From contig JADZGB010000003.1 in assembly GCA_020854105.1 (NCBI GenBank), positions 160,392 to 224,391 of the forward strand: a stretch of 64,000 bases of DNA, read 5' to 3'. How positions within the stretch are numbered: the first letter of the stretch is position 1; each line of letters opens with the position of its first letter. The stretch is from Burkholderiales bacterium (lineage in GTDB: Bacteria; Pseudomonadota; Gammaproteobacteria; Burkholderiales; SHXO01). Positions 1-64,000 of the stretch are shown piece after piece. The notes below the pieces were generated by a model. That model worked only from the letters and a program-made list of their open reading frames with translations, was not told the origin of the DNA and did not search any database. The translations under genes were made by a program, and so were the position numbers.

Positions 1-247
1 TCGCCGGCAGCAACTTGATCGGAGCGAGATTCACGACCGCCCACAGCGGTCCGCTGCGCGGCGAGACGCAACCGGCGCTGTCCACTCTCACCCATACCGC
101 CCCGGCTGCGTCAGTGGGGAACCGGCCTCGTGTCGCCGCCAGCACACGATAGCCCCCCTGCACGAGCGCCGGCAGCAGATACTCCCCGATCTGACTGCGC
201 GCGCCCAGAACCAGAACTGTCCTGCCCTCACTGCTGCCTGACTCCAT
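1..247 (-). CDS. NAD(P)-binding Rossmann-fold sugar epimerase/dehydratase-like protein, N-terminal part
   Basis: Only the first 82 codons lie in the window; the gene runs off the left edge. The reading frame from ATG at 247 begins with a short polar stretch and then VLVLGARSQIGEYLLPAL, a beta-strand followed by a GxxxxIG dinucleotide-binding turn as in short-chain and extended NAD-dependent epimerases. A Shine-Dalgarno-like AGGAG sits just upstream, which fixes the start. It is not in the ORF track because it is cut by the edge. It is the last visible gene of the leftward polysaccharide operon, a position where WbpV/Gne-type epimerases are often found. Fold call is good; substrate is unknown. 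Confidence 0.6.
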   Translation of the reverse strand, partial: MESGSSEGRTVLVLGARSQIGEYLLPALVQGGYRVLAATRGRFPTDAAGAVWVRVDSAGCVSPRSGPLWAVVNLAPIKLLPA

Positions 248-618
248 ATCTCTCCTGCCGTCTACCGAAGGCCGGCCTCGCCTGCCGCTGGCGCCGGCGC
301 AGACTGGCCAGCGACCGGGACATCGTCACCACGGCCTTTGCCGCGAAGCGCACCCACACCGAAACGGCAACCGCCCACGTCAACGGCCCGGGATAGCGCC
401 GCGCCAGATGCAGGCGGTACATTTTGATCATCCCGACGTGCTTATGGTACGCGACCCGAAGTGGCCTGGAGGCGGTGCTGGCGCCCTCGAGGTGCACGGC
501 CCGTGCACAGGGCACGAACACCACGCGCCATCGCCTTGGCCATCGTGCGAAGCTTGGACGGCTCGACGAAACAGTCGGGATTGAGGAGGACGACGTGATC
601 CGCGGTCGTGAGAAGCGC
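228..618 (-). pseudogene. Remnant of a GT2 (WbbL-like) glycosyltransferase
   Basis: Two blocks in different frames recall one family. The first, about 618-529, reads DHVVLLNPDCFVEPSKLRTM, matching the NPD segment of rhamnosyltransferase-type GT2 enzymes. The second, from about 497, reads VHLEGAST and then a HKHVGMIKMYRLHLARRYPGP-type C-terminal segment plus a hydrophobic stretch, the usual end of WbbL-like enzymes. The N-terminal GT-A domain and most of the middle are missing, and the frame changes between the blocks. The upstream end is joined in frame to an rmlD remnant. I read this as a decayed gene, not a short functional one. It overlaps the start of the next gene downstream by about 20 bases. 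Confidence 0.7.
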
Positions 619-911
619 CTGAGCGAGCCGGAGTATCGTCGCTGGGCAATTCTTCCCTCGCCGCCCGTACACCCAACTGGTTCGAAAGACTAGATGCGAC
701 GCCGTGGCGTCTCGGCCGTGTCCACATCGGTGAAGGCTGCCACGTTCACCACCAGCCGCGCGCGGCAATCCCGCACCGCCTCACGACGCCGTGCGAGATC
801 CATGAAATCCGCGTCCTGGCGGGAAAGGACTTGCACCTGCGCGAGTGCAGCGAGCGATCGTCTCAGCTCACGTCCCACCTGGCCACTTCCACCGAGAAGC
901 AGGAGCCGCAT
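619..911 (-). pseudogene. rmlD: Remnant of rmlD (dTDP-4-dehydrorhamnose reductase)
   Basis: From ATG at 911 the frame gives MRLLLLGGSGQVGRELRRSL and later VVNVAAFTDVDTAE, which are the N-terminal Rossmann and NAA-x-T-x-VD-x-AE blocks of RmlD. The frame then hits a stop near 690. A neighbouring frame immediately resumes with LVFRTSWVYGRRGKN, a block that lies some 90 residues later in intact RmlD. That frame runs straight into GT2 glycosyltransferase sequence near 619. The active-site YxxxK region and the C-terminal half are gone. An internal deletion, a frame change and a downstream fusion together rule out a working enzyme. Confidence 0.8.
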
Positions 912-981
912 GGCAGGCGGCCTCCCTTCCCGCCCGGTTTCGCGAGGCCCCGACGTGTCGCCTCGACTGGGACAGCGGCGA

Positions 982-2118
982 TTAGTCGCGACTCCCGCGG
1001 TCGTCCGACCACACGCGTCGATTCACGTAGTCGGTGTAGCTGAGGATGATTCGCAGAACCTTGTCCGAGACATTCTCCGAGGAATAGTCTCGGACCGGCC
1101 GAAGCAAGCGATGGGCGCCGCGCGGCTGATCCGCCAGAACCTGCAAGCCCTCCAGGATGCGCTGGTAATCGAGGCCGACCAGCATGACCGCCGCTTCCTC
1201 GAAGCCCTCCGGACGTTCGTGCACCTCGCGCAGGTTCAGCGCAGGAAAGTCGAGGATCGACGATTCTTCGGTGATGGTGCCGCTGTCCGACAACACCGCC
1301 CGGGCGCTGCGTTGCAGGCTGACCCAGTCGAAGAAGCCGAACGGTTTGAGGAAGCGGATCGCCTCCGAATGTCCCAGCTTCAACGCCTCCAGTCTTGCCC
1401 GGGTGCGAGGATGGGTCGATACGACGACCGGCAACTGGAAATCGGCGGCCAACCGATCGAGCATGCGGACGATACGTCCCAGGCGGGTGGGGTCGTCCAC
1501 GTTCTCCTCGCGGTGCGCACTGACGAGAAAATACCCCTGCGCTTCCAACCCCAGCCTATCGACTGCGTCCGAGGCATCGATTCGAGCCATGTAGTGCTGC
1601 AGCACCTCCCGCATCGGACTGCCAGTGACGATGACCCGGTCGGGCGGCAGTCCTTCCCGCAGCAGATACTCGCGCGCGATCTGGCTGTAGGGAAGGTTGA
1701 TGTCGGCGATGTGATCGACGATCCGCCGGTTGATCTCCTCGGGCACGCGCATGTCGAAACAGCGATTGCCGGCTTCCATGTGAAAGATCGGCACACGGCG
1801 TCGCTTCGCCGCCACGGCGGCCAGGCTGCTGTTGGTGTCGCCCAGGATCAGCACCGCGTCGGGCGCCTCCTCCGCGAGCACCCGATCCGACCGCTCGATC
1901 ACCTGAGCGATGGTGGCTGCCGGGGTGCCGCCCGCGGCATCGAGATAGTGATCGGGGCTGCGGATGCCGAGTTCCTCGAAGAAGACGGCATTGAGCTCTC
2001 GATCGTAGTTCTGGCCGGTGTGGACCAGGACGTGATCGCAGTAGCGGTCCAGGGCAGCCACGATTCGCGACAGGCGTATCAGCTCCGGCCGCGTGCCGAC
2101 GATCGTCATCACCTTCAT
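982..2118 (-). CDS. UDP-N-acetylglucosamine 2-epimerase family (WbjD/FnlC/WbvD type)
   Basis: 378 residues, the normal length for WecB-like non-hydrolysing 2-epimerases. Visible family blocks: GTRPELIRLSRIV at the N-terminus, HTGQNYD, LGDTNSS, FHMEAGNRCFD, PEEINRRIVDHI, SAHREEN, STHPRTR and LSDSGTITEES. The AGNRCFD/PEEINRRIVDHIAD wording is that of the FnlC/WbjD/WbvD branch, which inverts C2 of UDP-2-acetamido-2,6-dideoxy-L-hexoses rather than UDP-GlcNAc itself. The start is ATG 2118 with GGAGG upstream; the longer ORF-track version reads back into the neighbouring gene. It follows a 4,6-dehydratase and an RmlD-like reductase, so it should complete UDP-L-QuiNAc (or L-FucNAc) synthesis in the cytoplasm. 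Confidence 0.88.
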   Translation of the reverse strand: MKVMTIVGTRPELIRLSRIVAALDRYCDHVLVHTGQNYDRELNAVFFEELGIRSPDHYLDAAGGTPAATIAQVIERSDRVLAEEAPDAVLILGDTNSSLAAVAAKRRRVPIFHMEAGNRCFDMRVPEEINRRIVDHIADINLPYSQIAREYLLREGLPPDRVIVTGSPMREVLQHYMARIDASDAVDRLGLEAQGYFLVSAHREENVDDPTRLGRIVRMLDRLAADFQLPVVVSTHPRTRARLEALKLGHSEAIRFLKPFGFFDWVSLQRSARAVLSDSGTITEESSILDFPALNLREVHERPEGFEEAAVMLVGLDYQRILEGLQVLADQPRGAHRLLRPVRDYSSENVSDKVLRIILSYTDYVNRRVWSDDRGSRD

Positions 2119-2135
2119 GCGACGCGTACCTCCGC

Positions 2136-3200
2136 TCAGCGCAGCAGCTCGCCGCCCCCCGAACTGACGTCGTCGAGCATGAGTCGATGACGAACCAGCA
2201 GGGCCGCGGTGCCGTCGGGATCGAGAACCGTGTCTTCTGAACTGAACTCCTTGGACAGTGCATTGGGCTCCTCGGACCCGCCCTGGCGAAGCTCGGGTAG
2301 CATGGGACGGATGGCGAGATAGCTGCCTCGCCGCACGCAGTGATGGATCTCCTCTTCCGATACCATGATCTCGTGCATCTTCTCTCCGGGCCGAACGCCT
2401 ATGGTCTTCAGTTCGATCCGCCGTCCGCCAATCAGCGCTCGCGCGAGGTTCGCGACAGTGGCCGAGGGCGCGTACGGAACGTAGGTCTCCCCTGGACGCG
2501 CCTCTCGCAAAGCGGTGAACACCGTATCGACCGCCTCTCCCAGACTGAGCAGGAAGCGCGTCATCGCCGGGTGCGTGATGGTCACCGGACCGCCAGCGCG
2601 TATCTGGTCGTGGAACAGAGGGATCACCGAACCGCGGGACGCCAGCACGTTGCCGTAGCGCACGCAGATGAAGCGGGTTCGCGGCGAAAGGATATTGGCA
2701 GCCACCAGGATCCGCTCCTGGATCGACTTGGTCATGCCCATCACGTTGACCGGCTTGCACGCCTTGTCGGTGCTGATTCCCACCACCGTTTCCACGGGCA
2801 GGCCATGCTCCTGGATGGCACGTACGACGTTGTATGCCCCAATGCAGTTGGTCATCACCGCCTGCATCGGAAAGTACTCGCAGGTCGGCACCTGCTTCAG
2901 GGCAGCGGCATTGACCACGATGTCCGCGCCCTTCACCGCCGAGCAGACGTCGTCGTACGAACGCACATCGCCGATCCTGAACTCGAGCACGTTCTGGAAA
3001 TTGTTGAAGATCACGTCGTCCGTGCTCACGCGCCGATGGAGATAGTCCAGTCGCATGTCGTGCTGCTTGGCTTCGTCGCGCGAGAGGACGATCACCTTCT
3101 TCGGCCGTCCCATTTCGCCGGCCAGCACCCGGTGTACGAAAGTCCTCCCCATCGAACCGGTTCCACCGGTAACCAGCACCACCTTGTCCTGCAGGATCAT
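2136..3200 (-). CDS. UDP-GlcNAc 4,6-dehydratase (5-inverting), CapE/WbjB/FnlA family
   Basis: 354 residues. An SDR-fold sugar nucleotide dehydratase with the GGTGSMG NAD motif near residue 12, NAAALKQVP, and ISTDKACKPVNVMGMTK. The catalytic pair in this family is Met-x3-Lys (MGMTK) instead of the usual Tyr-x3-Lys, and it is present. The family removes water across C4-C6 of UDP-GlcNAc and inverts C5, the first step to UDP-L-FucNAc, L-QuiNAc or L-RhaNAc. The start overlaps the end of the upstream reductase by 4 bases, and the 2-epimerase follows after 17 bases. Family call is strong; the final sugar depends on the other two enzymes. Confidence 0.9.
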   Translation of the reverse strand: MILQDKVVLVTGGTGSMGRTFVHRVLAGEMGRPKKVIVLSRDEAKQHDMRLDYLHRRVSTDDVIFNNFQNVLEFRIGDVRSYDDVCSAVKGADIVVNAAALKQVPTCEYFPMQAVMTNCIGAYNVVRAIQEHGLPVETVVGISTDKACKPVNVMGMTKSIQERILVAANILSPRTRFICVRYGNVLASRGSVIPLFHDQIRAGGPVTITHPAMTRFLLSLGEAVDTVFTALREARPGETYVPYAPSATVANLARALIGGRRIELKTIGVRPGEKMHEIMVSEEEIHHCVRRGSYLAIRPMLPELRQGGSEEPNALSKEFSSEDTVLDPDGTAALLVRHRLMLDDVSSGGGELLR

Positions 3201-4066
3201 GTCTGCTCCTGGCGCAGTTCGCTCGCGAGTTCGGCGATCATCTCATCCCAGGAGGGCGGCGTGTACGCGAAACGCCCGCGGAACCGGCTCGAATCCAGGC
3301 TGCGGTCGCATGCGAACTGCTCGTCCGGCGTGATCGTGATTCCCAGATCGAGTGCGCGGTTGATCCGCGACAACAACTCGTTCTTCGCGATCGGGGCACT
3401 GGAGACGTGGTACATGCCAGCGGGAGGCTCCCGCTCGTTCAGCACCAGCTCGATCACCCGAGCCATCTCCGTAGTCGTGAAACCGGAGAACACGGCGCGC
3501 GTATAGCCCTTCACCGCTCCCCCACGTTGCGCCAGGAACCACTCCAGCAGACCGGTCTTGCGCAGGAGTTCAGGTCCGATGATCGAGGTTCGCAGCGTGA
3601 GACACCCGGGCTCGCTCACCTCGCCCAATGCCTTGCTCCGGCCATAGAGGTCCTCGGCATCGATGGGATCGCTCTCGCGGTAATTTCCCCGGCTGCCGGA
3701 AAACACGCAGTCGGTGCTCAGGTGGATCAGCCGCGCGTCGCAAGCGCGCGCGAGCGACGCGAGCCGATGAGGCAGGAGGGTGTTGATCTCGAGACTTGGA
3801 ATCGCATCCTTTGCCTCGGCGCGCTGTTTGACGATGCCCACGCAGTTCACGATGGCCTCGGGCCGGTACTCGGCGACCACTCGCAGCAGCCGATCGGTGT
3901 CTCGCACGTCCACAACGTCGAATGCGTTGTTCGCGTCGAACACGCCGAATTGCCGGTATGCGGCCAGTGACTGCCTGAGGGTGACCTTCACCGCGTGCCG
4001 AGGTGCCAGATGGCGAAGGAGTCGGTGACCGAGCATGCCGTCGCCGCCGAGAATCAGGACCTTCAA
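3197..4066 (-). CDS. RmlD-like NDP-4-keto-6-deoxyhexose reductase (WbvR type)
   Basis: 289 residues, the length of RmlD-superfamily reductases. It shows the LILGGDGMLGHRL NAD(P)-binding turn, NCVGIVKQ, LSTDCVFSG and YGRSKALGE (YxxxK), with LRTSIIG after it. The homologous step in L-FucNAc synthesis (FnlB/WbjC/CapF) uses a longer protein with a C-terminal cupin; no cupin is present here. The known L-RhaNAc/L-QuiNAc route (WbvB-WbvR-WbvD) uses an RmlD-like enzyme of this size. I therefore favour reduction of the 4-keto intermediate to UDP-L-RhaNAc, followed by C2 epimerisation. It overlaps both neighbours by 4 bases. Confidence 0.82.
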   Translation of the reverse strand: MKVLILGGDGMLGHRLLRHLAPRHAVKVTLRQSLAAYRQFGVFDANNAFDVVDVRDTDRLLRVVAEYRPEAIVNCVGIVKQRAEAKDAIPSLEINTLLPHRLASLARACDARLIHLSTDCVFSGSRGNYRESDPIDAEDLYGRSKALGEVSEPGCLTLRTSIIGPELLRKTGLLEWFLAQRGGAVKGYTRAVFSGFTTTEMARVIELVLNEREPPAGMYHVSSAPIAKNELLSRINRALDLGITITPDEQFACDRSLDSSRFRGRFAYTPPSWDEMIAELASELRQEQT

Positions 4067-5292
4067 CGGAACGTCCCCGCTGCGACGTCCTTCATGCAGC
4101 GGTCGAGTCGGCCGAGCAGCATGTCCCGGTCAAACTCCCGCAGGTAGTAGTCTCTTCCGGACCTGCCCATCGCTTCCCTTTGGTCACGCGGCATTCTATA
4201 TATTTCCAGCACCGCGCTCGCGAGGCCTCTCGCGTCCTCCGCATCGGCCGCGAGTCCTCCGCCCGATTCGCGCACGACGCGGGCGCCCTCGCCGTCCAGC
4301 GCCGCGACGACGGGGCGCCCGCAGGCCAGATACGACTGCACCTTCGACGGAATGGTTAGGGCGAAGATCGGCTCCTTGCGCAGCGTGACAAGCATGACGT
4401 CCGCCTGCGAGAACCACGCCGGCATTTCGCTGACCGGTCGGCGTCCGAGCAGATGCACGGTCGACTCGAGGTGGCGGCTCCGCACCTGTTCCTTGACGCG
4501 CTCGAACTGCCGCCCTTCCCCGAGCACGATCCAGTGGATCGAGGAATGCTCGCGCAGCATCTCCGCCGCAGCCAGGGTCGTCTCGAAGGACTGGGCAGCA
4601 CCGATGTTCCCAGCGAACATCACCCGGAAGCCGGCCGGTAGAGCCGCGCCCGGCACGGGCGTATCGGCCGGCAGAGGACGGTAGAGCGCCTCGGCGCTGT
4701 TGGGAAGGTAGACGATGCGCTCGCGCGGCACGCCGGTTGCCGCAACCGGCGCGATGAATGCCCGCGATTGCACCAGCACACGCTCGCACCCCGCGTAAAT
4801 GCGCCGGACCAGTGCATCGACTGCCCGGAGCACGCGCGGCGAGCGGATGGCGCCAGTGGCCGAGAGGCTCTCCGGCCACAGGTCTTGCACCCAGAAGAGC
4901 AGCGGGGCGCGCTTGAGCGCCTTCATCACCAGCGCGGGGATGCCTACGGTGACGGGCGAGGGCTCGAACACCAGTATGGCATCGACTCCCCCACGACAGC
5001 GCAGCGGCCCGACCAGCGAGGCGAAGAGCGCGAAGCTGAGGTAGTTGATGGCCAGACGCAGTCCGCCGCCGCCACCGCGCGGGACGAGGGGGACACGCAG
5101 CACCTGGACCGCACCGTAGCGCTCGCGCGTCTGGCCGAACACCCCATACCCGGGGAAGAGCCGGCCGCCCGGATAGTTTGGCTTGCCCGTCAGCACGACG
5201 ACATCGTGGCCGAGTGCCTGGAGTCCCAGCACGACGTCGTTGATCCGGAAGTCCTCCGGCCAGAAGTACTGGGTGAGCACGAGGATCCTCAT
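4063..5292 (-). CDS. GT4 glycosyltransferase, WbuB-like (L-FucNAc/L-QuiNAc transferase family)
   Basis: 409 residues. The N-terminus, MRILVLTQYFWPEDFRIND, and the following LTGKPNYPGG, FEPSPVTVGIPA and FWVQDLWPES are the signature blocks of WbuB-type GT-B enzymes. The C-terminal Rossmann half has VMFAGNIGAAQSFET and a typical donor-binding segment ending IPSKVQSYLACGRPV. Characterised WbuB proteins transfer L-FucNAc or L-QuiNAc, matching the three sugar-nucleotide genes immediately downstream. It starts 4 bases inside the previous glycosyltransferase gene and ends 4 bases inside the reductase gene. It is cytoplasmic or membrane-peripheral and should act on an undecaprenyl-linked acceptor. Confidence 0.85.
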   Translation of the reverse strand: MRILVLTQYFWPEDFRINDVVLGLQALGHDVVVLTGKPNYPGGRLFPGYGVFGQTRERYGAVQVLRVPLVPRGGGGGLRLAINYLSFALFASLVGPLRCRGGVDAILVFEPSPVTVGIPALVMKALKRAPLLFWVQDLWPESLSATGAIRSPRVLRAVDALVRRIYAGCERVLVQSRAFIAPVAATGVPRERIVYLPNSAEALYRPLPADTPVPGAALPAGFRVMFAGNIGAAQSFETTLAAAEMLREHSSIHWIVLGEGRQFERVKEQVRSRHLESTVHLLGRRPVSEMPAWFSQADVMLVTLRKEPIFALTIPSKVQSYLACGRPVVAALDGEGARVVRESGGGLAADAEDARGLASAVLEIYRMPRDQREAMGRSGRDYYLREFDRDMLLGRLDRCMKDVAAGTFR

Positions 5293-6494
5293 GGACTGGT
5301 CGGCACGGCAGAACCGGCTCGTCCTGCGACGGCGCGGTGGAACATGTCCCGGTACCGGAGCGCTGCCTCCTGATTGTCCGCAAGCTCCCGCGCGATGCTC
5401 GACGCGGCGGTACGCAACCGCGCCAGGGACTGGTCATCCAACGCTGCGCACTGCTCGATGTATCTCACCCAAGCCGCGCGATCCTCGAGCGGGAGTGCCC
5501 GCACTCCCCCGTTCGGTCTCGACCGCCAGGGGGTGCGGTCGCTGATCAGGACTGGCGTCCCGGCCCCGAGGGCCTCGGCGACGACATGGCCGAAGTTCTC
5601 GCCCAGCGTCGGCAGCACGAACAGGTCGTACTCGGTCAGAACGTCGTGCACCTGCTGCGGTGGCAGTTCGCCGCGATGACGCACGTTCACGTTGGCAGGC
5701 AGCGCCCGAATGAGTCGCCGACAGTTCTCCCAGTAGGCAGGATCCTCGATCGGTCCGTAGACGTCGCAGACCAAGTCGGCCGCCACCTCGCTCAGGACCT
5801 TAAGCAGGTACTCCAGATTCTTTTTCGGTGAGATCCTGGACAGGAACACCAGCCGCAGCGCCCCCCTCCTGGGAGGCGGCGCGACGACGCGGCCCTCGAG
5901 TGCCTGCTGGGAGAGCAGGTTGGGGACGACCAGAATCTGCTCTGCGCCGTACCCGATGGTCCGGCGGATGTCGCCGGCCTCCGATTCCGCCGTGGCCTGC
6001 CACCAGAGACCGCGATACAGGCCAGCCAGCTTCGAGATGAAGATGTAGGCCTGCTTGCGTCTGGGCTTGAGCGCGAGGGCGCCCTCCGAGAACTCTCCGC
6101 GTGGAGCCAGGATCACCGGAGCACTCGACCCGTATCCGAGGCGCCTGAGCACCAGAGGAAGAATCGTGCATGGGCGGCTGAAGCAACTGTTGAGGTAGAG
6201 CAGATCGTGTGGAATGCCGCGCACGAGGCGGCCCAGTGCGGCGGACCGCCACCTGCCCGGCGAGGCGTAGAAAACACGCGCATTGCCGACATCGTTCCAG
6301 GCATCCACCTTCACTCCAGCGTAAGGAGATGTCGAACCGAGATCCCTGTCGCGAGTGACGATCCGGAAGTGGAATTCTCCACCCAGTTCAGCGGCAAGGT
6401 TGGCGATGGAGCGGATCGGGCCTCCGCCCCTGAAGCCGGGCAGGAAATAGTCCATCAGCACCAGAATCCGGGTGGCCTCGCACTGCATTCCCAT
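5289..6494 (-). CDS. GT4 family glycosyltransferase
   Basis: About 401 residues from ATG 6494; the ORF-track form adds about 70 residues overlapping the previous gene, which are unlikely to be translated. The N-terminus reads RILVLMDYFLPGFRGGGPIR, an acceptor-binding glycine-rich loop. The C-terminal half has LVFLSRISPKKNLEYLL and LFVLPTLGENFGHVVAEAL, the E-x7-E segment of GT4 enzymes. Starts GTG 6497 and ATG 6488 are also possible, and none has a strong ribosome binding site. The gene lies 22 bases after one GT4 gene and overlaps another by 4 bases. Donor and acceptor are not predictable from sequence. Confidence 0.85.
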   Translation of the reverse strand: MGMQCEATRILVLMDYFLPGFRGGGPIRSIANLAAELGGEFHFRIVTRDRDLGSTSPYAGVKVDAWNDVGNARVFYASPGRWRSAALGRLVRGIPHDLLYLNSCFSRPCTILPLVLRRLGYGSSAPVILAPRGEFSEGALALKPRRKQAYIFISKLAGLYRGLWWQATAESEAGDIRRTIGYGAEQILVVPNLLSQQALEGRVVAPPPRRGALRLVFLSRISPKKNLEYLLKVLSEVAADLVCDVYGPIEDPAYWENCRRLIRALPANVNVRHRGELPPQQVHDVLTEYDLFVLPTLGENFGHVVAEALGAGTPVLISDRTPWRSRPNGGVRALPLEDRAAWVRYIEQCAALDDQSLARLRTAASSIARELADNQEAALRYRDMFHRAVAGRAGSAVPTSP

Positions 6495-6516
6495 CACCGG
6501 CACCGCCAGTTCGGAT

Positions 6517-7578
6517 TCACGGCTGCCTGGGACACTGGTAGATCCGGGCGACACGGCGCCCGATCCGGTCCCAGTCGAGATCAAGCGACATGCGTCTGGC
6601 GTTCTCACCCATCGCGTCGAGGCGATCGGAATCCAGCGCGCGCTGTAGCGCTGCACCCAGTGCACCGGGCTCCTCACTTCGGTACAGGAAGGCGCAGGAG
6701 TCATCGACGTACTCCTCCAGGGATGCGCTGTGGGGAACGACGACCGGCTTGCCGCAGGTGATCGCCATCACCAGGCTGCCGGAGGTGAACGTTTCCTTGA
6801 ACGGCAATACGATCACGTCGGACTGCTCGATGAGGCGAAACAACTCGTCCTCGTCCACGTACTCCAGGAACAGGCGAATTCGGCTATCCGTGCCGGCCGC
6901 CGCCCTCACGGCCTCTCCCATGCCCTTCCCCTGGGGATTGCCGGCAATGGTCAGACTTGCCTCGGCATGCAGGCCACGGAACGCCTCGATGAGCTCGAGC
7001 ACGCCCTTGTAGGGCCGAAGGATCCCGAAATAGAGAAAGCGCAGCGGCCAGCTTGGCCCCCCCTCATGCTGGGGCATCGGTGCGACTCGGGTCGACAGGC
7101 AGCCGGCATAATTGCCATGGGGAACATGGTGCACCTTCTCTGGAGGCAGCCCCAGTTCCCGGCACACCGGATCGGCCTGCGCACGCGCGTGCACGATGGC
7201 AGCGTCGATGCGGCGGGCAACCAGCTTCGAGCCCAGTCGATCCAGCATCCGATGATCCTTCTCGTGCGATTCCAGATTGTGGATCGTCCAGACAATACGC
7301 ACTCTTCGGATCCAGAACAGAAGCACCGCTGTCTGGATCAGACAGAACTTGGCCAGCGTGAGAAGCAGGTTTCTGCTGTGCGGATGCAGCCAGTGCAGAT
7401 GCAACACGTCGGGACGGACGCGGAACGCTGCGAGGAAGAATCGCCAGGGTGACGACACTACCGCAACCTCGATGCCCTGGCTCGCTAGAGCTTGCCGCAT
7501 CAGACGCAAGTACGGGTTCCTGCTGTCTGGGAACTGCAGCGCCTGCATCCTCGCACTCGCCGCCGGGGCGATGGTCAT
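6517..7578 (-). CDS. GT4 family glycosyltransferase
   Basis: 353 residues from ATG 7578, chosen because it makes an ATGA overlap with the upstream gene; the ORF-track start lies further inside that gene. N-terminal half: VLHLHWLHPHSRN followed by a hydrophobic segment and IVWTIHNLESHEKDH, wording typical of GT4 enzymes near GumK and other beta-mannosyl/glucuronosyl-type transferases. C-terminal half: RFLYFGILRPYKGVLELIEAF, SLTIAGNPQG and VLPFKETFTSGSLVMAITCG. The hydrophobic stretch near residue 80 may be a membrane-association helix. The linkage formed is unknown. Confidence 0.83.
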   Translation of the reverse strand: MTIAPAASARMQALQFPDSRNPYLRLMRQALASQGIEVAVVSSPWRFFLAAFRVRPDVLHLHWLHPHSRNLLLTLAKFCLIQTAVLLFWIRRVRIVWTIHNLESHEKDHRMLDRLGSKLVARRIDAAIVHARAQADPVCRELGLPPEKVHHVPHGNYAGCLSTRVAPMPQHEGGPSWPLRFLYFGILRPYKGVLELIEAFRGLHAEASLTIAGNPQGKGMGEAVRAAAGTDSRIRLFLEYVDEDELFRLIEQSDVIVLPFKETFTSGSLVMAITCGKPVVVPHSASLEEYVDDSCAFLYRSEEPGALGAALQRALDSDRLDAMGENARRMSLDLDWDRIGRRVARIYQCPRQP

Positions 7579-8747
7579 GCACGGCGTCCTGATCGAAGGA
7601 TGTCCCGGCGCAAACCCACATCGTGCGCACGCGCCTTCACCCAACGTTCAGCTGTCATCTGGGCCGCACGTAAGCGGATTTCCACCACCTGCGAGATCGA
7701 CCCGCGGAACAGCGGTTCGCTGGCGAAAACCGTACCATACATCTGCAGAATCGGTGCGAATACGGCGTCCTCATTGCACTGGGCTGCCGCAAACTCCTGA
7801 GCGGCCCGGCTCATCGCCTCTAGTCGCGAGGGGTTTGCAAGCAACTCGTGCGCTGCTTCGAGCAACTGGTCTGGCTCCACGAGCAATCCTTGGACCCCGT
7901 TCTGGAATGCTCCGGGCATGGCTCGCCGCGATGCAACAACTGGCACGCCGCAGGAAAATGCCTCCATCACCACGCGCGCAACGCCTTCGTACCTTGCGGC
8001 ATGCACCATCAGACGGGACCGCGCAATGTAAGACATCACTTCTGCTCTAGGAACGTTGCCAGGCAACGACACGGCATCACCATATGGAACTGCCGCTTTC
8101 CGCACCGCCGGCCACAACGCTCCGTCCCCCACCAGTACAAGTCGATACCGATGCGCTAAAGGGAGAAGCCTAGCTTGGCACTTGTTCTCGTTGAAGATCC
8201 CAACATTGATTATGTCGAAGTCCTTCTGAATTGCTGTTGGTGTCTCAAGCGCGAAACTGAGCTTGGGAAGAACGAGTGCGCGACCCTTGCTTGCATGCTC
8301 CGAGAACTTCTCGCTGATCTGAACTGGTGTCTCTGCGAGGATGAAGTCCGCAACCGCCGAAAGCGGATCGGTCGTTCCTCCAGCCGCTATGAATGCGATT
8401 CGAAAGCGATGTCTTGAGTTCAACGCCAGCCATCTGGCTAACCGGTAACCCATCCCCTTGAAAATGATGAGGTCGGGTTTGTGGGTCTCAATGTAAGCGA
8501 GCAGATCGCGCGATAGATAATCGAACCGCGAGACAGATGACGGATTCGTGACGGGGAAACGCAGGCTACCGACTTCATCGCCAAGTGTGTGGACAGTGGA
8601 GTGGTAGGTAAGTCCGCAAATAGTACATGGCCACCCCAATGCACGAGTCCGGCGCACGACATAGTGTTCCCTATGAATTCTCTCCTGCCTACGCTCATCG
8701 AAGTCGCCGCGCTCCAGGTGCGGAAGAACAATGAGGATCGATGGCAT
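7575..8747 (-). CDS. GT4/GT1-like glycosyltransferase
   Basis: 390 residues beginning MPSILIVLPHLERG. The C-terminal nucleotide-sugar domain is visible: IINVGIFNENKCQARLLPLA, YRLVLVGDGALWPAV, and MVHAARYEGVARVVMEAFSC with the conserved Glu pair. The N-terminal half is less typical. Base composition is lower in GC than the operon's right part: the 60-base line starting at 8461 has 28 G/C by count. It is translationally coupled to the next glycosyltransferase by ATGA. It probably adds one residue of the repeat unit; the specificity cannot be read. Confidence 0.8.
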   Translation of the reverse strand: MPSILIVLPHLERGDFDERRQERIHREHYVVRRTRALGWPCTICGLTYHSTVHTLGDEVGSLRFPVTNPSSVSRFDYLSRDLLAYIETHKPDLIIFKGMGYRLARWLALNSRHRFRIAFIAAGGTTDPLSAVADFILAETPVQISEKFSEHASKGRALVLPKLSFALETPTAIQKDFDIINVGIFNENKCQARLLPLAHRYRLVLVGDGALWPAVRKAAVPYGDAVSLPGNVPRAEVMSYIARSRLMVHAARYEGVARVVMEAFSCGVPVVASRRAMPGAFQNGVQGLLVEPDQLLEAAHELLANPSRLEAMSRAAQEFAAAQCNEDAVFAPILQMYGTVFASEPLFRGSISQVVEIRLRAAQMTAERWVKARAHDVGLRRDILRSGRRA

Positions 8748-8762
8748 TACTGATCTCTCGAT

Positions 8763-9293
8763 CTACTGTGCGGCAAGCATGTGAAGTCTTGTGAAGTACA
8801 CGGCCCGCCGATAGGACTCGGACCCATAGTAATGGTGTTGTCTTCCTTGCCATAGTAGCGACCACACAACGCGCGCCAGTTGTCCCACGCGGCCAATCAC
8901 TTCAGCCTCAATAATCAACGTCATTCGATCGCCATCGGCCAATCCCAGATCCGTTCGAAGGTGGACTGGACTTACGATCTCGCACACGTGCAGTGGACAT
9001 CCGCGCCATCGATAGATCCATACAGGCCTCTCGGATCCGACCAGTTGCGCTTTCCACAGATATCTCAAGTCCCTGTCGAAGCGAACGGACTTCTCCGTCA
9101 CGAGCCGCAATGGCTCTTCTAGAACTAAGTTCAAAGAACCCGGCTGCAGATCGACCCCTACGAGTGCTCGCAACTCTCGGCTCTTCTCATTCATGATCAC
9201 CCGGGCCTGCGAGCGTCCCGACGCGACCACACCCTCTACGGTCACTCTGGCCGCCAACCCTCTGAGGTCGCGGCTAGCGGGGCGCGGAGGCAT
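8763..9293 (-). CDS. Protein resembling archaeal CTP-dependent riboflavin kinase (RibK/DUF120 fold)
   Basis: About 176 residues from ATG 9293; ATG 9308 is an alternative. The frame overlaps the previous gene by about 20 bases. Two blocks recall archaeal RibK. The first is VTVEGVVASGRSQARV leading to LVGVDLQPGSLNLVLEEP, like its EG-x-V-x-SG and PGTLN-x-x-L. The second is HVCEIVSPVHLRTDLGLADG plus D, like EIIAP-x-x-LRE-x-x-LKDGD near the C-terminus. The nucleotide-binding Gly-rich loop of true RibK (GLGEG) is altered to SGRSQA, so riboflavin kinase activity is doubtful. The fold similarity is from memory, not a search. Its place in a glycan operon suggests a sugar- or CTP-linked role. Confidence 0.6.
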   Translation of the reverse strand: MPPRPASRDLRGLAARVTVEGVVASGRSQARVIMNEKSRELRALVGVDLQPGSLNLVLEEPLRLVTEKSVRFDRDLRYLWKAQLVGSERPVWIYRWRGCPLHVCEIVSPVHLRTDLGLADGDRMTLIIEAEVIGRVGQLARVVWSLLWQGRQHHYYGSESYRRAVYFTRLHMLAAQ

Positions 9294-10569
9294 TGCAAAG
9301 CATTCCATCTCGAAACTTGTCTGAGCGCCACATTTCCTGGACAAGCCAAGTTGCAGCATCTTCTGGCCCTCGAGCGACAGTCTCTAGCTGGATCCACTTC
9401 GCGCCCCTCTTCTCGAACACCCGTGCGAGACTGTTGGACTGGTTTACCCTTTCTCGCGCAGAATCAGCGGTCAGTTCCCCAGGTCGTCTCTGCACCAGCA
9501 CTTCTATCGGCGCACTCACTTCCACTACCACATCCGGGAGTGGAAGCACCCACGAATACAGCCTCGATAGGTACTTCCCCTTTACTCCAAGAAAGGCGTA
9601 TTCGGGATATCGATCCACGAGCACGACACAATTTCGCGCAAGGAGGGTTCGTCTAAGCCGCCGGATAAGAAACTCTAACGGGAATAGCCAACCGAGGCAG
9701 AGCGCAAGCGCCGCATACCGCATCGGTAACCGGAGGCCCTCCGCGAACTTCCAGAACCGGTACACACCCGGAAGCATCCACTCGTTCGCCCCCAATCCCG
9801 CGTACAGACGAATAGCGGGTAGTTCGAGGGCTTTCTGAACTGCGTCCACCAAGGTCGACTTGCCCGCCCCATCGCATCCGACAAACAGCACGCAGTAAGC
9901 AGCCGGTCCCCATCGACGTGCAATTGTCGGTCTTACCTTCTTCTCGATCTTTGGCTTCTGGAAGGGGAAATGCTTATCTATGGCGTGACGAATTCTCCGA
10001 GGTGACGACACCCGATCGAACTCGCAGGCCGTTATGGCATCCGTGATGTCTCTGGCTGTGCGCACTCGATCCGGGAAACTTGCTAGCGAAGGGAGAAACT
10101 GTTCGATGTAGCGGCAAAGCTGCTCCAGTTGCCGGCGCTCCAGAGACATCCTTTCTACGAACGCACATTTTGCTGCGTATAGCAAGATCAGATGCCATGC
10201 CTCGGGGATTACACCCGACTCCGCCCGTACGGCTTTGTCCAGCGCCTCGGCTTGAAATGCAGCAATTCGATATGCGCTTTCTTGTTGATCCCAGAAGGCG
10301 AGCTCGAACTTCACGTGTAGACGTACAGGTCGCAGCCCAGGAACTTGTACGAAGTAGAAGAAATGGTGGGGATACTTGGTGGGTCTTGACTGTTGAAGCA
10401 CGCCTTTAGCCCGACAAAACGCTTCGAACTGTTCTGCGGCCGATAGCGGGATGTAGAGGTCCAGATCACCCCCCACACCGCCGGTGAACTCGGAAAGTAG
10501 AAGATACGGTACACCCTCAGACTCCAGCAATCCGAGTACTACAGCCTTTGCATGCTCTGTTCGATACAT
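9274..10569 (-). CDS. Fusion of a nucleotidyltransferase-like domain with a thymidylate kinase-like P-loop domain
   Basis: 431 residues in two parts. Residues 1 to about 200 resemble minimal nucleotidyltransferases: FTGGVGGDLDLYIP supplies a GG...DxD-like pattern and is followed by a helical region. From about residue 225, YCVLFVGCDGAGKSTLVDAV is a Walker A P-loop, CVVLVDRYPEYAFLG a DR-containing second motif, and RERVNQSNSLARVFEKRG a likely lid, as in thymidylate kinase-like proteins. Neither domain is near-complete enough to name a substrate. Codon use and GC are lower than in flanking housekeeping genes. It sits between a methyltransferase and the RibK-like gene, overlapping the latter. 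Possible role: activation or phosphorylation of a glycan substituent. Confidence 0.7.
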   Translation of the reverse strand: MYRTEHAKAVVLGLLESEGVPYLLLSEFTGGVGGDLDLYIPLSAAEQFEAFCRAKGVLQQSRPTKYPHHFFYFVQVPGLRPVRLHVKFELAFWDQQESAYRIAAFQAEALDKAVRAESGVIPEAWHLILLYAAKCAFVERMSLERRQLEQLCRYIEQFLPSLASFPDRVRTARDITDAITACEFDRVSSPRRIRHAIDKHFPFQKPKIEKKVRPTIARRWGPAAYCVLFVGCDGAGKSTLVDAVQKALELPAIRLYAGLGANEWMLPGVYRFWKFAEGLRLPMRYAALALCLGWLFPLEFLIRRLRRTLLARNCVVLVDRYPEYAFLGVKGKYLSRLYSWVLPLPDVVVEVSAPIEVLVQRRPGELTADSARERVNQSNSLARVFEKRGAKWIQLETVARGPEDAATWLVQEMWRSDKFRDGMLCNASAPR

Positions 10570-10593
10570 CTCTGCGGACTAATGAACGGAAAT

Positions 10594-11388
10594 TCACCAC
10601 GTTTTTCTTGCTGCAACTATCGACAGGTGGCCCACGACACCAGCCAGTAGACTATCCGTCCCACTTTCTACTCTTTCGACTAACCTGTTCGGCATGGCGA
10701 TGTTCAATATCTGGCTGACCTTCCAGACCAGAGCAAGCTCTTGTTTGATGCCCGATGCGGACTGGATGCGAGAAATCCGCTCGACTTGGAAGTTGCAGGC
10801 GGTTAACTTCGTCAATACGTCCTTATCGTCCAAAAGGAACTGATAGAAGTCCGCCGGTTCATGCTGGAAAGCGGGAAGCGTTCGGTAAACGCGGCATTTC
10901 GCTTTGAACCTTCTTAATGGCGACATGCTGGGATACGTCAGGAACAGATAGCCGCCTGTTTTTAAGACCCGCCACGCCTCTCGCAGCAGCATGTCGTACC
11001 CGCCCCAGAAATGCTCGATGACGCCGAAGGACCAGTACCCATCGAAGCTGCTCTCGTGGAACGGAAGCGCGAACACATTGCCGACCTGAACCTCGAAGTC
11101 CGGCCGCACACGGTTGATACGTCGCACGGTGTTCTCGGCGAAGTCGATCCCGGTTACAGCGTATCCTGCATCGACCAACGCCGCCACTTTTCCCGCGGCG
11201 CCGCAGCCGCCCTCGAGGATACTAGCGCCGGCCGGTAGATATGCGGCAGTCAAATCGACGAACGGACGGACCGATTCCAGGTTGTAGAGGCCGATCTGTT
11301 CGTCCTGCCACTTCTCGTCCCAGAATTTCGCGGTTGCGCTGTGACCTGTCTGGATGACGCAGCGTCGATTCCTATCGTAGTACTTCAC
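10594..11388 (-). CDS. Class I SAM-dependent methyltransferase
   Basis: 264 residues. The SAM-binding motif I is ASILEGGCGAAGKVAALVD, followed by acidic motif II (VTGIDFAENTV), FALPFHESSFDGYWSFGVIEH and AWRVLKTGGYLFLTYPS, the standard Methyltransf_11 order. The target could be a sugar hydroxyl, an amino group or a lipid headgroup; nothing here decides it. It lies 24 bases after the kinase fusion start and 12 bases before the preceding gene in transcription order. GC is low for this replicon: the 60-base line at 10681 has 31 G/C. Confidence 0.85.
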   Translation of the reverse strand: MKYYDRNRRCVIQTGHSATAKFWDEKWQDEQIGLYNLESVRPFVDLTAAYLPAGASILEGGCGAAGKVAALVDAGYAVTGIDFAENTVRRINRVRPDFEVQVGNVFALPFHESSFDGYWSFGVIEHFWGGYDMLLREAWRVLKTGGYLFLTYPSMSPLRRFKAKCRVYRTLPAFQHEPADFYQFLLDDKDVLTKLTACNFQVERISRIQSASGIKQELALVWKVSQILNIAMPNRLVERVESGTDSLLAGVVGHLSIVAARKTW

Positions 11389-11400
11389 TGCAGATCCCTG

Positions 11401-12627
11401 TCAATTGAGAATCGCATCCGCGACGCTGCGTATGTTCTCGGCCATGCCCTGCCCCGGCAGAATCCATTCGTACAGTCTCTGCGAATGCTCGCGCGCCGAT
11501 ACCTCGACGCGGTCCCAGTCGGCGGTGATGCGATGGAGCTGATCCGTGAGCGGGGAGTCGTCGTCGATGACGTGGTTCGAGCGGCGCACGCCGAGAACGT
11601 GCCGCTGCGTGTGCAGGTGCGCCTGCAACCGTGTCAGCATAGGCAAGGCCTCAGGCGCACGAATCTCCATCTGGGCTACAGGCAAGCCGAACAGCGCTGC
11701 GTCGAATGCGAACGTCGTCGCGATGTTCACCGAGATCCGCGCCTTGCTCAACTCCGCGATCCGCGCCGCATTGTACTCGGCCGTCAAGAGAATGTTCTCC
11801 TTCCTGTTGTTTTCGAAGTAGGCGCCGATGCTGACTTCTCCAGCCCGCCCGAGTGGGTCCAGCTCGCCGGGCACGCCGTTGGGCTTCGGCTTGACGAAGA
11901 CTGGCAGTCCGATCCTGGAGCATGCGCCGATCAAAGCGGAAGCAAAGAGCATCTCTTCGCGGAAGAGCTGCGGGTCCGAAGCGGAGCTCGACGTGAAAGG
12001 ATAGAGAACGTGGTGACCCAACGGGCGACCGGCGCGGGTGCAGAGGACTTCGGGATCGAGCAAATAGTCGAAGACGAACGGGTAGCTGATGCCGAAATGT
12101 TCGTCTCCCTGGCAGGCCCTCCAATCGTCAGCAAGATCGCCATTCCAGGTGAACACGAGGTGTGACTGATAGCCGGTGGCCCCGAACTTGGCCGGGTGAT
12201 CCCAACTTCCCGCAACTGTATACACCTGCACATCACGCGCGCAGAGGAGCCAGGGGACATTGCTCTTGGTGACGTGAACCACCTTTCGCGTTGGCAGCGG
12301 GTTCCGCAGCACGGCGGAAACCCCAAGCTTGCAGGCGGCATTGCGCTTGCGATTGCGCGCCTCTCCTCTGTTCACGACCGCACTTATCCGGCTTATCGCA
12401 GCGTGCGCCAGGCGTGCAGCACGATGCCGCCCCTCGAGCTCTTCGAGTGAGATGATGCTCCGGCCACGCCGAAGGATCTGATGAAACAGGCGCGCGACAG
12501 GCTGACTCACCACGAAGTGAACGGGCACCTCCCTGCTGAGCAGCTCCTCGATGTAGGGCGCCGCCGTCGAGAACTGCAGGGGCCACCGGCCGACGAAGGT
12601 CACGCCCTCCATGTACTGACGCTTCAC
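11401..12627 (-). CDS. Uncharacterised surface-carbohydrate protein, possibly a GT-B-like transferase
   Basis: 408 residues; I do not recognise the family with confidence. The sequence has no transmembrane helices or signal peptide. Features that recall CDP-glycerol glycerophosphotransferase or sialyltransferase-like GT-B proteins are VYTVAGSWDHPAKFG, HLVFTWNGDLADDW and a C-terminal block, ISVNIATTFAFDAALFGLPV, resembling the S/T-rich donor loop before a final helix. The gene overlaps the NeuA-like CMP-sugar synthetase gene by 4 bases, which suggests coupled translation. It is a good candidate for the enzyme that transfers the CMP-activated sugar. That is an inference from position. Confidence 0.65.
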   Translation of the reverse strand: MKRQYMEGVTFVGRWPLQFSTAAPYIEELLSREVPVHFVVSQPVARLFHQILRRGRSIISLEELEGRHRAARLAHAAISRISAVVNRGEARNRKRNAACKLGVSAVLRNPLPTRKVVHVTKSNVPWLLCARDVQVYTVAGSWDHPAKFGATGYQSHLVFTWNGDLADDWRACQGDEHFGISYPFVFDYLLDPEVLCTRAGRPLGHHVLYPFTSSSASDPQLFREEMLFASALIGACSRIGLPVFVKPKPNGVPGELDPLGRAGEVSIGAYFENNRKENILLTAEYNAARIAELSKARISVNIATTFAFDAALFGLPVAQMEIRAPEALPMLTRLQAHLHTQRHVLGVRRSNHVIDDDSPLTDQLHRITADWDRVEVSAREHSQRLYEWILPGQGMAENIRSVADAILN

Positions 12628-13361
12628 GCTGGGCCCTGCTCACCCTGAGAGGCGAGCGCGTCTGCCATGAGCAGGCCGGCAAGGCGCAAGTCCAGCGGCT
12701 CGTCGATGTTCACGACGGGTCGCTCGATGATCACCGCGGCACAGTTGCGCTCGACGATCGCTCCGTGTTCGAAGAGCGTTTCGCGTCGCACGGCGTAGCA
12801 GATCCCGTTCCGGTGGTAGTAGGCGGGGATGGTCTGCCGGATGGAGTGGCGGGCACCCTCCGGCAGGTAGAAACCGATGCGGCCCTCGGTGTCGAGGACG
12901 AGAGTCTTGTGGGGCGTGTAGTGTGCAGGCGTCCTACTGACGGTGGCTGCCGCCTCGTGCCCATTCAGCATCAGCGCGGCGATCGTGCGCTCGAGATCGG
13001 CCACGCTGCGAAGCGGACTGGTGGGCTCGAGCAGAAGCGAGCAGTCGAAGCGCACGCCGTAGTGTCGCTCGGACTGGGTCCAGGCATGCCGCCACATGTC
13101 GGCAGAGCTGGAGCGATCTCCAGCGAGGTCGACCGGACGCATGAACGGCACGTCGATGCCGCAGGCGCGCCCTTCGGAAGCGATCTCTTCGTCGTCCGTG
13201 GACAGTACGACGTGATCGATCCACGAAGCCGCGCGTGCCACCCTTGACGCCCAGCCGACCAGCGACACCCCCTCGATCCGCGCCAGATTCTTGCGCGGGA
13301 TCGACTTACTGCCCCCTCGTGCCGGGATCACCGCCAGCACCTTCATCCCGTCCCACGTCAT
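12624..13361 (-). CDS. CMP-nonulosonate cytidylyltransferase (NeuA/LegF/PseF family)
   Basis: 245 residues from ATG 13361, chosen because it forms an ATGA overlap with the preceding gene; an internal ATG at 13346 gives MKVLAVIPARGGSK directly. The family's CTP-binding block IPARGGSKSIPRKN is intact, followed by VVLSTDDEEIA, LLLEPTSPLRS and NIDEPLDLRLA. The reaction is CTP plus a 2-keto-3-deoxy-nonulosonic acid giving the CMP-sugar and pyrophosphate. With the NeuB- and NeuC-like genes in the same operon it supplies the activated acidic sugar for the surface glycan. Which nonulosonate is made is not determined. Confidence 0.88.
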   Translation of the reverse strand: MTWDGMKVLAVIPARGGSKSIPRKNLARIEGVSLVGWASRVARAASWIDHVVLSTDDEEIASEGRACGIDVPFMRPVDLAGDRSSSADMWRHAWTQSERHYGVRFDCSLLLEPTSPLRSVADLERTIAALMLNGHEAAATVSRTPAHYTPHKTLVLDTEGRIGFYLPEGARHSIRQTIPAYYHRNGICYAVRRETLFEHGAIVERNCAAVIIERPVVNIDEPLDLRLAGLLMADALASQGEQGPA

Positions 13362-14365
13362 GGCGAGACCGTCACGCTCGATCCATCGGCGCTGCTGCGC
13401 CGTATTGCCTCGATGACCGTCAGCACCCGTAGGCCATCGGCAAGCGAGCACGTCGGCTGCGCGCCGTCTCCGTCGAGCAGTGCGAGAAACTCCCTCGCCA
13501 CGTCCACGAACATGTCGTTGCGCTCGCACTCGAAGGCCTCTATTCGATCCCAGCCCTCTGGCTTCGTCCCGATCGCGATCTGGTTGGGCGCCGCGGTCCA
13601 CAGCATCGAGCCGAATTCGCCGACGAAGCGGATGAATTTCTCGTGGGGCCTGCCGTACAGATCGAGATGCAAGCTCACGCGCAGACCCCCTGGATATGCC
13701 ATGAGCACGTCCACGTTGTCGTCGGTCTCGATCTCCAAACTGCTGAGCTTGTCGATGCGTCCAGACAGCTTCTCCGGCATTCCGAACATCCACAGGGCAA
13801 GGTCGATCCAGTGGCTCTCATCGAGAAGGGCACCCCCGCCCTCCGTGCTGCTCGCCATGAAGAAGTCCTGGTATCGCTCCCACGGGTGCCAGTCGGCAAG
13901 ATGTGCCGACATGTGGAACTGTACGTGGCGCAGTTCCCCGATCACGCACGCGTCCAGCAGTTCGCGCACGCGGCGCAGCGGCGGCCACCAGCGCCAGGTG
14001 TAGCCCAACAGCACGGGGACGGACTCAGCTCGAGCGCCCGCTTCCAGGCGGGCCGCGGAGCCAAGGTCCGGCGACACCGGCTTCTCCAGCAGCACCGGGA
14101 TGCCCGCGCGCAAGGCCGCCAGCGCTTGATCGACGTGCACGTGGGGAGGCGAACAGATGACCACCCCATCGAATCGGTCGGCACCCAGCGCCGCGCCGAT
14201 CTCCGGGTAGCCGGCGTGCGCCTTGGCCTCCCGCGCGAGCTCCTGGCGCCGCTCGGCACGAGGATCCACGCACGACACGCTGCAGCCGAGCGCGGAGAAA
14301 TTGCGCGCGTGCCGCCTGCCAACGCTGCCACTGCCGACGATGAGAATGTGCGGGGCCTGGTTCAT
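13358..14365 (-). CDS. Gfo/Idh/MocA family oxidoreductase
   Basis: 335 residues. The N-terminal dinucleotide fold, ILIVGSGSVGRRHARNF, is followed by VVICSPPHVH and the family's catalytic-lysine block VLLEKPVSPD. The C-terminal substrate domain includes GALLDESHWIDLALWMFG, where an acidic/His pair is normally catalytic. These enzymes oxidise or reduce pyranoses or sugar nucleotides. The gene overlaps the formyltransferase gene and the NeuA-like gene by 4 bases each, so it probably acts on the same sugar before or at activation. Related genes occur in nonulosonate loci, but substrate is unknown. Confidence 0.85.
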   Translation of the reverse strand: MNQAPHILIVGSGSVGRRHARNFSALGCSVSCVDPRAERRQELAREAKAHAGYPEIGAALGADRFDGVVICSPPHVHVDQALAALRAGIPVLLEKPVSPDLGSAARLEAGARAESVPVLLGYTWRWWPPLRRVRELLDACVIGELRHVQFHMSAHLADWHPWERYQDFFMASSTEGGGALLDESHWIDLALWMFGMPEKLSGRIDKLSSLEIETDDNVDVLMAYPGGLRVSLHLDLYGRPHEKFIRFVGEFGSMLWTAAPNQIAIGTKPEGWDRIEAFECERNDMFVDVAREFLALLDGDGAQPTCSLADGLRVLTVIEAIRRSSADGSSVTVSP

Positions 14366-15171
14366 GCGAACCCTTCATCGCGGATCGGCCACCGCGCATC
14401 GTCCGCCGCACGGTTGGCGAGGTACCGACTCAGCATTCCGCTGTCGAGATTCGACCACATGCGGCGCACGGCATCTGCATGGAAATCGCTGCGGCGGTAG
14501 ACCTTTCCGATGCTGAGGTCCTGTCCTGCCGGCTGCAGGCTCCCCTGCGCGTAACGCCCCAGGCTGACGGCGAGCGCGCCGACCCCTGCCACGATTGCCT
14601 TGATGCCCAGTTCGTGCGCCCGATCGTCGGCTTCGGGCACCGGTCGCACCTGCGCCAGCACCGCACCCGCATCGACTTTTTGCACGGCAAGGTGAATCGT
14701 GCAGCCCACGCAGGCGGGAACGCCATCTACCAGGGGCCAGAAGTTGGTGCCCGCGCCTCGGTAATAGGGTGACAGCCCCAGATGCATGTTCACCATCCGT
14801 CCTTCGTACATCGAGAGCAGGGGTGGACGTAGGATGCCTGTCCCATAGAGGACAATGAAGTGCGGCGCTTTCTGCTCGATCCAGTTTACGGCACGGGGTC
14901 CATTGATGTCGTCCTGCAGCAGTTCGAAGCGGTCGACAGCAGGGAAATCGCACTCGCCAAGCAGCCGCCGTTCGACCTCCGCGCGCTCGCGCAGATGCTT
15001 GTCGATCACCTCACGATCCGCCTCCTCCTGGACGGTCCGCTCATCGACAGCGCCTCGCTTGTTCTGCGACACGATCCCAACCAGGTTCAGCGCACCCGCC
15101 AATCGCTGAGCGACGAAACGATGCCGCCTGGAGTCGGCGGTCAGCAGCAGGACGCGCGGTTGGGGACGCAT
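14362..15171 (-). CDS. Formyltransferase-family protein (Formyl_trans_N)
   Basis: 269 residues from ATG 15171, 4 bases after the deacetylase stop; the ORF-track start lies inside that gene. The fold's catalytic set is visible: NMHLGLSPYYRGAGTN carries the Asn and His of the N-x-H motif, and VQKVDAGAVLAQ carries the Asp. It begins RVLLLTADSRRHRF like methionyl-tRNA and UDP-4-amino-sugar formyltransferases, but lacks an obvious OB-fold C-terminal domain. Such enzymes in glycan loci place an N-formyl group from N10-formyl-THF on an amino sugar. An amino group for it could be exposed by the adjacent deacetylase. Target unproven. Confidence 0.82.
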   Translation of the reverse strand: MRPQPRVLLLTADSRRHRFVAQRLAGALNLVGIVSQNKRGAVDERTVQEEADREVIDKHLRERAEVERRLLGECDFPAVDRFELLQDDINGPRAVNWIEQKAPHFIVLYGTGILRPPLLSMYEGRMVNMHLGLSPYYRGAGTNFWPLVDGVPACVGCTIHLAVQKVDAGAVLAQVRPVPEADDRAHELGIKAIVAGVGALAVSLGRYAQGSLQPAGQDLSIGKVYRRSDFHADAVRRMWSNLDSGMLSRYLANRAADDARWPIRDEGFA

Positions 15172-15175
15172 TCTG

Positions 15176-16156
15176 CTAGCACTGGAACCAAGCTGCCACG
15201 GGGAGACGGTGCGGCAGGTCTGCGAGAGACCAGGCAGAAGCGTTTCCACCGGGCATGTCGCTGTTGGAGAAGCGGGCGAGCAACAGAGGGCGCTTCAGAT
15301 CGAGATTGGTGGCGCGCTCCATCGTGAAGCCGAAGTTCATCCCCGCTTCCATGGAGAGGCGTGCCACCTCTTCGGACACGGCGGTGCGTCCCCCGTACGG
15401 ATAACTGACGCCCTGGATGCGACTGCATCCCCAAGCGGTGAGCAGGTCGAGGGACAGGGTGAGTTGGATGCTTGCCTCGTGCGCGGTCAACTGCGCGAGC
15501 GGCAGGTGGTCGTGCCCGTGCGTGCCGATGCAGCCCTCGTGCGCCAGCGCAGCGACCATGGCCATCGACATGTAGAGCGACTCCGACACGCTCGCCTCCT
15601 CGCTTCCGAACATCCTGCGAAAGACGTTCGCGATGAGCGCATCCCGCTGCGCTTCACCCAACACGAAATTGAGCAGGTATTTCACGCGCGCGGTGGGCGC
15701 TTCGTCGTATCGATATTGGCGAACGGCCTGGTCATGCAAATCGTCCGGAATCGCGCAATCGAACTGCGCCAGCATCCCCTCGACCTGCAGCGCCATTTCT
15801 TCCGGGGGCGTGTGCGCCCGCACCATGTGCAGCTGATGCACACGGCTGACGGTGCGCTCGGCGATGGGTCGGGTATTGACGTAGAAGATCGCCGGAATTC
15901 CCTTGCGCTGGAGAATCGGCCATGCATGGTCGTACTGTTCACGCAGGCCGTCATCAAAGGTCACGACCAGGGCATTGCGGGCAAGCGAGCGCGCTCCCAT
16001 CACTGTCGAGCGGATGTCGTCGCCCGACACGTACGTGAACACCCTGCTCAGTTGGTCGAGCTGGTTCTCGAACTCGCGCGGGGTTACGCCGTGTATGCCG
16101 GGATACGGCGCGGAATACTCGGGCCTGACGTAATGGAAGTTGATGGCGGTCAGCAT
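15176..16156 (-). CDS. Polysaccharide deacetylase (NodB homology/CE4-like)
   Basis: 326 residues from ATG 16156, 7 bases after the upstream stop. The NodB motif 1 is present as VVTFDDGLREQYD, motif 2 as GTHGHDHLPLA (HxxxH), and a Pro-rich motif 3 as GVSYPYGGR. There is no signal peptide or membrane anchor, so it should act in the cytoplasm on a small substrate such as an N-acetylated sugar or nucleotide sugar, not on exported polymer. Context: the thiamine-diphosphate enzyme precedes it and the formyltransferase follows, consistent with removal of an N-acetyl group and replacement by another acyl group. That scheme is inference. Confidence 0.82.
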   Translation of the reverse strand: MLTAINFHYVRPEYSAPYPGIHGVTPREFENQLDQLSRVFTYVSGDDIRSTVMGARSLARNALVVTFDDGLREQYDHAWPILQRKGIPAIFYVNTRPIAERTVSRVHQLHMVRAHTPPEEMALQVEGMLAQFDCAIPDDLHDQAVRQYRYDEAPTARVKYLLNFVLGEAQRDALIANVFRRMFGSEEASVSESLYMSMAMVAALAHEGCIGTHGHDHLPLAQLTAHEASIQLTLSLDLLTAWGCSRIQGVSYPYGGRTAVSEEVARLSMEAGMNFGFTMERATNLDLKRPLLLARFSNSDMPGGNASAWSLADLPHRLPVAAWFQC

Positions 16157-16163
16157 CGGGGAT

Positions 16164-17702
16164 TCAGCGTATTCCTTCGCACATCCGCTCGTATGGCTCG
16201 GGCTGGAATTCGACCTCGACATAGCCGGGCCCCCGCGTCTTGGACCACTGCGCAACGGCATCGGCCAGCCGGGAGGCATCGCGCACGTGCCAGGCAGGAA
16301 GTCCGAAGGCCTCCATCACTTTCTGCCAACTGGGATGGGCGATGTCGATCGGCGTACGGGTCAAGCCGTCCTTGAGCGCGCGCGTCGCCACCGAACCAAA
16401 GCGACCATCTGTCATGAGCACGAACAGAATCGGCAATCCACGCTCCACTGCGATACGAATTTCGCCGAGGTACATCGCAATGCCGCCGTCACCAGCCACG
16501 GCCACGACCGTGCGCGACGGATCGTGCATCGCAGCACCGATCGCCATCGGCACGGAGGTGCCCATGTAGCGTCCCTGGGCCGAGAACAGGCACCCGTTTA
16601 CATGCGAGGCGCGCCAAACGTGCTCGCCTATTGTGCAGAAGTAGCCGGTATCCATGACCAGCTGTACATCCCGGCCCAAACACTTCTCCATTACCTGGAA
16701 GGCGGCACCCGGGAGGAACCCCCGGACCAAGGTCTGATCCAGGCGTTGAAGGCACGACTGTAGCGGGTCCAGTCCCCAACGCTTTGCACGCAGTAGCTCC
16801 CAGATCCGTTCGTCGATGTCTGCCGCACGAGCGGCAAAGCCGAATGCTTCGATACCCGGAGGCCCGGCCGCATCGATGTTCACCGCCGGACAATGAAAGG
16901 GGCGGGTGGAAAGCAATTCGTTCGGCCGCAGGCCCAACCCCAGGACCAGATCCGCCTGCGGCAATACGCACCGCTCTGCCGTGAGCTCCAGTCCCACGCC
17001 GGTGTATACGCCCGCGGCATGCTCCAGGCGTTCGTCCACCACACCCTTTGCGGCGGCAGTGCAGAAAACCGGCATGTTCAGACGCGCCAGATCTGAACCC
17101 CATCCTCGGCGCACCGCCAGACTGCCCGCGATGACCACCGGCCGTCGCGAGGCGGCTAGCAGGGTCAGCAAGTCTTCCGACTGGTCGCGCACATGGGCAG
17201 GAGAAGGAACTGGCTCCTCCGTGGCTTCGGCACCGGCGAGTTCGAGGATCACCGGTCCTGGAACTTCCGACTCAGCCCACCCGGCAAGCGCTCGGAAATC
17301 AGGGCCGCGCTGGGATAGCACCCGAGCCCCCTTTGCCACGGCGCCGGTCAACAGGACATGGTCGAGCCGCTTGTGTGCCTTCTCGGGTCCCGCCGATCGC
17401 GGGTAGGCCTCGGTGAGGGCCAGCATCGGCCAGGCATCGAGGCTCGCCACCGCAAGGCCCGGCACCATGTTCGCGAGCCCCGGCCCCTTGATGCTGTACG
17501 CGACGCCGCTTCGGCCTGCAAGACGGCCGTCCGTCGCGGCCATGATGGCAGCGCTGCCTTCGAAGTAGGTCCGGACCGGATCGACGCCGCGCTTCTCGAG
17601 TTCATCGAGAACAGACAGGATCGCCCCGCTGCCCGTAATGCCGTAGACGTAGCGAACGCCGTGACCGGCGATATCCTCGGCGAGCCGCGCGAACTCGCTC
17701 AT
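16164..17702 (-). CDS. Thiamine-diphosphate-dependent enzyme (acetolactate synthase-like)
   Basis: 512 residues from ATG 17702, which overlaps the dehydrogenase stop by ATGA. The three-domain plan of the IlvB/benzoylformate decarboxylase family is visible. The N-terminal PYR domain has YVYGITGSGA and the activating Glu in YFEGSAAIMA. The middle domain has RRPVVIAGSLA. The C-terminal PP domain has VVAVAGDGGIAMYLGE. The usual Asn pair ending the Mg/ThDP motif is TD here (LFVLMTDGRFG), which is unusual. It is not ordinary acetolactate synthase: no regulatory subunit and a glycan-operon location. It could make or decarboxylate a 2-keto acid used as an acyl or side-chain donor. Confidence 0.85.
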   Translation of the reverse strand: MSEFARLAEDIAGHGVRYVYGITGSGAILSVLDELEKRGVDPVRTYFEGSAAIMAATDGRLAGRSGVAYSIKGPGLANMVPGLAVASLDAWPMLALTEAYPRSAGPEKAHKRLDHVLLTGAVAKGARVLSQRGPDFRALAGWAESEVPGPVILELAGAEATEEPVPSPAHVRDQSEDLLTLLAASRRPVVIAGSLAVRRGWGSDLARLNMPVFCTAAAKGVVDERLEHAAGVYTGVGLELTAERCVLPQADLVLGLGLRPNELLSTRPFHCPAVNIDAAGPPGIEAFGFAARAADIDERIWELLRAKRWGLDPLQSCLQRLDQTLVRGFLPGAAFQVMEKCLGRDVQLVMDTGYFCTIGEHVWRASHVNGCLFSAQGRYMGTSVPMAIGAAMHDPSRTVVAVAGDGGIAMYLGEIRIAVERGLPILFVLMTDGRFGSVATRALKDGLTRTPIDIAHPSWQKVMEAFGLPAWHVRDASRLADAVAQWSKTRGPGYVEVEFQPEPYERMCEGIR

Positions 17703-18637
17703 CCTCCGAGGACCTGCTGAATCTTCTCGGCTGCCCGCCGGCAGACGATGCGCACGGCATCGGGGCTGAACCCGCCGCAATGAGGCGTGATGATGAGGTT
17801 ATCGTGCGTCCTGGCGTACTCGACGAGCGGATGATTCGACACATCGGGCTCTCCCTCCAGCACGTCAACTCCCGCCGCCGCGATACGCCCGTCCGTGAGC
17901 GCATCACGTAGCGCGACCTCGTCCACCAACGCGCCACGTGATGTGTTGACGAATATCGCGCCGTGCTTGAACTGGTCGAGCAATTGCTTCGATACCATGC
18001 CCCTCGTCTCCTCCGACAGGTGCACGTGGATCGAGACGAAGTCGGACGAGGCGACGAGCGACTGGAGCGATCGGCGTTCGACGCCTGGCGGAAGCGTCGC
18101 CTGGTGAGGATCGTGGGCGAGCACGGACATGCCGAATGCCTGGCCATAGCGCGACATCCATCCGCCGATGCGGCCGCACCCGATCAATCCCAGCACCTTT
18201 CCCTTCAGCATCGTGCCCGGAAACTCCTCGCGCACCCAGCGCCCCGACTCGGTATGCCGCAAGGCGCCTTTCAGATTGCGCGCGCATGCCATCAGCAGTG
18301 CCCACGACAACTCCGCGGCCGGCGTGATGTTCCGCAGCAGGTCGGGATCCTCCTTCAACGTTCGCACCGGCACGTTGCGCTGCGCGAGCACCCGCCGAGC
18401 GATGTGATCCGAACCCGTTGTCGCACAGCTGACGATCTTCAAGCGCGGGGCGGTCTGCACCATGGCGTCGGAGATGCGGGTCTTCATGGACGCATCGAGG
18501 AGCGCATCGGCCTCCTTCAACGCGGCGGCGACCGCGTCGTCATTTGCTTCCACATGCCGCACCAGCCAGGGCGGCGACAGGACCGTGCGCGCAGCTTCCA
18601 ATCCCTCCTGGCTGCCGAGATAGATCACCAGTGCCAT
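17699..18637 (-). CDS. D-isomer-specific 2-hydroxyacid dehydrogenase
   Basis: 312 residues. Family blocks: LKGKVLGLIGCGRIGGWMSRY (NAD-binding GxGxxG), HVHLSEETRGMVS, FVNTSRGALVDE with the substrate-binding Arg, VDVLEGEP with the Glu, and NLIITPHCGGFS with the catalytic His. It reduces a 2-keto acid to a D-2-hydroxyacid, or the reverse, using NAD(P)H. Translational coupling to the thiamine-diphosphate enzyme gene (4-base overlap) suggests the two act on the same small keto acid. Phosphoglycerate dehydrogenase activity is possible, but there is no ACT domain and the context points to glycan tailoring. Confidence 0.88.
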   Translation of the reverse strand: MALVIYLGSQEGLEAARTVLSPPWLVRHVEANDDAVAAALKEADALLDASMKTRISDAMVQTAPRLKIVSCATTGSDHIARRVLAQRNVPVRTLKEDPDLLRNITPAAELSWALLMACARNLKGALRHTESGRWVREEFPGTMLKGKVLGLIGCGRIGGWMSRYGQAFGMSVLAHDPHQATLPPGVERRSLQSLVASSDFVSIHVHLSEETRGMVSKQLLDQFKHGAIFVNTSRGALVDEVALRDALTDGRIAAAGVDVLEGEPDVSNHPLVEYARTHDNLIITPHCGGFSPDAVRIVCRRAAEKIQQVLGG

Positions 18638-18670
18638 GCTGAGCCTTGACCGTTCATCGCGCTTTGCGCT

Positions 18671-19588
18671 TCAGTTCGCCTTCGCCAGCCAGAAGTAAAG
18701 ATAGTCGCCCGTGCCAGCCTGCTCCAGGCTCGCTTGCCAGGATCGTTCCATGACCGACGGGACCTCGGGTAGCGGATCCGCGCCACCCGGGCGCTTGTCA
18801 CGCAGCCAGCGCAGGGCGTTGGACAAACCGAAACGGTGCACGCATCGCGCTTCGATCACACGCAACCCGGCTCGTTGCGCGCACACCTGGAAGGAATCCA
18901 CGTCGAAGTACCAGCGATGCACCGTCCGGTAGAAGAAGGCTGGGTAATCCGCGGGCAGCAGATCCATGAGCACGTCCCTGCGATTGGGCGTACTCACGAG
19001 TGCGCGCCCGCCAGTCCCCAGAAGATGCGCGATCCCGAGCAGAAAATCGAGGGGGTCAGACACGTGCTCGATCACGCTGAAGCTGAACACGAAGTCCGCG
19101 TCGCCCATCCCAGCTTCGACCGCCTCAGGGCAGGTCGAAAAGGCCTGGTGGCCTCGTTCCCGCAGCGAATCGTGATACCCGACGCAGGGCTCGATCGCCA
19201 CCGTCGTGCATGCCAGTCCGGCAACGTGATCCAGGAAGCTACCCGCGGCACAACCGACATCGACTACCGTGCGGCCTCGCAGGTTCTCGGGCCAGAGCAC
19301 CTTGAGGTTCGCCAACTGCAGTACGTCGTGCGAGGCGAGGTACTCTCTGGCCGCCTCTCCTGCTGCGAGCAGCTCGCGATAACGGGCCGACACGTAGATG
19401 TCGCCACCATGACAGTGCTGTTCCGACAGTCTCTCCACCGAGCAGCCGGCGCAGCGAGCAACCACCGCGGAGTCAGGCGACAGACGCCCGAACGCACCAT
19501 CGCGTACCGCACCGGTGCGCACCGGACGCCACTCGACGGATCCGCAGATCTCGCACGGTGCGAACCCGATGTCCGCGACTCCCGTCAT
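18671..19588 (-). CDS. SAM-dependent methyltransferase with N-terminal zinc-ribbon-like Cys motif
   Basis: 305 residues from ATG 19588, preceded by AAGGAG; the ORF-track form starts inside neuC. The N-terminus has FAPCEICGS and ARCAGCSVE, two CxxC pairs that can bind zinc, as in sugar C-methyltransferases. The SAM fold follows: VVDVGCAAGSFLDHVAGL, FVFSFSVIEHVSDPLDFLL and GGRALVSTPNRRDVLMD, then a C-terminal YFWLAKAN strand. Methyltransferases of this type modify sugars or nucleotide sugars. It lies 34 bases after neuC and 33 bases before the dehydrogenase gene, so it likely modifies the nonulosonate or its precursor. Confidence 0.82.
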   Translation of the reverse strand: MTGVADIGFAPCEICGSVEWRPVRTGAVRDGAFGRLSPDSAVVARCAGCSVERLSEQHCHGGDIYVSARYRELLAAGEAAREYLASHDVLQLANLKVLWPENLRGRTVVDVGCAAGSFLDHVAGLACTTVAIEPCVGYHDSLRERGHQAFSTCPEAVEAGMGDADFVFSFSVIEHVSDPLDFLLGIAHLLGTGGRALVSTPNRRDVLMDLLPADYPAFFYRTVHRWYFDVDSFQVCAQRAGLRVIEARCVHRFGLSNALRWLRDKRPGGADPLPEVPSVMERSWQASLEQAGTGDYLYFWLAKAN

Positions 19589-19622
19589 CGCCTCTCCTTG
19601 CTGCTCGGCATCCCGCGATTCC

Positions 19623-20789
19623 TCATGCGGGAAGATAGTTGAGGCGCTTCTCGATGCTGAGCGGCACCTCAGCGAGCACGTCTGCGATCCTGGCACCTGC
19701 CGACCCATCACCGAACATGAGCGACCGCGGATAACGACCATGATCGAGTTGGCGGAGGATCGCCGCTTCGATTGCGCGGGCATCATGGGGCGCATCGACC
19801 ACGTTCGATGCGCGCTCCCGGCCTCGCTGCCGGCTGCCGATGTTCACGCACGGCACGCCGAGAAAGGCCCCCTCCCGCAATCCCGAGGATGAATTCCCCA
19901 CCAGACAGTGAGCGTTGTTGATCAGCCGCGCATAGTCCTCGGGGCTGAAGTTGCGGTAGAAGTGCATGTAGTCGGGCCGGTGGCGCTCTCGGAACACACG
20001 CAAGCCCTTGGCTACGTCGTCCGAGCCTGCATCGACGTTGGGCCACAGCCATGCCACCTGCAGACCGCGCTTGCCCATGGCTGCGACCGCCTGCAGTGTC
20101 TCGTTGACCTGCTTGAAGCCCTCGCCGTACTCCGTGGTCACCGGGTGCTGCAGGACCACCATATAGGGTTTGGCGGGGTCGAGCGGTGCACCGACGCCCT
20201 TGTAGCGCTCCAGCAACTCATAGGTGATCGAAAGGTCCGCTTCAGCGAGCAAGTCGATGGCAGGACAGCCCGTCAGGTGGATGGCGCCCGGATCCTCGCC
20301 CATGCGGATGAGGTACTCGCGGGCGCGCTCGGTCGCCGGAAAGTGGATGTGGGCCAGTTTCGTGATTGCGTGCCGGACGCTCTCGTCGATGGAGCCTGTC
20401 ACCTCGCCGCCCTGAGTGTGCGCGAGCGGGATGTTCATGTAGCTCGATGCCACCGCAGTGGCGAGAGTCTCGAAGCGATCCGCGACAGTGAGGACGACGT
20501 CGGGCTTCAGATTCTCGAAATGAGTTGCCAACTCCACGATCGCCAGCCCGGTGGACTTGGCCATCGTCGTCGGCGTCTCACCCTCGACAATCGAATGGAC
20601 CACGCTGTCCGGCTCGAAACCGTCGGCGCGGATGATCTTGATCGCCTCTCCGAAGCGATACAGCAGCGCAGATGCACCGACGATGAGCTGGAGTCGGAGG
20701 CCCGAATGGGCCTTCGCGGCACGCAGGAAACTCTTGATACGCCCGTAGTTGGCGCGGCTGTTCACCACGACGCAGATCTTGCGGGTCAC
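19623..20789 (-). CDS. Hydrolysing UDP-N-acetylglucosamine 2-epimerase (NeuC/LegG-like)
   Basis: 388 residues. NeuC-family blocks: VVNSRANYGRIKSFL at the N-terminus, LTVADRFETLATAVA, IPLAHTQGGEVTGSIDESVR, HAITKLAHIHFPATERAREY, LTGCPAID and VGNSSSGLREGAFLG. These enzymes hydrolyse a UDP-HexNAc with inversion at C2 to give free ManNAc or a derivative, the precursor for NeuB-type condensation. It overlaps the neuB-like gene by 4 bases. No LegB/LegC-type dehydratase or aminotransferase gene for a diamino precursor is in the window, so the substrate may be UDP-GlcNAc itself or come from genes elsewhere. Confidence 0.88.
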   Translation of the reverse strand: MTRKICVVVNSRANYGRIKSFLRAAKAHSGLRLQLIVGASALLYRFGEAIKIIRADGFEPDSVVHSIVEGETPTTMAKSTGLAIVELATHFENLKPDVVLTVADRFETLATAVASSYMNIPLAHTQGGEVTGSIDESVRHAITKLAHIHFPATERAREYLIRMGEDPGAIHLTGCPAIDLLAEADLSITYELLERYKGVGAPLDPAKPYMVVLQHPVTTEYGEGFKQVNETLQAVAAMGKRGLQVAWLWPNVDAGSDDVAKGLRVFRERHRPDYMHFYRNFSPEDYARLINNAHCLVGNSSSGLREGAFLGVPCVNIGSRQRGRERASNVVDAPHDARAIEAAILRQLDHGRYPRSLMFGDGSAGARIADVLAEVPLSIEKRLNYLPA

Positions 20790-21832
20790 GACGCGAGGTC
20801 CTCCCAGTTAAGCAACCGGCCCGGCACGACGTCGCGGCGCAGTTTCATGCCGACAAGCTTGGCGAGTTGATCCGCGGGTATGCCGGTCGCCGGCTTCTTC
20901 AGCGTCAGCATATCGGCGGTCAGCGCGGTGCCGGCAGGAAGCGCCCGGGAGGGTGCGATGCTCTTTCCGAAGGTGTTGCGCATGGCGGACAACCCGTCCG
21001 CCATGGCGTCCTTGTCCACCGGGTGCGCGTCCATCAGCGCGAAGCTGTCCCTCGCATCCCGGACGCGAGAGAACTGCTCGAACGTCACGGAAGCCGGCAC
21101 GTCGGGGCCGAAGACGCGGGGGTGGAAGGTGACGTGAAGCTCGACGATGTCACAACCCCGGGCGATGGCCGCGATTGCCGGGTACTCGCTGGCCGAGTGG
21201 TCGGACAGTCCGATCGGACAATCATAGCGGCGCCTCAACTCGTCGAGCACGTTCAGCCCGACTTCCTGCAAAGGCGTCGGATACTTGCTGGTGCACTGAA
21301 ACAGCACGAGCTGCGCACCTCGGGCGCGCAGGCGAGCGAACGCCTCGTCGATCTCTTCCCAGCGGCTCATGCCCGTACTGAGCAGGATCGGCCCGCCCGC
21401 TCCGAGCATCGCCTCGAGCAAATCCAGCGACTTCACTTCGCCAGATCCGACTTTCCACCCCGGAACGCCGAGTCTCGCGAGCATCTCGACTGCCATCACG
21501 CTGAAGGGCGAGCTCAGGAATACGAGGTTACGTGCTCGCGCATGCTCCGCAAGGCCAGCCCACTGCGCCTCGGAGAACTCCATTCGGCGCCAGTACGCGA
21601 ATCGCGTCTCGTCCTGTCGCGAAAATCTCACCCGGAATGGTTCGTCGAGGGTCGATTCGGCGGCAGCGATATGGGTCTGGAACTTGATTGCATCCGCACC
21701 AGCGTCAGCGGCCGCATCGATGAAGGCATGCGCCATTCCGAGCGAGCCATCGTGGCTCTGGGAAACCTCTGCGACCAAGAACGTGCGGTGACCGGGACCA
21801 ACCGGCTGATCACCGAGGAGGATCGTATTCAT
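20786..21832 (-). CDS. N-acetylneuraminate synthase family protein with SAF domain (NeuB-like)
   Basis: 348 residues: a TIM-barrel NeuB domain followed by an SAF (antifreeze-like) domain near the C-terminus (SIAPSRALPAGTALTADML). Core blocks include LVAEVSQSHDGSL, DAIKFQTHIA, KVGSGEVKSLDLLEA, LLSTGMSRWEEI and IGLSDHSASEYPAI. The metal-binding histidines of LSDHS and of the E-x-H-x-T block remain, but the usual EKH is ELH and the usual GPDH is GPDV (HPRVFGPDVPAS). This hints at an altered substrate. The reaction expected is condensation of a mannosamine-type sugar with phosphoenolpyruvate to a nine-carbon acid. It follows the flippase gene by 13 bases. Confidence 0.87.
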   Translation of the reverse strand: MNTILLGDQPVGPGHRTFLVAEVSQSHDGSLGMAHAFIDAAADAGADAIKFQTHIAAAESTLDEPFRVRFSRQDETRFAYWRRMEFSEAQWAGLAEHARARNLVFLSSPFSVMAVEMLARLGVPGWKVGSGEVKSLDLLEAMLGAGGPILLSTGMSRWEEIDEAFARLRARGAQLVLFQCTSKYPTPLQEVGLNVLDELRRRYDCPIGLSDHSASEYPAIAAIARGCDIVELHVTFHPRVFGPDVPASVTFEQFSRVRDARDSFALMDAHPVDKDAMADGLSAMRNTFGKSIAPSRALPAGTALTADMLTLKKPATGIPADQLAKLVGMKLRRDVVPGRLLNWEDLAS

Positions 21833-21845
21833 CGTCGATCAGGAA

Positions 21846-23645
21846 TCATGCAGCCGAGGCGACCTGGACCATCTCGCGGAAGCGAGGGTTACGGGCGACG
21901 AGGTCGCCGAACGTACCCTGGGCCGCCACCTGGCCTTTGTCCAGCAGGAAGATGTGATCACATCCCTGCACCGTGGAGAGGCGGTGGGCGATCACGATCA
22001 CCGTCACCTCGTTGTGCAGATTATGCACCGCTTCCATGACGGCCTGTTCCGTCACGTTGTCCAGCGCGCTGGTCGCCTCGTCGAGGATCAGTACCTGCGG
22101 GCGGTGGTAGAGCGCCCGCGCGATGCCAATACGCTGCCGCTGCCCGCCGGACAGGCGTACGCCGCGTTCGCCGACGACGGTTTCGTACCCCCGAGGCAGC
22201 TCCCGCATCACGAACTCATGCAGGTTGGCGATGCGCGCGGCGTGCTCGACTTGTCCGATATCGATCTGATCCACAGGAACTCCGAACGCGATATTCGAGG
22301 CGACGCTGTCGTCGGTCAGGTAGATGCTCTGCGGCACGTAGCCGAGGATGCGCTGCCACGATCGCAGGTTGGCCTTCGTGATCGTGACTCCATCCACGCG
22401 CACCTGACCCGACTGGGGCCACAACAACCCCAGCAACACATCGACTGTCGTGGTCTTGCCCGAGCCCGTGGTGCCGACGAGTCCGATGGTGGCGCGTGCC
22501 GGAATGATGAGGCTCAGCTCTTGCAGTACGGTACGGCTCGACTTCGGATAGGCGTAGACGATTCCGTCCAGCACGATATCGCGCTCGAGCTTCATTGCAT
22601 CACGGCTTGCTTCGGACTCCGCCGGAGGAGACCCGAGCGCCATCAGATCGGCGTGGATCGCATCCAGCGCGGGACCGGCGAAGCGCAGCGTGGACAGATG
22701 GGCGTAGACCTGCTGAATGGCGGGCATCAGCCTATAGCTCGCCAAAGCATAGAGGCCGATGATGGGGAGGGCCCCCTGCAGCCCCCCGGCGGTGCGCATC
22801 AGATAGAGGACCACCGCCAGCATGCCGCCGAAGGCCAGGATCTCCAGGAGATAGCGTGGCAGCTGTTTCGCCAACTGGGCAGTCGTCACCTGCTGCGCGT
22901 AGCGGTGAGCGGGGGCCTCGTAGCGTTTGGCGACGATGCGCTCGAGGCCGGAGATCTTCACTTCCTTGATCCCGCCAAACGCCTCCGCGAGCGTCTTGAA
23001 CAGCAGCTGTCGCGCCTCGACCCGCTCCTTTCCCAGCCGTCCCAGTCGCTGCCGCAGCAGTAGGTAGATAAGCCCATATCCAATCCCAAGGCCAAGCGTG
23101 ACGCACAGAGCGAGAAAAGGATCGGCGACTACGAGCAGCACCAGCAGAGCGAGCGCGACCGCCGCCTGCGCCACGAGTTGCATGAATGGTATCAGCGCGT
23201 TGCGAATCACCTCGTGCACTTCGGTGAGGACCACCTTGCCGAATTCGGCACTGTGGCGATCGAGGAATGCCTCGTACGGCTGGTGGAGATAGGCTGTTAC
23301 GAGTCGCTTGCCCAGCGAGTACTCGCGCATGTGCGTGTAGCGCAGCAGGGCCCAGGTCGTCATCGCCTTGAATGCAATGGACAGTACCAGGGCGGCGAAC
23401 ACCAATACCCCGAGGAAGAAGAGGAACGCGTCCGGATTCGTGAAGCCCAGGCCCTCGTAGGCCGCGGAAAGGTAGTGGTTATCGCTCACCACGTCGGGAT
23501 TGGCAGCGACTGAGATGAAGGGCATGATCGAGGCCACGCCGACCGCGTCGAGCACACCCATCACCAGGATCAGTCCGACCAGCAGGTATGCATGGCGGCG
23601 CTCGCGGGCCGACAGCAGCTGCAGGATCTTTCGGATCACGTCCAC
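21846..23645 (-). CDS. ABC transporter, fused membrane and ATPase domains (PglK/MsbA-like flippase)
   Basis: 599 residues from GTG 23645, preceded by GTGGAGA; the ORF-track start is about 55 residues earlier in low-complexity sequence. Residues 1-320 form an exporter-type membrane domain with about six helices (first AYLLVGLILVMGVLDAVG). The ATPase has Walker A VGTTGSGKTTTVD, signature VRLSGGQRQRIGIARAL, Walker B VLILDEATSALD and H-loop VIVIAHRLSTV. As the first gene of the glycan operon it probably flips a lipid-linked oligosaccharide across the inner membrane, as PglK does. No Wzx-type flippase is seen in the window. Confidence 0.88.
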   Translation of the reverse strand: MDVIRKILQLLSARERRHAYLLVGLILVMGVLDAVGVASIMPFISVAANPDVVSDNHYLSAAYEGLGFTNPDAFLFFLGVLVFAALVLSIAFKAMTTWALLRYTHMREYSLGKRLVTAYLHQPYEAFLDRHSAEFGKVVLTEVHEVIRNALIPFMQLVAQAAVALALLVLLVVADPFLALCVTLGLGIGYGLIYLLLRQRLGRLGKERVEARQLLFKTLAEAFGGIKEVKISGLERIVAKRYEAPAHRYAQQVTTAQLAKQLPRYLLEILAFGGMLAVVLYLMRTAGGLQGALPIIGLYALASYRLMPAIQQVYAHLSTLRFAGPALDAIHADLMALGSPPAESEASRDAMKLERDIVLDGIVYAYPKSSRTVLQELSLIIPARATIGLVGTTGSGKTTTVDVLLGLLWPQSGQVRVDGVTITKANLRSWQRILGYVPQSIYLTDDSVASNIAFGVPVDQIDIGQVEHAARIANLHEFVMRELPRGYETVVGERGVRLSGGQRQRIGIARALYHRPQVLILDEATSALDNVTEQAVMEAVHNLHNEVTVIVIAHRLSTVQGCDHIFLLDKGQVAAQGTFGDLVARNPRFREMVQVASAA

Positions 23646-23816
23646 GTTGGTTGTCTCCACTGGCGGGACTGGCTGTACCGCCGTTTCTCGCCGGACGGTG
23701 GCGAGGCGGTCGGAAGCGCTGGCGCGCACCACGCGGCGACGCGACGGCGCGCGATCATAGCACGCCGGCGGCCTCATCCGGCCGCTCGAACATTGCGAAA
23801 CGCAGCCGGGCACGGC

Positions 23817-24146
23817 TCATTGGCCGTACTGGGTATTCACCCAGCTCCGATATGCGCCGCGGGTCACCTCGCGGACCCGCTGGCCGTTGTGCAGGTACCA
23901 GCGCAGCGTCCCGCGCAGACCGCCCTCGAAGGTCTCCGACGCCCGCCAGCCCAATTCGCCGTGCAGCGTCGAGGCATCGACCGCCGCCAGCGCCGCATCG
24001 ACCGCCGCCAGCGCCGAGAGGTTGCAGGGATTGCCGGCGCAGGTCAACTTGTCGAGATTGACCAGCGGCTCGTCCCGCTCCCGGAGTCACTCCAGGACGA
24101 AGTTCGAGCCGATGAACCTGGTGCCACCGGTGACGAGGATGGTCAT
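23817..24146 (-). pseudogene. rmlB: Remnant of rmlB (dTDP-glucose 4,6-dehydratase)
   Basis: From ATG 24146 the frame reads MTILVTGGTRFIGSNFVLE, then TGA where RmlB has Trp, then LRERDEPLVNLDKLT and AGNPCNLSALAAVD. After a duplicated 21-base segment the same frame passes directly to LGWRASETFEGGLRGTLRWY, and ends SWVNTQYGQ, the C-terminus of RmlB. Some 230 or more internal residues, including the TxxYxxxK active site, are missing. The nonsense codon is at 24087-24089. All the remaining sequence is in one frame, so this is a deletion relic with an added point mutation. Only the part after the stop shows in the ORF track. Confidence 0.88.
23974..24015. repeat. 21-base tandem duplication inside the rmlB remnant
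   Basis: The 21-mer gcatcgaccgccgccagcgcc occurs twice in direct succession, encoding ALAAVDA twice on the minus strand. It sits exactly where the N-terminal and C-terminal pieces of the rmlB relic meet, so it may be part of the deletion scar. Confidence 0.8.
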
Positions 24147-24332
24147 CCCGGTGCCAAGCCTGGGGCGAACCCGGCGGGCGGACGGCGGGACACACCGCGG
24201 GCAACGCCTGGAAGACAGGCCAGAACTCGACGTGTCACGTGGCCTCAGGACACGGGTGAGATAATCGGGAAGCCTTCTTGCTTTCGCCGATGCTGGCGAA
24301 TGCCAATCCGCCTGTCAAACGATCCATTCATC

Positions 24333-25751
24333 ATGCTCATTCCCCTCATTCTCTCCGGCGGCAGCGGCACCCGCCTGTGGCCGGTGTCCCGCGAGGCCTA
24401 TCCCAAGCCCTTCATCAAGCTGCCCGACGGTCAGAGCCTGCTGCAGAAGACCCTGGGCCGCCTGGCCCCGCTGGGCGAGATCGCGGAGGTGATCACGGTA
24501 ACGAACCGGGAGCACCTGTTCGCCACCCGCGACGAGTATGCGCGCCTGGATGCCAGGTGCCGGCACTTCTTCGTGCTGGAGCCGCTGGCACGCAACACCG
24601 CGCCGGCGGTGGCGGTCGGAGCACTAGCAGCGGCGGCACGGCACGGTCCCGACGTCACGCTGCTGGTGCTGCCCGCGGATCACCTGGTTCCGGACGCCGA
24701 GGCGTTCGCACGCAGTGTCCAGCAGGCGCTCGTCCTGGCCGGGCAGGGGCACCTGGTGACCTTCGGCATCCAGCCCAGCTATCCGGAGACCGGCTTCGGC
24801 TACGTGGAACGGGGCGATCCGATCAAGGGTACCGAAGGCTATCGGGTCGCGCGCTTCACCGAGAAGCCGAACCTCGAGACCGCGCGCACGATGATCGAAT
24901 CGGGGCGCTATTACTGGAACTCCGGCATGTTCTGCTTCCGCGCCGACGTGTTCCTGGAGGATCTCGCCAGACTCGCAACCGAGATCGACCAGGGCGCGCG
25001 CCAGTGCTGGGAGTCGATCGCGACCGGGGACGATCACGTCCACCTGAGCCAGGAGATCTTCGGAAGGATTCCCGACATCTCCATCGATTACGCGGTGATG
25101 GAGAAGTCCGCGCGGGTTGCGGTGGTGCCGTCCACCTTCGCCTGGAGCGACGTCGGCTCGTGGAAGGCGGTCAGCGAACTCACCTCCCCCGATGCGCAGG
25201 GCAACCGTGCGCAGGGCGAGGCGATGTTCGTCGACAGCACCAACTGCTATGTCCAGAGCAGTTCGCGCATGGTCGCGGCGGTCGGACTGAAGGACGTGGT
25301 GGTGGTGGACACGCCGGACGCACTGCTGGTGGCCTCCCAGGACCACCTGCAGGACGTCAAGAAGGTCGCGCAGCAGCTCAAGCTCGCCAAGCACGACACC
25401 TATCTGCTGCACAAGACGGTGATGCGCCCCTGGGGCACCTACACGGTGCTGGAGGAAGGCGACGGGTTCAAGATCAAGCGCATCGTGGTCAAGCCGGGCG
25501 CCAGCCTCAGCCTGCAGATGCACTACCACCGCAGCGAACACTGGGTGGTGGTGTCGGGCACCGCGAAGGTGGTCAACGGCGAGCAGGACCTGCTCATCCG
25601 CACCAACGAATCGACCTACATCCCGGCCGGCCACAGGCATCGCCTGGAGAATCCGGGCAAGGTCGATCTGGTCATGATCGAGGTCCAGAGCGGCAGCTAT
25701 CTCGGCGAGGACGACATCGTCCGCTTCGAGGACCGCTACGGCCGGGGCTGA
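24333..25751 (+). CDS. manC: Mannose-1-phosphate guanylyltransferase / mannose-6-phosphate isomerase
   Basis: 472 residues, the length of bifunctional type II ManC/XanB/AlgA enzymes. The N-terminal GTP-binding block is PLILSGGSGTRLWPVSREAYPKP without a break; later FTEKPNLETA and WNSGMFCFRAD. The C-terminal cupin isomerase domain has LSLQMHYHRSEHWVVVSGTA with the metal histidines. It makes GDP-mannose for polysaccharide synthesis. ATG 24333 gives the family's usual MLIP start; ATG 24300 is a weaker option. It is divergent from the glycan operon and separated from it by the rmlB relic. A GATAAT lies about 70 bases upstream, but no matching -35 was seen. Confidence 0.95.
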   Translation: MLIPLILSGGSGTRLWPVSREAYPKPFIKLPDGQSLLQKTLGRLAPLGEIAEVITVTNREHLFATRDEYARLDARCRHFFVLEPLARNTAPAVAVGALAAAARHGPDVTLLVLPADHLVPDAEAFARSVQQALVLAGQGHLVTFGIQPSYPETGFGYVERGDPIKGTEGYRVARFTEKPNLETARTMIESGRYYWNSGMFCFRADVFLEDLARLATEIDQGARQCWESIATGDDHVHLSQEIFGRIPDISIDYAVMEKSARVAVVPSTFAWSDVGSWKAVSELTSPDAQGNRAQGEAMFVDSTNCYVQSSSRMVAAVGLKDVVVVDTPDALLVASQDHLQDVKKVAQQLKLAKHDTYLLHKTVMRPWGTYTVLEEGDGFKIKRIVVKPGASLSLQMHYHRSEHWVVVSGTAKVVNGEQDLLIRTNESTYIPAGHRHRLENPGKVDLVMIEVQSGSYLGEDDIVRFEDRYGRG

Positions 25752-25766
25752 TCGGGCAGCGGGCTC

Positions 25767-26777
25767 CTACTGCACGCCGTAGTACTCCCGGTACCACTTC
25801 ACGAACGCGCCGATGCCCTGCTCCAGCGGGGTGCTCGGCGCGAATCCCACGTCGCGCCGCAGGTCCGCCGTATCGGCAAAGGTGCTGGGTACGTCACCGG
25901 GCTGCATCGGCAGCAGCCGCTTCTGCGCAGTGCGTCCGAGCGCGCGCTCGAGAATGGCGATGAACTCGGTGAGCTGCACCGGATCGTGATTGCCGATGTT
26001 GTACACCCGGCAGGGCGCCGTGCTGAGCGCGGGATCCGGACAGGTCATGTCCGCTGCCGGATCGCCCGCCGGAATGCGCTCCATCACGCGCACGACACCT
26101 TCGACGATGTCGTCGATGTAGGTGAAGTCGCGCGACATGTCGCCGTGGTTGAACACGTCGATCGGCCTGTCCTCGAGAATCGCGCGCGTGAACAGGAACA
26201 GCGACATGTCCGGCCGGCCCCACGGCCCGTACACGGTGAAGAAGCGCAGGCCGGTGCACGGCAGGCCGAACAGGTGGCTGTAGGTGTGCGCCATCAGTTC
26301 GTTGGCCTTCTTGGTCGCCGCGTACAGGCTCACCGGATGATCGGTGCCCTCATGCTCGCTGAAGGGCAGCTTGCGGTTCGCGCCGTAGACGCTGGAGCTG
26401 CTCGCATACACCAGGTGCGGGCAGCGCGAGTGCCGGCAGCCCTCGAGGACGTTCAGGAAGCCGGTCAGGTTGCTGTCGCTGTAGGCGTGCGGATTGTGCA
26501 GCGAGTGGCGTACGCCGGCCTGCGCGGCCAGGTGCACGACTCGCTCGAAGCGCCCGGCGGCGAACAGGCCGGCCATGCCGTCGCGGTCGGCCAGGTCGAG
26601 CCGCTCGAAACGGAAGCCTGCCCGCGGCAGCAGCCGCGCGAGCCGTGCCTGCTTGAGCGCCGGGTCGTAGTAGGCGTTCATGTTGTCCAGGCCGACCACC
26701 TCGTGGCCCGCGGCCAGCAGCCGCTCGCTCACGTGCATGCCGATGAATCCGGCGCAACCGGTGACGAGTACCCTCAC
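25767..26777 (-). CDS. UDP-glucuronate 4-epimerase (NAD-dependent epimerase)
   Basis: 336 residues from GTG 26777, with GGGAGAAG upstream; the ORF-track start adds residues with no family similarity. Short-chain epimerase blocks: VLVTGCAGFIGMHVSERLL, VVGLDNMNAYYDPALKQARL, VVHLAAQAGVRHSL, YASSSSVYG and the YAATKKANE Tyr-x3-Lys pair, then FTVYGPWGRPDMSLFLF and FNHGDMSRDFTYIDD. The DNMNxYYDPALKxARL wording and the GRPDMA/S-like block are typical of UDP-glucuronate 4-epimerases, which make UDP-galacturonate. It is convergent with manC (15-base gap). It is likely a supplier to the surface glycan or LPS core. Confidence 0.9.
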   Translation of the reverse strand: MRVLVTGCAGFIGMHVSERLLAAGHEVVGLDNMNAYYDPALKQARLARLLPRAGFRFERLDLADRDGMAGLFAAGRFERVVHLAAQAGVRHSLHNPHAYSDSNLTGFLNVLEGCRHSRCPHLVYASSSSVYGANRKLPFSEHEGTDHPVSLYAATKKANELMAHTYSHLFGLPCTGLRFFTVYGPWGRPDMSLFLFTRAILEDRPIDVFNHGDMSRDFTYIDDIVEGVVRVMERIPAGDPAADMTCPDPALSTAPCRVYNIGNHDPVQLTEFIAILERALGRTAQKRLLPMQPGDVPSTFADTADLRRDVGFAPSTPLEQGIGAFVKWYREYYGVQ

Positions 26778-27019
26778 CCGTCTTCTCCCATGTCGTTGCC
26801 ATCCGTCCGCCGGCCACCCCGCCGGCGGCGAGGAGCCCAGCCCGCCGGCGGCCCAGGCTGCCGACGGCAAGCAGCGCGGCATTCTAGCACCGGCTCTGCG
26901 GCCGGCTCCGGGATACCGTGCGCACCGACACGGCGCGTGCGTGCTTTGCTAAGCTGCGTGACCGTGCGTCCCCCTCGCCCCTGTCCACAGCGCCCGCCAT
27001 CGGGCGCGCATCGCGCGCC

Positions 27020-28282
27020 GTGAGCCTCGCACGCGCGCTCTACAGCGCCGCGCTGCTTCTGCTCACGCCGCTGGCGCTGCTGCGGCTTGCGTGGCGCGCG
27101 CGGCGCCAGCCGGCCTACCTCGCGCACATCGGCGAGCGCTTCGGCCGCTGCCGCCTGCGCATCGATGCGCCAGTCATCTGGATCCATGCAGTCTCGGTCG
27201 GCGAGACGCACGCGGCGCAGCCGCTGGTGCGCGCACTGCGCGAAGCGTGGCCGGAGCACCGGATCGTCATGACCCACATGACGCCCACCGGACGCGCCAC
27301 CGGCGAGCAGCTGTTCGGCGAGAACGTCCTGCGTGCCTACCTGCCCTACGACCTGCCGTGGTGCGTGAGCGCTTTCCTGCGCTGCGTCCGCCCGCGGCTA
27401 GGCGTGCTGATGGAGACCGAGGTCTGGCCGAATCTCATCGCGCAGTGCGTGCGCGCGAAGATCCCGGTGGCGCTGGTGAATGCGCGCATGTCGCAGCGGT
27501 CGGCGCGCGGCTATGCGCGGCTGGACCCGCTGGCGCGCGAGGCGATGGCAGGACTCGCGGCAGTCGGTGCGCAGACTCAGGACGATGCCGAGCGTATCGC
27601 GGCGCTCGGTGCGCCCAGGGTCGAGATCACCGGCAATCTCAAGTTCGATCGCGCGCCCGCTGCGGCCGATCTCGCACTCGGACAGACGTTGCGCGCGCGC
27701 TTCGGCACGCGCTTCGTGTTCCTGGCGGCGAGCACGCGCGAGGGCGAGGAAGAACTGATCCTCGACGCGCTGGAGGGCATCGACGAGGACCTCCTGCTGG
27801 CGCTGGTCCCGCGCCACCCGCAGCGCTTCGACGCGGTGGCGGCTCTCGTCGCCCGGCGCGGTCTTCCCTGCCAGAGGCGCAGCGAGGACCAGCCGGTGCG
27901 GGCCCAGACACGGGTGTGGCTGGGCGACAGCATGGGCGAGCTGTTCGCCTGCTATGCCGCCTGCGACGTGGCCTTCGTGGGCGGCAGCCTGCTTCCGCTG
28001 GGCGGGCAGAACCTGCTGGAGCCGCTCGCGGTCGGCAAGCCGGTGCTGATCGGTCCGCACACCTTCAATTTCGCCGAGGCGACACGCAGCGCCGTGCAGG
28101 CCGGCGCCGCCCTGCGTGTGGACGACGCGGCCGGCCTGCGCGAGACGCTGCTGCTGCTGCGCCACGATCCGCAGCGGCGCGCGCACATGAGCGAAGCGGG
28201 CCGGGCGTTCACGCGGCAGCACGCAGGCGCGACTGCACGCACGCAGGCGCTGCTCGCATCCTTGCTCGGGGGGATGCGCTAG
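27020..28282 (+). CDS. waaA: 3-deoxy-D-manno-octulosonic acid transferase
   Basis: 420 residues from GTG 27020, which gives the family start VSLARALYSAALLLLTPLAL, a membrane anchor. The ORF-track start is 34 codons earlier. GT-B family blocks: WIHAVSVGETHAAQPL with the catalytic Glu, METEVWPNL, VNARMSQRSARGY, ITGNLKFDRAP, AFVGGSLLPLGGQNLLEP. WaaA moves Kdo from CMP-Kdo to lipid IVA on the cytoplasmic face of the inner membrane. The stop codon overlaps that of the convergent 5-formyl-THF cyclo-ligase gene through a shared CTAG. Confidence 0.95.
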   Translation: MSLARALYSAALLLLTPLALLRLAWRARRQPAYLAHIGERFGRCRLRIDAPVIWIHAVSVGETHAAQPLVRALREAWPEHRIVMTHMTPTGRATGEQLFGENVLRAYLPYDLPWCVSAFLRCVRPRLGVLMETEVWPNLIAQCVRAKIPVALVNARMSQRSARGYARLDPLAREAMAGLAAVGAQTQDDAERIAALGAPRVEITGNLKFDRAPAAADLALGQTLRARFGTRFVFLAASTREGEEELILDALEGIDEDLLLALVPRHPQRFDAVAALVARRGLPCQRRSEDQPVRAQTRVWLGDSMGELFACYAACDVAFVGGSLLPLGGQNLLEPLAVGKPVLIGPHTFNFAEATRSAVQAGAALRVDDAAGLRETLLLLRHDPQRRAHMSEAGRAFTRQHAGATARTQALLASLLGGMR

Positions 28283-28866
28283 GCGCGTGCGAGCACGCGT
28301 GCCTCGGTCACGACGCCGTCCACCGGCACGTCGTGCGCGACGATCGGAAGCTCGTCGACGACCTGCACCTCGAACGCCGCGGCCAGCACCGCGGGCCGCT
28401 GCGGCCAGTCGCCCAGGAGACGATCGTAGAAGCCGCCGCCGTATCCGAGGCGCCCGCCGCGCGGGGTGAAGGCCACACCGGGCGCGAGGACCAGATCCAG
28501 ACTCTCGCGCGCGACGAGCGGGCAACGCTCGGGCCGCGGTTCGCGGATGCCCCACACACCCGGCGCCAGATCGGCATCGAGATCGGACACTTCGTGCAGG
28601 GCCAGCCCGCGCGGTTCGCGCTGCGTGCGCGGCAGCACCAGCGCGACTGCGCGTGCGCGCAGCGCATCGATCAGGCGCGAAGTGTCGAACTCGCTGCCGA
28701 ACGAGAGGTAGACCAGGGCTCGGCGCGCCTGCAGGACGGCGGGATGGGCGAGAAGGGACGCGGTGATGCGCCGGCTGGCTTCGGTGCGTTCGTCCTCGGA
28801 CAGGGCGTCGCGCCGGGCCAGCACCTGGGCGCGCAGGGCGCGTTTGTCCGCCTGCGGCGTGCTCAA
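28279..28866 (-). CDS. 5-formyltetrahydrofolate cyclo-ligase
   Basis: 195 residues from a TTG start at 28866, the only initiation-type codon near the family N-terminus; no ATG or GTG exists in frame before the conserved core. Blocks: ADKRALRAQVLARRDAL, VYLSFGSEFDTSRLI, VLPRTQREP, DLVLAPGVAFTPRGGRLGYG followed by GGFYDRLL. It converts 5-formyl-THF to 5,10-methenyl-THF with ATP, in the cytoplasm. The gene begins 5 bases after tolC stops, in the same orientation, so it is probably co-transcribed with tolC. Confidence 0.92.
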   Translation of the reverse strand: MSTPQADKRALRAQVLARRDALSEDERTEASRRITASLLAHPAVLQARRALVYLSFGSEFDTSRLIDALRARAVALVLPRTQREPRGLALHEVSDLDADLAPGVWGIREPRPERCPLVARESLDLVLAPGVAFTPRGGRLGYGGGFYDRLLGDWPQRPAVLAAAFEVQVVDELPIVAHDVPVDGVVTEARVLARA

Positions 28867-28871
28867 TGCGC

Positions 28872-30230
28872 CTACTTCGACTGCACCAGGAGGCGGTTGA
28901 CGTTCTCGAGATCGGCTTCGGTCAGGCGGCCGACGCTTGCCTTCAGGCGCAGCTGGCTGAGAATCGCGACGTAGTAGGCACGCGCCAGGTTGCGCTGGGC
29001 CTGATAGAGAAGATCCTGTGCGTTCAGGACGTCGACCTGCGTGCGCACGCCGACCTCCTGGCCGAGCTTGCTCGCCTCGACCGACAGCTGATTGCTGGCC
29101 ACCGCCTGCAACAGGGCGTTGATTTCGGATAGCCCGGTGTTCACCGCCAGGAACGCCTGGCGCGTCGTCTGTGCCACCGTGCGGCGCGTGTTCTCGAGAT
29201 CCTGCTCGGCGCGCGTGCGGTTGGCGATCGCCTCGCGCACGCGCGAACTGATGGCACCGCCCTGATACAGCGGCACCGCCACCTGCACGCCCACGGTGGC
29301 GGTATTCGTGGACTGGCTGACGGAATCGCCGAAGCTGGAGGCACCGGCGCGGTTGTAGTTCAGCCCGGCCACGGCGTCCACCGCCGGGTGATGGCCGAGG
29401 CGGTTGCGCTCCACTTCCTTGACCGCGATGTCCAGCGCCGACCTGGCCGTCGCGATGTCGGGGCTGGTGGAGAAGGCCGCCTCCACCCATTTCTCCATGT
29501 CGTTGGGCAGGGGGGCGTTCAGCGTCGGCGTGCTGGTCAACTGGGCGAGCGGCCCGGGCATGCGCCCGATCAGCTGCAGCAGGCTGCGGATGCGCACCTC
29601 GATATCGTTGCGCGCGCGCAATTCGTTCGCCACGGTCAGGTCGTAGCGTGCCTGCGCGTCGTAGGTGTCGGTGATGGTCGCGGTGCCGACTTCGAAGTTG
29701 CGCTTGGCCTGGGCCAGCTGTTCGGCGGTCGCCGCCTTCTGCGCCTCGACCGTGGTGAGTTCGTACTGCGCGAGCAGCACGTCGAAGTAGGCCTGCGCCA
29801 CGCGCAGCATGAGGTCCTGTCCGGCGCGGGCGACCTGGCTCTCGGCCTGCGTGACCTGGAGGGCGGCCTGCTCGCTGAACACCCGGTCCTGCGGGCGGTA
29901 CAGCGGCTGGCTGGCGTTGATCCCGGCGCCCCAGGTCTCGTAGTCGCGGCCGCCTTCCGAGCGGCTGGCAAAGGCCGCGGTCTCGGCCGGCAGGCTGCCG
30001 AACGAGGTGTCGGAGTAGTTGTAGCCGATATTGCCCGTCGCGTTGATGTTCGGCAGCAGCAGCGCCCGCGCCTGTACCCGGCGCTCCTTCGTCGCCTGGT
30101 AGGCGGCGCGTTCGGCCGCGTAGACCGGATCCTGCACCAGTGCGTCGCGATAGACGCTCATCAGATCCTCGGCACTCGCCGTACCGCAGGCAACGACACC
30201 GACTAGGCAGGCAATCAACTTGAGGCGCAT
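28872..30230 (-). CDS. tolC: TolC family outer membrane efflux protein
   Basis: 452 residues with a Sec signal peptide (MRLKLIACLVGVVACGTASA, cleavage near residue 20). Two OEP repeats are visible: one begins EDLMSVYRDALVQDPVYAAERA, and the second includes PDIATARSALDIAVKEVERNR. Typical blocks: LLPNINATGNIGYNYSDTSF, VGTATITDTYDAQARYDL and VGVRTQVDVLNAQDLLYQAQR. It forms the trimeric channel-tunnel of type I secretion and tripartite efflux systems. It lies downstream of a pcm-like gene in the same direction with an 84-base gap, a betaproteobacterial arrangement I recognise. Confidence 0.94.
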   Translation of the reverse strand: MRLKLIACLVGVVACGTASAEDLMSVYRDALVQDPVYAAERAAYQATKERRVQARALLLPNINATGNIGYNYSDTSFGSLPAETAAFASRSEGGRDYETWGAGINASQPLYRPQDRVFSEQAALQVTQAESQVARAGQDLMLRVAQAYFDVLLAQYELTTVEAQKAATAEQLAQAKRNFEVGTATITDTYDAQARYDLTVANELRARNDIEVRIRSLLQLIGRMPGPLAQLTSTPTLNAPLPNDMEKWVEAAFSTSPDIATARSALDIAVKEVERNRLGHHPAVDAVAGLNYNRAGASSFGDSVSQSTNTATVGVQVAVPLYQGGAISSRVREAIANRTRAEQDLENTRRTVAQTTRQAFLAVNTGLSEINALLQAVASNQLSVEASKLGQEVGVRTQVDVLNAQDLLYQAQRNLARAYYVAILSQLRLKASVGRLTEADLENVNRLLVQSK

Positions 30231-30314
30231 CTTTTCCCCGTCGTTCTTGAAGTTATCCGGCCGCGCGGCCAGTTGTCGCGGCGCCAGGCAGCAAGGCGCA
30301 GACCCGTATCACGG

Positions 30315-30968
30315 TCAGAACACGAAGCGTTCGGGCTGCCGCACCTCGCGCAACGGCGCGATGCACGTCTCGAACAGGCCGGTTTCGTTGTACACCCCCG
30401 GTGAGATCTGCGTCACCAGCCGCGCCGTCATCACCGGCGGCTCGCCGACCACCGCGAGCAGCCGTCCGCCGTCGGCAAGCTGCTCGCGCAGACCCGGGGG
30501 GATGACCGGCACCGATCCGGTCAGCAGAATGGCATCGAACGGACCCTCCTCGGGCCAGCCGAGCGCACCGTTACCCACGCGCAACGTGACGTTGCCGATG
30601 CCCAGGCGTGCCAGCTTCCGCGCAGCGGATGCGGACAGGTCGGCACTGAGTTCGATGCTGTACACGTGGGCGGCGCGGTGTGCGAGCAGCGCCGCCTGAT
30701 AGCCGCTGCCGGTGCCCACTTCCAGCACCCTGTCGGCGGGCTGGAGGGTGAGTTCCTGGAGCAGCCGCGCCTCCAGCTTGGGCGCCAGCATCGCTTCGCC
30801 GTGGCCGAGCGGGATCTCCATGTCGACGAAGGCGAGCGAGCGGTACTGCGGCGGCACGAACTCCTCGCGCCGCACCTCGGCGAGCGTGTCGAGCACCGCC
30901 TGATCGAGCACCTCCCACGTGCGGATCTGGCTTTCGATCATGTTGAAGCGGGCGCGCTCGATATCCAT
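30315..30968 (-). CDS. pcm: Protein-L-isoaspartate O-methyltransferase family protein
   Basis: 217 residues from ATG 30968 (MDIERARFNMIESQIRTW); an ATG 11 codons earlier is possible. The SAM site is VLEVGTGSGYQAALLA, with YSIELSADLSASAARKLA and FDAILLTGSVPVIPP after it. The usual Pcm substrate motif S-x-P-x-x-VA is replaced by MLAPKLEARLLQEL, a form I associate with the tolC-linked betaproteobacterial subgroup. Whether it repairs isoaspartyl residues or methylates another target is uncertain. It is transcribed toward tolC and diverges from the thiC riboswitch. Confidence 0.85.
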   Translation of the reverse strand: MDIERARFNMIESQIRTWEVLDQAVLDTLAEVRREEFVPPQYRSLAFVDMEIPLGHGEAMLAPKLEARLLQELTLQPADRVLEVGTGSGYQAALLAHRAAHVYSIELSADLSASAARKLARLGIGNVTLRVGNGALGWPEEGPFDAILLTGSVPVIPPGLREQLADGGRLLAVVGEPPVMTARLVTQISPGVYNETGLFETCIAPLREVRQPERFVF

Positions 30969-31035
30969 TACGTTGCGTCTCGAAACTGACTTCGGTTGCA
31001 ATTATCACATAAATCTATATGCTTGAATCCAAACG

Positions 31036-33133
<2,098 letters not shown>

Positions 33134-33152
33134 GTGCGCGGACCCGGGCGCA

Positions 33153-34352
33153 TCAGAGGAAGCGGCGCGGATCCACGCCCCACTGCTCCGGCAGTTCGTG
33201 ATTCAGGATGCGGTCCGCGCCGCACGTCAGGTCGAGCACCTCGGGCGTCGTGTAGAGGTTCGAACGGGTGCTGAAGAAGGCGCGCACCCTGGGCGCGAGC
33301 AGGTTGCCCTCGGTCTGCTCTATCACCACCCCCAGCCGTCCGCTTTCGAGCTTGACCAGCGTGCCCACCGGATAGATGCCGATGGTGCGCATGAATTGGT
33401 GCACCAGCCTCTCCTCGAAATGGAACTTGCTCCACTCGAACATCTTGCGCAGGGCGTCGGTGGGTTCCATGCCGCGGTGATAGCAGCGATCGGACGTGAT
33501 GGCGTCGTAGACGTCCACGATGGCGGACATCTTGGCCAGGAGCGTGATCCGGTCGCCGGGAAGCTTACTGGGATAGCCGGAGCCGTCGATGCGCTCGTGA
33601 TGGTGCAGCGTGATGTCGAGCGGGATGGGGCCGATGCCGCCGGCCTCCACCAGGAGCGCATGGCCGGCCTCGGGGTGGCGCTTGATCAGCGCGAACTCCT
33701 CGTCGGTGAGCTTGCCCGGCTTGTTGAGCACCGCGTCGGGCACCTTCATCTTTCCCAGGTCGTGCATGAGCCCGCCGATTCCCGACTGCCGCACCGTGTC
33801 CGCGTCCAGTCCCAGCGCGCGCGTGAACGTCACCATCAGCGTGCCCACTGCCACGCAGTGGAGGAAGGTATAGTCGTCGGCGGTCTTGAGCCGCAGCAGG
33901 CTGATGAGCGCGCCGTTGTTGCGCACCACCGACGAGGTGATGTCTTCCACGACCGATTCGACTTCCGCCACCTCGACCGCCTTGCCCAGGCGCACGTCGC
34001 GCATGACGTCGCGCACCGCCTGGCTGGCTGCCTCGTAGATGCGCGTGGCGCGCGACATCTCCTCGGCCAGGCTCGATGTCAGGGGAGCGGGCGGCGGCTC
34101 CTCCGCGACCTTCAGCATCTCGGTCTCGACGCTGCGGCGCACCTGCGCCTCGGTCAGCGCGTCGGGAACGTCGTCGCCACGCGCAGTGTCGATGTAGAGC
34201 TCGTGGATGCCCGCTGCACGGATCTTGCTCACCGCGGCCTCGTCCTGGATCAGGAAGCGCTTACGCAGGAACGGGTGCGCCATCCAGTCCACGTTCAGGT
34301 CGTGGACATACATGCCGGGCTCGAGCTGGTCTAGGGCTATCTTCTTGATCAC
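33153..34352 (-). CDS. HD-GYP domain cyclic-di-GMP phosphodiesterase (DUF3391-HD-GYP)
   Basis: 399 residues from GTG 34352, giving the usual VIKKIALDQLEPGMYVHDLN start; ATG 34400 would add 16 residues. The N-terminal DUF3391 (about 1-130) is followed by the HD-GYP domain: LMHDLGKMKVPDAVLNKPG carries HD, and LHHHERIDGSGYPSKLPG carries the HHE and GYP motifs. All metal ligands usually needed for c-di-GMP hydrolysis appear intact. There is no receiver or membrane domain. It diverges from uppP and converges with thiC. It probably affects the motile-sessile switch, but no target is shown here. Confidence 0.93.
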   Translation of the reverse strand: MIKKIALDQLEPGMYVHDLNVDWMAHPFLRKRFLIQDEAAVSKIRAAGIHELYIDTARGDDVPDALTEAQVRRSVETEMLKVAEEPPPAPLTSSLAEEMSRATRIYEAASQAVRDVMRDVRLGKAVEVAEVESVVEDITSSVVRNNGALISLLRLKTADDYTFLHCVAVGTLMVTFTRALGLDADTVRQSGIGGLMHDLGKMKVPDAVLNKPGKLTDEEFALIKRHPEAGHALLVEAGGIGPIPLDITLHHHERIDGSGYPSKLPGDRITLLAKMSAIVDVYDAITSDRCYHRGMEPTDALRKMFEWSKFHFEERLVHQFMRTIGIYPVGTLVKLESGRLGVVIEQTEGNLLAPRVRAFFSTRSNLYTTPEVLDLTCGADRILNHELPEQWGVDPRRFL

Positions 34353-34454
34353 GGTGCGGCGGCGGCGGAGAAACTGGGCATGCAGCAGGCTTATCGGCAT
34401 GCCGCAACCGGCCTGAAGTGAGCCGAAACACAACTCCACAATGTAGAAAAAGAC

Positions 34455-35282
34455 ATGGATCTCGCCCTCCTCCTCAAGGCCGTCGTGCTGGGCATCGTCG
34501 AAGGACTCACCGAGTTCCTGCCCATCTCCAGCACGGGGCACCTGATCCTGGCCAGCCAGCTGCTCGACTTCACGGGCGAGCGCGCCAAGGTGTTCACGAT
34601 CGCCATCCAGACCGGTGCGATCCTCGCGGTGTGCTGGGAATATCGCGGCCGTCTCATGGGCGCGCTGGCCGACCTGCCGCACAAGTCCTCTGCGCGCGGC
34701 TTCTTCCTCAACCTGGGCATCGCCTTCCTGCCGCTCGCCGTGCTCGGCCTGCTGTTCGGCAACGCGATCAAGGCGACTCTGTTCAATCCGGTCGCGGTCG
34801 CGGTGGCATTCATCGTCGGCGGCTTCGTCATCCTCTGGGCGGAACGGCGCCGACACGAGATCCGCGTGCAGAGCGTGGAGGACATGCGCTGGACCGACGC
34901 GGTCAAGCTCGGGCTGGCTCAGGCGTTCGCACTCGTCCCGGGAACCTCACGCGCCGGCGCCACCATCATCGGCGGCCTGCTGTTCGGCCTGTCGCGCAAG
35001 GCCGCCATCGAGTTCTCGTTCTTCCTGGCCATCCCCACGCTGCTGTCGGCGGGCGCCTACGAGATCGTCAAGCACCGCGACCTGCTCAGCGCCGATGACA
35101 TCGGCCTGTTCGCCGTGGGGCTGGCAGCCTCCTTCGTGAGCGCGATGATCGCCGTGCGTGCGCTGCTGCGCTACATCAGCACGCACGACTTCACGGTGTT
35201 CGCCTGGTATCGGATCGCATTCGGCGTGATCGTGCTGATCACCGCCTATGGCGGCCTCGTCGACTGGGGCGCCGGACAGTGA
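34455..35282 (+). CDS. uppP: Undecaprenyl-diphosphate phosphatase (BacA family)
   Basis: 275 residues, polytopic (about eight hydrophobic segments). The two family motifs are intact: [20 protein letters not shown] near the N-terminus and the phosphatase block [14 protein letters not shown] in the second half. It removes a phosphate from undecaprenyl diphosphate at the inner membrane, regenerating the carrier used for peptidoglycan and for the O-polysaccharide encoded earlier in the window. ATG 34455 lies about 100 bases from the divergent HD-GYP gene start. Confidence 0.96.
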
Positions 35283-35307
35283 TTGAACCACCGGCGCGCG
35301 CCGCCGC

Positions 35308-35757
35308 TCAGCTCTGGTACCAGGGAAGTCCTGCGAGGCGCCAGCCGCCCACCGAGTCGCGGTGTCCGCCGGCGTCCTTATCGCCCTGGAATCCCTCGAG
35401 AACGTTGTAGCACTGGGTGTAGCCGGCAGCCGCCGCGGCAGTCGCTGCCGCGTGCGACCGCGCCCCGCTGCGGCAGATGAACATCACCAGTGATTCCCTG
35501 CTGACCTGGCGCTCGAGGTGGGCGAGGAAATGCGGATTGGGTTCCCCGCCCGGCCAGGACTGCCACTCGATCTCCACGCTTCCCGGTATGCGGCCGACGA
35601 AATCCAGTTCGGCGCGAGTGCGCACATCGACCAGGGCGCAACCGGGGACCAGGCTGCGCACCTGTTCGGCCTCCACGGGTGACAGCACACCCTGGTAGGA
35701 CAGCGTACGTCCGCCCCCCCGCTGCTGCGCTGCTGCCAGTATCTCGGTTATCGTCAT
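35308..35757 (-). CDS. Rhodanese-like domain protein
   Basis: 149 residues from ATG 35757; the ORF-track version adds 44 low-complexity residues that overlap regulatory sequence. A single rhodanese domain: ALVDVRTRAELDFVGRIPGS and the active loop FICRSGARSHAAA, whose Cys carries the persulfide. A C-terminal segment, CYNVLEGFQGDKDAGGHRDS, completes the domain. It is cytoplasmic, with no signal peptide. It diverges from glnA and its start faces the NtrC sites, so it might share that control. The physiological sulfur acceptor is unknown. Confidence 0.9.
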   Translation of the reverse strand: MTITEILAAAQQRGGGRTLSYQGVLSPVEAEQVRSLVPGCALVDVRTRAELDFVGRIPGSVEIEWQSWPGGEPNPHFLAHLERQVSRESLVMFICRSGARSHAAATAAAAAGYTQCYNVLEGFQGDKDAGGHRDSVGGWRLAGLPWYQS

Positions 35758-35887
35758 CGGTCGGCCTTCTTGCGCACTCCGCCCGGGCGAACGCGCGCCC
35801 GGATGCGGCTTGCTCCGGTGCGCCCGGCCCAGGGCGGGACATGCGGCAAGTCTAGTGCGGCGAGGAAGGCGCCGCCAGCGACCTGTC

Positions 35888-35906
35888 ATGCACTAGAATA
35901 GTGCAT
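35888..35906. promoter_or_regulatory. NtrC binding site 1 (distal)
   Basis: A perfect 19-base inverted repeat, ATGCACTAgaaTAGTGCAT, matching the NtrC consensus TGCACYA-N3-TRGTGCA. It lies about 110 bases upstream of the sigma-54-type element, the usual enhancer distance. Confidence 0.85.
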
Positions 35907-35920
35907 CTACCCGGACGGAA

Positions 35921-35937
35921 CGCACCAGGGTGGTGCC
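35921..35937. promoter_or_regulatory. NtrC binding site 2 (proximal)
   Basis: CGCACCAgggTGGTGCC contains the perfect inverted repeat GCACCA-N3-TGGTGC, the core NtrC consensus. Its centre is 32 bases from that of site 1, close to three helical turns, so two NtrC dimers could bind on the same face and cooperate. Confidence 0.85.
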
Positions 35938-36000
35938 ATGTGCCGCTGCTGCGGACAGTCAAGTTGATGAAATCGTGCGATAAATTGGCATGCACCATGG

Positions 36001-36016
36001 CGGCACACTTCATGCG
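36001..36016 (+). promoter_or_regulatory. Candidate sigma-54 promoter of glnA
   Basis: CGGCACACTTCATGCG has GG and GC separated by exactly 10 bases, as required for -24/-12 elements, and matches the TGGCAC-N5-TTGC consensus except for the first T and one position in the -12 block. Transcription would start near 36027, about 50 bases before the glnA ATG and about 100-130 bases from the two NtrC sites. Confidence 0.65.
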
Positions 36017-36076
36017 AAGAGCCCCCACGCCAGCTTTCACTTCCAAGAAAGACTTCACCCCCAGGAGATTCCGGTA

Positions 36077-37489
36077 ATGACGACGCCCGCCGATGCACTG
36101 AGAATGATGAAGGACAACGAGGTCAAGTTCGTCGACCTTCGGTTCACCGACACGCGCGGCAAGGAACAACACGTTTCGGTCCCTGCCAAGATGTTCGACA
36201 TGTCGAAGTTCGAGGACGGGCATGCCTTCGACGGCTCCTCGATCGCCGGCTGGAAGGGCATCCAGGCATCCGACATGCTGCTCATGCCGGATGCCGACTC
36301 GGTGCGCCTGGACCCGTTCACGGACGAGGCGACGATGATCGTCACGTGCGACGTCATCGAACCGGCCGACGGCAAGCCCTACGAGCGCGATCCGCGCTCC
36401 ATCGCCAAGAAGGCCGAGGCCTACCTGAAGTCCACGGGAATCGGCGACACCGCCTACTTCGGTCCCGAGCCCGAGTTCTTCATCTTCGACGCCGTGACGT
36501 GGAACGTGGACATGTCGGGTTGCGGCGTGAAGATCGTGTCGGAAGAGGCGCCGTGGGCGTCCAGCCACGACTTCGAAGGCGGCAACAAGGGCCACCGCCC
36601 GCCCGTCAAGGGCGGCTACTTCCCGGTCCCGCCGGTCGACTCGCTGCAGGACATCCGCTCGGCCATGTGTCTCGCGCTCGAGGAGCAGGGCGTCGAGGTC
36701 GAGGTGCATCACCACGAGGTGGCCGCACCCGGCCAGTGCGAGATCGGCACCAGGTTCGAGCGGCTGGTCAAGCGCGCCGACTGGATGCAGATCCTCAAGT
36801 ACACCGTGCACAACGTCGCCCACTCGTACGGCAAGACCGCCACGTTCATGCCCAAACCCATCGTCGGCGACAATGGCTCGGGCATGCACGTTCATCAGTC
36901 GGTGTGGAAGGAAGGCAAGAACCTGTTTGCCGGCACCGGGTACGCCGGGCTGTCCGAGTTCGCGCTGTACTACATCGGCGGCATCATCAAGCATGCGAAG
37001 GCGCTGAACGCGATCACCAATCCGGGCACCAACTCGTACAAGCGGCTGGTACCCGGATTCGAGGCGCCGATCAACCTGGCCTACTCGGCACGCAACCGCT
37101 CCGCCTCGGTGCGCATTCCCTTCGTCAGCGGGGACAAGGCGCGCCGCATCGAGGTGCGCTTCCCGGATCCGACGGCCAACCCCTACCTGACCTTTGCCGC
37201 CATGTTGATGGCCGGTCTGGATGGCGTGCAGAACAAGATCCATCCGGGCGACCCGATGGACAAGAACCTGTACGACCTGCCGCCCGAAGAGGCCAGAAAG
37301 GTGCCGAACGTCTGCTCGTCGCTGGACATGGCGCTCGACAATCTGGATCGCGACCGCGAGTTCCTGACGCGCGGCGGTGTGTTCTCGGATGACACGATCG
37401 ACGCCTACATCGAGTTGAAGATGGAGGAGGTCACCCGGTTCCGCATGACCACCCATCCGGTCGAGTTCGACATGTACTACAGCCTGTAA
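36077..37489 (+). CDS. glnA: Glutamine synthetase type I
   Basis: 470 residues, standard for GSI-beta. Blocks: [29 protein letters not shown] (metal Glu), [33 protein letters not shown] (ATP site), NRSASVRIP and [13 protein letters not shown]. The adenylylation Tyr is in [11 protein letters not shown], so activity should be tuned by GlnE. It condenses glutamate and ammonia with ATP. AGGAG lies nine bases before ATG 36077. Two NtrC sites and a sigma-54-type element upstream, plus ntrBC downstream, indicate nitrogen-limitation control. Confidence 0.98.
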
Positions 37490-37510
37490 TCGCGCCCGGG
37501 CGGTCGGAAA

Positions 37511-37540
37511 GGGGGTGGGCGCGGGCCCGCCCCCTTTTTT
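37511..37540 (+). terminator. Rho-independent terminator after glnA
   Basis: GGGGGTGGGC, loop GCGG, GCCCGCCCCC, then six T: a 10-bp GC-rich stem (one G-T pair) 21 bases after the glnA stop. It should separate glnA transcription from ntrBC, which are therefore likely to have their own promoter or to depend on readthrough. Confidence 0.9.
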
Positions 37541-37674
37541 CTGGACGCGGCAGCCGCGCCATTGCCTGTCTCGCCCGAGCCCGCAGATGGAGCACCGGAA
37601 AGTGTCAAGTCGCAGCCCGGATCGGCGTTACTACTGGGGAACTCCACATTCCCCGGGCCCGCCCGCATGCATCG

Positions 37675-38124
37675 ATGACCAGGACACTGCTCGCCACCGC
37701 CGTCGCCCTCGCCCTGGGCGCTCCGGCACATGCGGAACTGTGCAGGTACGAGGACGACCAGGGCCACGTGACCTACTCGGACACCATGGTCAAGGGCGCC
37801 CGCAAGGTCGGTTGCCTCGGTGCGCCGCCGCCGCCACCGCCTGCGGCCAGACCGGATCCGGCCGAGACCGCTGCCCGGCCCGCGCCTGCGGGCCGCAGCG
37901 CAGCGGCCGATGCCCGCCGCGGGGAGTTGCGCGAACGCCTGGGCGCGGAGGAGGAGCGCCTGCGCGTCGCCCGGGACGAACTGGCACAGCAGGAAGCGGT
38001 CCGACATGGCGACGAACGCAACTACCAGCGCGTGCTCGACCGCCTGAAGCCCTACCAGGACGCGGTGCAGCAGGCGCAACAGGCAGTCGAGGCCACACGC
38101 GCCGAGCTCTCCGGCATGCGCTGA
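37675..38124 (+). CDS. DUF4124-domain exported protein
   Basis: 149 residues. A Sec signal peptide (MTRTLLATAVALALGAPAHA) is followed by LCRYEDDQGHVTYSDTMVKG, the DUF4124 motif (W/YR-x-DDxGxxxYSD). A Pro/Ala-rich linker and a charged, probably coiled-coil helix (about residues 78-145) complete it. No enzymatic residues are evident; it is presumably periplasmic. It lies between glnA and ntrB, a place where small DUF4124 proteins occur in betaproteobacteria, but a role in nitrogen control is not established. Confidence 0.8.
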   Translation: MTRTLLATAVALALGAPAHAELCRYEDDQGHVTYSDTMVKGARKVGCLGAPPPPPPAARPDPAETAARPAPAGRSAAADARRGELRERLGAEEERLRVARDELAQQEAVRHGDERNYQRVLDRLKPYQDAVQQAQQAVEATRAELSGMR

Positions 38125-38182
38125 ACGGAGGCCGCCCGGCGCGGCGCGCAACCGTGCCGGTCTGCCCCCGTGGAGGCGCGCG

Positions 38183-39280
38183 GTGACGGACTTCTCCTCG
38201 CCCGGGCTGGACGCGCTGACCACGGCGGTGATCCTGGTCGATCATGACCGCATCGTGCGCTATGCCAATGCGGCAGCGGAGAACCTCCTCGAACTCGGCC
38301 TGAAGGCGATCGCCGGCCACCGGCTGGACGAGGTGTTCACCGACTCCGCCGCGCTGTGCGCCGCGGTCGAATACGCCGCGCGGCACCACTGCACCTATAC
38401 CCAGCACGACCTGCAGCTGGCGACGCCGCTCACGGAGCGGCTCGAGACCACCTGTACCGTGACGCCGGCGGAGATCGGCGATTTCAGCGGCTACCTGCTC
38501 GAGTTCAGCGAAACCCACCAGCAGCTGCGCATCGCGCGCGAGGAACGTCTGCAGGAGCAGACCGAGGCCAACCGTGCACTCATCCGCAATCTGGCGCACG
38601 AGATCAAGAACCCGCTCGGCGGCCTGCGCGGTGCCGCCCAGCTGCTCGAACGCGAACTGGACCGGCCCGAGCTGAGCGAGTACACGCAGGTGATCATGAA
38701 GGAGGCGGACCGCCTGCAGTCCCTCATGGACCGGCTGCTGGCGCCCAGCCGCATCCCCAAGCCGGCCCCGCTCAACATCCTGGAGGCGATGGAGCGCGTG
38801 CGCAGCCTGCTGCTGGCCGAGTTCGGCGGCGATCTACGCATCCGGCGCGACTACGACGTGAGCCTGCCGCCGGTGATCGCGGACAAGGAGCAGATCATCC
38901 AGGCGCTGCTCAACATCGCGCGCAACGCCGCGCAGGCGATGCAGGGGCGGGGCGACATCACGCTGCGTACGCGCGTGGCGCGCCAGGTCACGCTCGCGCG
39001 CAAGCGCCACCGCCTGGGGATGATGGTGCAGATCATCGACAACGGACCGGGCATCACGCCGGAGATGCGCAACAAGATCTTCTTTCCGCTGGTGTCGGGC
39101 CGCGACGGCGGCACGGGCCTGGGACTGACCATCGCGCAGAACTACATCCATCAGCACGGCGGACTGATCGAAGTCGAATCCGAGCCGGGCCGCACCTGCT
39201 TCACCATCCTGCTGCCGCTCGACACCGCCGGCGAGCAGCCGAAGGAAACGAACCGCAGCGCACATCCGATACAGCCATGA
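38183..39280 (+). CDS. glnL: Nitrogen regulation sensor histidine kinase NtrB
   Basis: 365 residues from GTG 38183, with GGAGG upstream. An N-terminal PAS domain (LTTAVILVDHDRIVRYANAA) is followed by the dimerisation/phosphoacceptor block LIRNLAHEIKNPLGGLRGAA (His in AHEIKNP). The catalytic domain has N-box IARNAAQAMQ, G1 IDNGPGI and G2 GGTGLGLTIA. It is cytoplasmic, with no transmembrane segments, as for NtrB, which is controlled by PII. It overlaps ntrC by ATGA and should phosphorylate it under nitrogen limitation. Confidence 0.96.
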   Translation: MTDFSSPGLDALTTAVILVDHDRIVRYANAAAENLLELGLKAIAGHRLDEVFTDSAALCAAVEYAARHHCTYTQHDLQLATPLTERLETTCTVTPAEIGDFSGYLLEFSETHQQLRIAREERLQEQTEANRALIRNLAHEIKNPLGGLRGAAQLLERELDRPELSEYTQVIMKEADRLQSLMDRLLAPSRIPKPAPLNILEAMERVRSLLLAEFGGDLRIRRDYDVSLPPVIADKEQIIQALLNIARNAAQAMQGRGDITLRTRVARQVTLARKRHRLGMMVQIIDNGPGITPEMRNKIFFPLVSGRDGGTGLGLTIAQNYIHQHGGLIEVESEPGRTCFTILLPLDTAGEQPKETNRSAHPIQP

Positions 39281-40680
39281 GACCAGTCTGGATCATCGAC
39301 GACGACCGTTCCATCCGGTGGGTGTTCGAGAAGACACTGAGCAGGGAGGAGATTCCGTTCAAGACCTTCTCCTCGGTGCAGGACGCCCTCGGCGCCCTGG
39401 GCAGCGCCACCCCACAGGTGGTGGTCAGCGACATCCGCATGCCGGGCGGATCCGGCCTGGACCTGCTGCAGCGGCTCAAGGAGCGCCACCCGCACTTGCC
39501 CGTCATCATCATGACGGCATACTCGGATCTGGAGAGCGCGGTGGCGGCCTTCCAGGGCGGCGCCTTCGAGTACCTGCCAAAGCCCTTCGACGTGGACCAC
39601 GCAGTCGACCTGATCCGGCGCGCGATGGACGAGAGCCTGCGACAGGACGACGAGGCCGAGGTGGCCGAGGCCAGCCCCGAGATCCTCGGGCAGGCCAGCT
39701 CGATGCAGGAGGTGTTCCGCGCCATCGGCCGCCTCACCCAGTCGCATGCCACGGTGCTGATCAACGGCGAGTCAGGCACCGGCAAGGAACTGGTCGCCCG
39801 CGCGCTGCACCGTCACAGTCCGCGCGGTCCGAAGCCCTTCATCGCCATCAACACCGCCGCGATTCCCAAGGAGCTGCTGGAGTCGGAGCTGTTCGGCCAC
39901 GAACGCGGCGCCTTCACCGGCGCGCAGGGCATGCGCCGCGGGCGCTTCGAGCAGGCCGAGGGCGGCACGCTGTTCCTGGACGAGATCGGGGACATGCCGC
40001 CCGATCTGCAGACCCGCCTGCTGCGCGTGCTCTCCGACGGCCACTTCTATCGGGTCGGCGGCCACCAGCCGATCAAGGCCAACGTGCGCATCATCGCGGC
40101 CACCCACCAGGATCTCGAGCAGCGCGTGAAGCAGGGCCTTTTCCGCGACGACCTGTTCCATCGTCTCAACGTCATCCGCGTCCGACTGCCCGCGCTGCGC
40201 GAGCGGCGCGAGGACATCCCGCTGCTCGCCCGGCACTTCCTGGCCCGCAGCGCGCGAGAGCTGGGCGTGGAGACCAAACGCCTGTCGGATGCGGCGACGA
40301 AGTATCTCGCCACTCATGAATTTCCCGGCAACGTGCGCCAGCTGGAGAACCTGTGCCATTGGCTCACCGTCATGGCACCGGGGGTGGGCGTGGACCTGGC
40401 CGATCTGCCGCCCGAGTTCCGCCCGGAGCAGCGGGTCACGACGGCGCAGAACTGGATCTGCGCCCTGGAGCATGAGGCCGAACTGGCGCTGGCACGCGGC
40501 GAGCACGGCATCATGCCGCAGATGAGCCGTCAGTTCGAACGCGCGCTCATCGCCAAGGCGCTCGCGCACACCGGCGGGCGGCGCATCGAGGCCTCGCAAC
40601 TGCTCGGCATGGGGCGCAACACGCTCACGCGCAAGATCCAGGAACTGGACATCGAAGCCAGGGAAACCCCGGGCGAGTGA
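39277..40680 (+). CDS. glnG: Nitrogen regulation response regulator NtrC (sigma-54 activator)
   Basis: 467 residues in three domains. Receiver (1-120): [12 protein letters not shown], phosphoacceptor Asp in [13 protein letters not shown], Lys in [11 protein letters not shown]+ (about 140-375): [18 protein letters not shown] (Walker A), [15 protein letters not shown] with the GAFTGA sigma-54 contact loop, and [13 protein letters not shown] (Walker B). C-terminal Fis-type [23 protein letters not shown]. Phospho-NtrC should bind the two palindromes upstream of glnA. It is coupled to ntrB by a 4-base overlap. Confidence 0.97.
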
Positions 40681-40689
40681 ACGCGGCGC

Positions 40690-41457
40690 CTACAGGACGA
40701 TCTCAGCCACCACCGGCGCGTGGTCGGACGGGCGCTCCTGGGCGCGCATGTCACGGTCGATGGTGCTCGATGCGGTTTGCAGCGCCAGCGGCTCCGACAG
40801 CAGGATGTGGTCGATGCGCAGGCCGAGGTTGCGCTTGAACGCGTTCATCCGGTAGTCCCACCAGCTGAAGCTCTTCTCCGGCTGCTCGAACAGGCGGAAG
40901 CTGTCGCGCAGACCGAGTTCGAACAGCGCGCGCAGGGCGGCGCGCTCGGGCTCGCTGAACAACACCTTGCCCGCCCACAGACGGGGGTCGTGCACGTCGC
41001 GATCCTCGGGCGCCACGTTGAAGTCTCCCAGCAGGACGAGCTTCGGATGGCGCCGCATCTCGTCCGCGAGCCAATCGCGCAGCGCCGCGTACCAGGCCAG
41101 CTTGTACGCGTACTTGGGCGATTCCACGCTCTCGCCGTTCGGGCAGTACACGCACACCACGCGCACGCCTGCCACCGTCGCGGCCAGCACACGCTTCTGC
41201 TCGTCCGCGAAGCCCGGGATGTCGGCTTGCACCCCCTGCACCGGCAACCGGCTGAGGATTGCCACGCCGTTGTAGGTCTTCTGCCCGCTGAACACGGCCT
41301 CGAAGCCGCTCGCGCGCAACTCGCCCGCGGGAAAGCTGGTGTCCTCGCACTTGGTCTCCTGCAGGCACACCACGTCGGGCGAGCGCCGCTCCATCCATTC
41401 GAGCACCTGCGGCAGGCGGACCTTCAGCGAGTTGACGTTCCAGGTGGCGATACGCAA
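40690..41457 (-). CDS. xthA: Exodeoxyribonuclease III
   Basis: 255 residues from a TTG start at 41457 (family N-terminus xRIATWNVNSLKVRLPQ), with AAGGA nine bases upstream; the ORF-track start lies 72 codons earlier. Exonuclease III/AP endonuclease blocks: VVCLQETKCED (Mg Glu), GDFNVAPEDRDVHDP (catalytic Asp/Asn), WWDYRMNAFKRNLGLRIDH and the final SDHAPVVAEI with catalytic His. It cuts abasic sites and removes 3' blocks in base excision repair. It is convergent with ntrC, 9 bases apart. Confidence 0.95.
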   Translation of the reverse strand: MRIATWNVNSLKVRLPQVLEWMERRSPDVVCLQETKCEDTSFPAGELRASGFEAVFSGQKTYNGVAILSRLPVQGVQADIPGFADEQKRVLAATVAGVRVVCVYCPNGESVESPKYAYKLAWYAALRDWLADEMRRHPKLVLLGDFNVAPEDRDVHDPRLWAGKVLFSEPERAALRALFELGLRDSFRLFEQPEKSFSWWDYRMNAFKRNLGLRIDHILLSEPLALQTASSTIDRDMRAQERPSDHAPVVAEIVL

Positions 41458-41496
41458 GGCGTTGTCCTTACCGGCGGCGGGCGACGGGCGGCAGTG

Positions 41497-41549
41497 TACG
41501 GCAGATCCCGATGCTGCAGAGTCCCGTGACTGCAGCATCGGTACGGCAG
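41497..41549. repeat. 12-bp perfect inverted repeat flanked by 8-bp direct repeats
   Basis: CCGATGCTGCAG (41508-41519) and CTGCAGCATCGG (41530-41541) pair perfectly around a 10-base loop. The outer TACGGCAG occurs at 41497 and again at 41542. There is no T-run, so it is not a classic terminator. The layout resembles a tiny mobile-element scar or an operator. The rest of the 328-base gap between xthA and the permease gene (41458-41785) holds no convincing gene. Confidence 0.7.
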
Positions 41550-41785
41550 TGCCCCTTGCCCGGGCCGCGATCCGTGAAGAAGTTACGGCCTCCCTATGCT
41601 TCTTACCCGTCGCCGTACGGCGAATGAATGCCGTCTCTGTCCTCGTGCGCGGCGGCCATGCCGAGCGCGGCACGTTTCACGCTGATACGCCATCTGGTCC
41701 GGTCATCAAACGAGCGTTCATGGACGGTCCCCAGTTCCGAGCGGAGGTGCCGGTGCAACGCGAATCCTGGAAGGGAAGTGCCGAG

Positions 41786-43114
41786 GTGACACCCACCCCT
41801 GCCCTGAGCACCTTCGACGCCATTGCGCTCATCGTCGGCATCGTCATCGGCGCCGGAATCTTCGTCACCCCCTCGCTGGTCGCCTCCCATACCGGCGATA
41901 CGCAGTCGCTGCTGTTCGCCTGGGCCATAGGCGGCGCGGTCGCGCTGGCCGGTGCGCTGTGCTATGCCGAACTCGCCACGGCCTATCCGCATTCGGGCGG
42001 CGACTACCACTATCTGTCGCGCGGCTTCGGCCGTTCGCTGGCGTTCCTGTTCGGCTGGGCCCGCATCACCGTCATTCCCACCGGCTCGATCGCCCTGCTC
42101 GCATTCGCCTTCGGCGACTACGCCAGCCAGGCCGTCGACCTGGGGCCGCATTCATCGGCACTGTGGGCGGCAACCGTGGTGATCGGGCTCACGGCGCTCA
42201 ACATGGCGGGCGTGCGCCACGGCACGCGCACGCAGAATCTGTTCACGCTCCTGGAGGTGCTCGGCCTGTTCGTGGTGATCGGCGCAGGCCTGTTCCTGGT
42301 GGCGCCTGCCGTGGCGGCGCCGGCGCCGCCACGGCAGGCGTCGGTGTTCGGGCTGGCGATGGTGTTCGTCATGCTGGCCTTCGGCGGATGGAACGAGGCA
42401 TCCTACATCTCGGCCGAGGTGCGCGGAGCGCGCACCAACGTGGTCTTCGCCCTGGTAGCGAGCATCGCGATCATCACCGTGCTCTATCTGCTGGTGAACC
42501 TCGCCTACGTGCGCGGCCTGGGATTCGGGCAGATGACCCAGTCGAGCGCGGTCGCAGCCGACCTGTTGCGCCTTGCAGTCGGCGAGGCCGGCGCCTGGCT
42601 CATCACCGCGGTGGTGGCGGTCTCCGCGCTCACCTCCGCCAATGCCACCATCCTGCTCGGTGCCCGCACCAGCTATGCCGTGGGTCTGGACTTCGCTCCA
42701 TTCGCGGGACTGGGGCGCTGGCACCCGCGCACCAATTCCCCGACCGCGGCGCTTGCCCTGCAGGGCGCCATCGCCCTCGCGCTGGTCGGCGTGGGCGCGA
42801 TGACGCGCAAGGGGGTGGCAACGATGATCGAGTTCACCGCGCCGGTGTTCTGGTTCTTCTTCCTGCTCGCGGGCGCCTCGCTGTTCGTGCTGCGCTGGCG
42901 CGAGCCGCACGTTCATCGCCCGTTCCGCGTGCCGTTCTATCCGCTCACGCCGCTGCTCTTCTGCGCGACCAGTGCATGGCTGTTCTATTCCAGCGTGCGC
43001 TATGCCGGAATCGGCTCGCTGCTCGGCGTCGCGGTGCTGGGAGTGGGTGCGCTGCTGCTGGTCCTGTCGCGCTTCTCGCCGGAGCCACAGGCCGTGCGAC
43101 GGGCATCGCGCTGA
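41786..43114 (+). CDS. Amino acid permease, APC superfamily
   Basis: 442 residues from GTG 41786; ATG 41720 would add 22 residues, and the choice is open because neither has a strong ribosome binding site. About 12 hydrophobic segments. The first carries the APC signature LSTFDAIALIVGIVIGAGIF. Later AFGGWNEASYISAEVRGA, SALTSANATILLGARTSYAV and a C-terminal RPFRVPFYPLTPLL resemble LAT-type amino acid/polyamine exchangers (AdiC/YjeM-like families). Inner membrane, secondary transport. Substrate not determined. It is followed after 35 bases by a secreted methyltransferase-like gene. Confidence 0.9.
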   Translation: MTPTPALSTFDAIALIVGIVIGAGIFVTPSLVASHTGDTQSLLFAWAIGGAVALAGALCYAELATAYPHSGGDYHYLSRGFGRSLAFLFGWARITVIPTGSIALLAFAFGDYASQAVDLGPHSSALWAATVVIGLTALNMAGVRHGTRTQNLFTLLEVLGLFVVIGAGLFLVAPAVAAPAPPRQASVFGLAMVFVMLAFGGWNEASYISAEVRGARTNVVFALVASIAIITVLYLLVNLAYVRGLGFGQMTQSSAVAADLLRLAVGEAGAWLITAVVAVSALTSANATILLGARTSYAVGLDFAPFAGLGRWHPRTNSPTAALALQGAIALALVGVGAMTRKGVATMIEFTAPVFWFFFLLAGASLFVLRWREPHVHRPFRVPFYPLTPLLFCATSAWLFYSSVRYAGIGSLLGVAVLGVGALLLVLSRFSPEPQAVRRASR

Positions 43115-43149
43115 GGAAGCATTCCGTTCACCACCACGAGGAGACCCGC

Positions 43150-43767
43150 ATGAAGTCCGTCACCACCCTGTCCTGCCTTGCCGCCGCCCTGTTCGCCGCG
43201 CTCGCGTTCGCGCCGGTCGCCACCGCGGCGCAGTCCGCGCATCGGGACATGTTCATCCTCGCGCAGAATCAGTCGCCGCAGCGCTCGCCCGACGTGCCCT
43301 TCGTGCCGACCAAGGAGGAGGTCGTCGAGGTCATGCTGAAGCTGGGCGAGGTGGACCGCAACGACGTGGTCTACGACCTGGGCTCGGGAGACGGCCGCCT
43401 GCCCATAACGGCAGCGAAGAAGTACGGTGCGCGCGGGTTCGGGGTGGACATCGATCCCAACCGCGTGCGCGAGGCGCGCGAGAACGCGCAGCGGGCGAGC
43501 GTGCAGGACAAGGTGAAATTCGTCCAGGGCGATCTGTTCCAGACCGACATCGCCGATGCCACGGTCGTGACCCTGTACCTGTTGCCGAGCGTCAACATGA
43601 AGCTGCGTCCCAAGCTGCTGGCCGAACTCAAGCCGGGGACCAAGGTGGTCTCGCACAACTACGACATGGGCGACTGGAAGCCCGAACAGACGGTGAACGT
43701 GGGCAGCCACGTGGTCTACGTGTGGACGGTGCCCGAGCGCGGGCAGGCGTCGGGTGACAAGAAATAG
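43150..43767 (+). CDS. Exported SAM-dependent methyltransferase-like protein
   Basis: 205 residues with GAGGAG before ATG 43150. A Sec signal peptide (MKSVTTLSCLAAALFAALAF, then APVATAA) precedes a class I fold: VVYDLGSGDGRLPITAA (motif I), GFGVDIDPNRVREARENA, VKFVQGDLFQTDIADATVVT and YLLPSVNMKLRPKLLAEL. The arrangement resembles DOT1-like/ATPSc-KMT-type proteins, often exported in Proteobacteria. SAM is not known to be abundant in the periplasm, so either the leader is a membrane anchor facing inward or the ligand differs. Function unknown. Confidence 0.85.
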   Translation: MKSVTTLSCLAAALFAALAFAPVATAAQSAHRDMFILAQNQSPQRSPDVPFVPTKEEVVEVMLKLGEVDRNDVVYDLGSGDGRLPITAAKKYGARGFGVDIDPNRVREARENAQRASVQDKVKFVQGDLFQTDIADATVVTLYLLPSVNMKLRPKLLAELKPGTKVVSHNYDMGDWKPEQTVNVGSHVVYVWTVPERGQASGDKK

Positions 43768-43794
43768 GCGGTCGCGCGCCGCTGCGCGCCGGGG

Positions 43795-44394
43795 CTATTC
43801 CTCGGCCGGTTCGGGCGCGGCCGGCGCGTCCAGTGCGGCCGCGGGCGGGTTCGCCCCGGCCTCCACTACCTTCTCGCCGGAGGAGGCGGCAGCCTTGGGC
43901 GCCGGGTGGCGGGCGGTCAATCCTCTCGGCAGAGGGGTGCGCGGATAGCCGGCCGCGTCCAGCGCACCGGCCCATGCCGCCCCGTCGTAGCCGCGCAGCA
44001 CGGATTTCCCGACCACCAGCACCGGCACCTCCCGGCGCCCGCCGGTGAGGGCGGCCAGCGCGCTGGCATTGTCACCGTCGAGGGCATCCACCTCCGTGTA
44101 CGGCGTGCCCCGGCTCACCAGATAGGCACCGGCACGCTCACAGCCGCTGCCGCATCCCGACGCGACGTACAGCGTCACCGGGAAATTGCGCATCGCGGCA
44201 CGCACCGGGTAGGGATAGATCTGGTCCGGGGCACGGTCGCCCAGGCGGCGGCGCTCGGCTTCACGGGCGTCGGGCGGAGGGGCGACGTCGGAGTAGTGCA
44301 CGACACCGGTGCCGTCGCGCCAGCGGTATACCTCGTCGGCGTGGCCGGGGACGGCCAGCAGGACGAACGTGAGGGACAGACTGGAGCGGAACAT
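43795..44394 (-). CDS. DUF4124 plus glutaredoxin-like domain protein, exported
   Basis: 199 residues from ATG 44394; the ORF-track start 14 codons earlier is inside the prlC 3' end. Signal peptide (MFRSSLSLTFVLLAVPGHA), then DUF4124 (DEVYRWRDGTGVVHYSDVAP). From about residue 70 a thioredoxin-fold block follows: VTLYVASGCGSGCERAGAYL, TPYTEVDALDGDNA, EVPVLVVGKSVLRGYD. The redox pair is spaced CGSGC (CxxxC) instead of glutaredoxin's CxxC. The tail is Ala/Pro-rich. Likely a periplasmic thiol protein; partner unknown. Confidence 0.85.
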   Translation of the reverse strand: MFRSSLSLTFVLLAVPGHADEVYRWRDGTGVVHYSDVAPPPDAREAERRRLGDRAPDQIYPYPVRAAMRNFPVTLYVASGCGSGCERAGAYLVSRGTPYTEVDALDGDNASALAALTGGRREVPVLVVGKSVLRGYDGAAWAGALDAAGYPRTPLPRGLTARHPAPKAAASSGEKVVEAGANPPAAALDAPAAPEPAEE

Positions 44395-44428
44395 GGGGCG
44401 CCTCCGGCCGGAATAGCCGGAGACCCGC

Positions 44429-46456
44429 TCAAGCAACAGCCATGCCGCTGTGCCGCAGGAGAGCGTCGATCTCGGGCGCCCGCCCGCGGAAGGCGACGAA
44501 GGATTCCAGTGCGGGACGGCTGCCGCCCATGCCCAGAATCTCCCGCCAGAAGCGCTCGCCGATGTCCGGGTTCAGCACGCCCTCCTCCTCGAACAGCGCA
44601 TAGGCATCGGCAGACAGCACTTCCGCCCACTTGTAGCTGTAGTAGCCGGCCGCGTATCCGCCCGCGAACACGTGCGTGAAGCTGTTGGGGAAGCGGTTGT
44701 AGTCGGGAGGAATGATCACCGCGACGCGCGCACGCACCCGTGCGAGCAGTTGCTCCACGGCGTCCTCGCGCGCATCGAAGTCGTAGTGCAGGTGCATGTC
44801 GAACAGCGCGAACTCGAGCTGGCGCACGAACTGCAGGCCGGAGTGGAAATTCTTCGCCGCCAGCATCTTGTCGTACAGCACGCGCGGAAGCGGCGCACCG
44901 GTGTCGACGTGGGCGCTCATGCCCTGGACGACGTCCCACTCCCAGCAGAAGTTCTCCATGAACTGACTGGGCAATTCGACCGCGTCCCACTCCACACCGT
45001 TGATGCCGGCAACGCCGCGCTGCTCCACGCGCGTGAGCAGGTGGTGCAGGCCGTGCCCGAACTCGTGGAACAGGGTGGTGACCTCGCCGTGCGTGAACAG
45101 TGCCGGCCGCCCGCCCACCGGGGCGGAGAAATTGCAGTTCAGATACGCGACCGGGGTCTGGATGCCGTCGCTGCGCCGCTTGCGCGTGATCGCGTCGTCC
45201 ATCCACGCGCCGCCGCGCTTCGAGGGCCGGGCGTAGAGATCGAGATAGAACTGCCCGACGAGGGCGCCCTCGCGCGAGCGGATGTCGAAGAAGCGCACGT
45301 CCGGATGCCAGGTCGGCGCCGATGCCGCTTCGACGCGCAATCCGTACAGGCGCTCCACCACGCCGAACATCCCGGCCAGCACCTTGCCTTCCGGAAAGTA
45401 TTGCTTCACCTCCTGCTCGGAGAAGGCATAGCGGGCCACCCGCAGCTTCTCGGAGGCCCAGCCGATGTCCCACACCTGCAGCGCCTCGAGGCCCAGCCGT
45501 TCGCGCGCGAACGCGGCGAGCTCGTCCAGGTCCTTGCACGCGAACGGCTTCGCGCGAGCGGCGAGATCCTCCAGGAAGGCCACCACCTGCGCCGGCGACT
45601 GCGCCATCTTGGGCGTGAGCGAGAACTGCGCGTAGTTGGCAAAACCGAGCAGCTGCGCGGCTTCGTGCCGCAGGCGCAGGATCTCCGAGATCAGGCTGGC
45701 GTTGTCCCACTCCGCATTGCCGAACTCCGAGGCTCGGGTGACGTAGGCGCGGTACATGAGTTCGCGCAGCGGACGGTGGTCGGCATACTGCATCACTGGC
45801 AGGTAGGAGGGCATGTGCAGGGTGAACTTCCAGCCGTCCTTGCCATCTGCCGCGGCGGCCGCGCGCGCAGCCTCCACCACGTCGGCGGGGATGCCCGTCA
45901 GCTGCGCGCCGTCCTGCACCAGGTGCGAGAACGCGTTGGTCGCATCCAGCACGTTGTCGCTGAAGCGCGCGGAGAGCTGATCGAGCCGCTCCCGGATCAG
46001 CTTGAAGCGAGCCTTCTTCTCCGGCGGCAGCTCGGCACCGCCGAGCCGGAAATCGCGCAGCTCGTTCTCGACGATTCTCTTCTGCTCGGCCGACAGGTGG
46101 GCATGGGAGGGCGAGGCGCGCAGAGCCTTGAATCTGGCGTACAGGCGCTCGTCCTGCGCAATCTCCGTGTAGTACTGGGTGATGCGCGGCAGGTTCGTGT
46201 TGTACACCTCGCGCAGTTGCGGCCCGTTCATCACCGCGTTCAGGTGCGACACCTGGCCCCACGCGCGCGACAGGCGCTCGTTGGCATCGTCCAGCGGTGC
46301 GACGAAATCCGCCCAGGTGGGTTCGACCGGCAAGTGCGCCAGCACCTCGACCAGCGCGCGGTTCTCGGCGAGCAGCGCATCCAGCGCAGGTGCGACGTGT
46401 TCGGGCTGGATCTCCTGGAAACGCGGCAGTCCGGAAAAATCGAGTAACGGATTCAT
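44429..46456 (-). CDS. prlC: Oligopeptidase A (M3 metallopeptidase)
   Basis: 675 residues, the usual length. The zinc site HEFGHGLHHLLTRVEQRG carries HExxH with the third Glu ligand expected about 25 residues later (in the ELPSQFMENFCWE block). Other blocks: NPLLDFSGLPRFQEIQPEHV at the N-terminus and AGYYSYKWAEVLSADAY near the C-terminus. A cytoplasmic enzyme that degrades short peptides, including cleaved signal peptides. It lies 54 bases downstream of pyrC' in the same direction and 34 bases before the DUF4124-glutaredoxin gene. Confidence 0.96.
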   Translation of the reverse strand: MNPLLDFSGLPRFQEIQPEHVAPALDALLAENRALVEVLAHLPVEPTWADFVAPLDDANERLSRAWGQVSHLNAVMNGPQLREVYNTNLPRITQYYTEIAQDERLYARFKALRASPSHAHLSAEQKRIVENELRDFRLGGAELPPEKKARFKLIRERLDQLSARFSDNVLDATNAFSHLVQDGAQLTGIPADVVEAARAAAAADGKDGWKFTLHMPSYLPVMQYADHRPLRELMYRAYVTRASEFGNAEWDNASLISEILRLRHEAAQLLGFANYAQFSLTPKMAQSPAQVVAFLEDLAARAKPFACKDLDELAAFARERLGLEALQVWDIGWASEKLRVARYAFSEQEVKQYFPEGKVLAGMFGVVERLYGLRVEAASAPTWHPDVRFFDIRSREGALVGQFYLDLYARPSKRGGAWMDDAITRKRRSDGIQTPVAYLNCNFSAPVGGRPALFTHGEVTTLFHEFGHGLHHLLTRVEQRGVAGINGVEWDAVELPSQFMENFCWEWDVVQGMSAHVDTGAPLPRVLYDKMLAAKNFHSGLQFVRQLEFALFDMHLHYDFDAREDAVEQLLARVRARVAVIIPPDYNRFPNSFTHVFAGGYAAGYYSYKWAEVLSADAYALFEEEGVLNPDIGERFWREILGMGGSRPALESFVAFRGRAPEIDALLRHSGMAVA

Positions 46457-46510
46457 TCGGGCAATTCCTCGGAATCGGGGTGTGCGGGCAGCGGCTGCCC
46501 GCGACGGGGT

Positions 46511-47770
46511 CTAGCGCGCCGAATGCACCAGGCGCCCGCCCACGAGCGTGTGGCGCACCCGCGCCGGCAATTCCACGCCCTGAAAAGGTGTGCTCTTCCC
46601 GCCGCTTTGCAAGGCCGCGTCATCGACTCGCCACCACGCATCTGCATCGAACACGCACAGGTCGGCCGGAGCGCCGGGCTGCAGAGAACCGGCCGCCAGG
46701 CGTGCTGCGGCAGCAGGACGCGCGGTCACGGCCGCGAGCGCGGCGGGGAGGGTCAGCGCCGCCTCGCGCGCCCATTTGACGACCAGAGACAGCAGCAGTT
46801 CCACGGCGCTCGCACCGGGAACCGCCTCGCCGAACGGCATCTCCTTGGCATCGGCGGCAAGGGCGATGTGGTCGGAACAGATGGCGTCTATAGTGCCATC
46901 GGCCAGTCCTGCGCGCAGGGCGTCGCGGTCGCGCTGGGCGCGCAGCGGCGGCACCAGGTTACAGCGTGCATCGAAGTAGCCGATGTCCATCTCGGTCAGG
47001 TGCACGTGTGCGGCGGCGACATCGCAGCTGATCGCCAGCCCGTCGCGCCTGGCCGCGCGCACGAGCGCCACGCCCTCGGCGCTGGACAGCCGGCACAGGT
47101 GCACCCGTGCCCCGGTCTCGCGCGCGAGGATCAGGATGGAGGCGATCGCCACGGTCTCCGCCGACACCGGTATGCCGGGCAGGCCCAGGCGCGAGGCCAC
47201 CTCGCCGTCATGCGCCACGCCGCCGGCGGCCAGGGCCCGATCCTGCGGACGCAGCCACACGCCCAGATCGAACGTGGCTGCGTACTGCAGCGCGCGCTGC
47301 AGCACCCGGTGATCGCGCAGCGGCGCATCGCCCTGGCCGAAACCGACGCAGCCGGCCGCACGCAGCTCGGCCATCTCGCTCAGCCGCTCGCCCGCGAGTC
47401 CCTGCGTCAGTGCGCCCAGGGGGTGCAGCTGCGGCCCGTCGAAACCTCGCGCGGAAACGATCAGCCGCTCCACCAGGCCGGGCTCGTCCAGCGGCGGATC
47501 GGTGTCGGGCGGACATACCGCGCTGGTGACGCCGCCGGCCGCGGCGGCGCGCGCCTCGCCGGCCGAGCCCGCCACGCGCGCGCACAGATCGACCAGACCC
47601 GGGCAGACGTGCAGCCCGGTGGCGTCGAGCGTGTGGTCCGCGCGGAAGCCCTCCGGCGCCTGGCCCACTGCGACGATGCGCCCCTGCGCGACGGCGATGT
47701 CCGCGCGCCGCTCGCTGCCTGCGTGCGGGTCGATCGCGGTGCCGTTGCGGATCAGCAGCTTCATCGTCAT
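46511..47770 (-). CDS. pyrC': Dihydroorotase-like protein, probably non-catalytic PyrC' (PyrX)
   Basis: 419 residues with the amidohydrolase fold: [71 protein letters not shown]. Active dihydroorotases have DxHVHxR after PGLVD; here it is DLCARVAG, so the HxH metal ligands are gone, and the carbamylated Lys is not evident. This is the pattern of PyrC' of Pseudomonas, which holds aspartate transcarbamoylase together without catalysing. Four-base overlap with pyrB supports a subunit role. An active dihydroorotase should exist elsewhere. Confidence 0.9.
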
Positions 47771-48723
47771 CCCTGGTTGCCGGCGAGGATGCTCATCACC
47801 GCCATGCGCACGGCAATGCCAAAGGTCACCTGCGGCAGGATCACCGACTGGGCGCCATCGGCCACCGACGACTCGATCTCGATGCCGCGGTTCATCGGAC
47901 CCGGGTGCATCACGATGGCATCGGGCCTGGCCAGCGCGAGCTTGGCGGCGGTCAGGCCGTAGTGGTTGAAGTATTCCTGCGCGCTGGGCAGCAGCGCTCC
48001 GTCCATGCGCTCGTTCTGCAGGCGCAGCATCATCACCACGTCCACGTCACGCAGGCCCTGCGCCATGTCGTGATAGACGCGCACGCCGAGGCGCTCGACC
48101 TGGGCGGGGATGAGGGTGCGCGGACCGATCACGCGCACCTCGGGCACGCCGAGCGTGGTCAGGGCGTGGATCTCGGAACGCGCCACGCGAGAGTGCAGCA
48201 CGTCGCCGACGATCGCCACGCGCAGCTGGTCGAATCCGCCCTTGTAGTGGCGGATGGTGTACATGTCGAGCAGCGCCTGCGTGGGGTGTGCGTGGCGGCC
48301 GTCGCCGGCGTTGACCACGTGGATGTGCGGACCGACATGGCGCGCGATCAGATGCGGCGCGCCGCTCTCGGCGTGCCGCACCACGAACATGTCGGCGTTC
48401 ATCGCCGTCAGGTTGGCCACGGTGTCGAGCAGGGTCTCGCCCTTGGTCTGCGACGAGGTCGCGATGTTGAGATTGATGACATCGGCCGACAGGCGCTTCG
48501 CGGCGATCTCGAAGGTGGTGCGCGTGCGCGTGCTCGGCTCGAAGAACAGGTTGAAGATGGAGCGCCCGCGCAGCAGCGGCACCTTCTTCACCTCGCGCTC
48601 GGTCACCGACACGAACGAGCGCGCGGTGTCGAGGATCTGCACCAGGATCTCGGCCGGCAGGCCCTCGATGCTGAGCAGATGGCGCAGGCGGCCGTCCGCG
48701 GTGAGCTGCGGGTTGCCGGTCAC
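47767..48723 (-). CDS. pyrB: Aspartate carbamoyltransferase catalytic subunit
   Basis: 318 residues. Carbamoyl phosphate site [16 protein letters not shown] is intact, as are [12 protein letters not shown], the [11 protein letters not shown] block, [15 protein letters not shown] and [12 protein letters not shown]. The reaction is carbamoyl phosphate plus aspartate giving carbamoylaspartate, the first committed step of pyrimidine synthesis. No pyrI is present; the class B arrangement pyrB-pyrC' is expected. It overlaps pyrR and pyrC' by 4 bases on each side. Confidence 0.97.
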
Positions 48724-49238
48724 CGTCCGCCCTCGCGGGCGAGCAGCTCGAGCCGCAGGCGGCCGGTGGCCTCGTCGCGGCGCAGCTGTACCACCTGATC
48801 ACGCGCCACGGTGAGCATCGCCCCGACGTACTGCGGGCAGATGGGCAGCTGCCGCTCACCCCGGTCGACCAGCGCCGCGAGCCGGATGGAGGTCGGCCGC
48901 CCGTAGTCGAAGATCTCGTTCATGGCGGCGCGGATTGTCCGACCGGTGTAGAGCACGTCGTCCACGAGCACGATGTGCGAGTCCTCCACGTCGAAGCTCA
49001 GCTCCGAGGGCCGTACCCCGGCAGCCAGCCCCTTCGTCTTGTAGTCGTCGCGATAAAAGGCGACGTGCACCGATCCCAGCGGCGTGGACAGGCCGAGCAG
49101 GGCGTGCAGTCTTCGGGCGACCCAGACCCCGCCGGTGTGGATGCCGACCAGACAGGTATCGGGCTGCAGATCCGGCCGGATGGCAGCCGCCAGGCGCTCG
49201 AGCAGCTGTTCTGCGTCAGGCAGTTGCATGGGCGCCAT
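48720..49238 (-). CDS. pyrR: PyrR-type bifunctional regulator / uracil phosphoribosyltransferase
   Basis: 172 residues. The PRPP-binding motif is [19 protein letters not shown], preceded by [15 protein letters not shown] and [12 protein letters not shown]. In Gram-positives PyrR binds pyr mRNA attenuators; in Proteobacteria of the pyrR-pyrB-pyrC' type a regulatory role is assumed. I saw no clear anti-terminator in front of this operon. It overlaps pyrB by 4 bases and ruvX by 23 bases, so it is translated as part of a five-gene message. Confidence 0.93.
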
Positions 49239-49656
49239 CGAAATAGGACTGCAGGATGTGCTGCGCGGCGACCTGGTCGAGCAGCCTGGCCTGCCGGCGC
49301 CCGCTCACACCCGCCTGGGTCAGCGACTGGCCGGCGGCGTGCGAACTGAGGGTTTCATCCACCATGAGCGCCGGGACCCGGAAGGTCGCGCTCAGCCGCC
49401 GGGCGAAGCGCTCGCAGCGGCCAGCCAGCTCGTGCAGGCGGCCGTCCGAGTGTGCGGGTCGGCCCACGACGAACAGCACCGGCTCCCACTCGCGCACCAG
49501 CGCCTGGGTCTGTCCGATGCGATCGGCGTCCGAGCGCACGTGCAGGGTGGTCAGCGGGTGGGCCACGCGCACTCCCAGCTCTCCCACTGCCACGCCCACC
49601 CGGCGTTCGCCGAAATCGAAGGCCAGCACGTTGCCCCGCTCAGGCGTGGCCGACAT
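49216..49656 (-). CDS. ruvX: Putative pre-16S rRNA nuclease / Holliday junction resolvase-like (YqgF)
   Basis: 146 residues. RNase H-like fold with [17 protein letters not shown] (first catalytic Asp), [14 protein letters not shown] and [14 protein letters not shown] (Glu) and a final [16 protein letters not shown] (Asp). YqgF in E. coli trims the 5' end of pre-16S rRNA. It overlaps yqgE by 17 bases upstream and pyrR by 23 bases downstream, an unusually tight packing that is common for yqgE-yqgF in Proteobacteria. Confidence 0.95.
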
Positions 49657-50209
49657 CGTCGGACAGACGGGTCAGGTCGATGCCCAGCAGATCCACCGCT
49701 GCCTGGAAACGCTCCCCGGGCGGGACATTGAATACCACGTCGATGTCCGCCGCCACCGTGAGCCAGGCGTTCTGCCCCAGCTCCTGCTCGAGCTGACCCG
49801 CACCCCACCCGGCATAGCCCAGCGACACCAGGATCTGGTCGGGCCCCTCACCACGGCCCACGGCTTCCAGTATGTCCTTGGAGGTGGTGAGTGCCACGTC
49901 GTCCCGGACCGCGAGCGTCGACTGCCAGGTGCCTGCTGGCCGGTGCAGCACGAAGCCGCGGTCGACCTGCACCGGTCCGCCGAAGTACACCGGAAGGCTG
50001 ACCCAGCGAGGGTCATCCAGCGCGATGTCGACCTGTTCGAACAGCCCGCCGAGGGTCATGTCGATGGGGCGGTTGACCACCAGCCCCAGCGCCCCCTGCT
50101 CGTTGTGTTCGCAGATGTAGGTCAGGGAGCGGGCAAAATTGGGATCGACCATGTTCGGCATGGCGATCAGGAAGTGGTGCGTCAGGTTGACGGACTGCAT
50201 GGGTTGCAT
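49640..50209 (-). CDS. yqgE: UPF0301/YqgE (AlgH) family protein
   Basis: 189 residues. Family blocks: [67 protein letters not shown] and [18 protein letters not shown]. The family has a known fold but no agreed biochemical function; AlgH was linked to alginate regulation in Pseudomonas. It is the first gene of the yqgE-ruvX-pyrR-pyrB-pyrC' string and diverges from the sigma factor operon. ATG 50209 is preceded by few canonical ribosome binding bases (GAATGCAACC). Confidence 0.95.
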
Positions 50210-50367
50210 TCTAGCAGGCGCGCTCCGGCACCCGTCCTGCGTACCGGTGTCGGAATCAGGCCCATGATCTTGCTAAGATTGTGCGTGGCTGACAGTCGAT
50301 CAGCAGCCTCCTTCCCCGGGGCCTTCCTCTGGCTACAGAAAAAGAGCTGACCGCGTTCCTCGCGGAC

Positions 50368-50892
50368 GTGGAGCGACGCGCATTCAAGCAGGCGGTATTC
50401 GCGGTCCGGAACGAGCACACTGCTCTCGATCTGGTCCAGGATGCCATGCTGCGCCTCGCTGAAAAATACGCCGGCAAGCCGGCGGCGGAACTGCCGCTAC
50501 TGTTCCAGCGCATCCTGCAGAATGCCATCCGCGACCACTATCGCCGCCACAAGGTCCGCTCCCTGTGGACCACCCTGCTGTCCTCGTTCCAGAACAAGGA
50601 TGACGAGGACCACGACCCGCTCGACTCCCTGGAGATCGAGGACGACGCCAATCCCTTCACCGGGCCGGCCGAGTACAGCGAACGCAGCCAGATCATGGGT
50701 ATCATCGAGCAGGGCCTGGCCGGACTTCCCACCCGTCAACGCGAGGCCTTCCTGCTGCGTTACTGGGAGGAACTCGACGTATCGGAAACGGCAAAGGCGA
50801 TGGGATGTTCGGAGGGCAGCGTCAAGACACACTGCTCTCGCGCGACCCATTCCCTCGCGGTCTTTCTGAAGTCGAGGGGAGTAGAGCTGTGA
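50368..50892 (+). CDS. Sigma-70 family RNA polymerase sigma factor
   Basis: 174 residues from GTG 50368. Region 2 is visible as ALDLVQDAMLRLAEKYAG and LLFQRILQNAIRDHYRRHKV; region 4 as LAGLPTRQREAFLLRYWEE followed by LDVSETAKAMGCSEGSVKTH, a clear HTH. An acidic linker separates them. The same frame stays open upstream and reads ATEKELTAFLADVERRAF after a CTG at 50329, which looks like the true family N-terminus, but no ATG/GTG/TTG precedes it. It forms an operon with DUF3619, DUF3106 and RDD genes, a betaproteobacterial set. No zinc-finger anti-sigma domain is obvious; the next gene may serve as one. Confidence 0.88.
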   Translation: MERRAFKQAVFAVRNEHTALDLVQDAMLRLAEKYAGKPAAELPLLFQRILQNAIRDHYRRHKVRSLWTTLLSSFQNKDDEDHDPLDSLEIEDDANPFTGPAEYSERSQIMGIIEQGLAGLPTRQREAFLLRYWEELDVSETAKAMGCSEGSVKTHCSRATHSLAVFLKSRGVEL

Positions 50893-51290
50893 ACGACGAG
50901 GAACTGGGACACAAGATCGCCAGTCGTCTGGACGAGAGCCTGAACGGGCTGCCACCCCGGGTGGCGCGCCGACTCGCCCTGGCCCGGGCACAGGCCATCG
51001 CACGTCATGCCGACGTGACTGCCGGTGCGGCCGACCGGACAGGAAGCGCGGCGGTGCAGGCCCTGTCGCGCATCGGCAGCCCGCGCATCATGGCGCCGGT
51101 ATTCGGGCTTGTAGTCGCGCTCGTCATCATGTTTTACTGGCAGGAGTCGCGGCGTGTCGAGATGAACTATGCGGACAACGCCGATCTCGACGCGCAGATG
51201 CTGACGGACGAATTGCCCGTGACCGCGTACCTGGATCAAGGATTCGAGATTTGGCTCTACCACGAGACATCGGCCGACGCGCGGCAATGA
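50889..51290 (+). CDS. DUF3619 family membrane protein
   Basis: 133 residues from GTG 50889, overlapping the sigma factor stop as GTGA; the ORF-track start is inside the sigma gene. The N-terminal helix VNDEELGHKIASRLDESLNG is followed by LALARAQAIARH, then one transmembrane segment (IMAPVFGLVVALVIMFYWQ) and a C-terminal tail with DAQMLTDELPVTAYLDQGFE. One-helix proteins directly after sigma genes are often anti-sigma factors, and the soluble N-terminus would face the cytoplasm. That role is inference. It is coupled to DUF3106. Confidence 0.82.
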   Translation: MNDEELGHKIASRLDESLNGLPPRVARRLALARAQAIARHADVTAGAADRTGSAAVQALSRIGSPRIMAPVFGLVVALVIMFYWQESRRVEMNYADNADLDAQMLTDELPVTAYLDQGFEIWLYHETSADARQ

Positions 51291-51679
51291 TCGCCCTGGC
51301 CGGACTGGCCCTGGGCACCCCAGGGCTGGTACGCGCGCAGAACTGGTCCCAGCTGAGCGCCGAGGAACAGCGCATCCTCGCTCCGCTCAAGGACGACTGG
51401 CCCAACATCGAACAGGCGCGGCGCGAGAAGTGGGTCGGCATCGCCCGCCGCTACGAATCCCTCTCGCCCCGGCAGCGTGACCGCCTGCAGGCGCGCATGC
51501 GCCAGTGGGCCGCACTGAGCCCCGAGGAGCGCGCGCAGGTGCGCGAACGCTACAAGAGGCTCCAGGAGATGCCGCCGGAGAAGCGCGACGAGATCCGGCG
51601 CAAGTGGCAGGAGTACGACAGCCTCACCGAGGAAGAGAAGGACAACCTGCGCCAGGCGCACCCGGCGAACAAACCCTGA
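51251..51679 (+). CDS. DUF3106 family exported protein
   Basis: 142 residues if started at TTG 51251, which gives a good Sec leader (MALPRDIGRRAAMIALAGLA, then LGTPGLVRA); ATG 51287 makes an ATGA overlap with DUF3619 but leaves a leader without a basic n-region. The mature part repeats a motif: WSQLSAEEQRILAPLKDDW, RYESLSPRQRDRLQARMRQW, ALSPEERAQVRERYKRLQEM, SLTEEEKDNLRQ. These are DUF3106 helical repeats (L-(S/T)-x-E-x-R). Probably periplasmic and structurally reminiscent of CpxP/Spy-type helices; function unknown. Confidence 0.82.
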   Translation: MALPRDIGRRAAMIALAGLALGTPGLVRAQNWSQLSAEEQRILAPLKDDWPNIEQARREKWVGIARRYESLSPRQRDRLQARMRQWAALSPEERAQVRERYKRLQEMPPEKRDEIRRKWQEYDSLTEEEKDNLRQAHPANKP

Positions 51680-52113
51680 GCACCGCCCCGTCCACCCCGC
51701 CGTGCGCGCCTTCGGCGCGCCTGTGGCCGCGCTTTGCCAGCCTGTGCTACGAGGCGGTCCTGCTCGTGCCCATCCTGTTCGTTGCGGGCTATCTCTTTCT
51801 CGCCCTCGCACACGAGGCATCCGGTGCGCTGATGCGCACGCTGCTCCAGCTATGGGTGCTGGGCTGGGTCGGCGCCTATCTCGTCTACTGCTGGGTCAAG
51901 GGCGGCCAGACCCTTGCCATGAGGGCCTGGCGCCTGCGCGTGCAGACGCTGGACGGACAGCCGGTGGGACTGCGCCGCGCCCTGGTGCGCTACGTGAGTG
52001 CGGTGGTCGGACTGCTCGCCTGCGCTGCAGGGTTCCTGTGGGCGCTGCTCGACCGCGACCGCCAGTGCCTGCACGATCGCATCGCCGGCACCCGCGTCGT
52101 TACGGCGGAGTGA
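51676..52113 (+). CDS. RDD family membrane protein
   Basis: 145 residues, assuming initiation at CTG 51676, which overlaps the DUF3106 stop as CTGA. No ATG, GTG or TTG occurs in frame near the family N-terminus; the ORF-track start at 51505 reads out-of-frame DUF3106 sequence. RDD features: LWPRFASLCYEAVLLVPILF (Arg and Asp/Glu in helix 1), WVKGGQTLAMRAWRLRVQTL and the closing LLDRDRQCLHDRIAGTRVV. Three to four transmembrane helices. Some RDD proteins are ion exchangers, but no role is shown here. It ends 8 bases from convergent lptG. Confidence 0.8.
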   Translation: MSTAPSTPPCAPSARLWPRFASLCYEAVLLVPILFVAGYLFLALAHEASGALMRTLLQLWVLGWVGAYLVYCWVKGGQTLAMRAWRLRVQTLDGQPVGLRRALVRYVSAVVGLLACAAGFLWALLDRDRQCLHDRIAGTRVVTAE

Positions 52114-52121
52114 TCCGCGCA

Positions 52122-53198
52122 TCAGCGCCGCTCGAGGCGGTAGATGAGGCTCAGGGCGAGACCGAGGAACAGCGCGGTAGGCGCCATCGCGGCGATCAGC
52201 GGCGGCCAGCCCGCCAGCATGCCGGCGTGGCCGAACAGCCGGCTGAGCAGGTGGAAGCCGAGCCCGAGCATGATTCCCGCGAAGATGCGCGTGCTCACCC
52301 CGCCCTCGCGCACGTTCATGTAGGCGAACGGCAGGGCCAGGAACATCATCACCACCACTGCCAGGGGGTAGATGATCTTGTTCCATAGCGCGATCTCGTA
52401 GCGACCCGACTCCTGCCGGTTCTCGCGCAGGTGCTGCACGTAGGAGAACAGCGTCACCACCGACATCTTGTCCGGCGGCAGCAGCAGCACGTTCAGGATG
52501 CGCGGAGTGAGCACCGAGTTCCACTTCGCCTCCGGCAGGCGTTCCACCGAGGTGCCCTCCCCGGCGAAGTGCGTGCGCACGACCTCCTGCAGGGCCCATT
52601 CGTTGTCGCGCACATAGCGTGCGCTGCGCGCCAGGCTGATGCTGCGCAGCCGGTACGATTCGTCGAATTCGTAGACCTTGATCTCCTGCAGCGTGGCGTC
52701 GTGCAGGATCCGGCCGACGTTCACGAAGCTGCCCGCGTCCTTCACCCAGATGCCCGAGCGGAACGCGGACACCTTCAGCTCGGCGTTGGTCTGGCTCAGC
52801 TTCATGCGCTGCCCGGCCTCGTCCGACCACGGTGCGACGAACTCCCCGACGGTGAAGGCCACGGCGGCGAACACCAGGCCGATCATCACCAGGGTGCGGG
52901 CCAGCGCGTGGATCGACACGCCGGCGGTACGCATTACCGCGTACTCCGAGTGCAGCACCATCTGCGCAAGGGCGAACATGGTGCCGATGAGCACCGCGAT
53001 GGGAAACAGCTCGTAGAGCCGCCCGGGCAGCTCGAGTCCGACGAGCATCAGCGCAGGCAGAAGCGGAAAGCGGCCCTTGGCCACGTCCTCGAGCTGCTGG
53101 ATCAGATCGAAGAAGCTGAACAGCATCAGCAGTCCGATCAGAACCAGGGTGACGCTGGCGACGATCTGCCGCGTGAGGTAGCGGCGCAGGATCCTCAT
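52122..53198 (-). CDS. lptG: LPS export ABC transporter permease LptG
   Basis: 358 residues from ATG 53198, overlapping the lptF stop by ATGA; the ORF-track start is inside lptF. YjgQ family: MRILRRYLTRQIVASVTLVL, LPGRLYELFPIAVLIGTMFA, LAQMVLHSEYAVMRTAGVS, a periplasmic beta-jellyroll middle, and three C-terminal helices (MMFLALPFAYMNVREGGVST, RIFAGIMLGLGFHL). With LptF and LptB it extracts LPS from the inner membrane and feeds the Lpt bridge, which should carry the O-polysaccharide made in this window if it is linked to lipid A-core. Confidence 0.95.
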   Translation of the reverse strand: MRILRRYLTRQIVASVTLVLIGLLMLFSFFDLIQQLEDVAKGRFPLLPALMLVGLELPGRLYELFPIAVLIGTMFALAQMVLHSEYAVMRTAGVSIHALARTLVMIGLVFAAVAFTVGEFVAPWSDEAGQRMKLSQTNAELKVSAFRSGIWVKDAGSFVNVGRILHDATLQEIKVYEFDESYRLRSISLARSARYVRDNEWALQEVVRTHFAGEGTSVERLPEAKWNSVLTPRILNVLLLPPDKMSVVTLFSYVQHLRENRQESGRYEIALWNKIIYPLAVVVMMFLALPFAYMNVREGGVSTRIFAGIMLGLGFHLLSRLFGHAGMLAGWPPLIAAMAPTALFLGLALSLIYRLERR

Positions 53199-54271
53199 CG
53201 TCCGAACCAGGCCCTGAGTTTGCCCAGGCGCCACAGGAACAGCACCAGCAGCACGGCGATCATGACCGCGTGCACGCCCCACATGCCGATGCCGGCCGGC
53301 ACCTTCTCCTGCGCGATCCACGCCTGCGACATGCTCACCAGGTTGCTGTAGATCATGAACACCGGCACTGCCATGATGATGTTGGCGAAGCGCCCGGTGC
53401 GCGGATTGACCGCGCTCATTGGAATCGCCATGAAGGCGAGCACGATGCTCGAGATCGGCAGTCCGATGCGGAACGCCAGCTCAGCCAGGTGCACCGGCGT
53501 GGGCTGGGACAGGAGCGCCTCGGTGCTCTGCGACTTCTGTGAGGGCATGAAGCGCTTGCCCTCCTCGCGCTCGACCAGAACCGCGTAGCGCTCGAACGAC
53601 ACCACGCGATAGTCCGGCTGCCCGGGTGTGCCCTCGTAGCGGCGGCCGTCGAGCATCACCAGGTAGCGGTCGCCCTCCGACGTGGTGTCTACGTAGCCGC
53701 GGCTGGCCACCATCACGCCCTGCTTGCCGTCCTGCATGGTGTGCACGAACACGTTGGCAATCTGGGTGAGATCGGTGGACAGCTTCTCCACGAAGAACAC
53801 GCGCTCGCCGTTCCTGGTCTCCTTGAACATCCCGGGCGCGATGGCCGAGACATCGTCGCGGTTCTCGAGCTGGTGGCGGTACTGCTCGGCCTTGGTCACC
53901 GCCCAGGGCGTGAGATACAGACTCAGCACCCCGACAGAGAGTACGATCGGCAGCGCAAACAGCATCACCGGCCTGGCCCACGAGAGCAGGCCCAGGCCAG
54001 AACTCTGCCACACCACCATTTCGGAGTCGCGGTACGCGCGGGTCATGGCCAGCAGCACGGCCAGGTACAGGGTGGCCGAGAGCAGCACCGACAGATAACC
54101 CAGGGCACTGAAGCCCATGAGGGTCACCACCGCGTCGGCGGGAATGCGGCCGCGCGCCGCCGACCCGAGCAGGCGGATCAGCTGCGAGCTGAAGGTGATG
54201 ACCAGCAGGATGGTGAAGACCCCGACCCCGGTTGCGGCGAACTCGCGCAGGGTCGAACGCATGAAGATCAT
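53195..54271 (-). CDS. lptF: LPS export ABC transporter permease LptF
   Basis: 358 residues from ATG 54271 (MIFMRSTLREFAATGVGVF); GTG 54289 would add six residues. YjgP family: TILLVITFSSQLIRLLG, GYLSVLLSATLYLAVLLAMT, a periplasmic domain with FFVEKLSTDLTQIANVFVH, and C-terminal helices after LAFRIGLPISSIVLAFMAIP. It partners LptG. It is divergent from pepA, 135 bases apart, the arrangement seen in most beta- and gammaproteobacteria. Confidence 0.95.
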   Translation of the reverse strand: MIFMRSTLREFAATGVGVFTILLVITFSSQLIRLLGSAARGRIPADAVVTLMGFSALGYLSVLLSATLYLAVLLAMTRAYRDSEMVVWQSSGLGLLSWARPVMLFALPIVLSVGVLSLYLTPWAVTKAEQYRHQLENRDDVSAIAPGMFKETRNGERVFFVEKLSTDLTQIANVFVHTMQDGKQGVMVASRGYVDTTSEGDRYLVMLDGRRYEGTPGQPDYRVVSFERYAVLVEREEGKRFMPSQKSQSTEALLSQPTPVHLAELAFRIGLPISSIVLAFMAIPMSAVNPRTGRFANIIMAVPVFMIYSNLVSMSQAWIAQEKVPAGIGMWGVHAVMIAVLLVLFLWRLGKLRAWFGR

Positions 54272-54328
54272 CGGCACCCGGTTCCCCACACGGCGGCGCC
54301 GAACGCGTCCGCGGGCGCGCCTGCCGCT

Positions 54329-54357
54329 TTGACTTGTCGCAGGCTGGGAGCAATAAT
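54329..54357 (+). promoter_or_regulatory. Candidate sigma-70 promoter for pepA
   Basis: TTGACT (54329-54334) and AATAAT (54352-54357) are separated by exactly 17 bases, close to the consensus TTGACA-N17-TATAAT. Transcription would start near 54364, about 43 bases before the pepA GTG. Confidence 0.7.
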
Positions 54358-54406
54358 TCGGTCAGTTCCTAACCGATTCAAAATACAAGCGAAAACAGGA
54401 GTGCGC

Positions 54407-55954
54407 GTGGAATTTAGCACAGTTGCCGGAGCGCCGGAGAAAAGCCGCAGTGATTGCCTCGTCATCGGTGTGTTCGAAGGTAGCGAATTGTCCGAGCCTG
54501 CCCGCCAGGTGGACAAGGCGTCGAAGGGATTCGTGTCCGGCATCCTCAAGCACGGCGACCTCGAGGGCCGCCTGGGTACCACCCTGCTCCTGCACGACGT
54601 GCCGGGCATCGCCGCCAAGCGTCTCCTGCTGGTTGGACTCGGCAAACGCGCCGAGTTCGGCGCGCGCGCTTATCGCGACGCGGTGCGCGCAGCAGTGCGC
54701 ACGCTGTCCGAGGGCGGCTCCGCCAGCGCGGCATTGTATCTGTCACGGATCCCCCTGCAGGACCGCGACGGCGGATGGGCGCTGCTGCACGGTGTGGCCG
54801 TCGCGCGTGAGGCAGGCTATCGCTTCGACCGCCTCAAGAGCAAGAAGAACGGCCGCAAGGGCCTCGGGCGCATCGCCCTGCACACCGACGATGCCGACGC
54901 CGGGGCGTCGGTGGAGCGCGGCGCCGCCCTGGCCGAAGGCGTGAGCCTGGCCAAGGATCTTGGCAACCTGCCGGGCAACATCTGCACGCCGACCTACCTC
55001 GCCAAGCAGGCGCAGGATCTGGCCAGGCGCCACAAGCTCGAGTGCCAGGTGCTGGACGAGCGAGAGATGGGAAAACTCGGCATGGGCGCACTGCTGGGCG
55101 TCGCGCGCGGCACGCGCGAGCCGGCCCGGCTCATCGTGCTGCACTATCGGGGCGCGGCACGCAAGGACAGGCCGGTCGCGCTCGTGGGCAAGGGCATCAC
55201 ATTCGACACCGGCGGCATCTCGATCAAGCCTTCGGCCGAGATGGACGAGATGAAGTACGACATGTCCGGAGCGGGCAGCGTGCTCGGCACCTTCGAGGCC
55301 ATCGCCCGCATGAAGCTGCCGATCAACGTCGTGGGCATCATCCCCGCCTGCGAGAACATGCCCGGCGGCAACGCCATCAAGCCCGGCGACATCGTCACCA
55401 GCATGTCCGGACAGACCATCGAGATCCTCAATACCGATGCCGAAGGCCGCCTGGTCCTGTGCGACGCACTGACCTATGCGGAGCGCTTCGAGCCGGACAC
55501 CGTGATCGACATCGCGACACTCACCGGTGCGTGCGTGATCGCGCTGGGAAGCGTCGCCACCGGCCTGTACAGCAACGACGACACGCTGGCGCACGACCTG
55601 CTCGAGGCCGGACAGTTGTCCTGGGACCGTGCGTGGCAGATGCCGCTGTGGTCCGACTACGACGAGCAGATCAAGAGCCCGTTCGCGGATGTGGCGAATG
55701 TCGGCGGGCGCCCGGCGGGAAGCGTCACTGCGGCCTGCTTCCTCGCGCGTTTCGCGCACAAGTTCAAGTGGGCCCATCTGGACATCGCGGGCACCGCCTG
55801 GCGCTCCGGCAAGGAGAAGGGCTCGACCGGACGTCCGGTGCCGTTGCTCACCACTTTCCTCATGCAACGCGCGGACGCTGCGAAGGCCTTGGCGCCCCTG
55901 GCGAAGAAACCGGCGGCAGCGCGCAAGCGCCGCACCGGCCGCAGTTCGCGATGA
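54407..55954 (+). CDS. pepA: Leucyl aminopeptidase (M17)
   Basis: 515 residues from GTG 54407, with AGGAG five bases upstream. The metal site block VALVGKGITFDTGGISIKPS and the signature NTDAEGRLVLCDALTYA are intact, with PACENMPGGNAIKPGD between them. The C-terminus carries an extra Lys/Arg-rich tail (KKPAAARKRR) beyond the usual end, which could bind nucleic acid; PepA has a DNA-binding role in E. coli. A cytoplasmic hexamer. It overlaps holC by ATGA, and a good sigma-70 promoter precedes it. Confidence 0.96.
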   Translation: MEFSTVAGAPEKSRSDCLVIGVFEGSELSEPARQVDKASKGFVSGILKHGDLEGRLGTTLLLHDVPGIAAKRLLLVGLGKRAEFGARAYRDAVRAAVRTLSEGGSASAALYLSRIPLQDRDGGWALLHGVAVAREAGYRFDRLKSKKNGRKGLGRIALHTDDADAGASVERGAALAEGVSLAKDLGNLPGNICTPTYLAKQAQDLARRHKLECQVLDEREMGKLGMGALLGVARGTREPARLIVLHYRGAARKDRPVALVGKGITFDTGGISIKPSAEMDEMKYDMSGAGSVLGTFEAIARMKLPINVVGIIPACENMPGGNAIKPGDIVTSMSGQTIEILNTDAEGRLVLCDALTYAERFEPDTVIDIATLTGACVIALGSVATGLYSNDDTLAHDLLEAGQLSWDRAWQMPLWSDYDEQIKSPFADVANVGGRPAGSVTAACFLARFAHKFKWAHLDIAGTAWRSGKEKGSTGRPVPLLTTFLMQRADAAKALAPLAKKPAAARKRRTGRSSR

Positions 55955-56382
55955 CGCAGATCGATTTCTACACCAACGTTCCGGACCGCGCGCTCACTGC
56001 GTGCACGCTGGCCTCCAAGGCACTGGCGCGCGGGCTGCGCATGATGATCCTGACCACCGACCAGGGCGCCACGCAGCGACTCGATGCGCTGCTGTGGACC
56101 CAGCCGTCCACCGGCTTCCTGCCGCACTGCCGGGCGCACCATCGCCTCGCCGCGGTCACGCCGATCATCCTCGATCACGTCGCGGAGCCGGTCATCCACG
56201 AGCAGATCCTGCTCAACCTGCGCGACGAGCTGCCCCCTCACTTCAGCCGCTTCGAGCGGCTGATCGAGCTGGTCGGCGCCGACGAGACCGGCCGCGAACA
56301 GGCGCGCGCGCGCTTTCGCTTCTATCGGGACCGCGGCTACGGGATCCGCACCCACGATCTGGCGCGCAACGCCGGTCAGTGA
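55951..56382 (+). CDS. holC: DNA polymerase III chi subunit
   Basis: 143 residues. Blocks: IDFYTNVPDRALTACTLASK, ALARGLRMMILTTDQGATQR, LLWTQPSTGFLPHCR and VTPIILDHVAEPVIHEQILL. Chi links the clamp loader to SSB at the replication fork. It starts inside the pepA stop (ATGA) and its own stop overlaps a GTG that may start the next gene. The pepA-holC-valS order is conserved. Confidence 0.94.
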   Translation: MTQIDFYTNVPDRALTACTLASKALARGLRMMILTTDQGATQRLDALLWTQPSTGFLPHCRAHHRLAAVTPIILDHVAEPVIHEQILLNLRDELPPHFSRFERLIELVGADETGREQARARFRFYRDRGYGIRTHDLARNAGQ

Positions 56383-56387
56383 CCGCG

Positions 56388-56855
56388 ATGATCTCCTCCC
56401 GGCCCGAGGACGACAGCGACGAGCTGCTGGGAAAGCTCGAGCACCTGCTGCACCGGCAGGAGCCGGGCACCCCGGCGGCACGCGGCGAACCCGTGCCGTT
56501 GCTGACCGAGGCGGTGGAAGACGAGGCACGGGCACCGGAAGCGAACGTCCCCGTGCTGCTCGATGCAGTGGAGAGCCAGCAGCCGCAGACGTCCCCGCCC
56601 GCAGTGCCGCTCGACCAGCTGCGCCTGCTGCAGGCGGCGCTGTACCTGCGGCTTCGCCAGAGCGTGGACGAAGCGCTGCAGGACGCGAGCCTCGCCGACC
56701 TTCCGGCCACCCAGCGCGCGCAGTTCGCACAGGCGCTGCGTCGCGCGCTGCCTCGCATCGTGCGGGAGTCCGTGGTGCAGGCCTTCGGCTACGGCGAGCC
56801 ATCGGCAGAATCAACAACGGAGCCACTGCCTGGATTCCGGCTTCCGCCGGGATGA
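56388..56855 (+). CDS. DUF2486-like hypothetical protein downstream of holC
   Basis: 155 residues from ATG 56388; GTG 56379 (GTGA overlap with holC) would add three. The N-terminal half is acidic and holds two related segments, [13 protein letters not shown] and [13 protein letters not shown], like the IPVLTDVI repeats of DUF2486 proteins found next to holC in Burkholderia. The C-terminal half is helical ([20 protein letters not shown]). The final residues, [10 protein letters not shown], and the stop codon come from a repeat element that has run into the gene's 3' end. Function unknown; possibly connected to HolC. Confidence 0.7.
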
Positions 56856-56898
56856 CGGCCACCCCGTCGGGGACCCTGCCGTGCGCCGGGATGACGGC
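56827..56898. repeat. REP-like repeat pair downstream of holC region
   Basis: CTGGATTCCGGCTTCCGCCGGGATGACGG has a short hairpin (CCGGC...GCCGG) and ends GGGATGACGG; GCGCCGGGATGACGGC repeats the ending about 37 bases later. Sequences of the form GGATTCCxGCxxxCGCxGGxATGACGG are widespread dispersed repeats in Proteobacteria. The first copy supplies the last codons and TGA of the preceding gene. Confidence 0.75.
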
Positions 56899-56908
56899 GT
56901 CGATGGAA

Positions 56909-56936
56909 ATGACTGCCGGCCCCCCTCCGCTATAAT
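56909..56936 (+). promoter_or_regulatory. Candidate sigma-70 promoter for valS
   Basis: A perfect -10 TATAAT (56931-56936) with ATGACT (56909-56914) 16 bases upstream. The start would be near 56943, about 22 bases before the valS ATG. The spacer is C-rich and follows the REP-like repeats. Confidence 0.6.
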
Positions 56937-56964
56937 TTTTTGTTTGCCTCCTCCCTTCTCCGCA

Positions 56965-59754
<2,790 letters not shown>

Positions 59755-59773
59755 GGAAATGATCACCCCAAAG

Positions 59774-59860
59774 CTTTGCCACGGAGAGCACAGAGAACAC
59801 AGAGAGATTCGTGGGGTCGGCTGATTCTTCTCTGTGCCCTCTGTGTCCTCCGTGGCAAAG
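59774..59860. repeat. Long imperfect inverted repeat (CTTTGCCACGGAG type) downstream of valS
   Basis: The left arm CTTTGCCACGGAGAGCACAG continuing AGAACACAGAGAGA (59774-59807) is complementary, with a few mismatches, to the right arm ending CTCCGTGGCAAAG (59826-59860). The arms are about 34 bases with an 18-base centre. This CCACGGAG/CACAGAG element is a dispersed type I have met in other bacterial genomes; no ORF or protein is associated. Confidence 0.85.
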
Positions 59861-59893
59861 GCTATTCAGAGCAACGTAGCGACGATTCAAACA

Positions 59894-59919
59894 AAACGGG
59901 CACCCGAAGGTGCCCGTTT
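59894..59919 (-). terminator. Rho-independent terminator of the porin gene
   Basis: A perfect 11-bp stem, AAACGGGCACC / GGTGCCCGTTT; on the minus strand it has a TTCG tetraloop and is followed by TGTTTG. It lies 35 bases after the porin stop. The A-rich flank on the other side may make it work in both directions, also ending valS transcripts. Confidence 0.88.
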
Positions 59920-59954
59920 CGTTCGAACCGAAGCGGCCTGGCGACCGCGAACGA

Positions 59955-61127
59955 TCAGAAGGTGTGCTTGAAGCCGAGGCCGAGGCCGTAGGCGCGGGTG
60001 CCAGCAATGAACATGTTGTCGTTGCCGATACCTGCCGTGCCGTAAGTCCCGTTGTCGTCGTTGTCGACCCAGGTGGCCGTGACGAAGATCTGCGTCTGCT
60101 TGGACATGGTGTGGTAGTAGCCGAGGCCGATCATGTTGGCACCGGTGTCGTCGCAGCCAACCGAGGTGGCGACTTCGTCGCAATCGGCTTCCATGGCCAT
60201 GATGTACTGCGCGCCCAGGTAGCCGCTGGCCAGGTTCCACTTCAGGCCGACGTAGAACGCGTCGCGTTCCCACTGCTCGTAGCCAGACGTCACGCCGTCG
60301 AGTTCGTACTCGAGCATTTCGTAGCCGGCGAAAAGCTTGATGTCGCCCAGCGTGTAGGCCGCGCCAATCTGAATGGCGGTGTCGGTGCTGCCGTCGCCAC
60401 CCGTGCCCTTGAACTGCGTCAGGCCCATCTGGTCCTTGCGATAGGCCAGGGCTGCCCACAGTTCGAGAGGCATCGCGCTGCTGGCGTACTTGCCGCCCAA
60501 CTGGAACATCATCGGGCTGCAGTCGCAGCCCAGATCACCCTCGGCATTCCAGTCCGTCTGCCAGACCACGCCGAAGGTGAAGCCGCCGAAATTGGGGGAG
60601 TCGTACCAGACGGACTGGCCGTCGCGACGGTAGAAGCTGTAGCCGCTGGTGGAGGGACCGTACAGACCGAGCACCTGGCCGCCGGGCGTGCCCATCACCT
60701 GCAGGTTGCCTGCCAGACCGGCCGCACCATCGGCCGGGTCGATCTGATACAGGTAGCGCTCGTAGATCTGTTCGTTCGTGCCGATCCAGACGCCGCCCCA
60801 GCTGTCGCTGACCAGGCCGATGTGGCTGTTACGATTGGCCAGCGCAGAGGAAGTGTCATTCCCCGGGGCCAGCTGGATCTGGAGCGCGAAGTCGAGCTTC
60901 AGGCCGCCGCCCAGGTCTTCCAGCGAGCTGATGGTGACGTTCGAATAGTTGTTCGAAAGCCCGAAATGGCCGACCGAGCCATTGCCGTCGTTTGACGGAT
61001 CTTCACCCTCGTTGACGTTCGAGTACTCGAGTGCCATGTTGATCGCACCGCTGATGGTGACATCAGCGTAGGCAGCAGGCGCCGCGAAGGCGGCACCGAC
61101 AGCCAGAGCCAGCAGAGTCTTCTTCAT
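59955..61127 (-). CDS. Gram-negative porin (betaproteobacterial OmpC-like family)
   Basis: 390 residues from ATG 61127, preceded by GGAGATGGT; the ORF-track start five codons earlier is less likely. Signal peptide MKKTLLALAVGAAFAAPAAY ending ADA-type (AYAD), then DVTISGAINMALEYSNVN, the usual first strand. Alternating beta-strand pattern throughout, with FAGYEMLEYELDGV and a C-terminal GLGLGFKHTF ending in Phe, needed for BAM recognition. Four Cys (GCDCSP, ADCDEVATSVGCDD) are unusual for a porin and could form loop disulfides. A trimeric outer-membrane channel; selectivity unknown. Confidence 0.93.
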   Translation of the reverse strand: MKKTLLALAVGAAFAAPAAYADVTISGAINMALEYSNVNEGEDPSNDGNGSVGHFGLSNNYSNVTISSLEDLGGGLKLDFALQIQLAPGNDTSSALANRNSHIGLVSDSWGGVWIGTNEQIYERYLYQIDPADGAAGLAGNLQVMGTPGGQVLGLYGPSTSGYSFYRRDGQSVWYDSPNFGGFTFGVVWQTDWNAEGDLGCDCSPMMFQLGGKYASSAMPLELWAALAYRKDQMGLTQFKGTGGDGSTDTAIQIGAAYTLGDIKLFAGYEMLEYELDGVTSGYEQWERDAFYVGLKWNLASGYLGAQYIMAMEADCDEVATSVGCDDTGANMIGLGYYHTMSKQTQIFVTATWVDNDDNGTYGTAGIGNDNMFIAGTRAYGLGLGFKHTF

Positions 61128-61143
61128 ACCATCTCCATTCATC

Positions 61144-61159
61144 GAATCTGATCAGATTC
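61144..61159. promoter_or_regulatory. Perfect 16-bp palindrome in the porin leader
   Basis: GAATCTGATCAGATTC is self-complementary and lies 16 bases upstream of the porin ATG, just before the ribosome binding site. It could be an operator or, in the mRNA, a hairpin affecting translation. Confidence 0.5.
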
Positions 61160-61470
61160 TTTTAGTAAGGATGTCTGCCCGTTATCGGGCCGACTCCCCG
61201 CTTGGGTACTTCTCCCTTTTACTGCAGGGCGCGCCGATTGTGCCAAAGCGCAACAGCCGCTCGCAAGGTTTCGGCAAGCTTCCGGGGACATTTAGATGGA
61301 ATGTGTTGCGCCAATGCAACAACGCGCTAAATCGTTGTTGCGACGCGAAAAAGACGATCAGGGAATGGATGAGGATGGGCTGGCGTTGCGCAAATGCGAC
61401 CAGGGTCGACCAGCCCTTTGTCATGCATTCGGCGATTCAGGTAAAACCTTATGTAATCAGCCGCTTGCGC
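61160..61470. other. Intergenic region between trpC and the porin gene
   Basis: About 310 bases without a credible gene; the 80-residue minus-strand ORF here (61182-61424) has no family features. The segment is richer in A/T than its flanks and must contain the porin promoter. It includes a short palindrome, GCCCGTTATCGGGC (near 61177), and GTTGCgccaatGCAAC (near 61304). No -35/-10 pair could be fixed with confidence. Confidence 0.5.
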
Positions 61471-62259
61471 TCAACCGAACAGGCGCCCGAGCTCGACGCC
61501 GGGGTCGGCCGCTCGCATGAACGCCTCGCCCACGAGGAAGGCGTGCACACCACGGCTGCGCATGAAGGCCACATCCTCCGGCGCGAGAATGCCGGACTCG
61601 GTCACCACCAGCCGCTCGCCGGGAATGCGCTCGAGCAGATCCAGCGTCGTCGTCAGCCGCGTCTCGAAGGTGCGCAGGTTGCGGTTGTTGATGCCCAGCA
61701 GCGGCGTGGACAGCCGTAGCGCCTGCTCCAGTTCGCCGGCATCGTGCACCTCCACCAGCACCGCCATGCCGAGCGTGTGCGCAAGCGCCTCGAGATCGTG
61801 CATCAGCGGCGTCTCCAGCGCGGCGACGATCAGCAGGATGCAGTCGGCACCCATCGCGCGAGCCTCGACCACCTGGTAGGGGTCGATCATGAAGTCCTTG
61901 CGCAGCACCGGCAGCCCGCTGCGCGCGCGCGCCGCCTGCAGGAAGGCCGGATCGCCCTGGAAGAACTGGCGGTCGGTGAGCACCGACAGGCAGGCCGCGC
62001 CGTGGCGTGCATAGCTCGCCGCGATCTCGGCCGGCCGGAAGTCGGCGCGCAGCACGCCCTTGCTCGGACTGGCCTTCTTGATCTCGGCGATGACAGCAGC
62101 GTCCCCGGCGGAGATCTTCGCGTGCAGCGCACCGGCAAAGTCGCGCGCAGGCGCCTGCGCTTCACACTCCGCACGCAGCGATTCGAGCGGCCGGAGACGT
62201 CGCGCCGCCGCGATTTCCTCGCGCTTGACGGCCAGGATGCGATCGAGGATGTCAGCCAC
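61471..62259 (-). CDS. trpC: Indole-3-glycerol phosphate synthase
   Basis: 262 residues, monofunctional (no fused TrpF). TIM-barrel blocks: [19 protein letters not shown] (substrate Lys), [35 protein letters not shown] (catalytic Lys), [14 protein letters not shown] and [16 protein letters not shown]. It closes CdRP to indole-3-glycerol phosphate. It starts 3 bases after trpD stops, so trpG-trpD-trpC are one transcript. No trpF, trpA or trpB is in the window. Confidence 0.97.
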
Positions 62260-62262
62260 GCG

Positions 62263-63288
62263 TCAGCTCCGCATCGCGGCGGTGAAGCTGGCCAGTTCCA
62301 GCAGCTTGCGCAGCGCCGCACCGCTGTCGAGGGTGGCAGCCGCGCGGGATACGCCAGCCTCCAGCGATTCGGCCAGGCCCGCGACGTAGATCGCGGCACC
62401 CGCGTTGAGTAGCACGATATCGCGCGCCGCGCCGGCGGCGCCGCCGAACACCTCGCGCACCAGTGCCGCCGAGCTCTCGCTGCCGACGACCTGGATCTCC
62501 TCGAGCGCGCGCGGCTGCAGACCGAACTGGCGGGGATGGACGACGTACTCGCGCACCTCGTCGTCCTTGAGCTCCCCGATCAGCGTCTCGCCGGAGATGG
62601 AGATCTCGTCCAGCCCTTCCATGCCGTACACCACCATCACATGCCGGCTCCCCAGCCGCTGCAGCACCCGGGCCTGGATGCCGACGAGATCGGGGTGGAA
62701 CACGCCCATCAACTGGTTGCGTGCACCGGCGGGATTGGTGAGCGGGCCGAGAATGTTGAAGAGGGTGCGTACGCCAAGCTCCTTGCGCACCGGCGCCGCA
62801 TGCTTCATGGCCGGATGATGCGCCGGCGCGAACATGAAGCCGACGCCCAGCTCGGACACGCAGCGTGCGACCTGCGCGGGCGTGAGCGAGATGTGCACGC
62901 CCAGCGCCTCCAGCACGTCGGCACTGCCGGATTTGCTGGAGACCGAGCGGTTGCCGTGCTTGGCGACCTTCGCGCCCGCGGCCGCGGCGACCATGGCCGC
63001 CGCAGTGGACACGTTGAAGGTGTGCGCGCTGTCGCCGCCGGTGCCGCAGGTATCGAGCAGGTTCGGATGGTCGGGAACCTCGACCCGGGTGGCGAACTCG
63101 CGCATCACCTGTGCCGCCGCAGCGATCTCCCCGATCGTCTCCTTCTTCACGCGCAGGCCGATGATGATGGCCGCGATCAGGGCGGGACTCACCTCCCCGC
63201 TCATGATCTGCCGCATCAGCGACACCATCTCCTCGTGAAAGATTTCCCGGTGCTCGATCACGCGCACCAGCGCGTCTTGCGGTGTCAT
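62263..63288 (-). CDS. trpD: Anthranilate phosphoribosyltransferase
   Basis: 341 residues. The PRPP motif [20 protein letters not shown] is intact, with [36 protein letters not shown] and [14 protein letters not shown]. It joins anthranilate to PRPP. It lies 24 bases after trpG and 3 bases before trpC. Not fused to trpG, unlike in enterics. Confidence 0.97.
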
Positions 63289-63312
63289 GTCGTCGTTCTC
63301 GTGCGGCCGCGG

Positions 63313-63891
63313 TCAGTGCCGGGTCCGGGTCAGGAAATTGCGCAGCAGTTCGTGCCCCTGCTCGCTGAGGATGGATTCGGGATGGAACTGGACGCCCTCG
63401 ACGGGCAGCGAGCGATGGCGAACGCCCATGATCTCGCCGTCGTCGGTCCACGCCGTGATCTCCAGTTCCCCGGGCAGACTCTCGCGCTCGATGACCAGAG
63501 AGTGGTAGCGGGTCGCGACCAGGGGTTCCTTCAGGCCGCGGAACACCCCGGCGTCGGTGTGATGGATCTCGGAGGTCTTGCCGTGCATGAGCTGCTTCGC
63601 GTGCACGATGCGCCCGCCGAAGGCTTGGCCGATGCTCTGGTGCCCGAGGCACACGCCCAGGATGGGGATGCGCCCGGCGAAATGCCGGATCACGGGCACC
63701 GACACCCCGGCCTCGTTCGGCGTGCATGGGCCGGGCGAGATCACGATGTAATCGGGCGCCATGCGCTCGATCTCCTCGAGCGTGATCTCGTCGTTGCGGT
63801 GTACCGCGACCTCCTCGCCCAGTTCGCCCAGGTACTGGACCAGGTTGAAAGTGAACGAGTCGTAGTTGTCGATCATCAGAAGTTTAGACAC
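63313..63891 (-). CDS. trpG: Anthranilate synthase component II (glutamine amidotransferase)
   Basis: 192 residues from GTG 63891, chosen for AAGGAG five bases upstream ([20 protein letters not shown]); an ORF-track start nine codons earlier lacks support. Class I amidotransferase triad: Cys in [17 protein letters not shown], and His/Glu in [10 protein letters not shown]. It delivers ammonia from glutamine to TrpE, and in many bacteria also to PabB. trpE is not adjacent; it may lie past the right edge. Confidence 0.96.
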
Positions 63892-64000
63892 AGTAACTCC
63901 TTGATTTATAAAGATCAACTTCTGATGAATGATCGCCGTTACTCACATCGTTATACACATTTGCAGTGGATTTCGATGGAACGAGCGCAGAAAAGTGGCC
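63892..64000. other. Right-edge segment upstream of trpG
   Basis: An A/T-rich stretch with the trpG ribosome binding site. On the minus strand it has TATAAC and TTTATAAAT boxes without convincing -35 partners. Two short plus-strand frames starting at 63925 and 63929 stay open to the edge, but neither shows recognisable sequence, so no gene is called. Confidence 0.4.

Follow-up and report, generated by a model that had tools for sequence, protein, structure and literature searches.

The 64,000-nucleotide stretch of Burkholderiales DNA analysed here (the window) carries a single tight operon for nonulosonate synthesis on its minus strand, at 12624-21832. Its unusual core is a D-2-hydroxyacid dehydrogenase (2-HADH) and a thiamine diphosphate (ThDP) enzyme, whose genes are adjacent in all four loci compared, including the short contig L011. 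Our literature search found no described locus with this gene set, no characterised locus with the exact set and a known product, and no sialic acid pathway that uses 2-HADH and ThDP enzymes. This agrees with the preliminary description of a nonulosonate-type pathway that departs from the sets known for sialic, legionaminic, and pseudaminic acids. Since at least two distantly related bacteria share the core genes and no pathway that we found corresponds to them, the operon probably makes a sugar that nobody has described. Tentatively, and at well short of even chances, we propose that this sugar is a CMP-activated nonulosonate with a branched or extended carbon chain, formed on a ManNAc-derived backbone by 2-HADH and ThDP-dependent ligation and destined for a surface glycan.

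Gene content of the operon

Domain matches located all genes named in the preliminary description, with NeuC-, NeuB- and NeuA-like genes framing six coupled genes:

20786-21832, minus strand: NeuB-type nonulosonate synthase, core (PF03102, 1e-59, plus SAF domain)
19623-20789, minus strand: NeuC-type hydrolysing UDP-GlcNAc 2-epimerase, core (TIGR03568)
18671-19588, minus strand: SAM methyltransferase, core (PF13489; N-terminal CxxC...CxxC)
17699-18637, minus strand: 2-HADH, core, paired with the ThDP enzyme (PF02826, 3e-51)
16164-17702, minus strand: acetolactate-synthase-like ThDP enzyme, core (PF02775/02776/00205)
15176-16156, minus strand: polysaccharide-deacetylase-family protein, accessory (PF01522, 2e-13)
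14362-15171, minus strand: formyltransferase, accessory (PF00551, 3e-11)
13358-14365, minus strand: Gfo/Idh/MocA oxidoreductase, core (PF01408/PF22725)
12624-13361, minus strand: CMP-nonulosonate cytidylyltransferase, core (PF02348, 4e-13)
11401-12627, minus strand: protein of unknown family, possibly a glycosyltransferase, in the same gene run
21846-23813, minus strand: PglK/MsbA-like ABC transporter, likely a flippase, upstream in the same run (PF00005/PF00664)

The tailoring functions listed earlier were all present; the list had omitted the methyltransferase gene, the sixth of those inside the frame. Neighbouring genes overlap by 4 bp, as do those for the formyltransferase and Gfo/Idh, or are separated by gaps of 4-34 bp. 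Likely true starts are at 13361 (cytidylyltransferase), 15171 (formyltransferase), 16156 (deacetylase), 17702 (ThDP enzyme), and 19588 (methyltransferase). The run extends past 12624-21832 in both directions. The ABC transporter gene lies 13 bp upstream of neuB; its product scored 332.6 bits against NF050066 (PglK), below the cut-off, and a homologue (29% identity) adjoins Gfo/Idh in locus L024. At the other end, the 11401-12627 gene overlaps the cytidylyltransferase gene by 4 bp. Pfam and NCBIfam profile searches gave no match for its product, whose predicted structure, at a pLDDT of 31.8, is of too low confidence to be informative.

Conserved and accessory genes in other genomes

Orthologues of seven proteins (NeuB, NeuC, cytidylyltransferase, Gfo/Idh, methyltransferase, 2-HADH, and ThDP enzyme) recur at 36-67% identity in two distant genomes, those of an uncultured Desulfovibrio and of another member of its phylum. 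The gene set is therefore more than a chance assembly. The module occupies one locus (L006) in one genome and three contigs (L018, L024, and L025) in the other (G1787); these contigs could not be joined, as their ends do not overlap. The combination of ThDP enzyme, 2-HADH and NeuB, proposed earlier as a neighbourhood query, was recovered in both genomes. Identities were 55% (L006) and 56% (L018) for NeuB; 51-54% for the cytidylyltransferase and 55-58% for Gfo/Idh (L006 and L024); 36-40% for the methyltransferase (L006 and L025); and, across four loci, 54-62% for 2-HADH and 42-47% for the ThDP enzyme.

Gfo/Idh adjoins the cytidylyltransferase in all three loci where both were compared (window, L006, and L024). 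The same neighbours occur in ordinary legionaminic acid loci (L006, 389-1303; L013, 4990-5925), so that Gfo/Idh is not itself unusual; because it accompanies cytidylyltransferases in loci without a ThDP gene, it does not have to take part in the reaction of the ThDP enzyme.

The module is rare: across three proteobacterial samples of 369-399 genomes, the sole scoring genome was the one that carries the operon. Plasmid and phage searches returned only distant ThDP, 2-HADH and Gfo/Idh matches, NeuB relatives on plasmids and phages lacked the module in the loci opened, and a scan of viral contigs did not find it. Two further ThDP matches (L019 and L020; about 208 bits), used as negative controls, lacked neighbouring module genes.

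The deacetylase carries TFDD and HxxxH motifs. The formyltransferase has the Asn-x-His and Asp catalytic residues and is weakly similar to PseJ (6ci2/6ci4) and ArnA. The deacetylase was not detected in L006, L018, L024 or L025, nor the formyltransferase in the module loci of L006 and G1787. The tailoring genes, previously regarded as one set, consequently fall apart: the ThDP enzyme, 2-HADH, Gfo/Idh, and methyltransferase are present in the other two genomes' loci, and the two proteins missing there look like an accessory N-acyl swap. A formyltransferase of this predicted activity within a NeuB operon marks a candidate N-formyl nonulosonate locus. According to the available part of the report on Halorubrum sp. 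PV6, its product, 5-N-formyl-legionaminic acid, is likewise an N-formylated nonulosonate, with a formyltransferase gene inside a NeuB/NeuC locus; unlike the operon, that locus holds a full legionaminic acid pathway (LegB/C/H), and no deacetylase, ThDP enzyme or 2-HADH is among the genes named in that part (PMC6137143). Geobacillus NeuAc islands also contain a formyltransferase gene, fmt1 (PMC5109656).

These precedents speak for a simple locus for N-formyl sialic acid (Neu5Fo), made up of NeuC, NeuB, cytidylyltransferase, deacetylase, and formyltransferase, with the ThDP enzyme, 2-HADH, Gfo/Idh, and methyltransferase serving another sugar of the same glycan. We consider this improbable. In L006 and G1787 the ThDP and 2-HADH genes travel with neuB-neuC in the absence of the deacetylase and formyltransferase, which argues that they belong to the nonulosonate module and not to the formyl part.

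Backbone synthesis

NeuC passes the curated TIGR03568 cut-off (369.9 versus 235.9 bits); its nearest solved structure is the human GNE epimerase (4zht), followed by LegG-type 5xvs. This points to a ManNAc-derived, neuraminic-type backbone. The cytidylyltransferase is closest among solved structures to CMP-Neu5Ac synthetases. The operon shares all three steps of the canonical NeuC-NeuB-NeuA pathway to CMP-Neu5Ac, but differs in four extra core genes, including those for 2-HADH and the ThDP enzyme, and in its NeuB. The latter scored 267 bits against TIGR03569, the N-acetylneuraminate synthase equivalog (cut-off 399.65). In the alignment, Lys stands in for Neisseria NeuB Arg314, the residue responsible for placing the ManNAc N-acetyl group (PMC6795526), in NeuB of the window, of L006, and of L012. 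The last is a plasmid neuB-neuC-neuA locus of Rhizobium sp. WL3 and the nearest relative outside the module (NeuB 43%, NeuC 53% identical); unlike the operon, it has no ThDP, 2-HADH or Gfo/Idh homologues in the 25 kb examined.

Given the low NeuB score and the Arg314 replacement, ManNAc itself may not be the NeuB substrate. The 2-HADH-ThDP pair could then turn a 2-hydroxy acid, via the 2-oxo acid, into an aldehyde by oxidative decarboxylation and so provide NeuB with an unusual aldehyde or aldose, giving a backbone that does not stem from plain ManNAc. The position of both genes next to neuB-neuC in L006 and L018 fits this scheme. We nevertheless judge it unlikely: NeuC, the ManNAc supplier, is retained at 66-67% identity in these loci, the WL3 NeuB has the same Lys in a locus without ThDP enzyme or 2-HADH, and the Neisseria R314K enzyme retains some activity (PMC6795526).

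An ordinary legionaminic or pseudaminic acid pathway with its missing genes elsewhere in the genome would share the NeuB, NeuC and NeuA families. Two further features are in line with it: the cytidylyltransferase matches the PseF model TIGR03584, although below the cut-off (120 versus 205.7 bits), and a PseB/FnlA-family dehydratase (PF02719; TIGR03589, 287 bits, below the cut-off of 407.75) is encoded 10 kb away, at 2136-3200. The dehydratase-aminotransferase pair LegB/LegC or PseB/PseC is, however, incomplete. The host genome, rated 100% complete, encodes a single NeuB and lacks aminotransferases of the LegC/PseC type; its one full-length DegT aminotransferase scored below the PseC (233.6 versus 423.5) and LegC (195 versus 420) cut-offs, and its gene is paired with a UDP-GlcNAc-3-dehydrogenase-like gene. 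Moreover, the genome with L006 and genome G1787 carry separate legionaminic or pseudaminic acid loci beside the module. Judged by gene content, the standard routes are therefore excluded, and this explanation is contradicted to the point of being highly improbable. The reported lack of LegB/LegC and PseB/PseC homologs in the window holds for LegC/PseC, even genome-wide, but not strictly for PseB, given the family member at 2136-3200.

Predicted role of the 2-HADH-ThDP pair

Acetolactate synthases are decarboxylating C-C ligases. By profile, the ThDP enzyme is closest among solved structures to catabolic members of this group (e.g., 1ozf), and its catalytic Glu (Glu48) and GDG motif are invariant across the four orthologues; the predicted structure, at a pLDDT of 52.9, is too poor to add to this. 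The Arg/Glu/His catalytic residues of 2-HADH are also kept. An apparently unusual Mg-binding site in the ThDP enzyme (T/S-D-G for N-N) was dropped from consideration, as an aligned catabolic acetolactate synthase also has Asp there. A link to phosphonates, with the ThDP enzyme as phosphonopyruvate decarboxylase, was rejected as well: PEP-mutase-family genes lie on other contigs, with none in the window, and the corresponding Pfam matches most control genomes.

We infer the following substrates, order of steps, and ligation. NeuC would convert UDP-GlcNAc to ManNAc, NeuB would condense ManNAc or a derivative with PEP, and the cytidylyltransferase would activate the product to a CMP-nonulosonate. 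2-HADH may set the redox state of a 2-hydroxy/2-oxo acid ahead of the ThDP enzyme, which would decarboxylate the 2-oxo acid and ligate the leftover carbon unit to the sugar, the most likely site being a hypothetical ketone made by Gfo/Idh. The resulting carbon-branched or carbon-extended nonulosonate would then be capped by the methyltransferase; in the host, the deacetylase and formyltransferase may also replace an N-acetyl by an N-formyl group. The CMP-activated acid would finally be built into a surface glycan.

To our knowledge, descriptions of such C-branching concern LPS hexoses and do not extend to nonulosonates. YerE and ErwE are LPS ThDP enzymes that ligate units derived from pyruvate or hydroxy-oxo acids to keto sugars (PMC12247030). 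The operon similarly has an AHAS-like ThDP enzyme within a surface-sugar cluster, and this enzyme may likewise decarboxylate a 2-oxo acid and ligate it to a keto sugar; the likeness, including the catalytic Glu and GDG, is at the level of the ThDP decarboxylase family. In contrast, YerE and ErwE act on CDP-3,6-dideoxy-4-keto sugars (PMC12247030), and here the enzyme is found with 2-HADH in a nonulosonate locus. The HpcH/HpaI aldolase family makes 4-hydroxy-2-oxo acids, and a member encoded within the gene run of the G1787 module speaks for ligation. Two observations count against it: the module core lacks the SDR reductase typical of YerE pathways, and the aldolase is present in only one locus of three.

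The ThDP enzyme could instead be a plain decarboxylase or the maker of a small molecule. By family, both it and 2-HADH act on 2-oxo/2-hydroxy acids, and the pair might produce a small hydroxy or keto acid (e.g., of lactate, glycerate or acetolactate type), attached as an acyl or ether substituent to an ordinary nonulosonate skeleton. A parallel by gene content is the Shewanella oneidensis operon sfmABCDE, whose NeuB-like, ThDP and methyltransferase genes are needed for a substituted flagellin nonulosonate; the substituent is O-methylated, of 236-264 Da, and thought to lack nitrogen (PMC3765264). The module likewise has a methyltransferase. The sfm set, however, works with PseB/PseC and includes an SDR and an ATP-grasp protein, both absent from 12624-21832, instead of 2-HADH, NeuC, Gfo/Idh, and cytidylyltransferase (PMC3765264). 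The L006 core contains no acyl-CoA ligase, ATP-grasp protein or acyltransferase, and the formyltransferase is the only acyl-type transferase in the window. We regard such a substituent as possible but somewhat doubtful. The earlier proposal that the pair makes the acyl group replacing acetyl survives as one option only; no gene for acyl activation or acyl transfer could be identified in the core set.

As decorations of the bacterial surface, nonulosonates influence how bacteria are perceived by phages, hosts, and immune systems. All characterised pathways known to us combine one of three backbone routes with acyl tailoring. The operon may, though we hold this with considerable reserve, represent a rare conserved pathway in which a nonulosonic acid gains a new C-C bond through a 2-HADH-fed ThDP enzyme and becomes a carbon-branched or carbon-extended sialic acid. 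The four-gene signature of neuB-neuC plus 2-HADH-ThDP offers a means of finding the pathway in genomes. If the ligation reading is true, this conserved C-C-bond chemistry module would widen the range of sialic acid chemistry known so far and provide an enzyme for making these sugars.

Gene organization in the window

The preliminary description saw six tightly coupled genes framed by NeuC-, NeuB- and NeuA-like genes, and this was borne out: nine genes form one run on the minus strand at window positions 12624-21832, overlapping by 4 bp or separated by gaps of 4-34 bp.

Genes of the nine-gene run (window coordinates)
20786-21832, -, NeuB
19623-20789, -, NeuC
18671-19588, -, SAM methyltransferase
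17699-18637, -, D-2-hydroxyacid dehydrogenase (2-HADH)
16164-17702, -, ThDP enzyme
15176-16156, -, deacetylase
14362-15171, -, formyltransferase
13358-14365, -, Gfo/Idh
12624-13361, -, cytidylyltransferase

These genes almost certainly constitute an operon with the families named. The run continues upstream with a PglK/MsbA-like ABC transporter and downstream with a protein without family match. The nine genes have a GC content (0.63-0.67) similar to the window average of 0.66; GC falls to ~0.56 only from position 11388 downwards. The region 7575-11388 (GC about 0.56-0.57 versus 0.66) is possibly a recent acquisition; it encodes a methyltransferase, a glycosyltransferase, and two proteins that fit no family clearly, of which one has a P-loop and a thymidylate-kinase-like C-terminus. 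At 2136-4066, the gene of a PseB/FnlA-family dehydratase (PF02719) overlaps by 4 bp with that of a reductase resembling RmlD; the two may act as a pair for L-FucNAc or a related amino sugar within the same glycan locus.

Occurrence and conservation of the module

A search for relatives of the ThDP enzyme, using one genome per species, revealed one close relative, in an uncultured Desulfovibrio (locus L006). Here, the ThDP gene (44% identity) is surrounded by orthologues of 2-HADH (54%), NeuB (55%), NeuC (66%), Gfo/Idh (58%), the cytidylyltransferase (51%), and the methyltransferase (36-37%), seven window genes in all. Whole-genome searches within the Desulfovibrio class and phylum yielded the further genomes G836, with only 2-HADH-ThDP visible on a 3.3 kb contig, and G1787, with all seven orthologues split over three contigs: NeuB-NeuC-2-HADH-ThDP (L018), Gfo/Idh-cytidylyltransferase with an ABC transporter alongside (L024), and the methyltransferase, which is the terminal gene of a contig with a pseudaminic locus as well (L025). 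The neighbourhood check proposed earlier thus found ThDP enzyme, 2-HADH, and NeuB together in L006 and L018. Wherever seen, NeuB-NeuC (3/3 loci), Gfo/Idh-cytidylyltransferase (3/3), and 2-HADH-ThDP (4/4) are neighbours; the loci of two more distant ThDP homologues (L019, L020) are without module-type neighbours. The seven genes very probably represent a conserved nonulosonate module with 2-HADH-ThDP as its signature. None of the module loci of L006, G836, or G1787 showed the deacetylase or the formyltransferase.

The same ~206 bp sequence occupies positions 1-206 of both L018 and L024 (G1787 contigs C66 and C12), directly upstream of NeuB and of a second 2-hydroxyacid dehydrogenase, respectively, and probably caused the assembly break. 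An HpcH/HpaI aldolase, a sulfotransferase, and this second dehydrogenase lie beside the module genes (L018 6450-8175; L024 160-2139), possibly giving a further variant of the product.

The following counts are lower bounds, since few candidates per genome were scored in the large samples: the host genome alone scored above strict thresholds among 369 genomes of its class, 399 of its order, and 399 of its phylum, as did 2/348 genomes of the Desulfovibrio class, and 2/395 of the Desulfovibrio phylum had a strong score.

Sugar backbone

NeuC scores above its curated cut-off and is nearest to human GNE epimerase, which makes UDP-GlcNAc to ManNAc the likely first step. NeuB does not reach the Neu5Ac-synthase cut-off, and Lys replaces the Arg314 of Neisseria NeuB, a residue that positions the ManNAc N-acetyl group (PMC6795526); for these reasons the NeuB substrate may be a ManNAc variant. 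The same Lys occurs in the closest NeuB relative that does not belong to the module, from a Rhizobium sp. WL3 plasmid (L012), and is therefore not tied to the ThDP gene. Four uncharacterised ~450-510 aa proteins are encoded directly upstream of that NeuB (L012 6149-11998).

The host genome has one NeuB, and its sole full-length DegT aminotransferase scores below the PseC and LegC cut-offs; the partner gene is UDP-GlcNAc-3-dehydrogenase-like, a pairing we take to be typical of GnnA-GnnB. Standard legionaminic and pseudaminic routes can therefore be excluded for the module with high confidence. Separate legionaminic or pseudaminic loci next to the module in L006 and G1787 also indicate a different product. 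After PseB/PseC/PseI, L025 (7944-12074) encodes what by eye appear to be ATP-grasp, enolase-superfamily, flavodoxin-like, and TIM-barrel proteins, an unusual pseudaminic tailoring set.

Predicted tailoring reactions

As read from sequence, the deacetylase keeps its catalytic motifs TFDD and HxxxH, and the formyltransferase NxH and D; an N-formyl swap in the host genome would have about an even chance. This accessory N-acyl swap is not new, given the precedents of 5-N-formyl-legionaminic acid in Halorubrum, with a formyltransferase gene within the locus (PMC6137143), and of the formyltransferases that Geobacillus encodes alongside its NeuAc genes (PMC5109656).

The catalytic Glu and GDG motif of the ThDP enzyme are kept in the alignment of all four orthologues, and its nearest solved structures are catabolic acetolactate synthases. 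The 2-HADH keeps Arg, Glu, and His; its motifs LDASMK and SCATTGSDHI, invariant in four orthologues, are unlike those with which phosphoglycerate dehydrogenase binds phosphate. An invariant Lys of the ThDP enzyme (window Lys111), matched by alignment reading to standard position 115, where ~81% of the superfamily have Gln (PMC3534367), suggests an acidic ligand. The pairing suggests that 2-HADH and then the ThDP enzyme would use a 2-hydroxy/2-oxo acid sequentially.

The closest functional parallel to this pair comes from the synthesis of branched LPS sugars: YerE/ErwE join a 2-oxo acid, after its decarboxylation, to a keto sugar, the acid being pyruvate or, with ErwE, a hydroxylated one (PMC12247030). 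That nonulosonate modification can depend on a ThDP gene is known from Shewanella sfmABCDE (PMC3765264), whose partner genes differ from those of the window module. Searches of an open-access library found no description of this gene set. By analogy with YerE/ErwE, C-C ligation onto the sugar by the ThDP step may be tentatively proposed, at less than an even chance. The HpcH/HpaI aldolases are a family that makes 4-hydroxy-2-oxo acids, and the member encoded two genes after the ThDP gene in G1787, a single case, would fit this.
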